A stretch of DNA of 64,000 nucleotides from Acidiluteibacter ferrifornacis (GCF_009909615.1 NZ_WWNE01000006.1:372001-436000), one strand, 5' to 3'. Numbered from the stretch's first letter, positions 1-64,000 are shown. Translations and numbers: made by a program. Notes: generated by a model not told the origin, from the letters alone.

Positions 1-5
1 AAGTT

Positions 6-524
6 ATGAAACAGTACTTAAAAAGTGTAACATTTTTTGCTTTAACAGTTGCCTTATTCTCTTGTGGTAGCGAAAAAAACAATAATAAAAACACAGTTGA
101 AAAAGAAACTCCTGCTAAAAAAGAGTCGAGTGTAGAAATAATCACGGAACAAGTTGAATTAAATGTAGCAGCACTCGGAGAAACTATGGCTGAAATCGCA
201 TTCCAACCAACAACATTAACTTTGAATGAAGGTGCAGAAGTCACCTTAATTTTTAAAAATCAATCTTCAGCTGCGGGCATGCTGCATAATTTTGTCTTGG
301 TGCCCTTAGGTTCAGGACAAGAAATAGCCACTGCAGGTATAGCTGCAGGTGAAGCCAATAATTTTGTTCCAAATGATGACCGAATTGTGGTAGCAACAAA
401 AATGACAACAATGGGAGAAGAAGTCACAATAACGTTTACCGCACCTAAGAAAGGTTCATATCAATACATCTGTACCTATCCAGGTCACTTTCCTAAAATG
501 GTTGGAAGGTTGACCGTAAAGTAA
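6..524 (+). CDS. Azurin/plastocyanin-like copper lipoprotein
   Basis: The 172-residue product starts with a lipoprotein signal peptide whose lipobox ends at Cys20 (LFSC), followed by a polar, Lys/Glu-rich linker of about 30 residues and one cupredoxin domain (about 50-172). The type 1 copper ligands are visible: His94 in MLHNFVLVP, then Cys156, His161 and Met165 in CTYPGHFPKM, with the same Cys+5 His and +9 Met spacing as azurin. It is probably a membrane-anchored periplasmic electron carrier; its redox partner cannot be told from the neighbourhood. It converges on pdhC with a shared terminator. The domain call is strong, the physiological role is open. Confidence 0.88.
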   Translation: MKQYLKSVTFFALTVALFSCGSEKNNNKNTVEKETPAKKESSVEIITEQVELNVAALGETMAEIAFQPTTLTLNEGAEVTLIFKNQSSAAGMLHNFVLVPLGSGQEIATAGIAAGEANNFVPNDDRIVVATKMTTMGEEVTITFTAPKKGSYQYICTYPGHFPKMVGRLTVK

Positions 525-545
525 TAACTGTAGTATTTGATTTCA

Positions 546-581
546 CAAAAAAAAGGTCTCAGCAAATGTTGAGACCTTTTT
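546..581. terminator. Bidirectional terminator between convergent genes
   Basis: A 7-bp GGTCTCA/TGAGACC stem (555-561 with 570-576) with an 8-nt loop is flanked by an A-run on the left and a T-run on the right, so it can end both the copper lipoprotein transcript and the pdhC transcript. Confidence 0.8.
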
Positions 582-601
582 AATTATACTAGTATTTATC
601 A

Positions 602-2212
602 TTAAGCCAACATGGCTACTGGATTCTCAATAAGTTGTTTAAATGTTTGCAAGAATGCCGCGCCAGCTGCTCCATCTACAGTTCTATGATCACAAGATAA
701 GGTAACCTTCATCACTGAACCTGGAACAATTTGTCCATTTTTTACTACTGGAACTTCTTTTATCGCTCCTACTGCCATAATACAAGAGTTTGGCGGATTT
801 ACAATAGCGGTAAATTCATCAATTCCAAACATTCCTAAATTTGAAATAGAGAACGTACTTCCTTCCCAATCTTGTGGCTGAAGCTTCTTATTCTTCGCAC
901 GTTGTGCAAAATCCTTTACCTCTGCTCCAATTTGAGACAGTTGTTTAGTGTTAGCATAACGAACAACAGGAACTAAAAGTCCATCTTCAACGGCCACTGC
1001 CACACCGATATTAACATGATGATTGATACGAATTTTATCTCCCAACCATGATGAATTGACTTGTGGGTGTTTTTGAAGTGCAACTGCGGCTGCTTTTACT
1101 ACCATATCATTAAATGATACTTTAACCCCTTCCATCGAATTGATGGCCTTTCTTGCTTCAATAGCATTGGTCATATCTAACTCAATCGTCAGATAGAAAT
1201 GAGGGGCAGTAAATTTACTTTCAGCTAATCGCTTAGCAATTGTTTTTCGCATTTGTGAAATATCCTTCTCTTCATAGTTTTCAGAAGAGCTAGACACATT
1301 AGATGCCGATGCGTTAGAAGCAGCTACAACAGGAACAAAGTTTTCAATATCCCGTTTTGTAATTCTTCCATTATCGCCTGTACCTTTAACTTGAGTAAGG
1401 TTTATACCTTTTTCTGAGGCCATTTTCTTTGCTAGCGGGGAAGCTTTAATTCTAGAGCCATCTGCATTTTCTGATGCAATTGTTGCAGAGCTTGCATTTT
1501 CAGTTATTCCTGAATCGGTAGAAGTTTCCGCTTTCACTTCTTCTTCAGGTGCAGAGTCTTGGGCAGAATTGTTTTGCTCGTAGGCCTTAATCAAGCTTTC
1601 GTAATCGGCTCCTTTTTCACCTATTACAGCCAAAACAGCGTCAACCTCAGCCGACTTTCCTTCTTCTACAGCTTGATACAATAACACACCGTCATCAAAA
1701 GCTTCAAACTCCATCGTCGCCTTATCGCTTTCTATATCTGCCAACAACTCTCCGGACTCTACTTTTTCATTTAATTTCTTATGCCATTTTGAAACTGTAC
1801 CCTCTTTCATGGTATCGCTCAACTTTGGCATTTTTACTATCGTTGCTTTGATTGAAGAGGTGTCAATTTTTTCTTTCTTCTCGGCAGCAGCTGAACTCGG
1901 TTTCTTATCTTCATTTCCTGCAGGTATTTCAGATTTAGTATCTCCACCATCTAATAAAGATTGGAAATCCTCTCCTTTCTCACCTACAATTGCTAAGATA
2001 GCGTTCACCTTAGCAGTTTTTCCTTCTTCAACTCCTTGGTAAAGTAATATACCTTCCTGAAATGACTCATACTCCATGGTCGCTTTGTCTGTTTCTATGT
2101 CTGCAAGCAGGTCTCCCTCGTTCACTTGCTCTCCAACAGACTTATGCCATTTTGCTACAGTCCCCTCTTCCATTGTATCACTCAACTGGGGCAATTTTAT
2201 AATTTCAGCCAT
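602..2212 (-). CDS. pdhC: Pyruvate dehydrogenase E2, dihydrolipoamide acetyltransferase
   Basis: The 536-residue E2 core of the pyruvate dehydrogenase complex passes acetyl groups from E1 to CoA. Two lipoyl domains are visible, with lipoylated lysines at Lys43 (ETDKATME) and Lys164 (ESDKATME), then an acidic Ser/Ala-rich linker, a peripheral subunit-binding domain (about 250-290, with GDNGRITKRDIE) and the catalytic domain ending with the HRTVDG motif (His509). It lies 14 bp downstream of pdhA on the same strand, so the two are probably cotranscribed. The E1-beta gene is not next door and must be elsewhere, a common arrangement in Flavobacteriia. Confidence 0.96.
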   Translation of the reverse strand: MAEIIKLPQLSDTMEEGTVAKWHKSVGEQVNEGDLLADIETDKATMEYESFQEGILLYQGVEEGKTAKVNAILAIVGEKGEDFQSLLDGGDTKSEIPAGNEDKKPSSAAAEKKEKIDTSSIKATIVKMPKLSDTMKEGTVSKWHKKLNEKVESGELLADIESDKATMEFEAFDDGVLLYQAVEEGKSAEVDAVLAVIGEKGADYESLIKAYEQNNSAQDSAPEEEVKAETSTDSGITENASSATIASENADGSRIKASPLAKKMASEKGINLTQVKGTGDNGRITKRDIENFVPVVAASNASASNVSSSSENYEEKDISQMRKTIAKRLAESKFTAPHFYLTIELDMTNAIEARKAINSMEGVKVSFNDMVVKAAAVALQKHPQVNSSWLGDKIRINHHVNIGVAVAVEDGLLVPVVRYANTKQLSQIGAEVKDFAQRAKNKKLQPQDWEGSTFSISNLGMFGIDEFTAIVNPPNSCIMAVGAIKEVPVVKNGQIVPGSVMKVTLSCDHRTVDGAAGAAFLQTFKQLIENPVAMLA

Positions 2213-2226
2213 AATGCTCTATTATT

Positions 2227-3255
2227 TTAGTCTCTCACGAAAGGGTAATCTTCCTGAGAATAAACGTCTTTATATAAATCTTCTGCTTTTGGAAATTCTG
2301 ATTTTTCAGAGAAATCTACAGACTCTTGAACTTGGGCTTTCACTCTATCTTGAATCGCCTTCAACTCTTTGTCTGTTGCATATTTTTTCTCCTTAATTAC
2401 TGCTAACACATTTTCTATAGGATCTAAAGATTTATACTCTTCGAGCTCCTCTTTAGTTCTATATTTAGCAGGATCAGACATAGAGTGACCTTTATATCTA
2501 TAAGTTCTCATCTCTAAAAGAGTCGGTCCCTCACCATTTCTTGCTCTATCCACAGCTCTTTGATAAGCTTCATGTACTGGCTCACATGCCATCCCATCCA
2601 CTTGCTCATTAGGCATATCATAAGCGTCTGCTAATCTGTTCAAGTTAGTAACATTTGAAGTACGCTCTACAGAAGTTCCCATTGCGTATTGATTATTTTC
2701 AATCACAAAAATAACCGGCAATTTCCAAGTCATTGCCATATTCAAAGCTTCATGAAAAGCTCCTTGTCTTACGGCGCCGTCGCCCATGTAACAAATAGTT
2801 ACATTTTTATTGCCTCTATATTTATCTGCAAAAGCAATTCCAGCCCCTATAGGAACCTGACCTCCAACAATTCCATGACCTCCAAAGAAATTCTTTTCTT
2901 TGTCGAACATATGCATTGAGCCACCCTTTCCTTTTGAACAACCTGTGACTTTACCGTATAATTCAGCCATAATAACATTGGGATGAACTCCTTTTGCAAT
3001 AGGATGCGCATGGTCTCTGTATGCGGTTATCATATTGTCATCTTCTCCTATAACCGACATAGCTCCTGCTACTAAAGCCTCTTGACCAATATATAAGTGA
3101 CAGAAACCTCGTATTTTTTGTTGAATATATAATTGACCTGCCTTCTCCTCAAACTTCCTCATCAAAAGCATTGATTCGTACCAGGTTAAATAAGTTTCTT
3201 TAGAAAACTCAGTATTCTTGTTTGAACTCTTTGTTGATGTTGTTTTTTTAGCCAT
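2227..3255 (-). CDS. pdhA: Pyruvate dehydrogenase E1 component, alpha subunit
   Basis: The 342-residue product has the E1-alpha fold with the thiamine diphosphate/Mg motif (GDGAVRQG followed about 27 residues later by ENNQYAMGT) and the phosphorylation-loop-like stretch RYKGHSMSDPAKYRT. It decarboxylates pyruvate together with E1-beta and hands the acetyl group to the lipoyl domains of the E2 encoded just downstream. The first about 20 residues are a Lys/Thr/Ser-rich tail. An AGAAGG stretch 6 bases before the ATG is one of the few SD-like sequences here, and a TAAATTTG -7 box lies about 25 bp upstream. Confidence 0.96.
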   Translation of the reverse strand: MAKKTTSTKSSNKNTEFSKETYLTWYESMLLMRKFEEKAGQLYIQQKIRGFCHLYIGQEALVAGAMSVIGEDDNMITAYRDHAHPIAKGVHPNVIMAELYGKVTGCSKGKGGSMHMFDKEKNFFGGHGIVGGQVPIGAGIAFADKYRGNKNVTICYMGDGAVRQGAFHEALNMAMTWKLPVIFVIENNQYAMGTSVERTSNVTNLNRLADAYDMPNEQVDGMACEPVHEAYQRAVDRARNGEGPTLLEMRTYRYKGHSMSDPAKYRTKEELEEYKSLDPIENVLAVIKEKKYATDKELKAIQDRVKAQVQESVDFSEKSEFPKAEDLYKDVYSQEDYPFVRD

Positions 3256-3279
3256 TACACCTTCTTTAAAAATGGATTA

Positions 3280-3287
3280 CAAATTTA
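3280..3287 (-). promoter_or_regulatory. Promoter -7 box for pdhA-pdhC
   Basis: TAAATTTG on the minus strand matches the Bacteroidota housekeeping -7 consensus TAnnTTTG. It stands about 25 bp upstream of the pdhA ATG. No clear -33 TTG at the usual spacing was seen. Confidence 0.55.
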
Positions 3288-3311
3288 TAATATTTGGGCG
3301 ACTATTGGTAC

Positions 3312-3806
3312 TTAATTTTGATTTTTAAGTCCTTTTAAATCGAACGCGAAGGGCAACAAATCTGTAACGCATTCAAATATCCAAATTTTACCCTTTTGGG
3401 GCTTCAAAATAACGCGAATTGGTGTTGATTGTTTTTGTCGATACTCCATAATAACTTGTCGACATGCGCCACAAGGAGTTATGGGAGTATCTACTGGCAT
3501 TGTTTCTGATTCGGCAAATATTGCGATAGTTGATATGGGTTCATTAGGATGTGTTGCTCCGGCATGAAAAATAGCGACTCTTTCTGCACATAAACCTGAG
3601 GGATATGCAATATTCTCTTGATTATTACCTATAACTATCTCTCCATTTTTTAACAAAATGGCAGCTCCTACCTTAAAATTAGAATAAGGAGCATAGGCAG
3701 TATGAGCAACTTCTATTGCTTGTGACAATAGAGATTGTTCCTGTTCGGTGAGCTGATCGATACTATCGTATTCAGAAAATTCAATTTGCTTTTTAACAAT
3801 TCTCAT
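3312..3806 (-). CDS. cdd: Cytidine deaminase
   Basis: The 164-residue protein deaminates cytidine and deoxycytidine to the uridine forms in pyrimidine salvage. The zinc site is complete: CAE (Cys73, catalytic Glu75) and PCGACRQ (Cys112, Cys115). Length and layout fit the homotetrameric cytidine deaminases with a short extra N-terminus of about 20 residues. It sits 56 bp upstream of pdhA, which has its own promoter box, so it may or may not share a transcript with the PDH genes. Confidence 0.93.
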   Translation of the reverse strand: MRIVKKQIEFSEYDSIDQLTEQEQSLLSQAIEVAHTAYAPYSNFKVGAAILLKNGEIVIGNNQENIAYPSGLCAERVAIFHAGATHPNEPISTIAIFAESETMPVDTPITPCGACRQVIMEYRQKQSTPIRVILKPQKGKIWIFECVTDLLPFAFDLKGLKNQN

Positions 3807-3916
3807 GTATATTCATTTGAACATTTAAAGGTAGCAAAATAAGAAGGACTTTAGATATGTTTTTGTTCGATGCTTAGAAGAAGTCATATGAATAGAATAC
3901 AGTGAAACATCATCAG

Positions 3917-4360
3917 CTATCCATAATACTCCATAAGGTATAAATCAAATCCAGATGCCCAATAATCCTTTTCTATTGATTTAATTCTAAACCCTTGTTG
4001 AAGATAAAAACCATTTGAAAATTGAGAGGTCCTCACCTCGATCACCTGAATTTGCTCCAATTTCTTTATCAAATTCAATCTATAATGTGTTAACGCAGTC
4101 CCAACTCCCTTCCCTTGACTTTGGGGACTTACGATATCCCAAGATAATCGAGCTTTTTTTTCTTCATAAAAATAATTGATGCCTCCTGATCCGATAACAA
4201 CACCATTCTGCTCAACTACAAAATAATCTTCCAACTTATGGTTTAGGTAATCTAACAACTCTACTTTTTCGGAAAAATCAAAATATTCTGGAGTATTGGA
4301 TTGAAACAAATTCAGCACAGACTGCTGATCAGTTTGCCGATATGGTCGAATCAGGTTCAA
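3917..4360 (-). CDS. GNAT family N-acetyltransferase
   Basis: The 147-residue protein has a single GNAT fold. The acetyl-CoA-binding motif A is visible as SPQSQGKGVGTALTHYRL, corresponding to the usual Q/RxxGxG/A signature. The only plausible start is a TTG, since the beta-1 strand NLIRPYRQTD follows at once and no in-frame ATG lies nearby. It lies 33 bp downstream of ispF on the same strand. The acceptor substrate (small molecule or protein) cannot be read from the sequence. Confidence 0.78.
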   Translation of the reverse strand: MNLIRPYRQTDQQSVLNLFQSNTPEYFDFSEKVELLDYLNHKLEDYFVVEQNGVVIGSGGINYFYEEKKARLSWDIVSPQSQGKGVGTALTHYRLNLIKKLEQIQVIEVRTSQFSNGFYLQQGFRIKSIEKDYWASGFDLYLMEYYG

Positions 4361-4393
4361 TTTACTTTAAATCATAAAATACAGGTAAATATA

Positions 4394-4873
4394 TCACCTC
4401 TTTTCTATCAACACCGTTGCATAAGCGGAAACGCCTTCTTCTCTACCTTCAAAACCAAGCTTTTCAGTGGTAGTCGCTTTGATCGATAGTTCATCTTCTT
4501 CAATTTCTAAAATTGGAATCAAAGCCGCTTTCATCGCAGGAATATGAGGATTGATTTTTGGACGTTCCAATGCAATTGTGGCATCGATATTACCAATTGA
4601 ATAACCCTTATCCTTTAAAAGCTTTACTACATCTTTCAATAAAATTTTACTATCTATTCCTTTGTAGGCATTATCGGTAGGAGGAAAATGAAAACCGATA
4701 TCTCTCAAATTTGCTGCACCTAAAAGTGCATCGCAAATAGTGTGGATCAAAACATCTGCATCAGAATGACCAGTCGCCCCTTTTGAGTGAGGAACCTTAA
4801 TTCCACCCAAATAAAAATCAGATCCTTCAGAGAGCTGATGCACGTCGAATCCAAATCCTACACGTATTTTCAT
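4394..4873 (-). CDS. ispF: 2-C-methyl-D-erythritol 2,4-cyclodiphosphate synthase
   Basis: This enzyme of the non-mevalonate (MEP) isoprenoid pathway cyclises CDP-methylerythritol phosphate to the cyclodiphosphate. The 159 residues match the family length. Visible motifs are the metal ligands FDVH near the N-terminus, GHSDADVLIH, DIGFHFPP and the C-terminal TTEKLGFEGREEG. It starts 1 bp after the porV stop, so it is very probably translated from the porU-porV transcript. Confidence 0.96.
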   Translation of the reverse strand: MKIRVGFGFDVHQLSEGSDFYLGGIKVPHSKGATGHSDADVLIHTICDALLGAANLRDIGFHFPPTDNAYKGIDSKILLKDVVKLLKDKGYSIGNIDATIALERPKINPHIPAMKAALIPILEIEEDELSIKATTTEKLGFEGREEGVSAYATVLIEKR

Positions 4874-4874
4874 T

Positions 4875-6080
4875 TTATTCTGCTTTAGGTTTTTTCAAAT
4901 CGTCAAAATTAGCAGTCAAAGTCAATCGCACAGTGTTAGCCAATGGGTTTCGTTGCTTATTACCCACTAAGTAAGCCAAATCAATTCCTAATACATTTAA
5001 TTTTAACCCAAGCCCAACGGTAAAAAACTGTCGATCCCCTTTAGATTCATCTTCATAAAAATATCCCATACGAACCGCAAACTGCTGATCATACCAGTAT
5101 TCAAGACCCACAGAATAATTCAATTCCTTTAATTCTTCTTCGGAACCACCTGGCGCATCCGAAAATGAACCAAAAATAGCACTTGCAATTCCACGGTCTG
5201 GATCTTCTCCAGCAGCAATTATTGGATTTCCTTCAGAATCCCTTGCAATACCACCACTACCATCATCTTGATAAACTGGAGGAGTTGGCACTAACAACTT
5301 ATTGACATCAAATAAGAAAGTTAATTGATTGTAATCATCCAAATCAACTGTTAAGGAAGGTCCTAATCTTAAATTCATTGGAATAAAATCCGATAAAGCT
5401 GATTCAGTATAAGAAATCTTAGACCCAATATTAGAAACATTTAATCCTGCTCTAAAGATTGCTTTATAATCTCCTAAACGGAATCGTTCACTTTGATAAT
5501 AAGCAGATACATCTGCAGCGCCAGCAATCCCAGCCTTACTCTCAGATTGACCTTGAGTTAAATTAGAATAAATAAATCTTGCAGTAACTCCTACTGAAAA
5601 ATTGTCAGAGAGCTTTGAAGCATATGTCCCGTCTAAGGCAAATTCATTCGGATTGAAATCACCAAGTGACTGTCCATCATTACCAGTAAAAGCAATTTTT
5701 CCCAACGAAAAGTACCTTAGGGAAGCAGCAACAGTTGACCGCGCATCAATTCTCTTAAAAATTGACACATAAGCAAGGTTAATATCTGGCACTAGATTTC
5801 TCAACCATGGAGAATAAGACATTGAGGCTCCAAAATCGTTTTCAATAAAAGCCAATTTTGAAGGGTTGTTATGAATTGAATTGGCGTCAGGCGAAAGCGC
5901 AACTCCAGCATCACCCATAGCTCCTGACCTAGAGTCAGGGGTAATTTGCAAAAAAGGAACTGCTGTAGTAATGGTATTTAGCTGAACGTCTTGTGCTCTA
6001 TCAAATTGATTTTGACCTATCGAAATACCAATCGTGAATACGAAAACAACACAAAAGGAAATTATATTTTTAATTTTCAT
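4875..6080 (-). CDS. porV: Type IX secretion outer-membrane shuttle protein PorV
   Basis: The 401-residue protein begins with a signal peptide (residues 1 to about 22, ending SIGQ) and continues as a predicted beta-barrel of the PorV/LptO family. The conserved start of the mature part is visible (TAVPFLQITPDSRSGAMGDA, then NPSKLAF). In known systems PorV collects cargo from the SprA/Sov translocon and carries it to the PorU sortase. Here it follows porU by 68 bp on the same strand, in keeping with that partnership, and is followed by ispF after 1 bp. Confidence 0.93.
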   Translation of the reverse strand: MKIKNIISFCVVFVFTIGISIGQNQFDRAQDVQLNTITTAVPFLQITPDSRSGAMGDAGVALSPDANSIHNNPSKLAFIENDFGASMSYSPWLRNLVPDINLAYVSIFKRIDARSTVAASLRYFSLGKIAFTGNDGQSLGDFNPNEFALDGTYASKLSDNFSVGVTARFIYSNLTQGQSESKAGIAGAADVSAYYQSERFRLGDYKAIFRAGLNVSNIGSKISYTESALSDFIPMNLRLGPSLTVDLDDYNQLTFLFDVNKLLVPTPPVYQDDGSGGIARDSEGNPIIAAGEDPDRGIASAIFGSFSDAPGGSEEELKELNYSVGLEYWYDQQFAVRMGYFYEDESKGDRQFFTVGLGLKLNVLGIDLAYLVGNKQRNPLANTVRLTLTANFDDLKKPKAE

Positions 6081-6148
6081 TAATCAGTTTTAAACTTAAA
6101 CAAAGGAGAACAAATATAAGAAATCTAAACGTTGGGATTCTTACATTA

Positions 6149-9100
6149 TTATAAAATGACTAATTTTTCATATTTCTCTGCAACGGATCCATTTCTGGAA
6201 CTTACCTTTAAGCGATATACATAAACTCCTCGACCAATTCGATCACCGAAATCATCCCTTCCATCCCATTCAATGGACCTACTCTGGTAGCCAGTAGCCT
6301 GAATTACCTGACTAATACTTCTAACTAATTTTCCGCTCACCGTGTATACATCAACTTTTACATCCAATGTTTGGCCGGCTTGATTATGTTCGAACCAAAA
6401 TTGCGTATTCGTTGTAAAAGGATTCGGATAATTTAACACATGGTCAAGTTTAACATCCTTCTCTTTCAACACCTCAAATTCTAAAGTTCGTTCAGAAGAA
6501 TTATTATGAATATCCCAAGCCTTTACAGTTAATCGATGCTTACCTTCTGCTAAACCATTCATTGGATAGTTCACTTTTCCACTAGTGTAATCATCTAAAG
6601 CCGCCTCATAAAAATCGTTTAAGATAAAACTTTCATCTGTTTTATCGTCTATGTATGCTACTAAATCATGGCCCACTCCGTTTCCAACTGTATTGATACC
6701 CTGTTCATCTGACAACTCTAGGATTAAAGTTGGATTCTCATGTGTTATGCCACCATAAACGAAGTTTTTATCATTTAAAAACATTTCAATATTAGGTCCT
6801 TGATCATCCAGCACCACAGAGTCTGCAGTACCTCCAATTAAAAAATCTGTTGACCCTCCACTAGCGTCTATCTGATTATCATCAGCGTAATAACTTACTT
6901 TTCCTGAACCTACATTATATGAAATATCTTTAGGAACAATGAAGTCAAATGAAAAGATTCCATTGACTACACTTGCTTTCCCTTTAAACAATCGACTATT
7001 TCTAGATTTATAGTTATAAGGGCCATTATTATCATTATTTAGAGTAGTAAACGATCTAATCTTATCAAATATAGTGGGGTAAACAAATCCATTAAAATTA
7101 GTCATCAAATTTCCATTCTCATCTCTAACCTCTCCTGCAAAAGTCACTTTGCTTAATGCTTTCAAGGTGTCTTTTCCGTTAACTGGACTTCCATTTATTG
7201 CAGTAGTCACTACGTTGTATTTTGGTATTGCCAACTTGGTAGCAGGATCTCCCAACAATGTAAAGTTTTTAGCATTCGCTGAATTTGAATGTTGAGCCTT
7301 AGTAATTGCAAAAATATCTCCTAGGCGCTGATATTTATATTCCCCATTTGCCTTTTCAAACATTCGCTTATACAAAGTATCGTTCAGGTACAAATTAGGT
7401 GTTGCATAAACTAATCTAGTGGTGGTCATTAAAGCTACTCCACCTCCGTCTTTATTTAATAAAACCATTTCTCCACCAGAATTCCTTAAAGGATCATCGA
7501 ATCTACTAAACTCACAAGTAGCGGTAATAAACAGTGGCAACTTCTTATTGTTTTGCCAAGCATTGATATCACTAACCCCAATTACACGTTCAGCAGTCCA
7601 ACCTGTCTCTCCCCCATGACCGGTATAATTAATCAATAAACTACCTTTATTAATTGCAGAATTAATCGCTATAGTGGCTTGAGGATACCTATCACCTCCA
7701 GGCGTTGCTATCTGAGGAAAAGCATCTAAATAAATCTTTTCTACATTCATAAATGGAACTGAATCAATATTTCTAGAAACAATTGCAGAATGGTTCATGT
7801 GCAAAGTGCCATCCTCATCATCAGCGACAAAAACAGACAAATTCCTCCAATCACCCAAAGATTGCTGAGTACCATACAGCAAAATCTTATTCAATACACC
7901 CAGAGACTCGTTTAAATTCTTTACTGGGAACCTACCAACTCCTAAATCTACTTTGTCATTATCAGCACCTGTATAGGCTCCTTCACTAGGGTCTAAAACG
8001 GCCATGTAATCATCACTCACATATGAAGCAACTGGGCTTGTTGAATTTTTACTTTGGTATGTCACTATAAAATTAGTATTCCCTGAAATTCTATTTTTAT
8101 TATCGTAGGAGCCATCACCATACAACAACAAATATTTTGGAAGATCTGCTGCGGAATTGGCCTTTTCGTATAACATTCGCATTAACGATCGAATAGCAAC
8201 AGGACTTTGACTACCTGCTCCAAACTCATTGTAGATTTGTTCAGGCAATACGACTTCTACAGTTAATCCATCATTTCTTCTAAACTCAGCTAACGTTTCA
8301 GCGTGCTCTTTAAATAAGGGATGAGCGACAATTATATAATCAATATTAGATAAAGCATGTAAATTTTGATTCATAACCTTTCCTGAAAAACCCACAGTAC
8401 TATCACCATCATTAAAAACAACATACTCTTGAAGTGAATTAGAACTTGCAACAAATGTTGCTGTGTTCGCGCTAAGCGAAAACTCTTGATTCAATACGTT
8501 TCGATAATCACTTACGTTCCAAACTTTTGCGCTCTGCAACTGTCCGGATAAATTAAACCTAGTTAATCCGTTGGCAACAACTGAATTTACATCTCTAAAA
8601 AACATAGTCTGACCACTGAAAACCAACCTTCTTCTTACATTCAATTCAATGAAATTCATCCAAGCTTTAGATGAGGATTGCGGCTTACTATAGGTTGCTG
8701 TGACTGTTAAATTTGGACTATTAGGTTGAAATACATAAACGGACTTTGACTCCTCTGCAAACGGAGTATCGTAACGATCAAAATTAACAGTGAAAAACTG
8801 TAAAGTATTTGCACTATTTGCAACCTGAATATTTAAATTACTTGGAACACTAGATCTTGCGAACGCACTAATTGACAAGCGAGCATTGCTTGACAAATCT
8901 ATATTGGGAAAACTAAAGTTATACTGGTAGGTAGTAGTGGCATCAAACAAATCCCCCACCCATTCTTGACCAGACTTTATGAAATTGGTTCTGTCCTTTT
9001 CAAAATATTGAAAGTCATCAAAAACACTTACTGTATTGGTAGGAGTACCAGATAAGCTTTCTTGATTACCAATCCGCTTTCCAAGAGCTCCACCAAAAGT

Positions 9101-9970
9101 TATAAAATAGTAGGTACTATCACTGTATATATTCTGAGTGTGTATAAAACGGTCTGCAATAGTATCGTAATATTTGGAATTCGGATCTTGACCATAAAAT
9201 AAAACATAATCCTGCCTAGAAAAGTCACCATCATTTTCACCAACCACTAGAATCGACAATTCTTCTAAATCGTCAACATCATTATTTTGATTCAATTCAG
9301 GAAGCATACCGGCTTTGTTACCATAAATCTTAATTGTTCGAGGATCAATAGACTCTATATCAATCCCATTCCTAACAAAAAAAGAGTATGTCAACTTAAA
9401 AACACTTTCCTTATTAACAGCAATTTTATACCATTCTCCCGCACTTAATACGGAGGAATTTTTAAACACCGTAGCTGTTTTATTCCTTCTTTCTGCAACC
9501 GCCTTTTTTCGATAACTCAAATCAAACCTTTTAAGTACTTCAACTTGACCAGAGTTGGCAACTCTAAATGGAGTAACCTTAATTTCTGCAAACTTTCGTT
9601 TCTTAAAGTAGAAATAACTCACTTCTATCTTAAAGTCATCATCCAAATCCTCGCTGTTTAATATAGTAGTGCTTACAACTTCGTCCTCAACAACAGATAT
9701 GGAATAATTCGACAATTCAACTTGTTCTATTTCCTGATTACTGGATAGTTCAATCTGAACCTCCTTAAAAGGTATGCTCGAATTCTCTATGTTATACTTA
9801 GCTCCCTCAAAAAAAATAAACGTTCTACTATCGCTATCGTATAAAGTTTCTTTTGTTAAACTTACCTCTCCTACCTCATATTTAGCTTCTTGGGAAAATC
9901 CAAAAAAACTAAAACTCAAAAAAGCAAGTGCAATAAACTTTAAAGAGAAATTAATTCTTAGTTTGGTCAT
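6149..9970 (-). CDS. porU: Type IX secretion C-terminal sortase PorU (C25 peptidase)
   Basis: The 1273-residue, outer-membrane-associated sortase of the T9SS cleaves the C-terminal signal of cargo and attaches it to an anionic lipopolysaccharide. A signal peptide (about 1-26) is followed by a long beta-rich prodomain region and a gingipain-like C25 domain with the catalytic pair His785 (YTGHGGE) and Cys819 (TATCEF). The last about 90 residues form a type A T9SS C-terminal domain (YPNPF..., ending YEKLVIL), as found in PorU itself. A TAAATTTG box lies 26 bp upstream of the ATG. It is divergent from the sprF-like and gldJ genes. Confidence 0.94.
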   Translation of the reverse strand: MTKLRINFSLKFIALAFLSFSFFGFSQEAKYEVGEVSLTKETLYDSDSRTFIFFEGAKYNIENSSIPFKEVQIELSSNQEIEQVELSNYSISVVEDEVVSTTILNSEDLDDDFKIEVSYFYFKKRKFAEIKVTPFRVANSGQVEVLKRFDLSYRKKAVAERRNKTATVFKNSSVLSAGEWYKIAVNKESVFKLTYSFFVRNGIDIESIDPRTIKIYGNKAGMLPELNQNNDVDDLEELSILVVGENDGDFSRQDYVLFYGQDPNSKYYDTIADRFIHTQNIYSDSTYYFITFGGALGKRIGNQESLSGTPTNTVSVFDDFQYFEKDRTNFIKSGQEWVGDLFDATTTYQYNFSFPNIDLSSNARLSISAFARSSVPSNLNIQVANSANTLQFFTVNFDRYDTPFAEESKSVYVFQPNSPNLTVTATYSKPQSSSKAWMNFIELNVRRRLVFSGQTMFFRDVNSVVANGLTRFNLSGQLQSAKVWNVSDYRNVLNQEFSLSANTATFVASSNSLQEYVVFNDGDSTVGFSGKVMNQNLHALSNIDYIIVAHPLFKEHAETLAEFRRNDGLTVEVVLPEQIYNEFGAGSQSPVAIRSLMRMLYEKANSAADLPKYLLLYGDGSYDNKNRISGNTNFIVTYQSKNSTSPVASYVSDDYMAVLDPSEGAYTGADNDKVDLGVGRFPVKNLNESLGVLNKILLYGTQQSLGDWRNLSVFVADDEDGTLHMNHSAIVSRNIDSVPFMNVEKIYLDAFPQIATPGGDRYPQATIAINSAINKGSLLINYTGHGGETGWTAERVIGVSDINAWQNNKKLPLFITATCEFSRFDDPLRNSGGEMVLLNKDGGGVALMTTTRLVYATPNLYLNDTLYKRMFEKANGEYKYQRLGDIFAITKAQHSNSANAKNFTLLGDPATKLAIPKYNVVTTAINGSPVNGKDTLKALSKVTFAGEVRDENGNLMTNFNGFVYPTIFDKIRSFTTLNNDNNGPYNYKSRNSRLFKGKASVVNGIFSFDFIVPKDISYNVGSGKVSYYADDNQIDASGGSTDFLIGGTADSVVLDDQGPNIEMFLNDKNFVYGGITHENPTLILELSDEQGINTVGNGVGHDLVAYIDDKTDESFILNDFYEAALDDYTSGKVNYPMNGLAEGKHRLTVKAWDIHNNSSERTLEFEVLKEKDVKLDHVLNYPNPFTTNTQFWFEHNQAGQTLDVKVDVYTVSGKLVRSISQVIQATGYQSRSIEWDGRDDFGDRIGRGVYVYRLKVSSRNGSVAEKYEKLVIL

Positions 9971-9995
9971 TTTTAAGGGTTTTTAATAATAGATT

Positions 9996-10003
9996 CAAAT
10001 TTA
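9996..10003 (-). promoter_or_regulatory. Promoter -7 box for porU
   Basis: TAAATTTG on the minus strand fits TAnnTTTG and lies 26 bp before the porU ATG. No convincing -33 element was found. Confidence 0.5.
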
Positions 10004-10112
10004 CTTGAATTAGTTGCATAAAAACGAATCCAAATTAATATTATTGTGATGCGAATTTTAAAGAAGAGTTAGGTTTCCTTTAACACTTTACTCAACTTTT
10101 AGTTTGTTTAAT

Positions 10113-10120
10113 TATATTTG
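10113..10120 (+). promoter_or_regulatory. Promoter -7 box for the sprF-like gene
   Basis: TATATTTG fits TAnnTTTG and ends only 6 bp before the ATG at 10127. Transcription would begin within a few bases of the start codon, giving an almost leaderless mRNA. The in-frame TTG at 10118 is part of this box and is not a likely start. Confidence 0.55.
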
Positions 10121-10126
10121 TTCCCC

Positions 10127-11092
10127 ATGCGAAAGAGACTAGTGCGTTCAGCCTCTATTTATGTATTTTTTCTGATTGTATTCAATTCAGTTTGTTTTGG
10201 TCAAGATCCCGGGTTCTCTCAGTTCTACGCTAATCCATTAGACTTGAACCCTGCATTCGCTGGAACAGCAAGATGCCCTAGAATAAACCTCAATTACAGA
10301 AATCAATGGCCAGGAATTGACAATTCATTTGTCACTTACAGCGCCAGCTACGATCAGCATTTTGACAAACTTAATGGAGGGCTTGGTCTCATTATTATGA
10401 ACGACAGAACAGGTGAAAATGTTCTAAACACAACAAACATTGGCGTTATTTATTCCAATCAATTAGAAGTAAATCGAAATTTTTCAATAAAATTTGGGGT
10501 ACAGGGAACCTACTTTCAACGATCATTAAAGACTCAAAACTTAAAATTTGGTGACATGATCGATCCCAGAAGAGGTTTTGTTCTGCAGACCAATGAGCCG
10601 GTTTTTGATGAAACGAATTCATTTTTTGATGCTTCAGCAGGATTTCTTGGTTTTAGTGAGAAATTTTACTTCGGATTCGCAGCCCATCACCTTACTGAGC
10701 CAGAAGAGACCTTTTTAGGTTCAAACTCTGTGCTTCCAAGAAAGTATACTGCACACATAGGGGCAGTTCTTCCAATGGGTATACGACACAAGGATATGTC
10801 TTGGTCTCCGAACGTGATGTATCAAACACAAGGAACTTTTACTCATTTAAATTTGGGTGTATACATTAATAAAGGACCAGTAGTATTTGGATTATGGCAC
10901 CGAATTGGCGATTCATTTATTGCATTAGTTGGAGTGGAAACGGATGAATTTAAGGTTGGTTATAGTTATGATATAACTACGAGCACTTTGTCCAATAAAG
11001 CTGCTGGGTCACACGAATTATCATTTAGAATGAATTTGCCGTGTCCTCCTAGAAAAGTTAAATTTAAGACAATAAGCTGTCCATCTTTTTAG
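10127..11092 (+). CDS. PorP/SprF family type IX secretion membrane protein
   Basis: The 321-residue product has a signal peptide (about 1-24, ending CFGQ) and the hallmark start of the PorP/SprF family, QDPGFSQFYANPLDLNPAFAG, followed by alternating beta-strands of an outer-membrane barrel. Some members (PorP) are core T9SS parts and others (SprF) help secrete one partner adhesin or bind PorE. No large adhesin is adjacent; the neighbour is gldJ. I chose ATG 10127 because the earlier TTG lies in the -7 box. Family assignment is firm, but whether this is the core PorP is not decidable here. Confidence 0.88.
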   Translation: MRKRLVRSASIYVFFLIVFNSVCFGQDPGFSQFYANPLDLNPAFAGTARCPRINLNYRNQWPGIDNSFVTYSASYDQHFDKLNGGLGLIIMNDRTGENVLNTTNIGVIYSNQLEVNRNFSIKFGVQGTYFQRSLKTQNLKFGDMIDPRRGFVLQTNEPVFDETNSFFDASAGFLGFSEKFYFGFAAHHLTEPEETFLGSNSVLPRKYTAHIGAVLPMGIRHKDMSWSPNVMYQTQGTFTHLNLGVYINKGPVVFGLWHRIGDSFIALVGVETDEFKVGYSYDITTSTLSNKAAGSHELSFRMNLPCPPRKVKFKTISCPSF

Positions 11093-11120
11093 TTTATTAC
11101 AAACAAATCATAAAATTCAC

Positions 11121-11128
11121 TATTTTTG
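11121..11128 (+). promoter_or_regulatory. Promoter -7 box for gldJ
   Basis: TATTTTTG matches TAnnTTTG and lies 24 bp before the gldJ ATG at 11153. The TTG inside it (11126) is in frame with gldJ and can mislead start prediction. Confidence 0.55.
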
Positions 11129-11152
11129 AACATTATAAATAATTTAAAAACT

Positions 11153-12634
11153 ATGAAAAGTTTTAAAAATAACGCCTATTTACTTATCGGTGTTGTCGCA
11201 TTTTTAATGGCTTCTTGTTCAGGAGAGCGCTCTTCATCAACAGGTTGGGAGTACAACAACCCAAAAAATGGTGGATTTGAAAAAGTGCCATACTTTGAAC
11301 AAGAAACAGGTCCAGGACTGGTTTTAATTGAAGGTGGACGATTCACTATGGGTAGAATTGAACAAGATATTTTCTACGATTGGAATAACAAGCCAAGAAC
11401 CGTTACTGTGTCTTCTTTCTATATGGACGAAACAGAAGTAACCAACTTTCATTACTTAGAATATCTTTACTGGATTAGCAGAGTATTTGGAGCCGATTAC
11501 CCTGAAGTTTATAAGAAAGCATTACCTGATACACTAGTATGGAGAAGTAAATTGGCCTACAATGAACCTTTTGTAGAGTACTACTTACGTCACCCAGCTT
11601 ATAGAGATTATCCTGTTGTTGGTGTTAACTGGCTACAAGCAAGCGACTTTTGTGCATGGAGAACTGATCGTGTAAACGAAATCATTTTAATTAGAGAAGG
11701 TTTATTTGATCATTATCCCAACCAAATCAACGAAGACAATTTCAATACTGCGGCCTACATGAATGGACAGTATGAAAGTGGTAAACGAATCGATGGAATG
11801 ATTGATCTCGACCCAAATAAAGAAACAAGGAATGTAAAGATGGAAGATGGAATCCTCTTGCCTGATTACAGACTTCCGACAGAAGCAGAGTGGGAATATG
11901 CTGCATATGGTTTAGTTGGAAATACTGTGGGTGAATTAATTGTTGAAAAGAAATTCTACCCATGGAATGGCCATGGTGTAAGAAATGCAGATGATGATTA
12001 CCTAGGTCAGATGTTAGCTAACTACAAAAGAGGTCGAGGTGACAACATGGGTGTTGCAGGCTATCTTAATGATAACGCGGAGATTACTGCTCCTGTTTAT
12101 TCATACTGGCCAAATGACTATGGCTTGTACAACATGGCAGGTAACGTTTCTGAATGGGTAATGGATGTTTATCGTCCACTTTCGTTTGATGACGTTGATG
12201 ACTTCCGACCTTTCAGAGGAAACGTTTTTACTACGCTTCAAAGAGATGCTGATGGATATATCGCTGAAAAAGATAGTCTAGGTAGACTAAGAAGAAGAGA
12301 AGTAAATGTAGAAGAAGACAACTTGCAAGAAAGAAGAAATTACAAGCAAGCAGATGTAATCAACTATGAAGATGGTGACTTGGAGTCAAGTATTTATTAT
12401 GATGCTCCAGGCTCTTATGACGAGAAAGGAAAGAATGCCATGTATAACTACGGAACTTCTTCTTTAATTTCTGATAGAGCTAGAGTATACAAAGGTGGTT
12501 CTTGGAATGACAGAGCATATTGGATGACTCCTGGAACAAGAAGATTTTTAGATGAAGACCAATCATCCCCATACTTAGGCTTTAGATGTGCGATGACACG
12601 TGTCGGAAGCCCTGTAGGTTTAGGAGAATATTAA
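11153..12634 (+). CDS. gldJ: Gliding motility/T9SS lipoprotein GldJ
   Basis: The 493-residue lipoprotein has a signal peptide ending at the lipobox MASC (Cys about 22) and a formylglycine-generating-enzyme-like (FGE-sulfatase) domain, with GGRFTMG, VTNFHYLEYLYW, YRLPTEAEWEYAAYG, MAGNVSEWV and a terminal GFRCAM. GldJ is an outer-membrane lipoprotein of the T9SS core that stabilises GldK and is needed for secretion and gliding. The two catalytic cysteines of true FGE enzymes are absent: the matching segment reads GGSWNDRAYWM. It lies 60 bp after the sprF-like gene, opposite porU and porV, the partners it usually accompanies. ATG 11153 was chosen over the TTG in the promoter. Confidence 0.92.
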   Translation: MKSFKNNAYLLIGVVAFLMASCSGERSSSTGWEYNNPKNGGFEKVPYFEQETGPGLVLIEGGRFTMGRIEQDIFYDWNNKPRTVTVSSFYMDETEVTNFHYLEYLYWISRVFGADYPEVYKKALPDTLVWRSKLAYNEPFVEYYLRHPAYRDYPVVGVNWLQASDFCAWRTDRVNEIILIREGLFDHYPNQINEDNFNTAAYMNGQYESGKRIDGMIDLDPNKETRNVKMEDGILLPDYRLPTEAEWEYAAYGLVGNTVGELIVEKKFYPWNGHGVRNADDDYLGQMLANYKRGRGDNMGVAGYLNDNAEITAPVYSYWPNDYGLYNMAGNVSEWVMDVYRPLSFDDVDDFRPFRGNVFTTLQRDADGYIAEKDSLGRLRRREVNVEEDNLQERRNYKQADVINYEDGDLESSIYYDAPGSYDEKGKNAMYNYGTSSLISDRARVYKGGSWNDRAYWMTPGTRRFLDEDQSSPYLGFRCAMTRVGSPVGLGEY

Positions 12635-12652
12635 AATATATTTTTAAATTTA

Positions 12653-12683
12653 GCCCTCTCAATATTGAGAGGGCTTTTTTTTT
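12653..12683 (+). terminator. Terminator after gldJ
   Basis: A perfect 22-nt palindrome (12653-12674, GCCCTCTCAAT and its complement) is followed by nine T residues. It ends the gldJ transcript 16 bp before the murF start, so murF would need its own promoter or read-through. Confidence 0.85.
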
Positions 12684-12690
12684 GACTATT

Positions 12691-14016
12691 ATGAACATAA
12701 CCGATCTATATCAAATATTTAAGGAATCAGGAAAAGTCTCTACCGACAGTAGAAAAATAGAAAAGGGGAGTATATTCTTCGCCTTAAAAGGTGAAAACTT
12801 CAATGGCAATCAATACGCTAAAGTGGCAATTGAGAAAGGTGCTTCCTACGTCGTTATCGATGAATTAGTTAACGACATCCCCTTAGAGAAAATGTTCAAA
12901 GTAGATAATGTTTTATCTTCTCTCCAACAACTTGCACATTACCATCGAAAAACATTGAACATCCCGATTATTGGAATTACAGGTTCCAATGGAAAAACTA
13001 CGACAAAAGAATTATTAGCCGCGGTGCTAAATAAAAAATACAATACTTTTTTTACCAAAGGAAATCTAAACAATCATATAGGCGTTCCCCTATCTTTACT
13101 TTCAATCACGAAAGCACATGAAATGGCTATTATTGAAATGGGAGCCAACCATTTGGGAGAAATAGCTGATTTATGCGAAATATCTCAACCTAATTTTGGT
13201 CTAATTACAAATATTGGAAAGGCTCACCTTGAAGGTTTTGGAGGAGTCAAGGGCATTATTAAAGGAAAAGGAGAACTATACGATTTCATAAAAAACACCA
13301 ATGGACAATTGTTTATCAACGCAGACTCACCGACTTTATGTCAAATGGCAAAGGAACGCCAACTAATTGGGATTACATATGGACAGCATGCTCAAGCACA
13401 TCTTGAAGGAAGTCTTGAGTCAAGTAATCCTTTCATTACTTTTATTTGGAACTGGTCTTTTAATGGAGAAGCTACTAAATCAGAAAAACCGATTACAAGT
13501 CAATTGTTCGGCAGTTATAACTATGATAATATGTTAGCTGCAGTTTGTGTTGGAAACTATTTTAAAGTTAATGAGCAAGACATAAACAATGCCCTTTCTG
13601 ACTATCAGTCAGAAATGAATCGATCGCAAATTCTTGAAAAAGAAAGCAACACCATATACTTAGATGCCTATAATGCCAACCCAACAAGCATGCAAGCTGC
13701 GATTCTGTCATTCAACCAACTGGTATTAAAGAAGTCTAAACTTGCAATTATTGGCGATATGTTTGAATTGGGAAAGGATAGCTCTGACGAACATTTGGCA
13801 ATACTGGAGCTTTTAAAAAACATCACTTTAAAGTCCGTCATCCTCATCGGGTCTAATTTTTATGCTCATAAATTAAGCTATCCCGAATTTCACTTTTACG
13901 AATCTAGAATGGACTTAGAAAAGGATAAAACTTTACTTGAAATAGAGAAGTCAGCTATTCTAATTAAGGGAAGTCGTGGAGTTGCTTTAGAAAAACTTTT
14001 GGACCATATCTCATAA
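12691..14016 (+). CDS. murF: UDP-MurNAc-pentapeptide synthetase MurF
   Basis: The 441-residue cytoplasmic ligase adds D-Ala-D-Ala to UDP-MurNAc-tripeptide, the last soluble step of peptidoglycan precursor synthesis. Visible parts are the substrate-binding N-terminal domain (VSTDSRKIEKGSIFFAL), the ATP loop GITGSNGKTTTKE near residue 95, NNHIGVPLSLL, EMGANHLGEI and IGKAHLEGFG in the Mur ligase central domain, and the C-terminal domain with YNANPTSMQAA. The start is placed at ATG 12691 because upstream in-frame sequence overlaps the gldJ terminator. It has no clear TAnnTTTG box of its own. Confidence 0.95.
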   Translation: MNITDLYQIFKESGKVSTDSRKIEKGSIFFALKGENFNGNQYAKVAIEKGASYVVIDELVNDIPLEKMFKVDNVLSSLQQLAHYHRKTLNIPIIGITGSNGKTTTKELLAAVLNKKYNTFFTKGNLNNHIGVPLSLLSITKAHEMAIIEMGANHLGEIADLCEISQPNFGLITNIGKAHLEGFGGVKGIIKGKGELYDFIKNTNGQLFINADSPTLCQMAKERQLIGITYGQHAQAHLEGSLESSNPFITFIWNWSFNGEATKSEKPITSQLFGSYNYDNMLAAVCVGNYFKVNEQDINNALSDYQSEMNRSQILEKESNTIYLDAYNANPTSMQAAILSFNQLVLKKSKLAIIGDMFELGKDSSDEHLAILELLKNITLKSVILIGSNFYAHKLSYPEFHFYESRMDLEKDKTLLEIEKSAILIKGSRGVALEKLLDHIS

Positions 14017-14018
14017 AT

Positions 14019-14050
14019 AAGGTCGCTTTCAAAATTTTGAAAGCGACCTT
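14019..14050. terminator. 32-nt perfect palindrome, bidirectional terminator
   Basis: Positions 14019-14034 and 14035-14050 are exact reverse complements (AAGGTCGCTTTCAAAA and its complement). The element stands between the stop codons of the convergent murF and acyl-CoA dehydrogenase genes, so it most likely terminates both. Confidence 0.75.
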
Positions 14051-14074
14051 ATCAATTAATTACTTACCGAAATA

Positions 14075-15214
14075 TTATCTCAATATAGATCGAGAAATCA
14101 CAATCTTTTGAACCTCCGTAGTTCCTTCGTAAATCTGAGTGATTTTTGCATCTCTCATTAATCTTTCTACGTGGTATTCTTTCACAAATCCGTAACCTCC
14201 GTGTACCTGAACTGCCTCTGTAGCTACATCCATAGCTGTTTTGGAAGCAAAAACTTTTGCCATAGCACTTTCTTTGTCAAAGTTCAAGCCTTGATCCTTT
14301 AACCAAGCAGCTTTTAAACAAAGTAACCTTGAGGCTTCAACTGTAGTCGCCATATCTGCCAATTTAAAAGCTATAGCTTGATGTTGGCTAATAGGCTTAC
14401 CAAACGCAGCTCTTTCTTTTGAATAGGCAATGGCAAGTTCCATTGCACCAGAAGCTATTCCTAATGCTTGAGAAGCAATACCGATTCGACCACCAGATAA
14501 TACTTTCATTGCAAATGAAAATCCGAAACCATCTTCTCCAATTCTATTCTCTTTAGGAACTTTTACATCAGTAAACATAAGAGTATGTGTATCGGAAGCT
14601 CGAATTCCCATCTTATTCTCTTTTGCTCCGACTGTAAATCCTTCCCACTCTTTATCAACTATAAAAGCATTAATTCCTTTATGGCCTTTCTCAACATCTG
14701 TCTGTGCAATAACGATGTAATAAGAAGCACTCCCACCATTAGTAATCCAGTTTTTAGTACCATTTAATAAATAATAGTCTCCTTTATCTATTGCAGTAGT
14801 TCTTTGAGATGTTGCATCAGATCCCGCTTCGGGCTCTGATAAACAAAACGCTCCTATCTTCTCCCCTGTCGCTAAAGGTCTTAAATATTTTTGCTTTTGC
14901 TCTTCCGTTCCATATTTCTCAATTCCCCAACATACTAGAGAGTTGTTAACAGACATCACTACTGAAGTAGAAGCATCAACTTTGGATATTTCTTCCATTG
15001 CTAAAACGTATGAAATAGTATCCATTCCACCGCCTCCGTATTTAGGATCTACCATCATTCCCATAAAACCAAGCTCTCCTAATTGCTTAATTTCTTCTGT
15101 TGGAAATTGTTGTTTTTCATCTCGCTCGATTACTCCTGGTTTTAACACATTCTGTGCAAAATCTCTTGCAGCATCTCTAACTGCAATATGTTCTTCTGAT
15201 AATTGAAAATCCAT
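14075..15214 (-). CDS. Acyl-CoA dehydrogenase (short/medium-chain type)
   Basis: The 379-residue flavoprotein oxidises acyl-CoA to trans-2-enoyl-CoA in beta-oxidation or branched-chain amino-acid breakdown and passes electrons to ETF. The family signatures are present: CLSEPEAGSDA, GYGFVKEYHVERLMRDAKI and the C-terminal YEGTTEVQ, the region that binds the FAD adenine. The alpha/beta/alpha layout and length fit the SCAD/butyryl-CoA group, but the chain-length preference cannot be set by eye. It stands alone, divergent from anmK, with a promoter at 15258-15288. Confidence 0.92.
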   Translation of the reverse strand: MDFQLSEEHIAVRDAARDFAQNVLKPGVIERDEKQQFPTEEIKQLGELGFMGMMVDPKYGGGGMDTISYVLAMEEISKVDASTSVVMSVNNSLVCWGIEKYGTEEQKQKYLRPLATGEKIGAFCLSEPEAGSDATSQRTTAIDKGDYYLLNGTKNWITNGGSASYYIVIAQTDVEKGHKGINAFIVDKEWEGFTVGAKENKMGIRASDTHTLMFTDVKVPKENRIGEDGFGFSFAMKVLSGGRIGIASQALGIASGAMELAIAYSKERAAFGKPISQHQAIAFKLADMATTVEASRLLCLKAAWLKDQGLNFDKESAMAKVFASKTAMDVATEAVQVHGGYGFVKEYHVERLMRDAKITQIYEGTTEVQKIVISRSILR

Positions 15215-15257
15215 ACTTATAAAATGTAATTTTAACTCTGTTTATTTGGAAAGGATA

Positions 15258-15288
15258 CAAAAATAATGCTTTCCAATCTTTATTACAA
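15258..15288 (-). promoter_or_regulatory. Promoter of the acyl-CoA dehydrogenase gene
   Basis: On the minus strand TTG (15288-15286) is followed after 20 bp by TATTTTTG (15265-15258), a good fit to the Bacteroidota -33/-7 pattern. The ATG is 43 bp downstream. Confidence 0.6.
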
Positions 15289-15294
15289 TTTAAT

Positions 15295-16359
15295 ATGGGT
15301 AATGTTTATCATGCAATAGGAATAATGTCAGGAACTTCTCTCGATGGGCTTGATATAGCCTTATCTACATACACTTACAATACTGACCATCAATGGAAGT
15401 ACCACATTTTAAAAACGAAAACAGTCCCTTACGACGCTCAATTAAAACAACAACTTCAAATGGCGACTGAAATGTCGGGTTTAGAATTAAAATTACTTGA
15501 AAACCATTGGTCGATATTTGTAGCACATCACATTAATCTTTTTGTAAAAGAATCTCAAGTTTCACCTGATTTAATTGGAAATCACGGTCACACTATTTTT
15601 CATCAAATAGACAAAAAACTCACCTACCAAATTGCAAACAACTCGCTTATCGCCACTCACACCAACATTACCACCATCGGCGACTTTAGGTCGGCAGATG
15701 TAGCTCTTGGTGGACAGGGAGCCCCACTTGTACCTATTGGAGATCATCTTCTCTTTAATCATTATGACTGCTGCATTAACCTAGGGGGCATCGCCAATAT
15801 TTCATATCAAAATAAAGATAAGTCGATTGCATTTGATTGTTGTCCGTTCAACATACCGCTCAACTTAATTGCAAATTCAATCGGTTTAGATTTTGATTCA
15901 GGAGGAGAAATAGCAGCAACTGGAGTAGTACATCGACCGCTTTTAGAGCGATTAAAAGCGATTTCATTTTTTTATCAATCCCCTCCAAAATCTCTTGGAA
16001 TCGAATGGATAAGAAATCACTTTTTACCAATAATCGATGAGTTTAAAATTTCTAACCAAGACATTTTGGCCACATTAGTAGAATTATATGCAGATATAAT
16101 AAGTAGGATTCTACTTCAAAATAACTTAAAACAAATTTTGATAACTGGAGGAGGTGCCCACCACAAACATTTCATTGAATTGCTAGAGCAAAAGACGAAT
16201 TTAAAAATCTTTAAAATAGACAAGGAAACAATAGACTTTAAAGAAGCGATTATTTTTGGATTTTTAGGAGTATTGAGATGGCGCAAAGAAAACAACACAT
16301 TACCCTCGGTAACAGGAGCTTCTAGAGCACATTGTTCAGGTGGAGTATATTTGCCCTAA
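15295..16359 (+). CDS. anmK: 1,6-anhydro-N-acetylmuramic acid kinase
   Basis: The 354-residue kinase cleaves and phosphorylates 1,6-anhydroMurNAc to MurNAc-6-phosphate during cell-wall recycling. The N-terminal ATP-binding signature GIMSGTSLDGLDIA is clear, as are GDFRSADVALGGQGAPLVP, LGGIANISY, FDSGGEIA and ITGGGAHHKHF. The family usually has about 360-390 residues, so this is a slightly short but complete member. No other recycling gene is adjacent, although murF lies 1.3 kb away. Confidence 0.95.
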   Translation: MGNVYHAIGIMSGTSLDGLDIALSTYTYNTDHQWKYHILKTKTVPYDAQLKQQLQMATEMSGLELKLLENHWSIFVAHHINLFVKESQVSPDLIGNHGHTIFHQIDKKLTYQIANNSLIATHTNITTIGDFRSADVALGGQGAPLVPIGDHLLFNHYDCCINLGGIANISYQNKDKSIAFDCCPFNIPLNLIANSIGLDFDSGGEIAATGVVHRPLLERLKAISFFYQSPPKSLGIEWIRNHFLPIIDEFKISNQDILATLVELYADIISRILLQNNLKQILITGGGAHHKHFIELLEQKTNLKIFKIDKETIDFKEAIIFGFLGVLRWRKENNTLPSVTGASRAHCSGGVYLP

Positions 16360-16397
16360 TATATAACTTTATTTCCCTCCTTAAAAGATAGTTTTTA

Positions 16398-16405
16398 TAC
16401 ATTTG
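16398..16405 (+). promoter_or_regulatory. Promoter -7 box for the dehydrogenase-nhaD operon
   Basis: TACATTTG fits TAnnTTTG and lies 19 bp before the ATG at 16425. Confidence 0.5.
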
Positions 16406-16424
16406 CTCCAAAATTTAATGATCG

Positions 16425-17654
16425 ATGCAAGAATTACTGAAAAAATACGAGAACAAGCAGCCAGAAATCGTTTTTGAATGGAAAGATTCTGAAACTGAGG
16501 CAGAAGGATGGGTAGTAATCAACTCTTTACGAGGAGGTGCCGCAGGTGGTGGTACTCGTATGAGGGTAGGCTTAGACAAGCACGAAGTGACTTCTTTAGC
16601 TAAAACCATGGAAGTTAAGTTTACAGTTTCCGGACCTGCAATAGGGGGAGCAAAATCAGGAATTAATTTCGATCCAAACGACCCTAGAAAAAAAGGTGTA
16701 CTTGAGCGATGGTATAAGGCAGTAGCTCCTTTATTAAAAAATTATTACGGTACTGGTGGTGATTTAAATGTTGACGAAATTCATGAAGTTATTCCCATCA
16801 CAGAGGCAAATGGAGTTTGGCATCCTCAGGAAGGAGTATTCAACGGCCATTATCAGCCAACCGAAGCTGAGAAAATCAATATTATCGGACAACTTAGAAA
16901 TGGTGTAATCAAAGTTATTGAAGACAAAAACTATAGTCCAGAAGTAAGCAGAAGATTTGTAATTGCAGATATGATTACAGGGTATGGGGTTGCAGAATCA
17001 GTAAAGCACTATTACTCTATTTATCACAATTCTGATTTAAAAGGGAAAAAAGTAATTGTTCAGGGATGGGGAAATGTTGGTGCTGCAGGCGCTTATTATT
17101 TGGCTCAACAAGGAGCAAAAGTAGTTGGTATTATTGACCGAGTGGGTGGAATAATCAATGAAAATGGTTTTTCTTTCGAAGAAATTAAAGCGTTATTTCT
17201 AAAGAAAGATGGTAACTTTCTTAAAGCAGACAATATGCTTTCTTTTGAGGAAGTGAACTCGAAAATATGGGATGTTAAAGCGGATATATTTATCCCTTGT
17301 GCAGCTTCAAGATTAATTACCAAAGATCAAGTAGATCGAATGATTGCTGGAGGTATGGAAGTAATTTCATCAGGAGCTAACGTACCATTCGCCGATCAAG
17401 AAATCTTCTTTGGACCAATCGCTGAATATACAGACAGTAAAATAAGTATTATTCCTGATTTCATATCCAATTGTGGTATGGCTAGAGTATTTGCCTACTT
17501 TATGCAACCTGGTGCACAAATGACTGATGAAGCCATCTTTAGTGACACTTCAAAAGTGATTAAGAAAGCTTTGGTAGAGGCACACTCGAAAGATTCAAAC
17601 AAAATAGGTATTGCTAAAAATGCCTTTGGTATTGCTTTAAGTAAATTAATTTAA
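16425..17654 (+). CDS. Glu/Leu/Phe/Val dehydrogenase family protein
   Basis: The 409-residue NAD(P)-dependent amino-acid dehydrogenase has the dimerisation domain with a glycine-rich stretch (RGGAAGGGTRMR) and the catalytic-lysine region GGAKSGINFDP, then a Rossmann domain with GWGNVGAAGAYYLAQQGAKVVG. It should interconvert an amino acid and its 2-oxo acid plus ammonia. The substrate-pocket sequence is not the standard GDH form, so whether it uses glutamate, leucine or valine is left open. The gene is followed after 1 bp by nhaD, so the two are almost certainly coexpressed. Confidence 0.9.
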   Translation: MQELLKKYENKQPEIVFEWKDSETEAEGWVVINSLRGGAAGGGTRMRVGLDKHEVTSLAKTMEVKFTVSGPAIGGAKSGINFDPNDPRKKGVLERWYKAVAPLLKNYYGTGGDLNVDEIHEVIPITEANGVWHPQEGVFNGHYQPTEAEKINIIGQLRNGVIKVIEDKNYSPEVSRRFVIADMITGYGVAESVKHYYSIYHNSDLKGKKVIVQGWGNVGAAGAYYLAQQGAKVVGIIDRVGGIINENGFSFEEIKALFLKKDGNFLKADNMLSFEEVNSKIWDVKADIFIPCAASRLITKDQVDRMIAGGMEVISSGANVPFADQEIFFGPIAEYTDSKISIIPDFISNCGMARVFAYFMQPGAQMTDEAIFSDTSKVIKKALVEAHSKDSNKIGIAKNAFGIALSKLI

Positions 17655-17655
17655 A

Positions 17656-19032
17656 ATGGGATATGAAACGCTAATTGTCATTGTATTCATATTAGGATAT
17701 ACGGCAATCACGATTGAACATAGTTTAAAGATTGACAAACTAGTTCCTGCTCTACTAATGATGGCATTAGCCTGGGCATTTACCGCTTTTGGGATTGACA
17801 GTTTTACTGGATGGTTTGATTCTCACTCGCATAAAATGATGGAAGGATTTTCATTATTGAACCACGATGAAAAGCTTCATACGCTAGAGTCCACCTTACT
17901 TCATCATTTTGGCAAAACTTGTGAGATTCTAATTTTCTTGATTGGAGCAATGACAATAGTTGAAATTATCGACCATTTTGATGGGTTTTCAACCATCAAA
18001 AAATACATTAAAACAGACAGTAAAAGAAAATTACTTTGGATTGTATCGGGTCTAGCCTTTATTCTATCAGCTATTATTGATAACCTTACAGCAACTATTG
18101 TATTAATTACCATATTAAGAAAATTAATACCGGATAGTGAAACTAGAATATGGTACGCTGGGCTAATTGTACTTGCTGCTAACGCAGGTGGGGCTTGGTC
18201 TCCAATTGGGGATGTAACTACCACAATGCTTTGGATGGGACAACGGGTTTCCACTGTTAAATTGATTGAATATTTAATTATGCCTTCCTTCCTTTGTATG
18301 GCGATTCCGCTAATTATTGCTAGCTTTTTACCAGTTTTTAAAGGAACATTCCAAATGCCCGAGGAAGATGGGGAGCAAAATAAAATGGGGCCGACAATGT
18401 TATATCTAGGTTTAATTATGATTGTTTTTGTTCCTATCTTCAAAACCATAACTCACCTTCCCCCATATGTTGGTATGATGCTCTCATTAGGGGTAGTTGC
18501 ATTTATAGCTGAATTAATTAGTAATCGCCAGTTTAGCATGACTAGTGTAACTAATCAAGAAGAGTTGGACCACACAGATGTACACCATGTAAAGAGTCCA
18601 ACATTAAAGGCATTGGCAAAAATTGAATTGCCCTCTATCTTATTTTTCTTGGGTATATTAATGACGGTTGCTTCACTGGAATCGTTAGGCTTAATCTTCC
18701 AATTTGGTCAAGATGTTCAAGCTGTAATGGACAACAAGTACTTTGTTCTGCTACTTGGGGTAGGTTCAGCTATAATCGACAATGTGCCATTGGTTGCTGC
18801 GAGTATGGGAATGTTTGACATGAATACTTTTGTGATGGATGACCACATTTGGCATTTTATCGCTTATGCCGCTGGCACAGGAGGGTCTATGTTAATCATT
18901 GGATCTGCTGCAGGTGTGGTTGCTATGGGAATGGAAAAAATTTCATTCTTCTGGTATCTGAAAAATATTACTTGGCTAGCATTGATAGGATACATTATCG
19001 GAGCCGTCTTTTTTATTTTACTTTACCATTAA
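17656..19032 (+). CDS. nhaD: Na+/H+ antiporter NhaD family
   Basis: The 458-residue inner-membrane protein has about eleven to twelve hydrophobic segments and the NhaD/ArsB-type ion transporter pattern, with SAIIDNLTATIVLITIL and NAGGAWSPIGDVTTTMLW in the first half and IIDNVPLVAA and AGTGGSMLIIGSAAG in the second. These are the repeated Asp-Asn and TT/GG motifs of the family. It probably exports sodium in exchange for protons, consistent with a marine or saline habitat. The start codon lies 1 bp after the dehydrogenase stop. Confidence 0.93.
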   Translation: MGYETLIVIVFILGYTAITIEHSLKIDKLVPALLMMALAWAFTAFGIDSFTGWFDSHSHKMMEGFSLLNHDEKLHTLESTLLHHFGKTCEILIFLIGAMTIVEIIDHFDGFSTIKKYIKTDSKRKLLWIVSGLAFILSAIIDNLTATIVLITILRKLIPDSETRIWYAGLIVLAANAGGAWSPIGDVTTTMLWMGQRVSTVKLIEYLIMPSFLCMAIPLIIASFLPVFKGTFQMPEEDGEQNKMGPTMLYLGLIMIVFVPIFKTITHLPPYVGMMLSLGVVAFIAELISNRQFSMTSVTNQEELDHTDVHHVKSPTLKALAKIELPSILFFLGILMTVASLESLGLIFQFGQDVQAVMDNKYFVLLLGVGSAIIDNVPLVAASMGMFDMNTFVMDDHIWHFIAYAAGTGGSMLIIGSAAGVVAMGMEKISFFWYLKNITWLALIGYIIGAVFFILLYH

Positions 19033-19052
19033 TCAATAAAAGATTCCACAAT

Positions 19053-19099
19053 AAAAGCTAACATTTGACTGTTTACAACTAGTCAGGTGTTAGCTTTTT
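19053..19099 (+). terminator. Terminator after nhaD
   Basis: An 11-bp stem AAAAGCTAACA (19053-19063) with TGTTAGCTTTT (19088-19098), with an inner GACT/AGTC helix and a T-run at its end, lies 20 bp after nhaD. Confidence 0.75.
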
Positions 19100-19159
19100 C
19101 TATTCTTGTAGAACACTAATTTAGCTTATACAAAACATAACTTTTAAAATTGACATTCA

Positions 19160-19867
19160 ATGTTACTGCAAATCAATATGACAGGCGATACAGGTTCAGC
19201 AATAGCTGACAATGCTGCGGTTACTCCTACCGAGGAAACACTTTCAATTATGAGTTTGATTACCTCAGGCGGTGTCGGTGGAATAATTATTATGTCAACT
19301 CTATTCATTCTTTCTATTTTAACTATTTATATTTTCGTTGAACGCTACCTTAGCATTACTAAAGCAGCCAAGGAGGATGAAAATTTCATGAATCAGATAA
19401 AAGACTTTATCCATGATGGCAAAATAGATGCGGCAAAAGCTTTGTGTAAAAGCACCTCCTCTCCCATTGCTAGAATGATTGAAAAAGGGGTAAATAGAAT
19501 TGGAAAACCACTGGGTGATATTGCAGCAGCAATTGAAAACACGGGAAAACTAGAACTTTATAAACTAGAGACCAACTTAGCTTCATTGGCTACAATATCA
19601 GGTGCCGCGCCAATGATTGGCTTCTTAGGAACAGTAATCGGTATGGTATTGGCCTTTCACGAAATGGCTGCTGCGGGTGGAAATATTGATGTAGCTATGC
19701 TAGCAGAGGGAATCTATACTGCCATGGTTACTACAATTGCAGGTCTTGTTGTTGGTATTGTTGCTTATATCGGATACAACACATTAGTCGCTAAAGTTGA
19801 AAAGGTTGTTTTTAGAATGGAAGCAAGAACAACTGAGTTTCTTGACATCTTAAATGAACCAGCATAA
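19160..19867 (+). CDS. exbB: MotA/TolQ/ExbB proton channel family protein
   Basis: The 235-residue inner-membrane protein has three transmembrane segments (about 35-57, 140-165, 180-205) and the family core GAAPMIGFLGTVIGMVLAFHEMA followed by AMVTTIAGLVVGI. With ExbD it uses the proton gradient to energise a TonB partner. The stop overlaps the exbD start (TAATG). A second ATG at 19178 would give a slightly shorter N-terminus (MTGDTGS). The following tonB gene makes an Exb/Ton function more likely than Tol or motility. Confidence 0.92.
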   Translation: MLLQINMTGDTGSAIADNAAVTPTEETLSIMSLITSGGVGGIIIMSTLFILSILTIYIFVERYLSITKAAKEDENFMNQIKDFIHDGKIDAAKALCKSTSSPIARMIEKGVNRIGKPLGDIAAAIENTGKLELYKLETNLASLATISGAAPMIGFLGTVIGMVLAFHEMAAAGGNIDVAMLAEGIYTAMVTTIAGLVVGIVAYIGYNTLVAKVEKVVFRMEARTTEFLDILNEPA

Positions 19868-20259
19868 TGGCAATTCGATCCAGAAATAAAGTAAGTGCAA
19901 ATTTCAACATGTCTTCAATGACAGACATCGTCTTTCTATTGTTGATTTTCTTTATGTTAACTTCTACATTAGTAAGTCCCAATGCACTTAAACTTTTATT
20001 ACCAAGTAGCTCCAGCAAAACATTAGCGAAGCAAACAGTGTCTATATCAATCACAAAAGAACTGGAGTATTACATTAATGAAGACCCTGTTCAGTTTGAA
20101 TTCATTGAGCCCATGCTAATCAAAACGCTTTCTGGCGATGTTGATGGATCTATTATTTTGCATGTAGATAAAACTATTGCAGTTGAAGAGGCCGTTAAAA
20201 TTATGGACATTGCAAATAGAAATAAATTCAAACTAGTACTTGCTACAAACCCAAACTAA
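19867..20259 (+). CDS. exbD: Biopolymer transporter ExbD/TolR
   Basis: The 130-residue protein has a short cytoplasmic start, one transmembrane helix (MTDIVFLLLIFFMLTSTLV, with the key membrane Asp in SMTDIVF) and a periplasmic domain. It forms the proton-driven motor with ExbB. Starts and stops overlap its neighbours by one base (TAATG), which points to translational coupling. Confidence 0.92.
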   Translation: MAIRSRNKVSANFNMSSMTDIVFLLLIFFMLTSTLVSPNALKLLLPSSSSKTLAKQTVSISITKELEYYINEDPVQFEFIEPMLIKTLSGDVDGSIILHVDKTIAVEEAVKIMDIANRNKFKLVLATNPN

Positions 20260-21044
20260 TGCAAATACTTGAGTCAAAAAACAAAAGAATTGGAATGGCA
20301 GCTACGGTAATCTTACATGTAGTGATGTTAATTCTATTTATCTTTTTTGGGATGACTCATATGATTCCACCACCTGAGGAAGAAGGGATTACTATAAACT
20401 TTGGCACCTCAGATGTAGGAATGGGTGATGAACAGCCAGTAGAAGAAACGTCTACATCTACTCCTGAAGAAATGATTGACAACACCCCTGAAGAGGTACC
20501 TAATGAAGTCATTGCGGATCAAGAAATCCTAACAACGACCGACGATGCTCCTGCTGTAGACACCAAGAAGAAAAAAGAAGAACCAAAAGAAGTAAAGGAG
20601 CCTGTAAAAGAGGAACCGAAGCCCGATAAGAACTTAACGGATGCGTTAAGCAATTGGAAAAATAATAAAAACACCAACTCAGGAGAAGGTGACACCGATC
20701 AAAAAGGTGATCAAGGAGCTAATGATGGAGACCCCAATAGTGGAAACCGTGTAGGAGGTGGACAAGGAAATGGCATTTCATTTAACTTGTCGGGTCGAAG
20801 TATGTTGGGCGCTCCAAGAATTTCAGACAACTCTCAGGAAGAGGGAAAAGTAGTCGTTGATATTATTGTAGACAATACAGGAAAAGTTGTAAGAGCAACC
20901 CCTGGCGCTAGAGGATCTACAACGACTAGTTCTATTTTATACGAAAAAGCTCAAAAAGCTGCTTTGGCTACAAAATTTAATGCCAACCCCAATGCTGCTC
21001 AAGAGCAAAAGGGACAAATGACCTTTATATTCATATTGAATTAA
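20259..21044 (+). CDS. tonB: TonB-like energy transducer
   Basis: The 261-residue protein has an N-terminal membrane anchor (about 12-33), a long acidic and Lys/Glu/Pro-rich periplasmic spacer (about 40-125), a Gly/Asn/Asp-rich stretch and a C-terminal TonB-type domain (about 185-261, GKVVVDIIVDNTGKVVRATPGARGS). It transmits energy from ExbBD to outer-membrane receptors. No TonB-dependent receptor lies in this window. It is coupled to exbD and folC by TAATG overlaps. Confidence 0.88.
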   Translation: MQILESKNKRIGMAATVILHVVMLILFIFFGMTHMIPPPEEEGITINFGTSDVGMGDEQPVEETSTSTPEEMIDNTPEEVPNEVIADQEILTTTDDAPAVDTKKKKEEPKEVKEPVKEEPKPDKNLTDALSNWKNNKNTNSGEGDTDQKGDQGANDGDPNSGNRVGGGQGNGISFNLSGRSMLGAPRISDNSQEEGKVVVDIIVDNTGKVVRATPGARGSTTTSSILYEKAQKAALATKFNANPNAAQEQKGQMTFIFILN

Positions 21045-22264
21045 TGGATTACCAACAAACAATTGACTATTTATTTAGTCAGTTACCCATGTTTCAACGA
21101 GTGGGAAACACCGCATTCAAGAAAGATTTATCCAACACCATTGCCATTGCAAAAGTACTCAACCATCCTGAACGAAAATTCAAATCGATTCATGTTGGAG
21201 GTACTAATGGAAAAGGATCTGTTTCTCATAGTTTAGCTTCCGTATTACAAGAGCAAGGCTATAAAGTAGGCTTATATACCTCACCACACTTAGTAGACTT
21301 TAGAGAACGTATTCGGATTAATGGCCAAATGATTTCGGAACAATACATCATTGATTTTGTGGGGAATCATCAGCAAAACTTTGAGGAAATAAAGCCATCA
21401 TTTTTTGAATGGACCGTTGGTCTGGCATTTGATTATTTCGCAAACTCAAAAGTAGATTTTGCTATTATTGAAGTGGGATTAGGTGGCAGATTAGATTCAA
21501 CAAATATTATCTTGCCAATCCTTTCGGTGATTACCAACATCAGCTATGACCATCAAAACTTATTGGGAAACACTTTAAAAGAAATTGCCGGTGAAAAAGC
21601 AGGTATTATTAAGCCTAATATTCCTGTTGTGATTGGAGAAGGCTCAGGAATGGAAGCCCTTTTTAAGCAAAAAGCTACTGAAGTCGGCGCACCTATTTAC
21701 TTTGCTGAAGATACCGAACATCCCCTTCTAGATTTTGACTTAAAAGGAAACTATCAGAAAGCTAATTTGCGTACCATAGCTTGTGCGTGCACAATACTGA
21801 AGAAAAGGATAGCACTAACTGACGAAAGTATTGAAAACGGACTTCAAAAGGTAACTGTAAATACTGGCTTAAGGGGCCGATGGGAAACCTTGTCGAAGTC
21901 ACCTCTGACTATTTGTGATACTGGCCACAATGAAGCAGGCATTCGATTTATCACTGAACAATTGAATGAACTCTCGTATTCGAAGTTGCATTTTGTGATT
22001 ACGATGGTCAATGATAAAGACATTAGTAAGATAATTGAGCTTTTGCCACAAGATGCACACTACTATATTTCGGAAGCAAAGATCCCAAGAGCACTTGCAA
22101 AAGAGAAATTAGCTGAAGCAATGAAAAAAAATGGATTGGATAGCAATCTTTTTTCTTCTATTGCAGAAGCCATTAAAAGTGCGCAAAACGCAGCGAATGA
22201 AAACGATGTAATTTTTATTGGCGGTAGCACATTTACGGTAGCAGAAGCCATTGAATATTTTTAA
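21044..22264 (+). CDS. folC: Folylpolyglutamate synthase/dihydrofolate synthase
   Basis: The 406-residue Mur-ligase-family enzyme adds glutamate to folates. Visible are the ATP loop GGTNGKGSVSH near residue 50, the folate signature LYTSPHLVDFRERIRING, EVGLGGRLDSTN, and the C-terminal GRWE and DTGHN motifs. Its start overlaps the tonB stop (TAATG), so it is translated from the exbB-exbD-tonB mRNA despite an unrelated function. Confidence 0.95.
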   Translation: MDYQQTIDYLFSQLPMFQRVGNTAFKKDLSNTIAIAKVLNHPERKFKSIHVGGTNGKGSVSHSLASVLQEQGYKVGLYTSPHLVDFRERIRINGQMISEQYIIDFVGNHQQNFEEIKPSFFEWTVGLAFDYFANSKVDFAIIEVGLGGRLDSTNIILPILSVITNISYDHQNLLGNTLKEIAGEKAGIIKPNIPVVIGEGSGMEALFKQKATEVGAPIYFAEDTEHPLLDFDLKGNYQKANLRTIACACTILKKRIALTDESIENGLQKVTVNTGLRGRWETLSKSPLTICDTGHNEAGIRFITEQLNELSYSKLHFVITMVNDKDISKIIELLPQDAHYYISEAKIPRALAKEKLAEAMKKNGLDSNLFSSIAEAIKSAQNAANENDVIFIGGSTFTVAEAIEYF

Positions 22265-22282
22265 ACTTTTTTTCATTTTTTG

Positions 22283-22313
22283 TTTGTAGAATTAAAAGCT
22301 TGTTGTATATTTG
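22283..22313 (+). promoter_or_regulatory. Promoter of tRNA-Val
   Basis: TTTG (22283-22286), a 19-bp spacer and TATATTTG (22306-22313) form the most complete TTTG-N19-TAnnTTTG promoter in the window, 34 bp before the tRNA gene. Confidence 0.8.
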
Positions 22314-22347
22314 CAACCGCTTAACAAAAAAGCAACCCCTTACACAA

Positions 22348-22422
22348 GGGCGATTAGCTCAGTTGGTTCAGAGCACCTGCCTTACAAGCAGGGGGTCACT
22401 GGTTCGAATCCAGTATCGCCCA
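22348..22422 (+). tRNA. tRNA-Val (anticodon UAC)
   Basis: A complete 75-nt cloverleaf: acceptor stem GGGCGAT/ATCGCCC with discriminator A, D-arm with AGCTCAGTTGG, anticodon stem CCTGC/GCAGG enclosing loop CTTACAA (anticodon TAC at 22383-22385), and T-arm GGTTCGAATCC. CCA is not encoded. It is preceded by a canonical promoter and followed by a terminator, so it is transcribed alone. Confidence 0.97.
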
Positions 22423-22430
22423 CAAAAGAG

Positions 22431-22459
22431 ACTCTCTTGATTTTCAAGAGAGTTTTTTT
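22431..22459 (+). terminator. Terminator after tRNA-Val
   Basis: ACTCTCTTGA (22431-22440) pairs with TCAAGAGAGT (22444-22453) across a 3-nt loop, followed by a T-run. Confidence 0.85.
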
Positions 22460-22528
22460 ATGCATTCTATTTTTCATTCTTTATTATTTATTGGTATTTA
22501 GATTCCATTTTTAATGGAGTGTTCAAAT

Positions 22529-22570
22529 GGTTCGTCCCGATAGCTATCGGGACCAGTATCGCCCACAAAA
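22529..22570 (+). repeat. tRNA-Val 3'-end relic split by a palindrome
   Basis: GGTTCG at 22529-22534 and the 18 bases at 22553-22570 repeat exactly the T-arm and 3' end of the tRNA-Val gene (22401-22406 and 22410-22427), including 5 bases beyond the tRNA. Where the tRNA has the T-loop bases AAT, this copy has an 18-nt palindrome. It is not a functional tRNA. Confidence 0.85.
22535..22552. repeat. Palindromic repeat TCCCGATAG-CTATCGGGA
   Basis: An exact 18-nt inverted repeat inside the tRNA 3' relic. I recall this core as an abundant small palindrome in genomes of this phylum; only one copy was noticed in this window. Confidence 0.75.
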
Positions 22571-22770
22571 TTAAAGCCGCTTCAAAACTGAAACGGTATT
22601 TTACGTTCTGAATTTATGAAGTATCAAAAAGATTGTAAGTATAGCACACCTTACTTCGGTAATAAAATCCACCTTTTGCTGCAACACCTCCTCACAATAG
22701 CCTCCCACTCCAATCTAACAAAACGAACAACCGACTAACTAATAAACACTTAAGCTAAAAGTAATTATTT
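22571..22770. other. Intergenic stretch with nothing recognised
   Basis: About 200 bp between the tRNA relic and the CsbD promoter. No open frame of coding character, RNA fold or repeat was recognised. Confidence 0.5.
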
Positions 22771-22786
22771 TGGAACACTTATAGCA
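22771..22786 (+). promoter_or_regulatory. Sigma-54-type promoter for the CsbD gene
   Basis: TGGAACACTTATAGCA has GG and GC in the -24 and -12 positions, exactly 12 bp apart from G to G, and fits TGGCAC-N5-TTGCA with changes at the fourth base and one T of the -12 element. The start of transcription would be near 22797, 30 bp before the ATG. Confidence 0.6.
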
Positions 22787-22826
22787 CCTACACAGTCAAA
22801 ACAATACAAACTTAAAAATTACTATT

Positions 22827-23018
22827 ATGAGTGCGACAAGCGATAAACTAAAAGGAAACTGGAATCAATTCAAGGGAAAATTAAAGCAAGAATATGCTGA
22901 CTTAACTGACGATGATTTACAGTACGAGGAAGGTCAAGAAGATGAATTGATCGGTAGAATTCAAGAGAAAACAGGAAAAGCCAAAGAAGAAATTAAAAGT
23001 TTCATTGACAAACTGTAA
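22827..23018 (+). CDS. CsbD family stress protein
   Basis: The 63-residue, very hydrophilic and acidic protein starts MSATSDKLKGNWNQFKGKLK and carries the CsbD pattern (WNQFKGKLKQEYADLTDDDL...GRIQEKTGKAKEEI). CsbD-like proteins accumulate in general stress; their biochemical role is unknown. The gene is a single transcription unit with a sigma-54-like promoter upstream and a strong hairpin behind it. Confidence 0.9.
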   Translation: MSATSDKLKGNWNQFKGKLKQEYADLTDDDLQYEEGQEDELIGRIQEKTGKAKEEIKSFIDKL

Positions 23019-23032
23019 TTCTCTAAAAAGAG

Positions 23033-23064
23033 ATAGCCGCTTCTAATAATTTAGAAGCGGCTAT
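23033..23064. terminator. Terminator between csbD and the LTD/PKD gene
   Basis: A perfect 14-bp stem (ATAGCCGCTTCTAA at 23033-23046 with 23051-23064) and a 4-nt loop. It lies 9 bp from the stop of the convergent gene and can serve both. Confidence 0.8.
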
Positions 23065-23072
23065 TTATGCTT

Positions 23073-24791
23073 TTATCTCAATAAAGTTAGCGTACCTTTT
23101 CGATTAAACTTTCCAGTAATAATATAGACGTATGTTCCAGTTTGAACCTTTTCACCTTTATACTCTCCATTCCATTTGAAATAGCAATCATTGGATTCGA
23201 AAATCAATTCTCCCCAACGATTAAAAATGGAAACATGAAGCTCAAAAGGAGCAGATACATTTAATTCAAAAAAATCATTTACATAATCGCCATTAGGAGT
23301 AAATACATTAGGAACAAACAAATCATCTGTACTTTCTAAAATTGCCACTAATTGAGTCGATTCAGACTCACAGCCTTTCTCTCCAACAACTTTTAAGGTA
23401 ACCGTATAGACACCCGGTAAATACGTGTGCGTAGGATTTATATCTGTTGAACTTGAACCATCTCCAAAATCCCAAAAATAGCTAACCCCAGACGGATCTT
23501 TAGCTTGAAATGAAACCGTTTTAAAGTCACCAATAGACGAACGCCAATCAAAAGTAGCACTCACTTTCACCACCTGAACGATTACATTTACTGTTGTATC
23601 GCAACCTGAGGCACTTGACTTTACATATTGAAAATCTACATTAGAAGAATAACTAACCCCATTAATCATTACTGACTCTCCTTGACATAAGGTATAACTC
23701 TCATTCATAATAATGGATGGAGAAAAATTCAAGGTAGTTACATGAATACTATCACACCCATCAGTAGTCTGCAAGGTATCAATTATTACAGCATCCGCTA
23801 AGTAAGTTTGCCCGTTTATCACAACTGACTCTCCATCACACCTTTTAATGATTTCATTAGTTCTAGCAATCGGCGATACATCTAATTGAGTTGTTAATAA
23901 GGTATCACAACCATTCGTTACCTTAATAGTATCTTTATAAGAACCCGATACTTTTCTATACATTCCACCTAAAAACACAGAATCTCCCTGACAAATGCTA
24001 ATTGATTCCGATTTTTGCTTAAGATTATCAACCGTTACATTATACACAACAATACTATCGCACTTATTAAATGCAGGAATCGTATCTCGGTATACTCCAG
24101 GCGTCGATATAACTTTTCCATTAATCAATACACTTCCGCCTTGACAAAATGATAGATTCACTGTACTTTGAACATTAAATGGATTAAAGGAATTCCCTCC
24201 TGAAAGACAACCATGCGTTACTATAGTCCATCCTTGCACATTTGTGGTATTTGACGAAGGCCATGAATTATGCGATACACCATCTGTACTGGTATATCGT
24301 ATACAATTATCACTTTTTCTCACTATCTTTTCCTTGTATAAACCTCTTGCTTGTCCGTCTATTTTTGGTGCTACATCAGTACCGAAGCAATTAATCATAT
24401 CCACAAAAATGGAATTTAAAGGAACTGCAGCTGCCGGACCTAAAGTAATCGCAACTCCATCATTTTCATTAGTCCCAGCAGTTATGCTCGTCAACACAAT
24501 ATCAGGATTGCACCCCATAGATCCAGAAGGATTATTAGCTATTGTTTTAGTTTGATTCGCAAATAAAGTTCCGTTTAATTGAACGGAAGCTTGGAATACA
24601 GCATTCCCATTAGTAAAATAATGGAAATAGTAGTTAGATAAGTCTATAGTTTGAGATGTAGGGTTGTATATTTTAACTATGAAACCCGAACCTGAATCCC
24701 AATCTACAAATTCGGTTATCATTAAATCATTCAATTGCGCCCTACAGATAAAGCTAAAACAGAGTGCAACTGCAAAAAAGAAACTCTTCAA
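23073..24791 (-). CDS. Secreted LTD/PKD protein with T9SS type B C-terminal domain
   Basis: The 572-residue product has a signal peptide (MKSFFFAVALCFSFICRAQ), a lamin-tail-like domain (about 20-195, starting LMITEFVDWDSG), four repeats of about 46 residues with the pattern C-x-G-x-S-V...NG...Y-x-D-T...GCD (about 200-405), one PKD domain (about 410-490, YFWDFGDGSS) and a gliding-motility-type C-terminal domain (492-572, FVPNVFTPNGDYVNDFF, FNRWGELIFE). This marks it as T9SS cargo exported through the machinery encoded at 4.9-12.6 kb. The start is placed at TTG 24791, which gives a clean signal peptide; the upstream TTG at 24824 abuts the -7 box. Function is probably adhesive. Confidence 0.85.
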   Translation of the reverse strand: MKSFFFAVALCFSFICRAQLNDLMITEFVDWDSGSGFIVKIYNPTSQTIDLSNYYFHYFTNGNAVFQASVQLNGTLFANQTKTIANNPSGSMGCNPDIVLTSITAGTNENDGVAITLGPAAAVPLNSIFVDMINCFGTDVAPKIDGQARGLYKEKIVRKSDNCIRYTSTDGVSHNSWPSSNTTNVQGWTIVTHGCLSGGNSFNPFNVQSTVNLSFCQGGSVLINGKVISTPGVYRDTIPAFNKCDSIVVYNVTVDNLKQKSESISICQGDSVFLGGMYRKVSGSYKDTIKVTNGCDTLLTTQLDVSPIARTNEIIKRCDGESVVINGQTYLADAVIIDTLQTTDGCDSIHVTTLNFSPSIIMNESYTLCQGESVMINGVSYSSNVDFQYVKSSASGCDTTVNVIVQVVKVSATFDWRSSIGDFKTVSFQAKDPSGVSYFWDFGDGSSSTDINPTHTYLPGVYTVTLKVVGEKGCESESTQLVAILESTDDLFVPNVFTPNGDYVNDFFELNVSAPFELHVSIFNRWGELIFESNDCYFKWNGEYKGEKVQTGTYVYIITGKFNRKGTLTLLR

Positions 24792-24813
24792 AACCTTAAA
24801 ATTAAATTCTTCG

Positions 24814-24821
24814 CAAAAGTA
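24814..24821 (-). promoter_or_regulatory. Promoter -7 box for the LTD/PKD gene
   Basis: TACTTTTG on the minus strand fits TAnnTTTG, 22 bp before the proposed TTG start. A TTG stands 17 bp upstream of it as a possible -33. Confidence 0.5.
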
Positions 24822-24952
24822 CAACTACTTGCAAAAAACAACTACTTCAAATATTAAGTAAATATTAAAGTTTAAAACCAACTGATTTATAACTTCCTAA
24901 AAAAAATCAAAAAAAATACGTAGGTATTTACACATAATCTAAATATTTGTTT

Positions 24953-24960
24953 TATATTTG
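24953..24960 (+). promoter_or_regulatory. Promoter -7 box for a candidate small RNA
   Basis: TATATTTG, a full TAnnTTTG match, more than 200 bp upstream of the M13 peptidase start and immediately before two hairpins with no coding frame between. Confidence 0.5.
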
Positions 24961-24963
24961 AAG

Positions 24964-25060
24964 TGTAATCAGGAATGATTACGGCCTTTCTAGAGGTTCA
25001 TAATTCAGTAGTAGTTTTTTAGGGAATGGAAAAAGCGGATCGTAGATTCGCTTTTTCTAT
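24964..25060 (+). ncRNA. Candidate small RNA or 5' leader with intrinsic terminator
   Basis: About 95 nt. Directly after the -7 box come a 7-bp hairpin with GGAA loop (24965-24982, GTAATCA/TGATTAC), an unpaired middle part, and a 13-bp terminator-like hairpin (25029-25057, GAAAAAGCGGATC/GATTCGCTTTTTC, one G-U pair) ending in T-rich sequence. There is no ORF. It could be an independent sRNA or an attenuated leader of the M13 peptidase gene, whose ATG is 117 bp further on. The remaining bases 25061-25173 show no other feature. Confidence 0.5.
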
Positions 25061-25173
25061 TTAAATCAATCTTGATCTGACCTGCCTCCCGTCCACTAAA
25101 GCTACCTTTTATCAAAAAAGACGTAGTTTCTAAATGCAAAGGATTAAGTTTGTTTTTCAAATTAACAAATCAG

Positions 25174-27219
25174 ATGAAAAAATTATTATTTATTCTTCCA
25201 GCTGCTGCATTATTTGCTTGCCAGCAAGCACCTTCGGAAGCGACAGTTGAAACTCCAACAAAACCAAGTGGGTTTGAATTATCCAACTTAGATACCACAG
25301 TTGCGCCATGTGACAATTTTTATCAATACGCTATTGGCGGTTGGTTAAAAAATAATCCTATTCCATCAACCGAAAGCCGTTGGAGTAGTTTTAATGTAGT
25401 TACAGAAGGTAACAACACTCGATTACGAGCTATCCTTGAAGAGTATGCTGCAATGACGAATGCAAAAAAAGGAAGCAAGGAACAGCAAATTGGTGACCTT
25501 TACAAAAGTGCTATGGACTCCACAAAACAAAATGAATTAGGCGCTCAACCTATTCAACCGATGTTAGAGGAAATTAAAGCACTCACAACAAAAGAAGATT
25601 TCCTTAAGCTTTCTGCAGAATATTCTAAAAAGGGTATTGGGTCTATGTTTGGTATGTATGTTGGCCAAGATGACAAAAACAGCTCTGCCTACATCACTCA
25701 TATTTATCAAAGTGGATTAACACTTCCAGACCGAGATTATTATTTGAAAGATGATGCAAAATCTGTTGAAATAAGAGAGAAATACGTTGAGCATATCGTA
25801 AAAATGTTCAGTTTATTAGGAGACGAAGAAGCAGTAGCAAAAAGTAAAGCTGAAACTATTCTAAAGATTGAAACGGATCTTGCAAAAGTATCTATGAGTA
25901 GAGTTGAGCGAAGAGACCCTGAGAAAACGTATAATAAGTTTGAATTTAACGAATTCAAATCAAAATTTAAAGGGGTAGATTGGGACACTTACACATCTAT
26001 TCTCGGCTTAAAAGGTGTGGACCAAATAATTGTTTCTCAACCAGAATTTATTACCAAGGCCATCTCTTACATCAAGAGCTATGGCCTTGACGAGTTAAAA
26101 GTTTATCAATCATGGAGTGTTCTTGATAATTTCGCATCTTATTTAGGTGAAGATTTTGATCGACAAAACTTTAGCTTTTTCGCTACTACACTTAGAGGGA
26201 CTAAAGATATGAAGCCAAGATGGAAAAGGGCTTTAGGTACAGTGAATGGAAGTTTAGGAGAGTTATTAGGTAAAGCATTTGTTGAACGCCACTTCCCTGA
26301 AGAAAGCAAAGCTGAAGTAAGCCAGATGGTGGAAAACTTAAGAGCTGCATTTAAAGTTAGAATTGAAAATTTAACTTGGATGGGTGATTCTACGAAAGAA
26401 AAAGCATTAGAAAAACTCGCTTCTTTCAATAAAAAAATAGGCTACCCCGATAAGTGGAAAGACTACAGTAGTGTAGAAATTACTGATAATCTCGTTCAGA
26501 ATATTATCAATGCAAGAATGTTCAGCTATAAGGAAATGACTGACAAACTAGGAAAGCCAGTAGACAAAGATGAATGGTATATGACACCACAAACTGTTAA
26601 TGCTTACTATAGTTCATCTCAAAATGAGATTGTTTTCCCAGCGGGTATTCTACAACCTCCATTTTATGATAAAGACGCTGATGCAGCTTTAAACTACGGT
26701 GGAATTGGTGCAGTAATCGGTCATGAATTTACTCATGGATTTGATGATCAAGGAAGCAAATACGATTCTGAAGGTAACCTTAAAAATTGGTGGACCGATG
26801 CTGACAGAGCTGCATTTGACGAGAGAGCAAATAAAGTAGTAGAACAATTCAATGGGTTTGAAGCATTAGACAGCGTATTTGTAAACGGTAAATTAACTTT
26901 AGGTGAAAACATCGCAGATCTTGGAGGCCTAATACTAGCTTACCATGCTATGGAGAAATCCTTTGAAGGAAATGGAGTTCCTGAGAAAATTGATGGATTT
27001 TCACCTCAACAACGCTTCTTCTTAGGTTGGGCACAAGTATGGCACATGAATATGACAGAGGAAGAATTGAGAAACAGAATTATTACAGATCCTCACTCTC
27101 CGGGAGAATACAGAGTAAGAGGTCCTTTGGCTAACTTATCTGAATTTAGTGAAGCATTTGGATGTAATGAAAATAGTCCAATGGTAGCCAAAGATTCTGC
27201 AAGAGCAGTTATCTGGTAA
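25174..27219 (+). CDS. pepO: M13 family (neprilysin-like) zinc metallopeptidase, lipoprotein
   Basis: The 681-residue lipoprotein has a short signal peptide with lipobox LFAC (Cys16) and the two-lobed M13 fold. The zinc site is complete: HEFTH with GFDD following, and ENIADLGG carrying the third ligand. The substrate-positioning NAYYSSSQNEIVFPAGIL and the C-terminal RVRGPLANLSEF are also present. M13 enzymes cut oligopeptides in the periplasm. ATG 25174 was chosen since it opens the signal peptide MKKLLFILPAAALFAC. The candidate small RNA lies upstream and a terminator follows. Confidence 0.94.
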   Translation: MKKLLFILPAAALFACQQAPSEATVETPTKPSGFELSNLDTTVAPCDNFYQYAIGGWLKNNPIPSTESRWSSFNVVTEGNNTRLRAILEEYAAMTNAKKGSKEQQIGDLYKSAMDSTKQNELGAQPIQPMLEEIKALTTKEDFLKLSAEYSKKGIGSMFGMYVGQDDKNSSAYITHIYQSGLTLPDRDYYLKDDAKSVEIREKYVEHIVKMFSLLGDEEAVAKSKAETILKIETDLAKVSMSRVERRDPEKTYNKFEFNEFKSKFKGVDWDTYTSILGLKGVDQIIVSQPEFITKAISYIKSYGLDELKVYQSWSVLDNFASYLGEDFDRQNFSFFATTLRGTKDMKPRWKRALGTVNGSLGELLGKAFVERHFPEESKAEVSQMVENLRAAFKVRIENLTWMGDSTKEKALEKLASFNKKIGYPDKWKDYSSVEITDNLVQNIINARMFSYKEMTDKLGKPVDKDEWYMTPQTVNAYYSSSQNEIVFPAGILQPPFYDKDADAALNYGGIGAVIGHEFTHGFDDQGSKYDSEGNLKNWWTDADRAAFDERANKVVEQFNGFEALDSVFVNGKLTLGENIADLGGLILAYHAMEKSFEGNGVPEKIDGFSPQQRFFLGWAQVWHMNMTEEELRNRIITDPHSPGEYRVRGPLANLSEFSEAFGCNENSPMVAKDSARAVIW

Positions 27220-27242
27220 TTTTCTTGATACTAAAATAGATT

Positions 27243-27280
27243 ATACTCCTTTCCGAAATATCGAAAAGGAGTATTTTTTT
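27243..27280 (+). terminator. Terminator after the M13 peptidase gene
   Basis: ATACTCCTTT (27243-27252) pairs with AAAGGAGTAT (27265-27274), followed by a run of T residues. Confidence 0.85.
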
Positions 27281-27330
27281 GTCGATATAATTCCTCTAAT
27301 TAATAAAAGTTGGTTAATCGATAAAACTCT

Positions 27331-27359
27331 TTTGTATTAAATTCAAAAAAGTAAATTCG
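27331..27359 (+). promoter_or_regulatory. Promoter of the methyltransferase gene
   Basis: TTTG (27331-27334), 17 bp, then TAAATTCG (27352-27359), one mismatch from TAnnTTTG; the ATG follows within 5 bp, so the mRNA would be nearly leaderless. Confidence 0.45.
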
Positions 27360-27363
27360 CACA

Positions 27364-28152
27364 ATGAAACAGTTGCACGCAGCATTTCATTTTCTGAGAC
27401 ATTTACTAATCTCCAAAAAAAGGGGACATGGTGTGCACTCCCCTTTTGTCTATCAATTTATAAAAGAGGTTATCGATTCTAAAGATCAATATTACATTTT
27501 TGAAGACATTGAATCTCTTAGAGCCAAACTACTCTTGACTACACAAGAAATAAATGTCACTGATTTAGGAGCAGGATCCAGAACTACATCAAACAATAAA
27601 AGGAGTATTCAATCCATTGCAAAAAATACATTAAAACCAAAAAAACAAGCACAACTTCTATTTAGAGTTGCTAACTATTTTCAGCCTAAAAAAAGCCTAG
27701 AACTAGGTACATCATTTGGGCTTTCCAGTCTATATTTATCACAATTTAGCTCCAACAATCAACTCTTTACTATTGAAGGCTGCCCCAACATTGCAAAAGT
27801 AGCGCGACTAAATTTTGAAAAATTAAACGCTCAAAACATCAACTCAATTGTTGGAGATTTCTCCCAGACGCTTCCTGGAATTCTTCAAAAGTTTGGCTCC
27901 ATCGACCTCATCTATTTTGATGGCAATCACACCGAGAAAGCCACCTTAGAATACTTTGAAATGTGTTATCCCTATATCCACAACAATACTGTATTTATTT
28001 TTGATGATATTTATTGGAGTAGAGGAATGACTAAAGCTTGGACGAAAATCAAAAAAGATCCACGGGTTACCGTTACAGTCGACACATATCATTTAGGATT
28101 TGTCTTTTTTAGAAAGGAACAACCGAAGGAGGATTTTACCGTTTATCATTAA
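27364..28152 (+). CDS. Class I SAM-dependent methyltransferase
   Basis: The 262-residue protein has an N-terminal segment with HGVHSPFVYQFI, a mark of a family widespread in Bacteroidota, then a Rossmann methyltransferase core: SLELGTSFGLSSLYLSQF (SAM motif I), IEGCPNIAKVARLNF, and IDLIYFDGNHTEKATLEYFE with an Asp-rich FIFDDIYWS, as in catechol-type O-methyltransferases. The acceptor is unknown. It is a single gene between the M13 peptidase and an ABC ATPase with its own promoter. Confidence 0.85.
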   Translation: MKQLHAAFHFLRHLLISKKRGHGVHSPFVYQFIKEVIDSKDQYYIFEDIESLRAKLLLTTQEINVTDLGAGSRTTSNNKRSIQSIAKNTLKPKKQAQLLFRVANYFQPKKSLELGTSFGLSSLYLSQFSSNNQLFTIEGCPNIAKVARLNFEKLNAQNINSIVGDFSQTLPGILQKFGSIDLIYFDGNHTEKATLEYFEMCYPYIHNNTVFIFDDIYWSRGMTKAWTKIKKDPRVTVTVDTYHLGFVFFRKEQPKEDFTVYH

Positions 28153-28178
28153 GTGAAAGTATATCCTACAGAATTCAA

Positions 28179-28186
28179 TAAATTTG
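28179..28186 (+). promoter_or_regulatory. Promoter -7 box for the LolD-type ATPase
   Basis: TAAATTTG, full TAnnTTTG match, 16 bp before the ATG at 28203. Confidence 0.5.
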
Positions 28187-28202
28187 AATTAAATACTATC
28201 TC

Positions 28203-28910
28203 ATGAATCCAATTATACGCATTACAGATTTAACTCGAAACTTTAAACTCGGAACCGAAGTCATTAAAGTATTGAAAGGAATTTCATTTGAAGTCCAAAA
28301 AAACGAATATGTAGCGTTGATGGGACCTTCAGGATCAGGCAAATCTACTCTAATGAATATTCTAGGATGCCTGGATACTCCAACAGGAGGAGAATATATT
28401 TTGAATGGAAACGCAGTAAGCAAACTAACAGATAACGAACTAGCAGAAATTAGGAATAAAGAGATCGGCTTTGTATTTCAAACATTTAATCTTTTACCAC
28501 GCTCTACTGCACTGGAAAATGTGGCATTACCTTTAATCTACGCTGGAAAAAGTTCAACAGATCGAAAAGAAATTGCCTCCAACATGCTCACTCAAGTTGG
28601 CTTAAATGACAGAATGGATCATAAACCCAATGAATTATCAGGAGGACAGCGTCAACGAGTAGCTGTAGCCAGAGCTATGGTGAACTCCCCCTCTATTATT
28701 TTAGCCGACGAGCCTACAGGTAACCTAGACACCAAAACATCGTACGAAATTATGGCTCTTTTTGATGAGATTCATAAGAAAGGAAATACAATAATACTAG
28801 TAACTCACGAAGAAGATATAGCGATGCATGCGCATCGTATAATTCGATTAAGAGATGGAGAAATAGAATCAGATATTAAAAACGAATCGATTACAACCTT
28901 TAATAATTAA
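28203..28910 (+). CDS. ABC transporter ATP-binding protein, LolD/MacB type
   Basis: The 235-residue ATPase has Walker [11 protein letters not shown]-loop [16 protein letters not shown], signature [15 protein letters not shown], Walker [13 protein letters not shown] and the switch His in LVTHEED. The pattern, including the [11 protein letters not shown] stretch, is that of the LolD/MacB/FtsE branch, which drives extraction of lipoproteins or other substrates from the inner membrane rather than solute import. No permease gene is adjacent, so the partner must lie elsewhere. Confidence 0.93.
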
Positions 28911-28956
28911 AACAATCTACTGCTGGTATTGTTAGCAGATAAAAGCATACATTTTA

Positions 28957-29505
28957 ATGAAAGTATATACAAAGAAAGGCGATAAGGGAATGACCTCTTT
29001 AATAGGGGGAACAAGAGTCCCGAAACATCACCTTAGAATAGAATCATATGGTACAGTTGATGAATTGAATTCGTACATTGGAGTAATTCGTGATCATAAA
29101 ATTGGTGAGCACGAAACAACGGTTTTGATAGAAGTGCAAGATCGATTATTTACGATTGGCTCTTTATTGGCAGCCGATCCTGAAAAGTCGAAGATGAAAT
29201 TACCTGAATTGTCATTGGCTGATATCGAGTTTCTGGAAAATGAAATTGATAAGATGGATGAAGATCTTCCACCAATGCGAAATTTCGTTCTACCTGGTGG
29301 AAACAAAGCCATCAGCTTTTGCCATGTAGCTCGATGTGTCTGTAGAAGAGCAGAACGAATAACAGTGCACTTGAGTGAAGAATCTCAAGTAGATAGCACC
29401 ATAATGCAATATTTAAATCGACTTTCAGACTATTTGTTTGTTTTATCGCGATATCTGACGAAAAAAATGGGAGCTACAGAAACTCCATGGGTACCTAGAC
29501 AATAA
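28957..29505 (+). CDS. PduO-type cob(I)alamin adenosyltransferase
   Basis: The 182-residue helical-bundle enzyme transfers adenosyl from ATP to cob(I)alamin or cobyrinic acid diamide. The N-terminal ATP-binding motif YTKKGDKGMTSLIGG, then YGTVDELNSYIG, the central RNFVLPGG and CRRAER and the C-terminal NRLSDYLFVLSRY are all present. It shows that the cell handles cobalamin, which fits the three B12-binding radical SAM proteins at 37-43.5 kb, although those use cobalamin that is not adenosylated. Confidence 0.95.
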   Translation: MKVYTKKGDKGMTSLIGGTRVPKHHLRIESYGTVDELNSYIGVIRDHKIGEHETTVLIEVQDRLFTIGSLLAADPEKSKMKLPELSLADIEFLENEIDKMDEDLPPMRNFVLPGGNKAISFCHVARCVCRRAERITVHLSEESQVDSTIMQYLNRLSDYLFVLSRYLTKKMGATETPWVPRQ

Positions 29506-29591
29506 AAAATAAACCTAAACAATTCATTAATAAAAATTTAGAATTAAAATAAATGATTTTAGAAAAGGTGAAAATTATTCACTTAAAAAAT

Positions 29592-29599
29592 TACATTTG
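29592..29599 (+). promoter_or_regulatory. Promoter -7 box for the DUF2795 gene
   Basis: TACATTTG fits TAnnTTTG, 22 bp before the ATG at 29622. Confidence 0.5.
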
Positions 29600-29621
29600 C
29601 AAAAATCAAAATTAGAATATT

Positions 29622-29843
29622 ATGTACTGGACACTTGAACTTGCATCAAATTTAGAAGATGCTCCATGGCCGGCAACCAAAGATGAGTTGATTGACTTTG
29701 CCATCAGAACTGGTGCTCCTTTGGAAGTTGTAGAAAACTTGCAGGAGATGGAAGACGAAGGTGAGTCTTATGAGACCATCGAAGATATTTGGCCAGATTA
29801 TCCAACCAAAGAGGACTTCTTCTTTAATGAAGACGAATACTAA
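29622..29843 (+). CDS. DUF2795 family small acidic protein
   Basis: The 73-residue, strongly acidic protein (ends FFFNEDEY) reads as one DUF2795 domain, with the core WPATKDELIDFAIRTGAPLEVVENLQEM. The family is common and conserved in Bacteroidota and has no known function. The gene has its own promoter box and a strong terminator, so it is a monocistronic unit just upstream of secA. Confidence 0.85.
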   Translation: MYWTLELASNLEDAPWPATKDELIDFAIRTGAPLEVVENLQEMEDEGESYETIEDIWPDYPTKEDFFFNEDEY

Positions 29844-29859
29844 GATTAAAAAATAATTG

Positions 29860-29894
29860 AACCCCGTCCCGAATAATTGGGACGGGGTTTTTTT
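29860..29894 (+). terminator. Terminator after the DUF2795 gene
   Basis: AACCCCGTCCC (29860-29870) pairs with GGGACGGGGTT (29879-29889), a GC-rich 11-bp stem with an 8-nt loop and a T-run. Confidence 0.9.
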
Positions 29895-29941
29895 ATACTT
29901 CTTTAGTAGTTGGTATCGAACAAAAAGCGCATTAATTTACC

Positions 29942-29949
29942 TACTTTTG
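29942..29949 (+). promoter_or_regulatory. Promoter -7 box for secA
   Basis: TACTTTTG fits TAnnTTTG, 34 bp before the secA ATG. Confidence 0.45.
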
Positions 29950-29983
29950 GAGGTAGTTTTTTTTAGAAGAATAGAAGATATAT

Positions 29984-32900
29984 ATGATAGGTTCAATCAA
30001 TAAGTTATTTGGAAAAATTTTAGGTAACAAATCAGATAGAGACATTAAGGCCATCACTCCTTTGGTGGAACAAATAAAAGCTGAATTTTCAAAATTAGCA
30101 GACATTTCTAATGACCAATTAAGGGCTAAAACAGCTGAATTCAAATCCAGAATTAAGACAGCTTATCAGGCAGATAGCGAGAGAATTTCTAAGTTAAAGT
30201 TAGAAATTGATCAATTAGAAGATGTCGATAAAAAAGAGTCCCTCTATAAGGAAATCGACCAAATCGAAAAATCGATAACGGATACGATAGAAGCGACTAT
30301 GATGGAAATTTTACCTGAAGCTTTTGCAGTAGTTAAGGAAACGGCACGTCGATTTACAAACAACGAAAAAGTTGAAGTCACCGCCACAGACATGGATCGT
30401 GACTTTGCGGCTAAGCGCGACAGTATAGAAATAGTTGGAGATAAAGCTTATTGGCATAATCGGTGGAATGCCGCAGGTACAGAAGTAGTATGGAACATGA
30501 TTCACTACGACGTGCAGTTAATAGGTGGAATTACTTTGCATCAAGGTAAAATTGCAGAGATGGCTACAGGAGAAGGTAAAACTTTAGTGGCAACTTTACC
30601 TGTCTACTTAAATGCTTTAGCAGAAAGAGGAGTTCACTTAGTCACTGTAAATGACTACTTGGCTAAACGAGATAGTGAATGGATGGGTCCTTTGTTCGAG
30701 TTTCATGGTATGACCATTGATTGTATCGATAAACACCAGCCCAATTCCGAAGAAAGAAGGAAAGCTTATTTAGCAGATATTACTTACGGTACTAATAATG
30801 AGTTTGGATTTGATTATTTGCGTGATAACATGGCTCGGTCTTCTGAAGATTTAGTGCAACGAAAGCACCATTATGCCATAGTTGATGAGGTCGATTCTGT
30901 CTTGATTGATGACGCTAGAACACCGCTAATCATATCTGGACCAACACCTAAAGGAGATATTCATGAGTTTTACGAATTAAAGCCTCGCGTAGAAAAATTA
31001 TACTCTGCTCAAAAAAGATTAATTACCACACTACTTGCTGATGCCAAGAAGCAATTTCATGCTGATTCTACTCCTGAAGGAAAAGAAGGCAAAAAGAAAG
31101 AAGAGGAAGCGAGTATGGCTTTGCTAAGATCGTATAGAGGTCTACCAAAAAACAAGGCGCTTATTAAATTCTTATCCGAACCAGGAGTTAGAGCTAAATT
31201 GCAAAAAGTAGAAAACTATTATTTGCAAGATCAAGGTAAAGAAATGCACCTTGTAGACGCTGAACTATACTTTACTATTGATGAAAAAAATAATACAATT
31301 GAATTAACTGAAAAAGGCTTAGACCTTATTTCAGAGTCAGGTGATGACAAAAATTTCTTTATTCTTCCTGACATCAATTTATCGATTAGCGACTTGGAAA
31401 AGCAATCCATTTCCGATGAAGAAAAATTAGCTAAAAAAGAAGCTATTATACAAGATTATTCAGTAAAAGCTGAACGAATTCATACAATCAATCAACTACT
31501 GAAAGCATACACCTTATTTGAAAAGGATACTGAGTATGTAGTAATGGACAATAAGGTGAAAATTGTAGATGAGCAAACTGGGCGTATAATGGAAGGCCGA
31601 AGATATTCTGACGGTTTGCACCAAGCAATTGAAGCAAAAGAAAACACTAAAGTAGAAGCTGCTACGCAAACCTATGCTACTGTTACGCTGCAGAATTATT
31701 TTAGAATGTACCACAAGCTTTCCGGTATGACGGGAACAGCAGAAACAGAGGCAGGGGAATTCTGGGATATCTATGAATTGGATGTAGTGGTTATTCCTAC
31801 CAACAAACCCATTGCTAGAGATGACAGAGAAGACTTGGTGTACAAGACTACAAGAGAAAAATACAATGCAGTTAGCGAAGAGGTAGTAAAGTTAGTAGAA
31901 GCGGGTCGTCCTGTATTGGTAGGTACCACTTCGGTTGAGATATCAGAATTATTGAGTAGAATGCTCAAGATGAAAGGCATCAACCATCAAGTATTAAATG
32001 CTAAATTACACCAAAAAGAAGCTGAAGTTGTTGCCAATGCAGGTAAGCCCGGAGCAGTAACCATTGCAACGAACATGGCAGGTAGAGGTACCGACATTAA
32101 ATTGAGTAAAGAAGTGATAGCTTCTGGTGGTTTAGCTATCATCGGTACGGAGCGTCACGAATCTAGACGTGTCGATAGACAATTGAGAGGTCGTGCTGGT
32201 CGTCAAGGAGATCCGGGTAGTTCTCAATTCTATGTTTCCTTGGAGGACAACTTGATGCGATTATTTGGTTCAGACCGAATCGCAAAACTGATGGACAGAA
32301 TGGGGATCGAAGAAGGTGAAGTGATTCAGCATTCTATGATTTCTAAATCCATTGAAAGAGCTCAGAAAAAAGTAGAAGAGAACAATTTTGGTGTTCGTAA
32401 ACGATTATTGGAATACGATGACATTATGAACTCTCAGCGTGAAGTAATCTACAAACGTAGAAGAAATGCATTGTTCGGAGAGCGAATAAGCGTGGACATT
32501 GCTAATATGATGTACGATACCGCAAGTTCTGTTGTCGAAACTAATTTGGAGATGAGGGATTTTGAAAACTTCAAAATGGACGTAATTCGTAACTTCTCAA
32601 TTGAAAGCCCTGTTGATGAAAAAGGATTTGGTCAGATTAATGCCAACGAGCTAACTGACAAGTTGTATCAGAAAGCGATGGAACACTATTCTAGGAAATC
32701 TAAGCTAGTCGCTGAAACATCGTACCCTGTTATTAAAGATGTATATGAAAATCAAGGTGATCAATATAAAAACATTGTAATTCCTTTTACTGATGGTAAA
32801 AAATCGATACAAGTAGTCGCAGATTTGAAAAAATCATATGACTCTCATGGTAAAGAATTGATTGCCACCTTTGAAAGAAATATCATATTAGCAATGATTG

Positions 32901-33334
32901 ATAATTCCTGGAAGGAGCACTTACGTGAGATGGATGATTTGAAACAATCTGTTCAAGGTGCGGTTTATGAACAAAAAGATCCATTGTTAATTTATAAGTT
33001 TGAAGCTTTTGAATTGTTTAAGCAAATGATTGACAAAACAAACAAGGAAGCTGTTAGCTTCTTAGTAAAAGGGAATCTTCCTGTTCAAGACCCTAATCAG
33101 CAAGCCAAAGTTCAGAATGCACCACAACAACAAAAAGAGCAACCAAAGCTGCAAACTTCGCGTACTGAAGCTCCTCAACCCACAAACCAACAACCCAATA
33201 GAGGTCAGCAACCAGGACAAAACACACAAGAAAGACAAGTTACACAACCAATTGTAGCTGAGAAGAGAGTGGGAAGAAACGATCCTTGCCCTTGTGGAAG
33301 TGGTAAAAAATACAAACAATGTCATGGGAAATAA
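29984..33334 (+). CDS. secA: Preprotein translocase ATPase SecA
   Basis: The 1116-residue motor pushes preproteins through SecYEG. Visible are Walker [21 protein letters not shown], the DEAD-like [56 protein letters not shown] and a C-terminal zinc/SecB-binding [15 protein letters not shown] preceded by a Gln/Pro-rich linker. Extra segments about residues 55-95 and 325-480 make it some 200 residues longer than the E. coli protein; Bacteroidota SecA proteins are generally of this size. It feeds the periplasmic side from which the T9SS takes its cargo. Confidence 0.97.
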
Positions 33335-33355
33335 CCCCGAACAAATTATAAAAGG

Positions 33356-33386
33356 AAAGGCGCTATTGAGTAATAGCGCCTTTTTT
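33356..33386 (+). terminator. Terminator after secA
   Basis: AAAGGCGCTATT (33356-33367) pairs with AATAGCGCCTTT (33372-33383), loop GAGT, then T residues. Confidence 0.88.
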
Positions 33387-33409
33387 ATTTCATTTTCCGG
33401 AAGGGAATC

Positions 33410-33853
33410 TCAATCTACCTTTTGAAAAGTGAGTACGCTTCCTTTCGAAATCAATGTTAATTCTAATCCATTCAATGAATACTTCATGGGATTCTGAAGT
33501 CGATTCAAATACTCTTGCTCATTACCAAATCCTTCACAATACTTTTCAGTTACCATTAGATTTATCAAGTAAATAGTATCTTCTTTAACTTTTAAATCTC
33601 CTGAGAGTGTATTACAACCAGTATTTCCATAAACTTTATTCATAGTTAGATTAAATTCTAAATATGCTGACCTTAGGTTTCCTTTAGTGTTTTCATTATC
33701 CACTCTTCTTAAAGCCCAAATATCATGTAGCTTTATATTTGAGCTCATCTCTGCTGATTTTACTGCTAGTTGATTCTTAACCCTGCAACCATGAAAGACT
33801 AAAATTAAAGGTACTGCTATTTGAATACACCTCTTGAAAAGAATTTGCCACAT
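33410..33853 (-). CDS. META domain (HslJ-like) lipoprotein
   Basis: The 147-residue protein has a lipoprotein-type N-terminus with Cys23 in VFHGC and one META domain (about 40-147) with IWALRRV, the typical GNTGCNTLSGDL segment and a final GSVLTFQKVD. Members such as HslJ are heat-shock or envelope proteins of unclear function. It converges on secA and lies downstream of another small lipoprotein gene, from which a terminator separates it. Confidence 0.78.
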   Translation of the reverse strand: MWQILFKRCIQIAVPLILVFHGCRVKNQLAVKSAEMSSNIKLHDIWALRRVDNENTKGNLRSAYLEFNLTMNKVYGNTGCNTLSGDLKVKEDTIYLINLMVTEKYCEGFGNEQEYLNRLQNPMKYSLNGLELTLISKGSVLTFQKVD

Positions 33854-33875
33854 AACTTATAAAACATGATAGCAT

Positions 33876-33905
33876 AAAAAAGCCCTACATATACTGTAAG
33901 GCTTT
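33876..33905 (-). terminator. Terminator after the GCTD-motif lipoprotein gene
   Basis: AAAGCC (33879-33884) pairs with GGCTTT (33900-33905), with an inner TACA/TGTA helix separated by one mismatch; read on the minus strand it ends in a T-run. Confidence 0.7.
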
Positions 33906-33923
33906 GTGAAATTTATAATTGGT

Positions 33924-34421
33924 TTACTTTTTACAAACCTCATTTTCTTCTAAAATAATTTCGACATCAGGAACCTGATTAATTAGAATCCGAGACTGTG
34001 TAATAGTAAGACATTCTTTTCTAATGAAGGTTTCTCTACTTCCATTCACATGGTACACATTCAAACAATACTCCCCAGGAATTCTAATCCCTGAAAAAGT
34101 ACCACTCATCTCACATTCTGCAATATAGTCTCTTTGGTCACTGTAGGTAACATCTTCAACTGTTGATATTTTCACTCTTACAATCTTATCAATTTGACAA
34201 TTTTTCAAACATGCAGAATCTGATAAATTGACAGCAAAATCCATACTAACGGGATTATTTTCAATGCAAGAACCATCATTCAACGTTGCTCTTGGATTGT
34301 AATTTAAAGAATACTTATCTGTACAACCTGTTATGGGTGGCTCTTCTTTTTCACAACCAATGATAATAGTTGTAAGTAAAACGACAGTTATTAAATGGAA
34401 TATTATCTTGAAACTTTTCAT
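33924..34421 (-). CDS. Small lipoprotein with GCTD motif, function unknown
   Basis: The 165-residue lipoprotein starts MKSFKIIFHLITVVLLTTII and has its lipobox at IIGC. Next comes one copy of the Bacteroidota surface motif GCTD..SLNYNPRATLNDGSC, then a beta-rich domain with six cysteines (about 60-165) I cannot assign. The ATG at 34421 follows an AGAG stretch and directly opens the signal peptide; 13 further in-frame residues upstream were left out. It may be surface-exposed, but no role can be inferred. Confidence 0.7.
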   Translation of the reverse strand: MKSFKIIFHLITVVLLTTIIIGCEKEEPPITGCTDKYSLNYNPRATLNDGSCIENNPVSMDFAVNLSDSACLKNCQIDKIVRVKISTVEDVTYSDQRDYIAECEMSGTFSGIRIPGEYCLNVYHVNGSRETFIRKECLTITQSRILINQVPDVEIILEENEVCKK

Positions 34422-34486
34422 CTTCTCTATTTTATATTGGTATAAAAATAAGAGTTCCATAGTTAGGAGACAACATCTAATAAAAT

Positions 34487-34515
34487 AAAAAAACCTTCTG
34501 TTTGCAAACAGAAGG
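34487..34515 (-). terminator. Terminator after the DUF5723-like gene
   Basis: A perfect 22-nt palindrome (34494-34515, CCTTCTGTTTG and complement); on the minus strand a T-run follows. It lies 119 bp after the stop codon at 34634. The 3' untranslated stretch also holds a weak 6-bp hairpin at 34532-34551. Confidence 0.75.
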
Positions 34516-34633
34516 CTACGTCTTTAACCAAACAAGGTTGCATTTCACCTTGCTCATTCAAATATGAATTATTTATTTATCTCCAAAACTAGCTAAGCAA
34601 CCAACATAAGGCAATACTGATAAATAGGTATTT

Positions 34634-35995
34634 TTATCTCCAAGCAGGACACAACCATGGAATTCCCCTGCGATCGATGACTTTACATTCAGGACTATTT
34701 CTTAGGAACAAATTGATATTAAAATATAAATCAACCGCTTTAATGTCACCACGTCTCACAAATGGCAAGATATGGTCGGTTCCAACTGATAAAAACCCCA
34801 ACCTTATGTAAAATCCAACTTGAGGAGCAACATAATTGGATAGTGACATAGGTATCGATGCTGAGATCCAATCAGTTTCAAAACGAGGAGCTATAGCCGC
34901 CAAATTAGACCGTTCAACACCAAAACTATTTCTAAAACTTAATCGCTGATTGACAATCCCAGCTACGTATACATAATCTATAATTCTAAAATCCATCTGC
35001 AAAGAAAGCGCTGTAGGAAGAAATGCCGTATAAGTATCACCATCTTTACCCAATACAGCATCATTTCCATCGTATAAATCATCTATGGACAGGGAATCCT
35101 GTGATTCCAATTTAGCATATCGAGCACTTTCTTTGAAACGAATATAACCTACATCTAATAAGGATAGTCCAATCCTGTAATCGTAATCTACAATTTTACA
35201 ACCTCCTCTTTGAGAATGAGATGAATATTTATTAACTACATCTGTCATAGATTTAAAAGTCACTCCTAAATCCATACCCCACCCACCTCCGGAACCGAAT
35301 TGAGTATCAGTATAGGAGTATTTTCCATTTAAGTTTAGCAAAGCTCCACTATTGTTTTCCACTGAGACAGTTCCACTTTTAATATTAAAAGAAGATTGCT
35401 GAATCCCAATCATTCGATTAATAGTAATTCCGGCACTTATCATATCGTAATCCCTATTCAATAATATTCTTCCATAGGTCAATCCAACTTCGCCCCACAT
35501 CATCGACTTGAACCTCCCATTCTTCATTTGATAACTATCGTCTGCAACCTGATCTACGGATTCTGCATTAGCTACCTCTACTAAAAGAGCAGGCAATCGA
35601 TTTAAATTCGAATAGTATCTTGCAGAAGTATGAATTCCAAAGGCATTTTTACCATAACTCAAAGTGGCAGAAGGGCCCGATACTTCTCCTGCTATATAAC
35701 CACGGGCAAATTTATTGGGTTGTTCATAGACCTCATCTTGTAAATCAACTTTTGGAAGTAAAATACTATTGGGGTAATTGAGCACGTTGCTGCGTCCAAA
35801 CGCGTGAACTCCAGCAACATTGATGGAAAGAAAAAGTCGTTGATCAACCATTAAGGCAGGGTTCAGTCCAATTTGCTTAACTGGCAAATAGTTATCCGTA
35901 ACCACTCCTACTTTTTCCTGTGCAATTATAACTTCATTGTTGAAGCAGATAAGGACGGCAATTATACAACTCAACTTATTCATAGTAAAGATCAT
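34634..35995 (-). CDS. Outer-membrane beta-barrel protein, DUF5723-like
   Basis: The 453-residue protein has a signal peptide (about 1-26, ending IIAQ) and reads as a long series of amphipathic beta-strands, with LNPALM near the N-terminus as in FadL/PorV-like barrels and a C-terminal YFNINLFLRNSPECK. The pattern fits DUF5723 family proteins, which are common in Bacteroidota and of unknown function. A second ATG at 35983 (MNKLSCII) is an equally good start. It is monocistronic with a clear terminator. Confidence 0.65.
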   Translation of the reverse strand: MIFTMNKLSCIIAVLICFNNEVIIAQEKVGVVTDNYLPVKQIGLNPALMVDQRLFLSINVAGVHAFGRSNVLNYPNSILLPKVDLQDEVYEQPNKFARGYIAGEVSGPSATLSYGKNAFGIHTSARYYSNLNRLPALLVEVANAESVDQVADDSYQMKNGRFKSMMWGEVGLTYGRILLNRDYDMISAGITINRMIGIQQSSFNIKSGTVSVENNSGALLNLNGKYSYTDTQFGSGGGWGMDLGVTFKSMTDVVNKYSSHSQRGGCKIVDYDYRIGLSLLDVGYIRFKESARYAKLESQDSLSIDDLYDGNDAVLGKDGDTYTAFLPTALSLQMDFRIIDYVYVAGIVNQRLSFRNSFGVERSNLAAIAPRFETDWISASIPMSLSNYVAPQVGFYIRLGFLSVGTDHILPFVRRGDIKAVDLYFNINLFLRNSPECKVIDRRGIPWLCPAWR

Positions 35996-36090
35996 CCTAA
36001 ATAGTGTTTCCTACTCCCTATCCCTGTAAATCATGAGGAATGTAAAAATAAAGTAACTTTCCTTTTAAAACATAAAAAGTAGTAGCTTAT

Positions 36091-36098
36091 TACTTTTG
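36091..36098 (+). promoter_or_regulatory. Promoter -7 box for the nucleotidyltransferase-rSAM pair
   Basis: TACTTTTG fits TAnnTTTG. It contains the first in-frame TTG of the gene (36096), which therefore cannot be the start. Confidence 0.5.
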
Positions 36099-36131
36099 CA
36101 GTTAAAAGAAAACCTACTTTTAACCCCAGTT

Positions 36132-37034
36132 TTGAAAGCTTACAACCAACCCCACAGTTTGAACTTGTTAAAAACCATCGCGTATTTTGACATTTTTAAT
36201 CATCCGCTTAAGGATATTGAAATAAGCAATCTATTAGGTCTATCCTTACTTCAAACGCAATCATACCTATCAGACCTTGTTTCTAATGGACAATTGAATT
36301 GTACTGCGAACTATTACAGCCTGAGAAAAAGCATCGATACACAGATTCATGAACGAAAGCTAAAAGAAGAGGAGGCTAAGAAATACTTCAGAAAACTACC
36401 TGCTTATACAAAACTTATCAAATCCTTTCCTTTTGTAAGAGCAATATCAATTTCTGGATCCTTATCCAAAAATGTAATGCAGGAGGATGGAGACATTGAC
36501 TATTTTATAATTACTGCACCAGGTAGATTGTGGATTTGTAGAACTTTACTCATTCTTTTCAAGAAAGTGTTTTTATTAAATTCTAAGAAGTATTTCTGTG
36601 TGAATTATTTTGTGGATGAAGATAATTTGGAGATTATCGATAAAAACATTTTCACCGCTGTAGAAGTTAGTCATCTTTTACCAGTATATAACCTGCCTTT
36701 AATCGACTCCTTCAAAAAGAAGAACAAATGGACCGAAAGTTTTTTTCCTGGTTTTGAGAACCCAATAAAAACAAAGCAATTTGAAGGAAATGGAATAATT
36801 AAGACCACTATTGAAAGTATACTTAAAGGACGAATAGGAGACCGTCTTGACCTTTTTTTGATGCGAAATACTTACAAAAGATGGAGTAAAAAGTTCGAGC
36901 ATTTCGATGCCGACAAATTAGAACTAACTATGCGGTCAAATCGTGGGGTGTCCAAACATCATCCTAGGGATTTTCAAAACCGAGTACTGAAGGAATTTCA
37001 AGTTAGAATGAATCAACTCAATATTCAAGAATGA
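36132..37034 (+). CDS. Nucleotidyltransferase-fold protein with winged-helix start
   Basis: About 300 residues. The first about 70 (LKTIAYFDIFNHPLKDIEISNLLGL...) resemble a winged helix; a nucleotidyltransferase core follows with SGSLSKNVMQEDGDIDYFII, which holds the GS and DxD metal motifs. The C-terminal half is basic and unassigned. No in-frame ATG exists near the start; TTG 36132 is proposed, with TTG 36159 and 36165 as alternatives. Its last bases overlap the B12 radical SAM start (ATGA), so the two are translated together. It may adenylylate or otherwise mark a substrate or partner; this is inference. Confidence 0.65.
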   Translation: MKAYNQPHSLNLLKTIAYFDIFNHPLKDIEISNLLGLSLLQTQSYLSDLVSNGQLNCTANYYSLRKSIDTQIHERKLKEEEAKKYFRKLPAYTKLIKSFPFVRAISISGSLSKNVMQEDGDIDYFIITAPGRLWICRTLLILFKKVFLLNSKKYFCVNYFVDEDNLEIIDKNIFTAVEVSHLLPVYNLPLIDSFKKKNKWTESFFPGFENPIKTKQFEGNGIIKTTIESILKGRIGDRLDLFLMRNTYKRWSKKFEHFDADKLELTMRSNRGVSKHHPRDFQNRVLKEFQVRMNQLNIQE

Positions 37035-38449
37035 AAACACTATTTACACATAGTTATTTTCTCCGTTTCGATGAGAAACAGTGGAATCAAAGTAAACCCT
37101 ACCCTCCATTGGCGACCATACAAGCCGCGGCTCTGTTAAGAGAAAATGGACATGAAGTAAAGCTATTTGATACTAATTTTGTTGAAGATCCATTCGAGCT
37201 AGAATCCGCTTTAAATGAATTTCAACCTGAGATTCTAGTCATCTATGATGATGGATTTAATTATCTCACCAAAATGTGCTTAACCCGTATGCGTGAAGCT
37301 GCATTTGAAATGATTAAGCTATCTAAAGCTAAAGACCTAACTGTTATTGTATCTAGCAGTGACAGTACGGATCATTTTGAATCATACCTAAAAAAAGGAG
37401 CAGATGCAGTAATTTTAGGAGAAGCTGACGAAACATTACTACATATAATAACTGCACTTTCAACAAAAGAGTCCATTTATGGAATTGGAGGAATATCCTT
37501 CATAGAAAAGGGGGAAGTTCAAAAGAATCCAAAACGACCAATACTAACAGATTTAACCAGTTTACCTTTGCCTGCGTGGGATTTAGTTGATATTACTCCT
37601 TATCAAGAAGCATGGAGAAAACACGGGTATTTTTCCATCAATATAGCCACCACCCGCGGATGTCCATACAAATGCAATTGGTGCGCCAAACCAATTTATG
37701 GAAATCGATACAATAGCCGCTCACCACAACATGTAGTTGACGAAATAAAACTCATAAAATCCTATTTTAATTTTGATCACATCTGGTTTTGTGATGACAT
37801 TTTTGGGTTGAAACCTCAATGGGTTCAGGAGTTCAATCAAATTCTTTCTGGGGAGCAAATCCGTATCAAATACAAAATTCAGTCAAGGGCGGACCTTTTA
37901 TTAAAAGATGATACTATAAAAAGTCTGGCAGACTCGGGCTGTGATGAAGTATGGATAGGTGCAGAGAGTGGTTCGCAGAAAATACTGGATGCCATGGACA
38001 AAGGAACCAGCGTTCAACAAATTGAGGAAAGCACTGCCCTGATGAAAAAGCATGGTATCAAGCCTTGCTTCTTTTTGCAATTCGGTTACTTAGGAGAAGA
38101 ATGGAAAGACATTCAAGCTACTTTAAATATGTTGTTTACTCTGATGCCACATGACATTGGTGTTTCAGTTTCCTATCCATTACCCGGAACTAAGTTTTAT
38201 GATGTCGTGCAGTCTCAACTATCTGAAAAAGCAAATTGGACAGATTCTGATGAATTATTGATGATGTACAAAGGCACCTACTCTCCAGAGTTTTACAAGA
38301 AGCTACATCGATATTTACACAAGCGTTTTAGAGCGAAGCAGGCCATGAACAAAGTCAAAAAAGGGAATATAAAGGAGCTTTTGAAGTGGGTATATTTTAA
38401 ATCTGCTAGTCAATTGTTCTATATTCAAATGTCAGGTTTAAAGAAATAA
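37031..38449 (+). CDS. B12-binding radical SAM protein (first)
   Basis: The 472-residue protein has an N-terminal cobalamin-binding Rossmann-like domain (about 1-165, PYPPLATIQAAALLRENGHEV) and a radical SAM barrel with the iron-sulphur motif Cys211-x3-Cys215-x2-Cys218 (RGCPYKCNWC), then GAESGSQ. The usual DxHxxG cobalamin motif is missing (LFDTNF there), as in many class B members. Such enzymes methylate, cyclise or rearrange carbon centres. It closely resembles the third one (42155-43546): both have THxYF, PYPPL, NIxTxRGCPY and RSPxxVVDEI. The substrate is unknown. Confidence 0.88.
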   Translation: MKTLFTHSYFLRFDEKQWNQSKPYPPLATIQAAALLRENGHEVKLFDTNFVEDPFELESALNEFQPEILVIYDDGFNYLTKMCLTRMREAAFEMIKLSKAKDLTVIVSSSDSTDHFESYLKKGADAVILGEADETLLHIITALSTKESIYGIGGISFIEKGEVQKNPKRPILTDLTSLPLPAWDLVDITPYQEAWRKHGYFSINIATTRGCPYKCNWCAKPIYGNRYNSRSPQHVVDEIKLIKSYFNFDHIWFCDDIFGLKPQWVQEFNQILSGEQIRIKYKIQSRADLLLKDDTIKSLADSGCDEVWIGAESGSQKILDAMDKGTSVQQIEESTALMKKHGIKPCFFLQFGYLGEEWKDIQATLNMLFTLMPHDIGVSVSYPLPGTKFYDVVQSQLSEKANWTDSDELLMMYKGTYSPEFYKKLHRYLHKRFRAKQAMNKVKKGNIKELLKWVYFKSASQLFYIQMSGLKK

Positions 38450-38467
38450 AAGTTTTGTATTCAGTAA

Positions 38468-38809
38468 AAAAATCGCTCATACCTACAGCAAAACATATCA
38501 GTTACCTATTCGGTATTGGAAGAGGAAGAGAGTATCGACATAAGTGTAAAAAGGCAATTTGAAATTATCTTCCAAAAAATAATAGAAAGTATTATTCAAA
38601 AAACTTCGCTTGAAAATATAAAAGGCATTACCTACAAAAATGAATATCAATAATACATTAAACACCATAAAATCACAGCACAAAAATGACAATTTTAAAG
38701 TATAGATTTCCTAGATGTAACTTTTTTCACTTACAAAGACAAGGTTATAGAATTGACAAAAGGACTCATCGTTCAGAATAAAAAAAGTCTTTCATCGACT
38801 ATGATTTAA
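38468..38809 (+). pseudogene. Possible decayed coding fragments in a 356-bp gap
   Basis: The gap after the first rSAM gene holds three successive open stretches in three frames: 38468-38653 (61 codons, ending ENIKGITYKNEYQ), 38652-38705 (NTIKSQHKNDNFKV) and 38714-38809 (DVTFFTYKDKVIELTKGL). Each has protein-like composition but none has a start. The first weakly recalls the end of a B12-binding domain (compare SSVDGLAYK in the third rSAM protein). A frameshifted gene relic is plausible; chance is not excluded. Confidence 0.3.
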
Positions 38810-39498
38810 ATCGACTGTTCGTGATACATTCTAGTGGTTTTAATCTTGAAAATATAATTCCACTCACTCCATTTCCTTCGGCGTTCTACCTCTTCTAATA
38901 AAAATGCTTTTTCTTCTGCTATTACTCTAATTCTTTGAATATCGCAATCTTCCGAAAATATCATATATACTTCACTTCTTGAAGTAATAAAAGGAAAAAT
39001 GGAATTAAACAACCGAGTAAAATACTGGAATTCTGATCCGCAAAACCAAGCTTTTTCTGCATCGGTTTTGGGTTCTTTCGGATAATAGGGAGGATTAATT
39101 ACAATTACATCAAACTTTTGATTATCAAACGAATCAAATAAATCTGACTGAACCAGCTTTACGGTTACCTTATTCCTTTCCGCATTTTGTCTGGTATTTT
39201 CTATTGCCTTGGGATTGATATCAGAGGCAGTAACAATCGCACCTTCTTGTGCAGCAAACACACTAATAATACCAGTTCCACATCCTAGCTCTAAAAAGCT
39301 TTTACCTTCAATTTCTAGATTCTCTATAAAGTCTATTAACAATTTAGTACTAATAGTGAAAATGGGGTAAAAAACGCCCGGAAGCACAACTCCCTTTATT
39401 CCTTTATATGAAAATGGTCTTGGTTTACTAAAATAGTAAGTCGCAAAACGCTTCAAGAATGGAGAAAGAATTCTTTTTTTAAATCTATTACTCCCCAT
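38806..39498 (-). CDS. SAM methyltransferase with NPPY motif
   Basis: The 230-residue protein has a HemK/PrmC-like core: FLELGCGTGIISVFAA (SAM motif I), ASDINPKAIENT, then VIVINPPYYP, the NPPY motif of enzymes that methylate a planar nitrogen or an amide. The start is ATG 39498, overlapping the rSAM stop upstream by 11 bp; an earlier TTG at 39510 is less likely. It is the second gene of a two-gene unit with the B12 radical SAM gene. The acceptor is unknown; protein, nucleic acid and small-molecule targets all remain possible. Confidence 0.8.
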   Translation of the reverse strand: MGSNRFKKRILSPFLKRFATYYFSKPRPFSYKGIKGVVLPGVFYPIFTISTKLLIDFIENLEIEGKSFLELGCGTGIISVFAAQEGAIVTASDINPKAIENTRQNAERNKVTVKLVQSDLFDSFDNQKFDVIVINPPYYPKEPKTDAEKAWFCGSEFQYFTRLFNSIFPFITSRSEVYMIFSEDCDIQRIRVIAEEKAFLLEEVERRRKWSEWNYIFKIKTTRMYHEQSI

Positions 39499-41005
39499 AA
39501 AACCCTTCAATTTCAGGTTGACGGTACTTCCAGATTTTGTGCATGGCTTTAATCTCGTATGGAAACTTATAAAATCCTGTTTTATACCGCCAACTAGAGA
39601 GATTCACCAGTAATGATTTTTTAATTCCTTGAATTCTAAAATCAGAGGCTGTTGGGTGATACCCATTCAAAACGGTTTCAAAATTCTGAATCTTATCGAT
39701 CATCTTTGGAGTCAGCCAAGGTGTCAATGGGTTTTTACGCAGGTCAAAATTTTCCCAAACAGGATTTAGCCAATCTTCTAAATGCGTCGGAAATTCGAAG
39801 CCGGCTTTCGTAATTTGCTCATATAATTCAGAACCTTCAGTAGGCACCGGGCTATAGAGGTATATAATAATCTCTGTTTGTGGATTTAACTTTTTAATTT
39901 CTTTGATAAATTCAATATCTGAATCTATTTGAGCCATCACCTCATCTTCGCTTTCCCCAGGCATTCCTAGGACAAATGAGTATTCAGGAATTATTCCAAT
40001 ACGACCTAACCTAACTGCAAACGAACGAATTTGAGCAGCGGTTTGGGTTCCACCTTTATCCATCTGCTTCAACACCTCATCGCTACCGGTCTCAGCACCA
40101 AAAAAGATCATTTCACAACCGGCATCTTTCATCAATTTTAAATCTTCATCAGAATATTTATCAATGGTATCTATTCGTCCTTCGCCCCACCATTTAATAT
40201 TATCGTTCAGAACTAATTTCGAAAACTCAACGACTCTTTTTCTAGAAGTAAAGAAATTATTGTCATGAAATTCAATGGAATCTACTCCATAATTATCCTT
40301 GAGCCATTTTACATCCTTATAAATATTTTCGGCAGACTTCCCTTTCCAACGTGCATTATAAATTGGCACAACGGCACAAAACGAACAGGTAAATGGACAG
40401 CCCAAACTAGAATGATAAGCCATCGTTTTGTCACCAAGAAATGTCTTCTGTAAATACCCTTTAATAGGGTAAAAAGTGTTGAAATACTCATAAGGCAGTT
40501 GTGGCAAACTGTCTTGATCCAACAACTCTTCTTTTGGAGTTTTGAAGATTTTGTCGTCCTTAAGGAAGATTAAATTCTTTATCTTATCAATTGATTCTCC
40601 TTTTTCCAATGCATCCAATAACAGAGGAAATGATTGGTCGCCAGGGCCACTCACTACTACATCCACATATTTGCTCTGAAGCGCAACCGGATGCTGATTA
40701 GTGGCAAAATATCCACCCCAAATAACTTTTACATTAGGGAAGGCTTCTTTTACCTTTTTAGAGATAGGAATGGCTTGACGCAATTGAGGACCAGGCATAA
40801 CAGTGACACCAAAATATTTGAAGTCACCTGATTTTAGCAATGTCGAAATTGTTTCCCATGGATCTACTTCTTTATTTCCATCTACGAAGGCCACCCCATA
40901 TTTGCCATAAACAGATGCACCGACCTGCAAAATAGACATCGGAATGCGATGTTTCCATTTCGCACTTTTGGGGTTAAAAAGAATCACACTTGATTTCAAA
41001 TCCAT
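39488..41005 (-). CDS. B12-binding radical SAM protein (second)
   Basis: The 505-residue protein has a cobalamin-binding N-terminal domain (about 1-150; the loop reads FVDGNKEVDPW with no DxHxxG) and a radical SAM domain with Cys203-x3-Cys207-x2-Cys210 (LGCPFTCSFC), followed by GAETGSDE and YSPVPTEGSELY. It differs clearly from the other two. The ATG at 41005 is preferred because the upstream TTG (41020) is part of the -7 box TATTTTTG. The reaction is probably radical C-methylation or a related change; the substrate is unknown. Confidence 0.87.
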   Translation of the reverse strand: MDLKSSVILFNPKSAKWKHRIPMSILQVGASVYGKYGVAFVDGNKEVDPWETISTLLKSGDFKYFGVTVMPGPQLRQAIPISKKVKEAFPNVKVIWGGYFATNQHPVALQSKYVDVVVSGPGDQSFPLLLDALEKGESIDKIKNLIFLKDDKIFKTPKEELLDQDSLPQLPYEYFNTFYPIKGYLQKTFLGDKTMAYHSSLGCPFTCSFCAVVPIYNARWKGKSAENIYKDVKWLKDNYGVDSIEFHDNNFFTSRKRVVEFSKLVLNDNIKWWGEGRIDTIDKYSDEDLKLMKDAGCEMIFFGAETGSDEVLKQMDKGGTQTAAQIRSFAVRLGRIGIIPEYSFVLGMPGESEDEVMAQIDSDIEFIKEIKKLNPQTEIIIYLYSPVPTEGSELYEQITKAGFEFPTHLEDWLNPVWENFDLRKNPLTPWLTPKMIDKIQNFETVLNGYHPTASDFRIQGIKKSLLVNLSSWRYKTGFYKFPYEIKAMHKIWKYRQPEIEGFYGE

Positions 41006-41017
41006 GATATTAATTGC

Positions 41018-41025
41018 CAAAAATA
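41018..41025 (-). promoter_or_regulatory. Promoter -7 box for the second rSAM unit
   Basis: TATTTTTG on the minus strand fits TAnnTTTG; the ATG follows 12 bp later, so the leader is very short. Confidence 0.5.
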
Positions 41026-41083
41026 AGTGTTATTTTGTAATAAGTGAAGGAATTAAACTATTTCCTGTAGATAAAGCATTTGA

Positions 41084-42190
41084 ATGAACTTAGTCAAAAA
41101 TCTTCTCTTTTCGTTACTATTCTTTCTATTCCTCCTTGCACTTTCGGAATTAATGTTAGTTTTCTTTTATTCCTATCCTAATGGATATTATGTTTCAACC
41201 CCTGAATCAAGTTTTGTATGGAAAAAAGACACCACAATTATTAAAGGGATAACCAAGGATGCTAAAGTACAATTTGATCAGTTTGGAGCAAGAACAATTT
41301 CAAAACCTACTTCTGAAAAAATAGCCATTTTAGCTATCGGCGGAAGCACAACTGCCTGCTACTCATTGGATCAACAAGATACCTGGACTGCTCTGTTGGA
41401 AGGTCAATTAGGAAATAATTATTGGGTAGGTAATTTTGGAAAACCGGGAAACCTCAGTAGCCATCATATTCTTCAGCTGCAGAAATTAATAAGGTATCCA
41501 TCCCTCCCTCCAATTGAAAAGATTATTATCATGATGGGTAAAAATGATTTCTCTGCCAGTATAATTGATGAAAAGAAATACTTGGGTTTAGACTCATTTA
41601 ACATCCAAATTAATGCTTTCACCCATCTTCCCGACAGCACTCTTCCATGGCACAGAAGGTTAAGATTGACTAAATTGTTTAAAACCGCACGACACCAAGT
41701 TATTCAATTGTATAGAGGTAAAACGCATGGTGAAGAATTACTAGAAAGTCGAAAGGCTAGAACACTCACCCAAGAAGTAAACCAACTACCCAATTTAAGT
41801 ACTTCTCTAAGTTTCTATCTTGATAATGCTCAAAAGATGATCGATTTTGCAAAAACTAATCAAATTGATATTGTATTTATCAGCCAAACTGTTTTATGGG
41901 ATAAAAATTTGAATCAGGAGGATCTGAAATTAATTTGCAGTAACGTAAGCGAAAAAAATATACATTACTCCGCAGAAGCTCTAGCAAATGGAATGAATTT
42001 GTTTAATACCCAACTTGAGGAATTGTGTAAGCGAAATGATATTCAATTCATCTGGAATTCCATAGAATCCAACTCGACTAATTTTATCGACGACTGTCAT
42101 TATACTGAACTAGGAGCTAAAAGGACCGCTAAAAATATATACGAAGGTCTTAAACTATCCAACCTGAAAAAAACTCATTCGAATCAATGA
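41084..42190 (+). CDS. SGNH/GDSL-type hydrolase, membrane-anchored
   Basis: The 368-residue protein has one N-terminal transmembrane segment (about 5-28) and a SGNH fold: block I AIGGSTTAC (nucleophile Ser), block III MMGKNDFSA (Gly-x-Asn-Asp) and block V DDCHYTELGAK (Asp-x-x-His). It probably removes or transfers acyl groups from a glycan or lipid outside the inner membrane. Its last 36 bp overlap the end of the convergent third rSAM gene. Its place among rSAM and export genes suggests that it edits the same product. Confidence 0.82.
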   Translation: MNLVKNLLFSLLFFLFLLALSELMLVFFYSYPNGYYVSTPESSFVWKKDTTIIKGITKDAKVQFDQFGARTISKPTSEKIAILAIGGSTTACYSLDQQDTWTALLEGQLGNNYWVGNFGKPGNLSSHHILQLQKLIRYPSLPPIEKIIIMMGKNDFSASIIDEKKYLGLDSFNIQINAFTHLPDSTLPWHRRLRLTKLFKTARHQVIQLYRGKTHGEELLESRKARTLTQEVNQLPNLSTSLSFYLDNAQKMIDFAKTNQIDIVFISQTVLWDKNLNQEDLKLICSNVSEKNIHYSAEALANGMNLFNTQLEELCKRNDIQFIWNSIESNSTNFIDDCHYTELGAKRTAKNIYEGLKLSNLKKTHSNQ

Positions 42191-43546
42191 AACGAAGGCC
42201 TTTAGCTTAACTATAAATGCATTGATAGTTAAGTGTTTATCGGCATTTTTTAATTTTTCATAATTAACCTCATTTACAATCCTTCTTACAGCAAAGTCAT
42301 AATACCTTCTAGGAAAAGTACGCTTGAAATCAATCTGTCTATCCGTACTTGTTGACCATTCTGGTTGAACAATGATATCTTTTTCAATTTGAGTGTACAA
42401 TCCAGTGCCTTTAATCGGATATGCTACAGTTATTGTAAACTGGTTGGGATTGGCCTTTTTGAGATAATCAATCGTCAATTCAATATCAGTCTTGGTTTCA
42501 GTTGGGTATCCTACCATGATAAAAGTACCGGCCTCCATTCCAAACTTTTGGGTCAGAAGCATCATATCACTAACCTTATTAATATCTACTTGTCTTTTCA
42601 TTAAGTCGATAATTCGCTGTGAACCACTTTCAGCTCCTATCCAAATTCGGAAACAACCTGCTGCTTTTAATTGTACCAAAACCTTTTCATTCATTCGTTC
42701 AGCTCTGGTGATACATTCAAAAGGAATCTTTAAATTTCTATTTTGCATCTCCCTTGAGAATTCTTCCAGCCATTTATGACTTACTGTAAAAACATCATCA
42801 ACAAACCACAATGCATCTGGATTGTAATTCTTAATCAAGTACTCTATTTCATCCACCACCAACTTTGGACTACGCCTTCTATAACTTTGTCCATAAACTG
42901 CTGTGCTACACCATTGGCAAGTGTATGGACAGCCTCTTTGAGTAGAGATATTTAGGGTGCTTTTTCCATGATATTTTTTCCACGTCTCAAGGTATTTTGT
43001 CAAGTCGATTTTCTTCCGATTAGGCATCGACAACTGATCCACTTCTTTTATTTTAGTTCTAGGAGGGTTCTTTATGAATTCATTGGTGGCAGACTTATAC
43101 GCCAATCCATCTACCGAACTAAAATCTTGCTGTCCGAAAAACTGCTTCGAAAATTCTAAAAATGTCTCTTCTCCTTCTCCAATCACCAAAAAATCAGCGC
43201 CATATTTCAAATAATTCTCCCAATTATAGGTCACATCTGGCCCACCCAATAATATTTTAGTCTCACTTAATTCTGGCGTATTATTTACCCTTTTGATGAG
43301 TTTCAAAATCTTTACTTTAGTCATCAAATTGGTGTAAATCGCGATTAACTTTGGCTTTAGACTCAATACATTATTGAACCATAATTCTTGATTAGAAAAA
43401 GTAGAATCTATCAACTCGTGACCCACCCCATTTTCTTCTAAATAGGCAGATATGTAGAGCAACCCCAAAGGCGGATATGGACGCATAATTTTTTGCTCCG
43501 TCTCATCTTCTTCTAAAAAATACCCATGGGTTAATAAAATACTCAT
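42155..43546 (-). CDS. B12-binding radical SAM protein (third)
   Basis: The 463-residue protein is a close relative of the first rSAM protein: cobalamin-binding domain 1-165 with PYPPLGLLYISAYLEENG, GADFLVIGEGEETF and no DxHxxG (LIDSTF instead), then a radical SAM barrel with Cys206-x3-Cys210-x2-Cys213 (RGCPYTCQWC) and GAESGSQR. It ends the five-gene minus-strand operon; its start overlaps the methyltransferase stop by 4 bp (ATGA), and its end overlaps the SGNH gene by 36 bp. The substrate is unknown. Confidence 0.88.
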   Translation of the reverse strand: MSILLTHGYFLEEDETEQKIMRPYPPLGLLYISAYLEENGVGHELIDSTFSNQELWFNNVLSLKPKLIAIYTNLMTKVKILKLIKRVNNTPELSETKILLGGPDVTYNWENYLKYGADFLVIGEGEETFLEFSKQFFGQQDFSSVDGLAYKSATNEFIKNPPRTKIKEVDQLSMPNRKKIDLTKYLETWKKYHGKSTLNISTQRGCPYTCQWCSTAVYGQSYRRRSPKLVVDEIEYLIKNYNPDALWFVDDVFTVSHKWLEEFSREMQNRNLKIPFECITRAERMNEKVLVQLKAAGCFRIWIGAESGSQRIIDLMKRQVDINKVSDMMLLTQKFGMEAGTFIMVGYPTETKTDIELTIDYLKKANPNQFTITVAYPIKGTGLYTQIEKDIIVQPEWSTSTDRQIDFKRTFPRRYYDFAVRRIVNEVNYEKLKNADKHLTINAFIVKLKAFVSLIRMSFFQVG

Positions 43547-44337
43547 TTGCGTTTTGCTATTATAAGGTAATGATCGGAACTTTTGGCTAAAAAACTAAAA
43601 CTTCCAAAAATACGTTCTAAAAAGTTGAGAAAGCGAAGAACACCAATTCTACGTTTAAAAAATGACTCTAAATAAGATGGTGGTATGAAAAAAGCAACGG
43701 GCTTAATAAGTTCCACTTGGTAATCATTGGACAACAATTGTTTTACTGTGGAAGGAGAATGATAAAACGTTTTAACTTTTTCTCCATTCACATCAACTTC
43801 TAAATAACCTTTTTTACTTCTTCTATTAATTTTTGAGAACTTCCCTTTAAAGAGAAAGTAAAAATCCTCAATCAAACAATATTCAGGCATAATGACCATT
43901 GCCAAATAATTACCCACTTTTTGCTTCAATGCCAAGTCATAAAAAAAGGTTCTCAACTCTTTTTCACTTAAACAATTCAATCCACCAAAGTTAGAAAATA
44001 CTATATCCGCATCTCCGACATTTTCATCGATAGAAATATCTTGGAAGTTTCTCTGGTAAAAGTTAATTCTTGGATTCCGTTTTGATTGGGCAACTTTAAC
44101 CATTTCTGAAGAGGCATCTGTTGCAATAACTTCAAACTCTTTATTGAAAAACCATTCTGCATCGTATCCTGTCCCGCAATTAATCTCAAAAACTCTTTTA
44201 GAATTATTTAAAATCTTGCTTTCTTTCAGCCAATGAAACACTCTATTTCGTTGTTTTTTGCCTATTTCTGACAATGTAAAATCATTATCGTAGGTGGCTG
44301 CTGCAGCATCAAAAGACTCATTATTCGGGCTATACAT
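43543..44337 (-). CDS. Class I SAM-dependent methyltransferase
   Basis: The 264-residue protein starts MYSPNNESFDAAAATYDNDF and shows VFEINCGTGYDAEWF (SAM motif I), ATDASSEMVKVAQ and ADIVFSNFGGLNCL, as in small-molecule methyltransferases of the UbiE/SmtA type. The C-terminal part is basic with FLNFLERIFG. ATG 44337 lies 4 bp after the SPASM gene stop; 18 residues further upstream would overlap that gene and read as its shadow. It is fourth in the 47768-42155 operon, so it probably acts on the product made by its rSAM neighbours. Confidence 0.83.
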   Translation of the reverse strand: MYSPNNESFDAAAATYDNDFTLSEIGKKQRNRVFHWLKESKILNNSKRVFEINCGTGYDAEWFFNKEFEVIATDASSEMVKVAQSKRNPRINFYQRNFQDISIDENVGDADIVFSNFGGLNCLSEKELRTFFYDLALKQKVGNYLAMVIMPEYCLIEDFYFLFKGKFSKINRRSKKGYLEVDVNGEKVKTFYHSPSTVKQLLSNDYQVELIKPVAFFIPPSYLESFFKRRIGVLRFLNFLERIFGSFSFLAKSSDHYLIIAKRK

Positions 44338-44341
44338 AGAA

Positions 44342-45421
44342 TTAAAAGGCGCTACAACAACGATTACAAGCAGGCAACAATCCACCAGCATTTACAAGTG
44401 CTTTTCTAAAGTCACCATAATGTTTTGAATTCCATATTTCAGGAAGTGTATTCTCATAAAGATTTCCCATTGTAGAATTATAGCATCTCCCATGTGAGGG
44501 TATTACTGTTCCGTCCGTTTTTACCATTAAATTAGTAAACACATCGTTACATGTCTTCCCTAATTTCACTTCCGGTTTATAATAGTAGGTCATCAACTTT
44601 TCAATATCATTAATATCAGGCGAAAAACTAGGCTTAAACGAATACTCCTTAGCTTTTATCTTTTGGATCTGCTGATGTAAAATATGCATATCAAAAACAG
44701 AGAAATCTGTTTCTTCAATATTTGAATGTGTTGCACTGTATAATTGTCCATAAACTGCATTATGCCCTTCTGCAACATCTTTTGTAATAAAATTTTGGTG
44801 CATAAATCCTATATGCTTTATTGGTTTATTCGCAAAAAAGTCTACAAACTCAACAAGTTCTTTATAATTCCATTCAGTAATTACACAATAAATTGAAATT
44901 TCAGGTGAATTTTCAAATTGAGAAATATACTCAATACCCTCCAAAGCCTTCTGGAAAGATTTACTATTCCCTCGAATATAATTATGAGTGTCTTGAAGTC
45001 CATCGAGAGAAATATACAATTCCTTAACCTTCCCTTCTAGAATATCGTCCGCTTTACGACGAAGATTCAAAGCATTAGTTGTAATGGTAGTATCTAAGCC
45101 CTTTTCATTCGCATATAATAAGGATTCCTTCAAATGAGGGTAAACTAATGGCTCCGTAAAAGCATACCCTAGTTTAGCATTAGGATAATATTCAGAAGTT
45201 TGATCAATCAGGCGTTTAATTAAGTCTAACGGCATATTTAGAGGGTGGGAACCGACTAAATTTTGTGCAAAATTTGTCTCTAGATTTTGAGTCCCTACAT
45301 CGCACATTTTACAATGAAGATTACAGACATTATTAACACCCAACACTATCCACTTTGGATTTTGAACAATATACTTCGGATAAAATTTAGCATTAATTGC
45401 TCTTAATTTTTCATTTATCAT
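44342..45421 (-). CDS. Radical SAM/SPASM domain protein
   Basis: The 359-residue protein has the iron-sulphur motif Cys33-x3-Cys37-x2-Cys40 (NVCNLHCKMCDVG) near the N-terminus and a C-terminal SPASM/twitch region with Cys in GKTCND, GRCYN and ACNRCCSAF and the typical MGNLYENTLPEIW. SPASM proteins often modify peptides or sugars, and in glycan clusters related ones act as dehydrogenases or epimerases. No short precursor-peptide gene was seen next to it. It starts in a 4-bp overlap with the flippase gene (ATGA). Confidence 0.88.
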   Translation of the reverse strand: MINEKLRAINAKFYPKYIVQNPKWIVLGVNNVCNLHCKMCDVGTQNLETNFAQNLVGSHPLNMPLDLIKRLIDQTSEYYPNAKLGYAFTEPLVYPHLKESLLYANEKGLDTTITTNALNLRRKADDILEGKVKELYISLDGLQDTHNYIRGNSKSFQKALEGIEYISQFENSPEISIYCVITEWNYKELVEFVDFFANKPIKHIGFMHQNFITKDVAEGHNAVYGQLYSATHSNIEETDFSVFDMHILHQQIQKIKAKEYSFKPSFSPDINDIEKLMTYYYKPEVKLGKTCNDVFTNLMVKTDGTVIPSHGRCYNSTMGNLYENTLPEIWNSKHYGDFRKALVNAGGLLPACNRCCSAF

Positions 45422-46602
45422 GTTTCGATAATTATTTTTTTAGCGTCTTTAACCACTAATACTGCCATCAAACTCTTGCTAATTATCCCACTTATTAAAG
45501 CACCTAATATCCCAAAAAATGGTATTAAAACGATTGAAAGAATGACACTTGCTATTATTGCGAGAACATTGAATTTTAATAATCGATTCTCCAATCTATG
45601 TTTCAAAAGTAATTGACTTTCGATAAGATAAATATACAAGAGAAACACATAAACATAAAACAGAACTATATACCAATAATCTAAGTGTATTTTATAGAAT
45701 AAATCTAACCCAAGAAAGAGTAAAATCGAGAAAACAAAAGATATTAGCATCCCTAACAAACGATATTTCTTCTTGAGTTCACCGATATTAGTTTGTTTCC
45801 ATCGATACAAGTTTTTTTGAAAAGGACCCAATATAATCCATGAGATAGTTTGACCAAGCACTAAGAAGCTAATCATTACTTGATATTCTGCTAATTTTAT
45901 ATCGTCTAAAAAAAAAGTGGCTGTATAAAGATCTCCTTTCATTTGAAGTAAAGCAGTAAAGGAAATTGCGAAAAGCGGAAAGGTGGATTTTAAGTTACTT
46001 TTCAATCTATTCCTATTAATCTTGAGTAATCTTATGGTGCTGAGCAAAGGAGACAACACTAATAATCGGACAATTGATGACAACATAAAAGCAAAAATAA
46101 CTTCACTAATTTTTATGGAAGGATATTGTATCAATAAGTAACCAACAGCAGCAACCATGGCTAACATTTCTGCAAGTATAGAGTGCCAATAGTGTCTATT
46201 ATACTTAATCAAAGACTCAAAAAGATTCGCCAACCACTTAAAAATCAACCACAAAAACAAACTCCAAAAATAGGCTCTAAAATTAGGCCAGACGAAAAGA
46301 ACTAACGTGGCAACTATCAACAAAGGTATTCTAGCCATTAACGTGGTTGAAAGTAAACTCGATATACGCTGAGGTTGCAATGAAAATTCACGCATCAAAT
46401 AAGCCCTTTGACCCCAATTAAGAAACATCGTAATTATTTCTATTGCTAATAGAAAATAAACAAATTGCCCCCACAAGTCCTTACTTATCAATCGAATTAC
46501 CAATAATGAAATAAGACTAGTATGAATTGGTCTTACAGCAAAATTCAACCCTTCAAGTCCAATAAACTTGGTTCGTTTAATGGTTTTAGCCGTCTTATTC
46601 AA
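45418..46602 (-). CDS. Oligosaccharide flippase-like membrane protein (MATE/MVF fold)
   Basis: The 394-residue, strongly hydrophobic protein has about 11-12 transmembrane segments and the look of a Wzx-like flippase (GLEGLNFAVRPIHTSLISLLVIR near the start, GILGALISGIISKSLMAVLVVKDAKK at the end). It likely moves a lipid-linked product across the inner membrane. The start is a TTG overlapping the upstream stop (TTGA), and its own stop overlaps the SPASM start (ATGA). Its position between a secreted lipoprotein and the radical SAM genes ties that operon to the making of an exported compound. Confidence 0.75.
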   Translation of the reverse strand: MNKTAKTIKRTKFIGLEGLNFAVRPIHTSLISLLVIRLISKDLWGQFVYFLLAIEIITMFLNWGQRAYLMREFSLQPQRISSLLSTTLMARIPLLIVATLVLFVWPNFRAYFWSLFLWLIFKWLANLFESLIKYNRHYWHSILAEMLAMVAAVGYLLIQYPSIKISEVIFAFMLSSIVRLLVLSPLLSTIRLLKINRNRLKSNLKSTFPLFAISFTALLQMKGDLYTATFFLDDIKLAEYQVMISFLVLGQTISWIILGPFQKNLYRWKQTNIGELKKKYRLLGMLISFVFSILLFLGLDLFYKIHLDYWYIVLFYVYVFLLYIYLIESQLLLKHRLENRLLKFNVLAIIASVILSIVLIPFFGILGALISGIISKSLMAVLVVKDAKKIIIET

Positions 46603-47768
46603 GGTAGTAGATCGATTTCAAATGGCACAGTTTCTCTTGCACTCGCTGCTCCAGGAAGTACTTCGTATGGAGAATAAGCTTGAATCTGTTCTCTATAATA
46701 TAAATCCCCAAATTCAGGAAATTCATGATGTGTATGCGTTGGAGTATTTTTTAAAACAGACTCCACTTGTTGAATACTCATATTCCATTCATTAGCCAGT
46801 CGTTTAGCTGATGGTTCGAAATACCGAATATATAACTTTTCGGTTTCAGAATGTGCTATTTTGTCATTAAAGTTAATTTCTGAATCTAATAAACTTCTGT
46901 AATTTTCTAGCTCTTGAATATTCACACTTACAATACTATCAAACTGATTAGGAGAATAGTACCCTGGAATTACTGTTAGCGCCGCAAATCCTTTTTGTAT
47001 ATTGGTTTCATGACACCATAAACATTTGGCGGGTTTTCCGGCTATTGTCAAACTAGCATCAGAACCGCCTATTAACTCTTTTTGCTTGTTGTAGATTCCA
47101 AAACGAAGTTGTCCATTAGCCATTATATCCATTACCTCATTTTCCTCTACCATTTCTGAAGAATCTTTTAATGAACCCGACAATTCTTCCGCCCAATATT
47201 TCAATCGAGCTACATCTTTAGTCGATAGAGGCATGTTGATCACTCTTTCTTTAATAGCCACAGCTGATTCAACTATAGCAGCTCGCTTCGACAAAAAGTT
47301 GGCATTTTGAGTAAATTCGTCCAATGTCTTTGGCATTCCGACTATCTTATAATAATGATTGGAATTATTGAGGATGCAAGTAATAAATCTGCCAGCATCT
47401 ATTCCGCCCGTTTCCAAATATTCTTCACTCAAAATAAATTGCTGAATCAATAAATAAAGTTGGAGTGTGGCATTTTGAGAAAAGCCCAATTTTGAAAAGT
47501 TGACACTAACTAATTTATCATTTCGCCAAACCACACTCTTTTCCCATGACCCACTCTTAAGCTCAGCACCTAAATATGAAAAAGCCCATTTTAATCCAGT
47601 TTCAAACTCTTCCCTTGTTTCGTTATCGTTTTGATAATAATGCAAATCGATAGCAGAAGAGTTTGGAAAAACGGATTTGGAATCAGAAGAGTCCTCTTTT
47701 TTACAAGAGTACATCAATAAACCTGCAAAAAGGAGGATACTTAAATACTTACATATCGAACGAGTCAT
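46599..47768 (-). CDS. Lipoprotein with one CxxCH haem-binding motif
   Basis: The 389-residue lipoprotein has lipobox MYSC near residue 22 and a long domain of mixed helix and strand I do not recognise. About two-thirds in lies CLWCHET, a CxxCH motif that in an exported protein suggests a covalently bound c-type haem; a matching distal Met is not obvious. The ATG at 47768 directly opens the signal peptide MTRSICKYLSILLFAG; an earlier TTG (47780) is unlikely. It heads the five-gene operon and overlaps the flippase start by 4 bp. Confidence 0.7.
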   Translation of the reverse strand: MTRSICKYLSILLFAGLLMYSCKKEDSSDSKSVFPNSSAIDLHYYQNDNETREEFETGLKWAFSYLGAELKSGSWEKSVVWRNDKLVSVNFSKLGFSQNATLQLYLLIQQFILSEEYLETGGIDAGRFITCILNNSNHYYKIVGMPKTLDEFTQNANFLSKRAAIVESAVAIKERVINMPLSTKDVARLKYWAEELSGSLKDSSEMVEENEVMDIMANGQLRFGIYNKQKELIGGSDASLTIAGKPAKCLWCHETNIQKGFAALTVIPGYYSPNQFDSIVSVNIQELENYRSLLDSEINFNDKIAHSETEKLYIRYFEPSAKRLANEWNMSIQQVESVLKNTPTHTHHEFPEFGDLYYREQIQAYSPYEVLPGAASARETVPFEIDLLP

Positions 47769-47930
47769 TTTATTTTTCAAGAAATACTTTTGGATTGATT
47801 GAGGTTTAATCGGTTAGTTTTATTTCTAGCTATTTTTCTATAGCTTCAAAATTAGGGATTTAATCCTATTTAAAATAAAGCCCTTAACTAAATGTAATTC
47901 AAGTAACAAAGATTAACCGAATAGAAGTTC

Positions 47931-47938
47931 TATTTTTG
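47931..47938 (+). promoter_or_regulatory. Promoter -7 box for the GT87-like gene
   Basis: TATTTTTG fits TAnnTTTG, 49 bp before the ATG at 47988. No -33 match was seen. Confidence 0.4.
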
Positions 47939-47987
47939 TTTTACAATTTACGCCTAGTTAATAGTCGGAATTCATCCGAAACAGCCA

Positions 47988-49604
47988 ATGAAATACCTAA
48001 GTAGGATAAAAAGTCTTCTAACAGAATACTCTATTGGATATTTAATCCCTACTATCGTCATGGGGTTCTATTTTTCCTTACTGTCCTTAAACCAACCGTT
48101 ACATGACTTTGCCAACAATTATTTTCCAGCATTATTGGCAGTAGAAAACATCTCTCCAGAAACTGTACTATTTGACATTTTTGAATTTAACCAATACGCA
48201 TGGAGCAAAGGTTATGAAAGCGTTATTGCCGACTTTTATTTAAACTCTCCTTTTACCTCCACCCTATTTTATCCATTTGCGTGGATTAAGAATGCTTATT
48301 ATTCCAAACTCCTTTTCAATCTAATCAGTGTTTTGTTTTTCACAATGAGTCTTCAATTATTCAGTAAAAAATACTTGAGTAATAACAATCGCTTTCTACT
48401 GCTCACCATTCCTTTTCTTTTCTTTATTCCGATTAGAAACAACATTGAGTTTGGCCAAGTATACATTCTCCTAATATCTCTTATACTATTAGGTTATTAC
48501 TACATCGATTCCAATAAAAAAATAGCAGGAGAGTTATTTTTAAGCTTATCTATTCTCATTAAGGTATTTCCCCTCATTTATTGCATTCCACTACTAATAA
48601 GTAAAAAATGGAAGTCGATAATAACCATTTTCATATGCACTTTGATTTTATTATCCATCTCAATTCCAATAAGTGGATCATCATTTTGGAGCAGCTATCT
48701 ATTCGAAGTCATGCCTAATGCGATAAACAACGAGAGTACAGTCAACTTCCAATCCAATTCACAATCGTTCACAGTTTTTTTAAAAACCTTATTTGTTCAT
48801 GATTCCTATTACAATCCTGAAGCTCTGTTCGATAGTCCAACTTTATATCGTCTATTATCTTGGTTGTTCAGTGCTTTTTTTATTTCAATAGCTATTACTA
48901 CTAGCTTTCAGTACAGAAAGCAACAGTTTCGTCTTTTATCAATTTGGATTGTTGTCTTGTTTTTAATTCAATCTAGAACGGCGACCTACGCTCAAATTCT
49001 TTGGTTGATTCCAGCCTTCGAAATTTTTCGAGGTCAATTTTCTAAAATTTCAAAAATAACTGCATTTTTACTGTTACTTTTAATTTGCAACTCTCCATTT
49101 CATTGGATGTCAGAACTTCCACTATTTTTTAAATTTACTAGAATGTGGCTGAGTATAGCATTTGGCTTAATGCTTTTAATCCAATTTAAGGTCCGTTTAG
49201 ATCATATGTTATTAAAAGTTTTCTTACTCATTTTTATACCATTTCTCATTCTCCTTTTAACTAAAAAACAAAACATTGAAGAGTCTGATTATGTATTATC
49301 AAAAAAGGAATACTTTTTAATCCATAATTTTTACGCTAAGGATAATCATTTAGTTTATGAAGCCATTGGAAAGAATGGAAATGAAATTGTACATTCCAAT
49401 ATACCAATTGAAAAATTTGACACTTCTGCCTGCAAAATCGAAGAAGGACAAATTATGTACGGAAACCAAAAATTAACAGATAGTTATTCAATCAAGAAAA
49501 AACCAATATTGGTTAATGATAATCTTATTTACTACCTCACTGACCACCACTCTAGACGCGGAGCATACACCCTTAGACAAATAGCAATTCCCCAAAAAAA
49601 ATGA
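47988..49604 (+). CDS. GT87-type membrane glycosyltransferase (DUF2029)
   Basis: The 538-residue protein has about ten transmembrane segments with a GT-C layout. An early periplasmic loop holds HDFANNYFPALLA, and the core GQVYILLISLILLGYY...LSLSILIKVFPLIY is typical of the GT87/DUF2029 family, which transfers mannose or other sugars from polyprenyl-phosphate donors outside the inner membrane. A non-hydrophobic tail of about 110 residues (430-538) follows. Its stop overlaps the sulfotransferase-like gene (ATGA). Confidence 0.75.
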   Translation: MKYLSRIKSLLTEYSIGYLIPTIVMGFYFSLLSLNQPLHDFANNYFPALLAVENISPETVLFDIFEFNQYAWSKGYESVIADFYLNSPFTSTLFYPFAWIKNAYYSKLLFNLISVLFFTMSLQLFSKKYLSNNNRFLLLTIPFLFFIPIRNNIEFGQVYILLISLILLGYYYIDSNKKIAGELFLSLSILIKVFPLIYCIPLLISKKWKSIITIFICTLILLSISIPISGSSFWSSYLFEVMPNAINNESTVNFQSNSQSFTVFLKTLFVHDSYYNPEALFDSPTLYRLLSWLFSAFFISIAITTSFQYRKQQFRLLSIWIVVLFLIQSRTATYAQILWLIPAFEIFRGQFSKISKITAFLLLLLICNSPFHWMSELPLFFKFTRMWLSIAFGLMLLIQFKVRLDHMLLKVFLLIFIPFLILLLTKKQNIEESDYVLSKKEYFLIHNFYAKDNHLVYEAIGKNGNEIVHSNIPIEKFDTSACKIEEGQIMYGNQKLTDSYSIKKKPILVNDNLIYYLTDHHSRRGAYTLRQIAIPQKK

Positions 49605-50422
49605 AAGCCTTCATCAGATACCATACAGTAGATGTGCTTAAGTTGTTTTTCTTAAAAGTTAACTTCATACTCTCTAAAAAACACCCCATATTGGTTTATA
49701 CCATGGCAAAAGTAGGGTCAATGAGTGTTTATTTTTCAATCCGAAAACAAACCAACTATTCTTGTTTTCATATCCACACATTAAACTTAGAAGAAGAGCT
49801 TCATAATCAAGAGATCTGCTTAACAAATGGCTTAATTCCTGACAGCAGAACCCCTATACATTTCATACAGCGCAAAATTTTAAAACCAAAAAAGGTTGTG
49901 AAGTTCATTACCTTATACAGAAACCCAATAGATAGAAACATTTCGGCCTTTTTTGATGCATTTGAGTTGTATGTCGGCACATCTATCGAAAACTATAAAG
50001 GGGAAATTGAACAATTAATTCAAATTTATCATGAAAAAATGCCTCACAACTATGCAGTTGAGTGGTTTAATCAAGTTTTTGAGAGAGATTTAGGCATCAA
50101 TATATATGACTACGATTTTAATCCAGAGATTGGTTTTCAAACACTAGTGAAAGACAATTATATGATTTTAGTGTTGAGTAGTGCTTTAGACAATTCTGTA
50201 AAAGGAGAACAGATTGGCCAGTTTATCAATCAACAACCTTTTTATATAACCGATGTAAATGTAACAGCAAGCAAGTACAAGGCAAAACTTTACAACGAGT
50301 TCAAATCAACTATAAAATTCAGTCAATCCTATTTAGATACTTTACTTCAATCTTCCTACAGTCAACACTTTTTCACAAATGAAGAAATTGAGGCGAGTTA
50401 TAAAAGGTGGTTAGAAATCTAG
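49601..50422 (+). CDS. Sulfotransferase-like protein
   Basis: The 273-residue protein has the two PAPS-binding marks of sulfotransferases: an early strand-loop VYTMAKVGSMSVYFSI for the 5'-phosphosulfate, and LYRNPIDRNISAFFDAF with the Arg and Ser of the 3'-phosphate site. Related proteins appear in capsule clusters as putative capsular synthesis proteins. It is cotranscribed with the GT87-like gene, so it may sulfate the sugar product. It ends 16 bp from the convergent Wzz-like gene. Confidence 0.7.
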   Translation: MKAFIRYHTVDVLKLFFLKVNFILSKKHPILVYTMAKVGSMSVYFSIRKQTNYSCFHIHTLNLEEELHNQEICLTNGLIPDSRTPIHFIQRKILKPKKVVKFITLYRNPIDRNISAFFDAFELYVGTSIENYKGEIEQLIQIYHEKMPHNYAVEWFNQVFERDLGINIYDYDFNPEIGFQTLVKDNYMILVLSSALDNSVKGEQIGQFINQQPFYITDVNVTASKYKAKLYNEFKSTIKFSQSYLDTLLQSSYSQHFFTNEEIEASYKRWLEI

Positions 50423-50438
50423 TGAAGAAAGTCTAACA

Positions 50439-51290
50439 TTAGCTTTTTGAATACTTAATCATCCCTATCAGGACACCTAAAGCAAAACTAATGCTCATAA
50501 AAATGGACTTCTTAGGAAAGCTCGGTTTGCGAAAAACCGTAAAATCTTTAGCAACCTGAATCATCACTAAATTTTCAAGGCTTGCTTTTAATTGAAGTTG
50601 CTCATTGAACAATTTATATCCTTCCTGATACATGTCAATTGGATTCAGAGGCTCACCAAATACAAAGCCGCCGGCTTGCCCCTTGGGTAGCTGATTATTT
50701 GCAACAACCAATCTCAAGCTATCCAATTCTTGAATATCAGTATCTAACTTTTTAATTAATTGATTATAACGGTCTCTTCTAACGCCCATTTGTCGTTGGT
50801 AAAAATCTACGTCTGACAAATAGCTCACAATTTGAGGTTGAAGAATTTCAAACAAACTATTGTCGGACACCTTGACCTCTACCTTAAAAAAGAAATTCAG
50901 ATTTATTGAATCTATGGGATACTCTTTAATTTCAATATAACGGATTTCATTTATCTTTTCTATCACGTCAATTGGCAACACTAATTTTTCGCTTAATAAG
51001 CTGAAGTTATCTTCCTCGATTAAAAAATCCAAATCATTTATCTTCTCTCGATGAAACTCGTTAGAAATCCCTCCTGACATGGCAGTAAAGGTTGACTTAT
51101 ATTCCTTTGGAATAATAAAAGTAAGTGCTAATCCAACAAGTGAAAAGGCCAATCCAAATGCTAGAAGTTTCCATTTTATTCTAAAACCATATTGAATAAA
51201 CACACTTATTTTGGCAAAAAACTTTCTTGTTCCTTTTACAAATGAATTGACTAACGGCCCTAAATCAATTTCTTCATTATTATTGCTCAT
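50439..51290 (-). CDS. Wzz-like polysaccharide co-polymerase/chain-length protein
   Basis: The 283-residue protein has two membrane helices, about 40-62 and 262-279, around a periplasmic domain with coiled-coil character (RRDRYNQLIKKLDTDIQELDS). This is the polysaccharide co-polymerase layout; the C-terminal Pro-rich FRKPSFPKKS just before the second helix is typical. It lacks a cytoplasmic kinase domain. It would set polymer length together with a Wzy polymerase such as the divergent gene next door. Confidence 0.75.
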   Translation of the reverse strand: MSNNNEEIDLGPLVNSFVKGTRKFFAKISVFIQYGFRIKWKLLAFGLAFSLVGLALTFIIPKEYKSTFTAMSGGISNEFHREKINDLDFLIEEDNFSLLSEKLVLPIDVIEKINEIRYIEIKEYPIDSINLNFFFKVEVKVSDNSLFEILQPQIVSYLSDVDFYQRQMGVRRDRYNQLIKKLDTDIQELDSLRLVVANNQLPKGQAGGFVFGEPLNPIDMYQEGYKLFNEQLQLKASLENLVMIQVAKDFTVFRKPSFPKKSIFMSISFALGVLIGMIKYSKS

Positions 51291-51518
51291 CCAATTTTTC
51301 TATTTTCTATCAACAACTAAAGTAGTAAAGTTTAACAAAAAGAAGCTTTAAAACATTTTCAGTTCTACAATTTAAATGAAAATCGAATCTTCTTATCAAT
51401 TAAAAAGACCTCTAATCCCTTTAAGTGAACAATGATTAGTTTTACATTCGTACTGTATTGAGTAATTTGTACCAAAACTAAATTCAACTATAAGGAAGTC
51501 TTACATTCACTATCAAAC

Positions 51519-52778
51519 ATGGCAAACGACACTATTCTCCAGTCTTTTAAAATTAATAAAGTACTGCTTATCGCAATACTTTATTTCTTTTTCAATAGTG
51601 TTTTTTTGCCGCACGGATTACTTTACACAACCCTATTAGCTCCTATTCTATTTCTTTCATTTTCGTATAGAGGTCAAATAAAATTCATAGAATTCATTGC
51701 AATTGCACTTATTCCATACTCAGGAATTCATTTTTTCATTGTTCCAGATCTTAAGTCATTAGCGATTTCTACAGCTTTATTGATCTTAAACTTGGTTTTC
51801 ATTGCCGCATTCTATGACTATTTGAAGAAAAAGCGAGACTTAACGTACCAATATTATAAAATTACCATCATTAATTTTATTTTCTTTATTGCTGCCCTGC
51901 TGCTTTTTTTTACTCCTTGGAAAGAAGTTTTCTGGCATATAAAACCATTAACAAGAAACATTGATGACTTTTCTAGATTAAGTTTTTTAACCTATGAACC
52001 TTCCTACTACTCTACTTTACTCGCGCCTATTTTTCTATTCTATATGCTCAAAGTTGTCCTTTTTAGGGATCAGCAAAAAAAGACTTTTCCTCTGCTAGTA
52101 TTTACAGGTCTTCCGCTTGTATTTTCATTCTCTTTTGGAGTGATTGGCGGAATCATTATCGCTTTCATAGTTTTAATTTTATTCTACAATAAACATATAC
52201 TTAAGAAAAGGCTATTCTTCTACTTCTTTAGTACTTCTATATTTCTAATTATTCTTGGGCTTGTTGTATTGTCAATACTATATCCTGAAAATGTAGTTTT
52301 CCAAAGAGTCAGTGATATTTTTACTGGAGAAGATACATCGGCTAAGGGAAGGACTTTAGGTGCGTTCAAAATGGCCTATCTAATTGCTAAAGAAAAAAGC
52401 ATTTTATTTGGAGCTGGACTTGGGCAAATCAAAATTGTAGGTGAAGATATTATTCGAAACTATTACCATTACAATGTTGCAGATATTCCGACTTTGAGAA
52501 TTCCTTCGTCTATTGGTGAAACTCTTGCTTCATTTGGAGTGGTAGGTGTATTAGTAAGGTTAGGGCTTCAATTTTATTTTTTCCTGAAAACAAAAACATA
52601 CAACAACTTTTACCGTTTTTTTATTTTTGTCTATATATTTATCTATCAATTCACTGGAAGTTACCTTACCAATATAGCAGAATATGTATTATGGGTTATT
52701 GCATTTACCCCAGCGTTTGTGCAATTTGATGTTTTCAACAAGCAAGCAACCCAGTCCCAAGAAAAAGAAACTATTTAA
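51519..52778 (+). CDS. O-antigen polymerase/ligase-like membrane protein
   Basis: The 419-residue protein has about eleven hydrophobic segments. The large periplasmic loop carries FTGEDTSAKGRTLGAFKMAYLI and FGAGLGQI, matching the Wzy/WaaL pattern (GR...W..A......LFGxGxG). It likely polymerises or ligates lipid-linked repeats. It lies alone on the plus strand between the Wzz-like gene and the minus-strand operon, and its last 4 bp overlap the end of the Wzi-like gene. Confidence 0.75.
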   Translation: MANDTILQSFKINKVLLIAILYFFFNSVFLPHGLLYTTLLAPILFLSFSYRGQIKFIEFIAIALIPYSGIHFFIVPDLKSLAISTALLILNLVFIAAFYDYLKKKRDLTYQYYKITIINFIFFIAALLLFFTPWKEVFWHIKPLTRNIDDFSRLSFLTYEPSYYSTLLAPIFLFYMLKVVLFRDQQKKTFPLLVFTGLPLVFSFSFGVIGGIIIAFIVLILFYNKHILKKRLFFYFFSTSIFLIILGLVVLSILYPENVVFQRVSDIFTGEDTSAKGRTLGAFKMAYLIAKEKSILFGAGLGQIKIVGEDIIRNYYHYNVADIPTLRIPSSIGETLASFGVVGVLVRLGLQFYFFLKTKTYNNFYRFFIFVYIFIYQFTGSYLTNIAEYVLWVIAFTPAFVQFDVFNKQATQSQEKETI

Positions 52779-54376
52779 AACCCAATATTGATCTTAGCTG
52801 AGAATGTATTGGTAGAGCCTTGGTAAAATGGAGAAGTGTAAATAATAGCATCCACTCCTTCTACTTTTTGATATTGATAATCTAGAGAGATAAAAACATC
52901 ATTAAACAACTCATAACTACTTGAAAACAGAATAGAATTATTGGACCATCGTTCATTTTCTAGAAAGGTTAATCCCCAAACAGAGCTACCCGGATCAGTT
53001 GTACCAGCATAGAAGTACTCTTCTCCCTTATGAGCAAAGCTAATATTAGCTATTAAATTAAGTCGCGCTATAGGTCTAACATTTACCCTAAATGCCAATT
53101 CTTGCGCATTATCCCTTAAATAATGCCCCATATTATAGTTATTACTCTCGTAAGTGGTTGTATTTACAAAATGCCTGAATGTAATCGGATTGGTACGTGT
53201 GTACTCAATTGCAATTGAAATATTCTTATTGAATAAATTACTTCGTTGTGCACCAAATTTCATGCTTACAAAATTGGAATGTTGGTCTTTATCCCACATT
53301 CTAGAGAATGAAATTTCATCAATAAAAAAGGAAGTATAAAAATGATAGCCTTTCAAATTTCGAGAGCTTACATCAAAAAATATTTGAGAATTACCTCCTC
53401 CAAAATTCCCAGATCCATTATAAACTCCGTGATCTATTGACTTGAAAAACATAAAAGGAATAAAGAATACGGCTTGCAGATTATCGCTATAAACGATAGA
53501 ATTACCTATTGACACATTCAAGTTCTTAATTGGTCGAATAGTGAAAATATTAGCAGCCATAAATTTTCGAACATCCACATTGCGTTGTTTAACACCTGCA
53601 GTATAACTTCGAGAACTATCTCGAACTTCAGATGAAAGAGAGCCGTGAAAATATTCAAAATCTAACCACTTCACCGGTTGCACTTTCAATTGCATTCGCG
53701 CATAAGAAGGCGCTTTATCCGATAAAATATTGGCTCCGAAATTATTATTTCCCCATGTAAAGTTATCTTTTATTAAGCCTACACTTCCCCAATTCCAACT
53801 GTAGGTAACTCCTCCGCGCATATCGCTATAATCCCCGTTACTTTTGTAGTTAGCCCCAGGATTTGGATTTATATATTGTTCATTTTGTAGTATTTCATCA
53901 ACCACATTATCTCTTAAACTGGCATAAAAACCCACGTTCTTCCCTAAATAGCCCAACATTTCGCCACCGATAGTTCTTCTCAAATAGTCTCCATTTCTAT
54001 TAGTAGAATATTCTGCGCCTACAATAGGGTTTAATGTAAAAGAGAAAATGGAATCCTTGTAATACAACAAGTCCAAACGTTTGTCAAAATCCTTATTGGA
54101 AAGTAGTTCTTTATTATACTCCTTTAAATAAAAATCGAGCTCATTAATTTGGCGATTATTCAACTCCGATCTATCTAAAGAATTTAATTTTTGAGCAATC
54201 ACCGCTCTTGAATAAGGCTTACTAAAAGAGTTGAGCTCTATCAATTGGAGGTTGGCCATCTCATCTAAAAATTCATAGATGGAAGTCTTTGAAATATCCT
54301 GATAAACAGTCTGAGAGTAGGCTGAACCACTTAAAAGAGTAAGAAACAAAAAAAAGATAATTGAACGAATCGACAT
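52775..54376 (-). CDS. Capsule assembly Wzi-like outer-membrane protein
   Basis: The 533-residue protein has a signal peptide (about 1-21, SAYSQ), a helical segment (QDISKTSIYEFLDEMANLQLIEL...) and a long beta-barrel, with features seen in Wzi family proteins: the WNWGSVGLIKDNFTWG region and PSYARMQLKVQPVKWLDFEYFHG. Wzi helps attach capsule to the cell surface. It is the last gene of the polysaccharide operon, 11 bp after the sugar transferase. Confidence 0.78.
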   Translation of the reverse strand: MSIRSIIFFLFLTLLSGSAYSQTVYQDISKTSIYEFLDEMANLQLIELNSFSKPYSRAVIAQKLNSLDRSELNNRQINELDFYLKEYNKELLSNKDFDKRLDLLYYKDSIFSFTLNPIVGAEYSTNRNGDYLRRTIGGEMLGYLGKNVGFYASLRDNVVDEILQNEQYINPNPGANYKSNGDYSDMRGGVTYSWNWGSVGLIKDNFTWGNNNFGANILSDKAPSYARMQLKVQPVKWLDFEYFHGSLSSEVRDSSRSYTAGVKQRNVDVRKFMAANIFTIRPIKNLNVSIGNSIVYSDNLQAVFFIPFMFFKSIDHGVYNGSGNFGGGNSQIFFDVSSRNLKGYHFYTSFFIDEISFSRMWDKDQHSNFVSMKFGAQRSNLFNKNISIAIEYTRTNPITFRHFVNTTTYESNNYNMGHYLRDNAQELAFRVNVRPIARLNLIANISFAHKGEEYFYAGTTDPGSSVWGLTFLENERWSNNSILFSSSYELFNDVFISLDYQYQKVEGVDAIIYTSPFYQGSTNTFSAKINIGF

Positions 54377-54387
54377 AGTTAAAATTC

Positions 54388-55476
54388 CTATTTACTCCTT
54401 GCCTTTTTTATAACTATGTTGCTAATTGACTTAAAGAAATATCGAATATCCGTCTTTAAGGGATATTTTTCATAAGCATCAAAATAGCGCATTTCAGAAT
54501 CCATAATCTCATCAATGGATTTTGGTAAATCTGCATAATATGGAGGTATTAGTCCAGGTTTGAAGTTCTTACGTCGATTTTTCAGCTCGGGACTATATAG
54601 CCCTAAATATTGAGCACTTAGTGGACGTGGCCCAACTAGCTTCAAATCCCCCTTTAGCCAGTTATAAATCATTGGCAATTCGTCTAACCACAACTTTCTT
54701 AGAATCTTACCCATAAAATTAACGCGGTAATCATCCTTAAATTTACCCCCTTCAGCCAATTTATTTGTAGAATAGATGTAATCCTGCAGATACTCAGAAT
54801 AGGCATTCATCGTTCTTACCTTATAAACCGTAATCGGTTTGCCCTGGTAACCTGTCCGGTTTAACTTAAGAAAAAAGCCATAGTTACGAGGCTTAAGATT
54901 AACAGTATATAGTTCCTTTTCAGCTACTACATACAATAGATTATCAATGCGTTTTGTCTCCACAATTCGAAAGCCGCAATACACCAATCGCCCTAACACT
55001 TCTACAGAAGTCAATACTCTATTTCGATTGGCTGTTAAAAAAAAGTAGATTTTATTTGATATCGGCAACTTCGGTGCGACACGCTTTCCTAAGTAATCAA
55101 AAAAGTAATAAATGGAACGTATAACAGGAGGAAATTTTCTATACAAGCGCTCCTTCCTTAAATCAGAGGTTTCCAGGCAAGTAATGAGCCTTCCTCCCAT
55201 TTCTAAACGACTATTGATCGCCGAATATAGACCAGTGATACTTTGAACCTCATTAACTTTCTTAAGATTAATAATGTTCTCATAATTCCCATCTGTATCG
55301 GTTGGGTCTGCAAGGTTATCTATGGTGAACTGATTTCCAACTGAAAGAATTGTAGTCTTATTTCTATTCCCAATCCGAATACTATTCTTGACAAAAGAAT
55401 TTAAATCTTTGTTTTTTATTCCTTTAAGAATAACGTCTTGATCAACATTTACAACCCTACGACTTACTATCTGCAT
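54388..55476 (-). CDS. Sugar transferase without the usual membrane anchor
   Basis: The C-terminal half of this 362-residue protein (about 195-362) is a polyprenyl-phosphate sugar-phosphotransferase domain: TVYKVRTM, GKILRKLWLDELPMIYNWLKGDLKLVGPRPL and GLIPPYY. The N-terminal hydrophobic helix and first conserved segment of that family are missing. In their place is a domain (about 60-190) whose end, LGRLVYCGFRIVETKRIDNLLYVVAEK, looks like the tail of a methyltransferase-like fold. It should start glycan assembly by loading the lipid carrier, but how it reaches the membrane is unclear. Confidence 0.8.
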   Translation of the reverse strand: MQIVSRRVVNVDQDVILKGIKNKDLNSFVKNSIRIGNRNKTTILSVGNQFTIDNLADPTDTDGNYENIINLKKVNEVQSITGLYSAINSRLEMGGRLITCLETSDLRKERLYRKFPPVIRSIYYFFDYLGKRVAPKLPISNKIYFFLTANRNRVLTSVEVLGRLVYCGFRIVETKRIDNLLYVVAEKELYTVNLKPRNYGFFLKLNRTGYQGKPITVYKVRTMNAYSEYLQDYIYSTNKLAEGGKFKDDYRVNFMGKILRKLWLDELPMIYNWLKGDLKLVGPRPLSAQYLGLYSPELKNRRKNFKPGLIPPYYADLPKSIDEIMDSEMRYFDAYEKYPLKTDIRYFFKSISNIVIKKARSK

Positions 55477-55520
55477 TTCAACATTTTGAGGAAGGCTAAT
55501 TTACAACAATTATTTTACCC

Positions 55521-56564
55521 TCATAAAAAATAGCCCTCGAAATACTTCACCCACAGTTTGGTGACATCTATGGTCTCTTCAAGCATCTTTTCCTTACGCT
55601 TGTTCCATACTGCTTTCAACTCATTTTTAGAAGCTAACTCTTCTACCATTTGAAGTAATCGTTCGGGCTGATTAGTTGGAATTCCGTAAGTTAATTCATA
55701 CTTATGCTCCAATTCTTCCAAATAACTTAGCTTACCCACAAAGTCGTTAAAACGAAGCGAAGGAGTGCCTAAAACTGCTGCCTCTGCCGCCATTGTTTGG
55801 CTGTCACCAATGTATAAATCTGCATAAAATAACGCGTGATGAATTTCGGTAGCGGGAATTGCAATTCTATATTTTTCAAAATCAGAAGAAAGTTCACGCT
55901 CTGAAGTAATCCAAATTTTCCCTATCGGTTCTAGAATAGCGATGATTTTTTTCGCCAACTGGTCATTAATCCCCTCTACTCCATCGTCATGATGCGCAGT
56001 AAGCGATGCAAAACGCAATAGAAAAAAACGTTCCTCTCCTGCAAACAATGATTCTACTTTAGATCGATCAGGAGTAAAATAATCTGGATGCAAATAAGCC
56101 AATTCCTGATAGCCTTTGTAAAAGACACTTTTATCGCGATAAGGCCCAACAGAACAACATTCTGGAGCTAGAATATTAGTGGCATATTTCATTCCCATAT
56201 TGGCAAATAATGGAACCGCTTCAGCATCGTCTTCATTCACAATGATGGAAGGAATCCGCAGTAACTTCCCAATATGCGTAATGACTAAATCAGTTCCTAT
56301 CGCTAAGTTTGGTCGATGTTTAAGCATAATCCCGAGCATTCGAAACTCTCTATTTAAGATTCTTCTAACCCTTCCCCACTTTCCTTTTGGTGCCTTCTCT
56401 TTTATGAAATAAGTCTTGAATTTAACCTCATCCAATAAGTTAAACAATACATCCTTCTCACGAACTACCCAAATGATTTCATGCCCTTTATCCGATAACT
56501 CTTGAGAGACAAACTTCAGGTTGTGATAATGTGCTGGATGACCGATATAAAATAAATATTTCAT
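55521..56564 (-). CDS. DUF354 family protein (glycosyltransferase-B-like)
   Basis: The 347-residue protein starts MKYLFYIGHPAHYHNLKFV and follows the DUF354 pattern, which resembles UDP-GlcNAc 2-epimerases and GT-B glycosyltransferases: AIGTDLVITHIGKLLRIPSIIVNEDD, then YIGDSQTMAAEAAVLGTPSLRFN, the nucleotide-sugar-binding stretch of that fold. It may be a glycosyltransferase or epimerase for the locus polysaccharide. It abuts the upstream gene with no spacer. Confidence 0.75.
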   Translation of the reverse strand: MKYLFYIGHPAHYHNLKFVSQELSDKGHEIIWVVREKDVLFNLLDEVKFKTYFIKEKAPKGKWGRVRRILNREFRMLGIMLKHRPNLAIGTDLVITHIGKLLRIPSIIVNEDDAEAVPLFANMGMKYATNILAPECCSVGPYRDKSVFYKGYQELAYLHPDYFTPDRSKVESLFAGEERFFLLRFASLTAHHDDGVEGINDQLAKKIIAILEPIGKIWITSERELSSDFEKYRIAIPATEIHHALFYADLYIGDSQTMAAEAAVLGTPSLRFNDFVGKLSYLEELEHKYELTYGIPTNQPERLLQMVEELASKNELKAVWNKRKEKMLEETIDVTKLWVKYFEGYFL

Positions 56565-57758
56565 TTAGTTCTGAACTTTTTGATGGTGCAACAATTCTGT
56601 TAGTGCCAACAACATCCATGCTTGACTCCAACGCATAAATGGAATCTTAATGGTAAATAAAGGGTACTTTTTATAGTAGAAAAATCCTTTATTAGAGCGC
56701 ATTTGATCGATGGTATATGCTGCAATCTTGGTTGATTGAGAAATATACTCTTCATTCAAATCAGACCATCTTGCAAAAGTGATGATTCCCTGTGCTTGAT
56801 TGTGAATCTCTACCGGCCATTTTGATGGAAACCGATAAATCGATTGTCCATTCGCCAAGAATTGATTCTTTTGATAATAGTCTAACCCCTTCTGTAAATA
56901 ATGCTGATATTTCTTTTTGGTTGACGGAATGTATCTCATTACATATCCTAAACTATCAATTACATAGCCTTGATGAAAATCAACCTGAGTTCTTTCTTTC
57001 CCTGACTCTAGTTTTATGCTGTAATTCCACTTCCCATCTGCTTTCTGCTTGTCCACTACAAAGTCGGTAGATCGAATGGCTAACTCTTTATATTTTTCGA
57101 TTTTAGTTTCTTGATGTAAAAAGGCAAACAATTCGCTACCCAACATACTCGCATTATAGCAACAATCCACTTCTATGGTACTATAACTGAAACAAATTCC
57201 TGATTCATCTTCAGATTGTGCTAAGTCTTCCTCTATAAATTGCCCGATGCTTTTCAGCACTTCTAATGCTTTTGGATCGTTGAATGTTTCATAATAGGCT
57301 ATCATCCCTTTGGCGATAAATACACTTACGACAATAGTTGGGGAATATGCTTTTAGCAATTTCTCTGAACTTGCCCAATCAAAATTATATCCCCAACAAT
57401 AATGCTTAAAGCCTTTGGTTCTGTTTTCCAACAACCAATTGAACAAAAAGTCAATTTTAGATTTGATTTCTTCGTTGGGATCGGTTTGATACATCAAACT
57501 ATAAGCATGCAATAACAAACCAATAGCTTTTGGATTGTAGTCTTTTTTAATTCCTATGAGTGAACGAACATTGATGGGATTTCTCTTCTGAATCTGAATT
57601 CCAATCGGTTTTCCCCACTTACCTAACCAACCAAATGGCACCCATGAATTCAAGGTATCATAAGGATCGTAGCCTTTAAATTCTTCCTTTTCAATGTATG
57701 CTAAAAGCTCTTGTTGTGCTTTTTTAATCACTGAACTATTTGTTTGATTTTTCGCCAT
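56565..57758 (-). CDS. Alpha/alpha-toroid (six-hairpin glycosidase-like) protein
   Basis: The 397-residue soluble protein lacks a signal peptide. It is rich in Trp, Tyr and His and in paired helices spaced like an alpha/alpha toroid (HYCWGYNFDWASS, CCYNASMLGSELFAFLH, DFHQGYVIDSLGYVMRYI, FMRWSQAWMLLALTEL). Proteins like this occur beside DUF354 and two-domain dehydrogenases in Bacteroidota polysaccharide clusters. A sugar-modifying role such as an epimerase, lyase or glycosidase is likely, but the reaction is unknown. Confidence 0.6.
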   Translation of the reverse strand: MAKNQTNSSVIKKAQQELLAYIEKEEFKGYDPYDTLNSWVPFGWLGKWGKPIGIQIQKRNPINVRSLIGIKKDYNPKAIGLLLHAYSLMYQTDPNEEIKSKIDFLFNWLLENRTKGFKHYCWGYNFDWASSEKLLKAYSPTIVVSVFIAKGMIAYYETFNDPKALEVLKSIGQFIEEDLAQSEDESGICFSYSTIEVDCCYNASMLGSELFAFLHQETKIEKYKELAIRSTDFVVDKQKADGKWNYSIKLESGKERTQVDFHQGYVIDSLGYVMRYIPSTKKKYQHYLQKGLDYYQKNQFLANGQSIYRFPSKWPVEIHNQAQGIITFARWSDLNEEYISQSTKIAAYTIDQMRSNKGFFYYKKYPLFTIKIPFMRWSQAWMLLALTELLHHQKVQN

Positions 57759-57762
57759 TCGA

Positions 57763-59889
57763 TTATGAGAGGATTATTTTCTCTCCTCCTTTCTGAATAG
57801 ATTCCAACACTTTCAAAGAGGCCAATGACGACAAGTATAACTCGTCCGCTGAAATTGGCGAAGCCGTTCCATTTAGGATAGAATTGGTAAATCCATTAAT
57901 TTCTTCTGTATATCCTTTGTCCTGATCGCTTTTAAATTTTTGAATCTTGCTATCGGCCAAGGTTAACTTTTTAAAGTCATCAATAATGGCCGACTTGCCA
58001 CCACAAAACACTTCTAAATATTCTTTAGAAACTTGCTTACTTCCGTTCGAGAAATACGAAATAGAGGCAATGCTTCCATTCATCGTTTCTAAGCTAATCA
58101 CAACATTGTCATATAAATTTTCAGAGGATTGCAATGAAATGGCCGAAACACTCTTCAATAAACTACCGGTTAAAAACTGTACTAAATCTATGAAATGGCA
58201 AGCCTCACCTACTATTCTGCCGCCACCTACTTCTGGGTCGTGCACCCAATGGTCAGCAGGCAATTGCCCAGCATTGATTCTATAATTGATAGACATTGGA
58301 AGTTCTGCCCCCAAAAAGGCTTTGGCCTGTTTCGTAAAAGGAGCGAATCGCCTATTGTAGCCCACCATCAATATTCCAGTGCTCTTTAAATTGGCTTGTT
58401 TAATAGCGTCTAATTCTTCCTCCGACATGCACATCGGCTTCTCGACAAACACATTCTTATTGGCTTGCAGTCCTTCTATGACATATTGCGCATGCGTATT
58501 GTGACGAGTGGCGACAATCACTGTATTCAGTTGGTCACTTTTAACCAATTCCGAAGCATCGTTGGTGCAAAATGAAAAATGATATTTATCTGCTATGTAT
58601 TTTGAATTGGTTGGTCGTGCAGTGGCAACACCAACAAACTGTACTTTATCTTTCAGTACAGGCAGCAAAAAATTTTGTGCAAACGAACCTGCTCCTATGA
58701 GTCCAACATTCACTGCATTCTTTTTGGCCACCTTGTCATACAAACGAACTGCTGCTTTTAACTCCTTCTGAGTGTCGTATTTCAACACCATTCCACCTAT
58801 CACTTCTTCTTTGTCTAGAATTAATTGATAAGCTTTGGGCGCATCCTTAAACTCAAATTCATGAGAAATCAGCGGCTTTAAATCTACCTTTCCGTCACCG
58901 ACTAAATCGACAAACGCCTGCATATTCCGATTCTCTGTCCACCGCACAAAACCGATTGGATAGTCTAATCCTTTTTCTTCATAATTATTCTCATATCTCC
59001 CCGGACCATAAGAAGAAGACATTCTTAAATCCAATTCTTTCTTGAAATAATTCTTTCGAGAAAAGCCAGTTGGAACAGCTCCAACTATGATCACTTTTCC
59101 TTTCTTACGGCACACTTGACCCGCAAATTCTATCGGATCTAAAGAACTCGTACTTGCGGTTATAATAACGGCATCTACGCCATAACCACCAGTTGCTTCT
59201 GCTATAATATTTTCTAAATCCGGATTATTCCGATTGTAGATCAACTTCGTTTTCTGCCCTTTGGCAAAATTTACTTGATTTTCATCAATGTCAATTCCAA
59301 TGACTTTAACACCCGAAGCCTCTAGCAGCTGATTGGTTAATTGCCCAATTACACCCAAACCAATCACTAAACAAGATTCACCTAACTTCAACTCCGATTG
59401 ACGAACACCTTGCAAGGCAATAGCTCCCATGGTGGCAAAAGCAGCATCTTTTAGAGAAGTATCCTTTTTAACTTTAACACATAAATTGACTGGTATACAA
59501 ACGATTTCACTGTGCCCAGCAGTATTTCCTCCACAAGCCACAAAGTCGCCAATTTCAAATCCTCGAACATCATCTGCCATGGCTACAACTTCTCCTGCAC
59601 AACTATAACCCAATGGAGAATAAGCTTCTAACTTATTCATCACCATATTGTAGGTTTTAAGCACTCCAAAAGTTCTTGCGGAAGTAATGACTTTCTTTAC
59701 TTCTTCTTTTCTAGCTTTTGCTTTACCAATATAGCTTAAACGAGCATCCTTTACCGTTTTCCCTTCTGTACCAGGACTAATAATCGAATAATGATTACGA
59801 ATCAATAAACAGCCAGGAAGTATGGCAGGAAATGGCACCTCCATTAGCTGCATATTTCCATCTTTCAATGTTTGAGTCAGTTGCTCCAT
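57763..59889 (-). CDS. Two-domain oxidoreductase (MDR dehydrogenase + Gfo/Idh/MocA)
   Basis: In this 708-residue fusion the first half (about 1-355) is a medium-chain dehydrogenase, with YSCAGEVVAMADDVRGFEIGDFVACGG and a Rossmann motif VIGLGVIGQLTNQLLEASG. The second half (about 385-708) is a Gfo/Idh/MocA sugar dehydrogenase with VGLIGAGSFAQNFLLPVL and VEKPMC. Both probably act in succession on a nucleotide sugar or glycan-linked sugar; the pairing is known from other polysaccharide loci. It directly precedes the toroid gene (4 bp) and abuts the asparagine synthase gene. Confidence 0.85.
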   Translation of the reverse strand: MEQLTQTLKDGNMQLMEVPFPAILPGCLLIRNHYSIISPGTEGKTVKDARLSYIGKAKARKEEVKKVITSARTFGVLKTYNMVMNKLEAYSPLGYSCAGEVVAMADDVRGFEIGDFVACGGNTAGHSEIVCIPVNLCVKVKKDTSLKDAAFATMGAIALQGVRQSELKLGESCLVIGLGVIGQLTNQLLEASGVKVIGIDIDENQVNFAKGQKTKLIYNRNNPDLENIIAEATGGYGVDAVIITASTSSLDPIEFAGQVCRKKGKVIIVGAVPTGFSRKNYFKKELDLRMSSSYGPGRYENNYEEKGLDYPIGFVRWTENRNMQAFVDLVGDGKVDLKPLISHEFEFKDAPKAYQLILDKEEVIGGMVLKYDTQKELKAAVRLYDKVAKKNAVNVGLIGAGSFAQNFLLPVLKDKVQFVGVATARPTNSKYIADKYHFSFCTNDASELVKSDQLNTVIVATRHNTHAQYVIEGLQANKNVFVEKPMCMSEEELDAIKQANLKSTGILMVGYNRRFAPFTKQAKAFLGAELPMSINYRINAGQLPADHWVHDPEVGGGRIVGEACHFIDLVQFLTGSLLKSVSAISLQSSENLYDNVVISLETMNGSIASISYFSNGSKQVSKEYLEVFCGGKSAIIDDFKKLTLADSKIQKFKSDQDKGYTEEINGFTNSILNGTASPISADELYLSSLASLKVLESIQKGGEKIILS

Positions 59890-61758
59890 TTAGCGAATAT
59901 ACATTTTATACCACTCTTGAAAAGTAATTAAAGCATAAATGAGAGCGGAATTATCCTTTATACCTTTTATATGTAATTCTATAACTTGTTGAATTCCTTC
60001 AACTGAGAACTGTTCAAAATTATTAAAAAAGTCCAGATCTAATAACCCTTCTAGTTGCTTTCGATCGCCCAAGAGACTTCTTAACGGCATTCCAAAACCA
60101 GCTTTTCGTCGGTTCGTTACAAAATCAGGCAAATCGTTTTTAAACGCATCTTTCAAGATTCTCTTTGTTTTACCTAAGTTGCTTAGCTTGTAACTTCTCG
60201 GAATGCTATACGCAAATTCAACTATTCGATGATCTAAAAATGGCACCCGATTTTCTACCGAATTGGCCATGCTCATGCGGTCTGTATAGTGTAGATTTTT
60301 AATCAGAAAATTATTGCGTTCAAATCGCTTTAAGCCTTCAAAAGGATTTTCCCCTTCTGGGAAATATTCCGCTATAAAAGGAATAATGGTTTGCGATTCT
60401 TTCTTAAAAATCAATCGAGAGCTATCAAAATCACCTACTATATTGTAAAAGCCATACCGTTCGTTTCCTTGTTGATTATAATTTCCTAGCTTTTGTAAGT
60501 ACCGCTTGTATGCTTTAAAGCTTCCTTTTCCTACATTCAAATTAGAGAAGGCTTTAAACAATGGCTTTGTAAGCCCTATTGGCAATTTATTTAATGTACT
60601 GTCTAACAATAGCAACTGATGACCAGCATATCCTAAGAATAGCTCATCAGCTCCCATCCCGGATAAGATTACCGTACTCTTTTCAGCAGCCTTTTGTGTG
60701 ATTAAATAAGATGGAATCTGAGAACCATCCGCAATAATATCGTCATTAAAATGAACCGTTTTCTGAATTAATTCTTTGGTCAATTGATTTTCCCCAATGG
60801 TGATTAACTCTAGATTCATTTTCCAATCTTTCGCTAATTTCTCAGCGTAATAGCTGTCAGAAGTGGTTCCTTCTTTCTTTAAATCCTTCTCATTCTTGCT
60901 AGCACAATAATGGTTGATGCTACTATTCCCTTTCAAGAAATGAGCAATAATCGATGAGTCCAATCCTCCTGAAAAGAAAGTCCCAACAGGCACATCTGAA
61001 ATCAAACGAATTCGACAAGCATCTTCAATTAGAGAATAAAGCTTTTCTTGAGCGCCATTATAGTTGAGTTTTGAGTATTCTTTTTGAGCAGTCGGCTCCC
61101 AATATTTCTTAACCGATAAGCTTTTTGATTTTAAATCATACTGCAAATAATGCGCAGCAGGCACTCGATAGATGTTCTTAAAAAGCGTGTTATTTTCTGG
61201 TACGTATTTGAATGTAAAGTACTGTTGTAAACAGGCATCGTTCAACTCTGCTTTTATGCCAGCAGCCAAAATGCTTTTTATCTCCGAGGCATATAGGAAG
61301 TTCTCATTTTCATGATAAAAATAGAGTGGCTTTACGCCCATTCTATCACGAATCACAAACAATTGGTTGCGTTTTTTATCCAATAAGGAAATAGCAAAAT
61401 CCCCATTCAACTCTTGTAAAAAGTCAATTCCTTTTTGTTCGTACAACTTAAGTAAAACCTCGGTATCTGAAGTAGAATGAAACCTTTGTCCTTGTAAAAA
61501 GGTTGTTTTTAGTTCTTGAAAATTATAAATCTCACCATTAAAAGTGAGCACAATTTGCTGATCGTCGCTCAACATGGGCTGATGGCCACCAACACTCAAA
61601 TCAATAATGCTTAACCGCTTATGTCCTAAAAATAAATTCTGCCCTTCGATTTCTTCTTTAAACTCTCCAACACTATCGGGTCCTCGATGATGAAGCACCT
61701 CCAACATTTGCTGAGAATCCCATTGTTGATTAGAAATATAGCCGGTTATTCCGCACAT
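59890..61758 (-). CDS. asnB: Asparagine synthase (glutamine-hydrolysing), AsnB type
   Basis: The 622-residue protein has an N-terminal glutaminase domain with nucleophile Cys2 (MCGITGYIS), HRGPDS and SDTEVLLKLYE, and a synthetase domain with the pyrophosphate loop FFSGGLDSSIIA and GMGADELFLGYAGH. Within a polysaccharide operon such proteins often amidate sugar acids (for example uronic acids) rather than make free asparagine. That reading fits the dehydrogenase next door, but it is inference; a housekeeping role remains possible. Confidence 0.9.
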   Translation of the reverse strand: MCGITGYISNQQWDSQQMLEVLHHRGPDSVGEFKEEIEGQNLFLGHKRLSIIDLSVGGHQPMLSDDQQIVLTFNGEIYNFQELKTTFLQGQRFHSTSDTEVLLKLYEQKGIDFLQELNGDFAISLLDKKRNQLFVIRDRMGVKPLYFYHENENFLYASEIKSILAAGIKAELNDACLQQYFTFKYVPENNTLFKNIYRVPAAHYLQYDLKSKSLSVKKYWEPTAQKEYSKLNYNGAQEKLYSLIEDACRIRLISDVPVGTFFSGGLDSSIIAHFLKGNSSINHYCASKNEKDLKKEGTTSDSYYAEKLAKDWKMNLELITIGENQLTKELIQKTVHFNDDIIADGSQIPSYLITQKAAEKSTVILSGMGADELFLGYAGHQLLLLDSTLNKLPIGLTKPLFKAFSNLNVGKGSFKAYKRYLQKLGNYNQQGNERYGFYNIVGDFDSSRLIFKKESQTIIPFIAEYFPEGENPFEGLKRFERNNFLIKNLHYTDRMSMANSVENRVPFLDHRIVEFAYSIPRSYKLSNLGKTKRILKDAFKNDLPDFVTNRRKAGFGMPLRSLLGDRKQLEGLLDLDFFNNFEQFSVEGIQQVIELHIKGIKDNSALIYALITFQEWYKMYIR

Positions 61759-61764
61759 GAGCTG

Positions 61765-62862
61765 TTAATTCAGAATTTGTTGAATGGTTTTTGAAATATT
61801 CCCCACCATTTTTGCTTCCGTAAAATTACGATCATAATGGACTTTACTCGCCTTCCCCATTTCTATTCGTTGTTCTTTATTCAAAATCAATAATTCTAAT
61901 TCCTTGGCTATTTCATTCGGACTTGAATCCGAAAGAATGATTCCGTTTTTATTGTGAATAACCGATTCTACAATAGCTCCTTGATTGGTAGAAATAATGG
62001 GCAATCCTGCTGATAATGCCTCCACTATTACCCAAGGATGGCCTTCCGGTCCATTTGGTGTAAACAAAAACACATCTGCGTTGGCGAAGGTTTGCCATTT
62101 TTGATCTCCACTCATGGGAGGATAAAAATGAACTTCCAATTGGTTTTTATCGACTAAGCTCATGCATTCCTTTTTATAAACCTCATTATCCCAAGCTCCA
62201 ACAGCGGTCAATTCGTAAGTATTTACTCCTTTCGTTTTTAGAATCACTAAGGCCTCTATAATTTCTTTTATTCCTTTAGACGGGAGAAAGTTGGCAAAAT
62301 AAAGCAATTGAACTTTTGTGGATTCTATATTTCTTTCAGGAATGGTAATGTCGCATCCGTTTGGGATCACATAAATCTGCCTAGGCGAATAATAATCTTC
62401 AAAGAGGTGACGTAGATTTTTTCCTAGGACAATCATTCCATGCGTTCGGTTCATGCAATACCGCACATACTTTTCAGTCATAGAATTTGCTGAATTGATC
62501 CAATTCTTAAAGTTGCTTCCTCTGAGCTGCAACAGGATTTTAATTGGAAACAAAGAAGCAATTAATATAAAAATGGAATCCTTTAAAAAGCCTAAGGTGG
62601 TTTGACTAATCGGTATCAAAATAACATCAGCCTTTGAACTTCTCAAAAGACGAAACAACTTCAAATAAATGCCAATATTCTTAAATAATTTCCAAATTCC
62701 TCCCTTGCCAAAATCATCAATGGACTCGTTGACTTTAGTATTCAAGTGCAGTAATTCAAACTCTTCTTTCAATGTAGAATTCAAAATAATATTGGTCGCC
62801 ACGGCAGGCCCAATGTACGGTGGTGGCAATTTTCCGACGATGATGACTTTCTGTTTATCCAT
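61765..62862 (-). CDS. Glycosyltransferase family 4
   Basis: The 365-residue GT-B enzyme has the N-terminal VIIVGKLPPPYIGPAVAT, a central IYVIPNGCDI, LLYFANFLPSKGIKEIIEAL and the C-terminal donor-binding region GPEGHPWVIVEALSAGLPIISTNQGA, with the E-x7-E type motif of GT4. It should add one sugar to the lipid-linked repeat unit at the cytoplasmic face. The ATG at 62862 is preferred; a GTG at 62871 overlaps the upstream stop (GTGA) and is also possible. Confidence 0.87.
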   Translation of the reverse strand: MDKQKVIIVGKLPPPYIGPAVATNIILNSTLKEEFELLHLNTKVNESIDDFGKGGIWKLFKNIGIYLKLFRLLRSSKADVILIPISQTTLGFLKDSIFILIASLFPIKILLQLRGSNFKNWINSANSMTEKYVRYCMNRTHGMIVLGKNLRHLFEDYYSPRQIYVIPNGCDITIPERNIESTKVQLLYFANFLPSKGIKEIIEALVILKTKGVNTYELTAVGAWDNEVYKKECMSLVDKNQLEVHFYPPMSGDQKWQTFANADVFLFTPNGPEGHPWVIVEALSAGLPIISTNQGAIVESVIHNKNGIILSDSSPNEIAKELELLILNKEQRIEMGKASKVHYDRNFTEAKMVGNISKTIQQILN

Positions 62863-62867
62863 TTCAA

Positions 62868-63998
62868 TCACTTTCTTAATAAAAGAAGTTTGGGTAAAGA
62901 AGCATATGCCATAATGGGGAAAACACAGTACAAAAGAGGAAAATATAATAGAGGGTTAGTTGATACAGAATAAAGCATCACGGTGCCCACACCTCCAAAT
63001 ACTAGAAACCTTTCAGGAATTGCAATTTTTCGTGCCCTCATTAACAAATTCAACAGAAAAAGCATGTAAAATATAAATCCAAGAATACCGCTTAAAAAGA
63101 TTACCCTAACATAGTCACTGTGCATTCCTCCGCTAACCATAATGAGCGTTTGGTCATGTCCTGATGTAGTTACCCCGACTAAATTACTTCCAATAGGCAT
63201 TTCAGACCAAATGCCAAAAAATTTAACCCATCTACTCATACGTCCATTAAATGAACGCTCCAGGTCAGCCTCCCCTTCAATCACTTTATACTCTTTCTCA
63301 ATCAAAGGTTCTATACTCGACTTATAGACAACAGGCAATGTAAAAATTAATACAGGTAATGTAATCAGTATTACAACTATCCCTTTTCTACTATTCAAAT
63401 TATAAACAAGAAATAAAAAACCGATGAATAGCATAACTGCCCATGAGGATGACTGCTTAATCCCTACTAACCCGATAAAACAGACTAAAGTAACAACTAT
63501 CAATAATAATCTTTGCTTAATGGACACATAATTTAATTTACTTGATCTAATAAAGAAATAACATTGGATGAGGAAGGCCATTGTAAAATAAATCGCATAG
63601 TTCATTATATCAGCATATCCTCCCTGCAATCTTGCTCCTCCGCCTCTACTCTCAGTTAAAAACTCCGCATTAATAGCACCAAACATCAATTCATAAGCTA
63701 AAAGACACATGGGAAATATAGCGGAATAAACGAAACTCTGTAGTAAGCCAATGAGGTCTACTTTAGACCTGACAAAATGCCTGATATAAAAAAATAATAG
63801 CAAAGGAGAACCATAACGTATTACTTCTGACGAAATCGCTAATCCTCCATAAAAAACAAATAAAACGATAAGGTTTATCAGAACAATCACTGACCAAGTA
63901 GTAAAACTAAAATCAGAAATGAACGATTTAAACTTTTTGGGAAAACCTCTAGATAAAAAACTTAGTAAAATGAGCACAGGTGTAGCGACCCCCACAAT
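62868..63998 (-). CDS. O-antigen ligase/polymerase-like membrane protein, 5' end outside window
   Basis: At least 376 residues; the frame is still open at the right edge (an in-frame GTG at 63995 is not a convincing start), so the N-terminus is probably missing. The visible part has about ten hydrophobic segments and the Wzy/WaaL loop with FNGRMSRWVKFFGIW and GSNLVGVTTSGHDQTLIMVSGGMHSDYVRVIFLSGILG. It is the second polymerase-like gene of the locus; one of the two may be a ligase. It overlaps or nearly touches the GT4 start. Confidence 0.75.
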   Translation of the reverse strand: MVGVATPVLILLSFLSRGFPKKFKSFISDFSFTTWSVIVLINLIVLFVFYGGLAISSEVIRYGSPLLLFFYIRHFVRSKVDLIGLLQSFVYSAIFPMCLLAYELMFGAINAEFLTESRGGGARLQGGYADIMNYAIYFTMAFLIQCYFFIRSSKLNYVSIKQRLLLIVVTLVCFIGLVGIKQSSSWAVMLFIGFLFLVYNLNSRKGIVVILITLPVLIFTLPVVYKSSIEPLIEKEYKVIEGEADLERSFNGRMSRWVKFFGIWSEMPIGSNLVGVTTSGHDQTLIMVSGGMHSDYVRVIFLSGILGFIFYMLFLLNLLMRARKIAIPERFLVFGGVGTVMLYSVSTNPLLYFPLLYCVFPIMAYASLPKLLLLRK

Positions 63999-64000
63999 AT

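Follow-up and report, generated by a model that had tools for sequence, protein, structure and literature searches.

The five-gene operon of Acidiluteibacter ferrifornacis is a rearranged piece of a larger Bacteroidia gene set that probably serves a cell-surface sugar polymer

The five genes between positions 42155 and 47768 of the window (the 64,000-nt stretch of Acidiluteibacter ferrifornacis DNA analyzed here; GCF_009909615.1, NZ_WWNE01000006.1:372001-436000) belong to a larger gene set found again in many Bacteroidia, of which they form one rearranged part; the probable task of the whole set is to assemble, export and complete an unusual surface polysaccharide. The full set consists of rSAM1, rSAM2, rSAM3, MT, MTS and NTase together with GT87, Wzx and LIPO. 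Its members and neighbours, numbered in the window, are the following:

36096..37034, plus strand: NTase, nucleotidyltransferase-fold protein, mostly directly before rSAM1
37031..38449, plus strand: rSAM1, B12-binding radical SAM enzyme, paralogue of rSAM3 (about 33%)
38806..39495, minus strand: MTS, small methyltransferase (PF05175), mostly adjoining rSAM2
39488..41020, minus strand: rSAM2, B12-binding radical SAM enzyme, the most conserved module member (56-80% identity)
41084..42190, plus strand: GDSL/SGNH protein (PF13472), a module member in this family, syntenic in L007 and L008
42155..43546, minus strand: rSAM3, B12-binding radical SAM enzyme (PF02310 and PF04055)
43543..44337, minus strand: MT, SAM-dependent class I methyltransferase (PF13649), mostly between rSAM1 and rSAM3
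44342..45421, minus strand: SPASM radical SAM enzyme (PF04055 and PF13186), CxxxCxxC intact
45418..46602, minus strand: Wzx-type MOP-fold flippase (Foldseek to WzxE and MurJ; weak Polysacc_synt)
46599..47768, minus strand: LIPO, exported lipoprotein with a lipobox ending SC and one c-type haem motif, of no known family
47010..47024, minus strand: CxxCH (KCLWCHE) haem c attachment motif of LIPO, invariant in 19/19 homologues
47988..49604, plus strand: GT87 membrane glycosyltransferase (PF09594, 5e-22), divergent neighbour of LIPO
49601..50422, plus strand: sulfotransferase-like capsule protein (NKWYS; PF10364, 3e-20), whose homologue adjoins LIPO in L028
51519..52778, plus strand: Wzy-like polymerase/ligase (PF04932, 1.2e-6, under the curated cut-off), with homologues near rSAM2 in L009, L085 and L086

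The five genes run head to tail on the minus strand from 47768 to 42155, in the order LIPO, flippase, SPASM enzyme, MT and rSAM3. The gene calls bear out the tight spacing described in the first-pass annotation: 4-bp overlaps join LIPO to the flippase (TTGA, 46599-46602), the flippase to the SPASM enzyme (ATGA, 45418-45421) and MT to rSAM3 (ATGA, 43543-43546), and the MT start codon (ATG at 44337) lies 4 bp past the SPASM stop. LIPO starts with an ATG at 47768, the longest frame beginning at a TTG at 47780, and is separated from the divergent GT87 gene by a gap of ~200 bp, while the 3' end of rSAM3 overlaps the convergent GDSL gene by a 36-bp tail. Pfam agrees with the proposed Radical_SAM plus SPASM, methyltransferase (Methyltransf_25) and B12-binding plus Radical_SAM identities. 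What the annotation omitted is that conservation extends past the five genes: the group to which they belong spans 36096 to about 52778 and lies within a large polysaccharide locus.

The exact five-gene order was found only in two MAGs that belong to another genus of the same family (L007 from G036 and L008 from G033). The five genes are therefore not a natural unit, and the idea that their order is conserved and travels as such was rejected. In a genome of a different family (G353, locus L030), LIPO, flippase and SPASM genes are kept and followed by rSAM2 and MTS, with rSAM3-MT-rSAM1 about 5 kb upstream; at the loci other than these three the pieces are shuffled. The search for the same order thus gave a divided answer: the order stays within the family, whereas the gene set recurs in unrelated families, in support of the earlier claim that the genes belong to one system. 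Given the narrow range of the exact order and the shuffling elsewhere, the order itself is probably young; the gene set is widespread. The larger unit reads rSAM2-MTS-NTase-rSAM1-MT-rSAM3 and often forms one operon; this core is a single operon in L029, L034, L095, L097, L099 and L082, and is reversed in L078, L096 and L104. G656, found in the phylum draw, carries LIPO-rSAM3-MT-rSAM1-NTase. The SPASM enzyme is an accessory, with orthologues near the module in 8 genomes.

Co-occurrence was analyzed in a sample of 395 Bacteroidia genomes, 38 of which carry rSAM2 (orthologues at E<=1e-150). rSAM1 is present in 37 of these 38, versus 2 of 33 controls. The LIPO family occurs in 17 of the 395 genomes and is accompanied by rSAM2 in 15 (Fisher p 4e-15, phylogeny ignored); in one of the two exceptions rSAM2 is cut at a contig end (L041), and the other genome is 71% complete. 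With three further genomes, LIPO is found in 20 sampled genomes from nine families, all of which carry both rSAM1 and rSAM3. These 20 are among 33 genomes with rSAM3, versus 0 of 11 that have rSAM1 without rSAM3 (p 3e-4, phylogeny ignored). Pairwise distances covary beyond those of rpoB for rSAM2 and rSAM3 (partial r 0.70, p 2e-4, 12 genomes) and for LIPO and rSAM3 (partial r 0.41, p 0.01, 12 genomes), these rpoB-controlled p values being the only ones that allow for phylogeny. The nested occurrence of the core, then rSAM3, then LIPO suggests successive tailoring steps.

The B12-binding domain and a CxxxCxxC radical SAM domain are present in rSAM1, rSAM2 and rSAM3; against a curated cut-off of 32.1 for the B12-binding domain, rSAM3 scores 52.5 bits, and rSAM1 (22 bits) and rSAM2 (31.6 bits) fall under it. 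The SPASM enzyme exceeds the curated Pfam cut-offs, with 64.8 bits for Radical_SAM and 38 bits for SPASM. The best NCBIfam models for rSAM1-3, HpnJ and BchE, score 121-155 bits, and the HpnJ, BchE and TIGR04072 equivalogs are matched with 56-155 bits, far under their cut-offs of 360-578. Since none of the three enzymes reaches a curated family cut-off, methylation by them is not established. The best PDB sequence match of each is AprD4 (6fd2; E 3e-18 to 4e-10), which, like gentamicin GenK (PMC4039129), is a B12-dependent radical SAM enzyme of sugars or small molecules. The B12-binding plus Radical_SAM architecture is common to all, but the module enzymes differ from AprD4 and GenK in scoring far under the family cut-offs, in having several paralogues per operon and in their glycan-export partners. 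Among plasmid-borne and annotated sequences rSAM2 has only distant relatives, the 15 matches listed being 21-27% identical. The host genome encodes a B12-dependent methionine synthase.

In the NTase, PF01909 is detected at E 8e-4 in the L034 orthologue, and a GS...DxD pattern is conserved in 27 sequences. The protein is conserved in 26 sampled genomes, has no NCBIfam family and, judged by eye, possibly has a winged-helix-like N-terminus. Two more B12-radical SAM genes flank GT87 just upstream of LIPO in L007 (5903-10013) and L030 (10609-14830), one of them HpnJ-like; with the SPASM enzyme, this amounts to six radical SAM enzymes per locus. One of the relatives' additional genes, rSAM4, lacks an orthologue in the window genome.

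The flippase has no significant Pfam match (Polysacc_synt at E 0.016). Its AlphaFold2 model (pLDDT 88, pTM 0.86) was compared by Foldseek and matches WzxE with TM 0.65-0.72 and MurJ with E 5e-6, which identifies the protein, as modeled, as a MOP-fold, Wzx-like flippase and gives substance to the membrane exporter proposed earlier. Flipping of an undecaprenyl-linked glycan is predicted for it.

LIPO has about 390 amino acids and a single CxxCH. Across 19 aligned homologues, which share 28-55% of their residues with the window protein, the CxWCHE core never varies and the surrounding stretch, AGKPAKCLWCHE, hardly does; an invariant motif of this kind is not due to chance. The host genome also encodes cytochrome c assembly genes, and attachment of haem c, raised as a possibility in the first-pass annotation, is likely as judged from the sequence. 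A putative lipobox is found in the window protein and in several homologues, not in all. No Pfam match was obtained for the 19 members searched, and a sequence and profile search of the PDB returned no relative. The AlphaFold2 model, which the annotation had proposed as a check, is confident (pLDDT 86.3, pTM 0.82) and has no PDB fold match at E<=0.001, the best being E 0.14 with TM 0.14. LIPO thus shares with c-type cytochromes the conserved CxxCH in an exported protein, but differs from NapB and the like in having one haem motif in about 390 residues, no family match beyond this motif and no PDB fold match. Placement in a known cytochrome family was rejected on the Pfam, PDB profile and fold results; the match to NapB, at 0.18, covers little beyond the haem motif. 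No close relatives of LIPO were found among plasmid-borne or annotated sequences, the search beyond Bacteroidota being a plasmid search and a pattern scan, of which the latter detects close relatives only.

The surroundings of these genes are those of a polysaccharide locus. GT87 lies near LIPO in 16 of 21 loci and a flippase in 13 of 21; O-antigen-ligase (Wzy_C) and GT4 genes recur around the module, arylsulfotransferase genes less often, and the rSAM core operon repeatedly adjoins GT87, Wzx, Wzy_C and glycosyltransferase genes. The window locus holds the NKWYS sulfotransferase, the Wzy-like protein, a sugar transferase, asparagine-synthase-like proteins and a GT4 enzyme, and is followed beyond the window by Wzc, Wza and a second Wzx. 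Wzx, Wzy, Wzz/Wzc, Wza and glycosyltransferases are thus found together, as in a Wzx/Wzy-type locus, with the Wzy-like protein at 51519 under the cut-off and the Wzz-like protein at 50439 lacking a Pfam match. These surroundings point to a polysaccharide of the Wzx/Wzy type and not to a free lipid. Because the second Wzx is encoded with Wzc and Wza in the same locus, the Wzx of the operon probably serves a product of its own.

The best explanation, to which we assign about even chances, is that the five genes supply the inner-membrane and finishing steps of a glycan-tailoring pathway of Bacteroidia. Gene content, gene junctions, conserved co-occurrence, the polysaccharide context, the predicted flippase fold and the invariant haem motif are what the analysis shows; the substrate, the chemistry, the order of steps and the haem enzymology are inferred. 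In the cytoplasm, rSAM1-3 together with MT, MTS, NTase and, here, the SPASM enzyme would act by radical chemistry on a carrier-bound sugar or glycan block, the carrier being a nucleotide or a polyprenyl; the reaction could be C-methylation, deoxygenation or rearrangement. The dedicated Wzx would then flip the lipid-linked product, and on the periplasmic side GT87 would add a sugar from a polyprenyl-phosphate donor. Wzy-type polymerization and the Wza/Wzc-type export machinery of the same locus would come next. LIPO, as a predicted c-haem protein, would act last, in the periplasm or at the surface, and catalyze a redox step on the glycan that GT87 has elongated and rSAM3 modified. Two observations count against this pathway: 13 genomes with rSAM3 are without LIPO, and in roughly half of the genomes with LIPO its gene lies away from the rSAM block. 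A bolder proposal is held more tentatively, as possible but rather doubtful, and has two parts: that LIPO is the founding example of a new fold family, made up of exported c-haem enzymes performing redox chemistry on the growing or finished surface glycan, and that the rSAM1-3 module makes a radical-tailored sugar new to bacterial polysaccharides.

A protein like LIPO, with one haem motif only and, in the window and several homologues, a putative lipobox, could be an electron-transfer or sensor cytochrome that, for example, provides or removes electrons at the cell surface, instead of a glycan enzyme. We consider this unlikely: polar residues far beyond the haem motif are conserved (E215, N222, E258, H310, E314, R363, R382 and E383, along with Y121, Y143, R179 and Y317), a pattern more in keeping with an enzyme and its active site than with a protein that only carries electrons, and LIPO is tightly linked to GT87 and rSAM3, not to respiratory genes. 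Similarly improbable is a role in lipid modification, in which the target would be a membrane or carrier lipid, either one resembling hopanoids or ladderanes or the polyprenyl carrier; the flippase would then export the modified glycolipid, and the polysaccharide genes would be mere neighbours. HpnJ, HpnR and the ladderane model TIGR04072 are indeed among the better NCBIfam matches, and the additional rSAM5 encoded in L007 aligns with HpnJ almost end to end, at 163 bits. All the matches are nonetheless far under the equivalog cut-offs, BchE scores equally high, and no hopanoid, chlorophyll or ladderane genes were seen in the context. Of the families counted, none of the recurrent ones is for lipid synthesis; the recurring partners are GT87, GT4, Wzy_C, Wzx and, at several loci, sulfotransferases.

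SPASM and B12-binding radical SAM enzymes frequently modify peptides, and weak matches to ApyD and other RiPP families were obtained, as would be expected if these enzymes acted on an exported precursor peptide. This is by far the least probable of the readings. The overlapping operon leaves no space for a precursor gene, none was seen there or in the gap at 38450-38805, the one examined, which holds only short, uninformative frames, and no leader-binding domain was found; moreover, the exporter is a Wzx protein and the SPASM enzyme, near the module in just those 8 genomes, is dispensable.

The glycan-tailoring pathway resembles Bacteroidota Wzx/Wzy pathways in combining a Wzx-fold flippase, a Wzy-like polymerase, GT4 and GT87 enzymes and Wza/Wzc genes in one locus, and departs from them in a tailoring set that comprises three B12-binding radical SAM enzymes, two methyltransferases, an NTase and a predicted exported haem protein. 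Wzx/Wzy assembly is well known; as far as we found, neither the tailoring set nor the haem protein was known in it before, and no published description of such a module was found in literature of partial coverage, in line with the earlier statement that no described pathway with this gene order was known. To our knowledge, there are hardly any known cases of carbon-centred radical chemistry on polysaccharides of the cell surface, and we know of no exported haem enzyme as an established glycan-tailoring step. The rSAM2 marker is present in about a tenth of the sampled Bacteroidia, with two or three B12-binding radical SAM enzymes per module. If the pathway is correct, it would be a substantial and so far overlooked use of vitamin B12 from which new sugars and enzymes could be drawn, with testable gene sets in many genera.

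Several further features of the polysaccharide loci were observed. The second Wzx-type flippase (L117:5971-7323; Polysacc_synt 1.8e-11) means that two flippases serve the region. The same locus encodes two asparagine-synthase-like amidotransferases (59890-61758 and L117:2276-4204), a 708-residue fusion of a zinc alcohol dehydrogenase with a GFO/IDH/MocA oxidoreductase (57763-59889), and a 533-residue outer-membrane-like protein without Pfam match (52775-54376). The Wzz-like protein extends over 50439-51290, and a homologue in L009 adjoins a Wzy homologue. ASST genes lie inside the module in L029 (10765-12105), L009 (13017-14384) and L101, two of the three next to or near LIPO, a hint that the product of those strains is phenolic or sulfated. 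In L029, a 620-residue protein (7728-9590) is a fusion of two parts, one resembling a Wzx flippase and the other a methyltransferase of the FkbM type.
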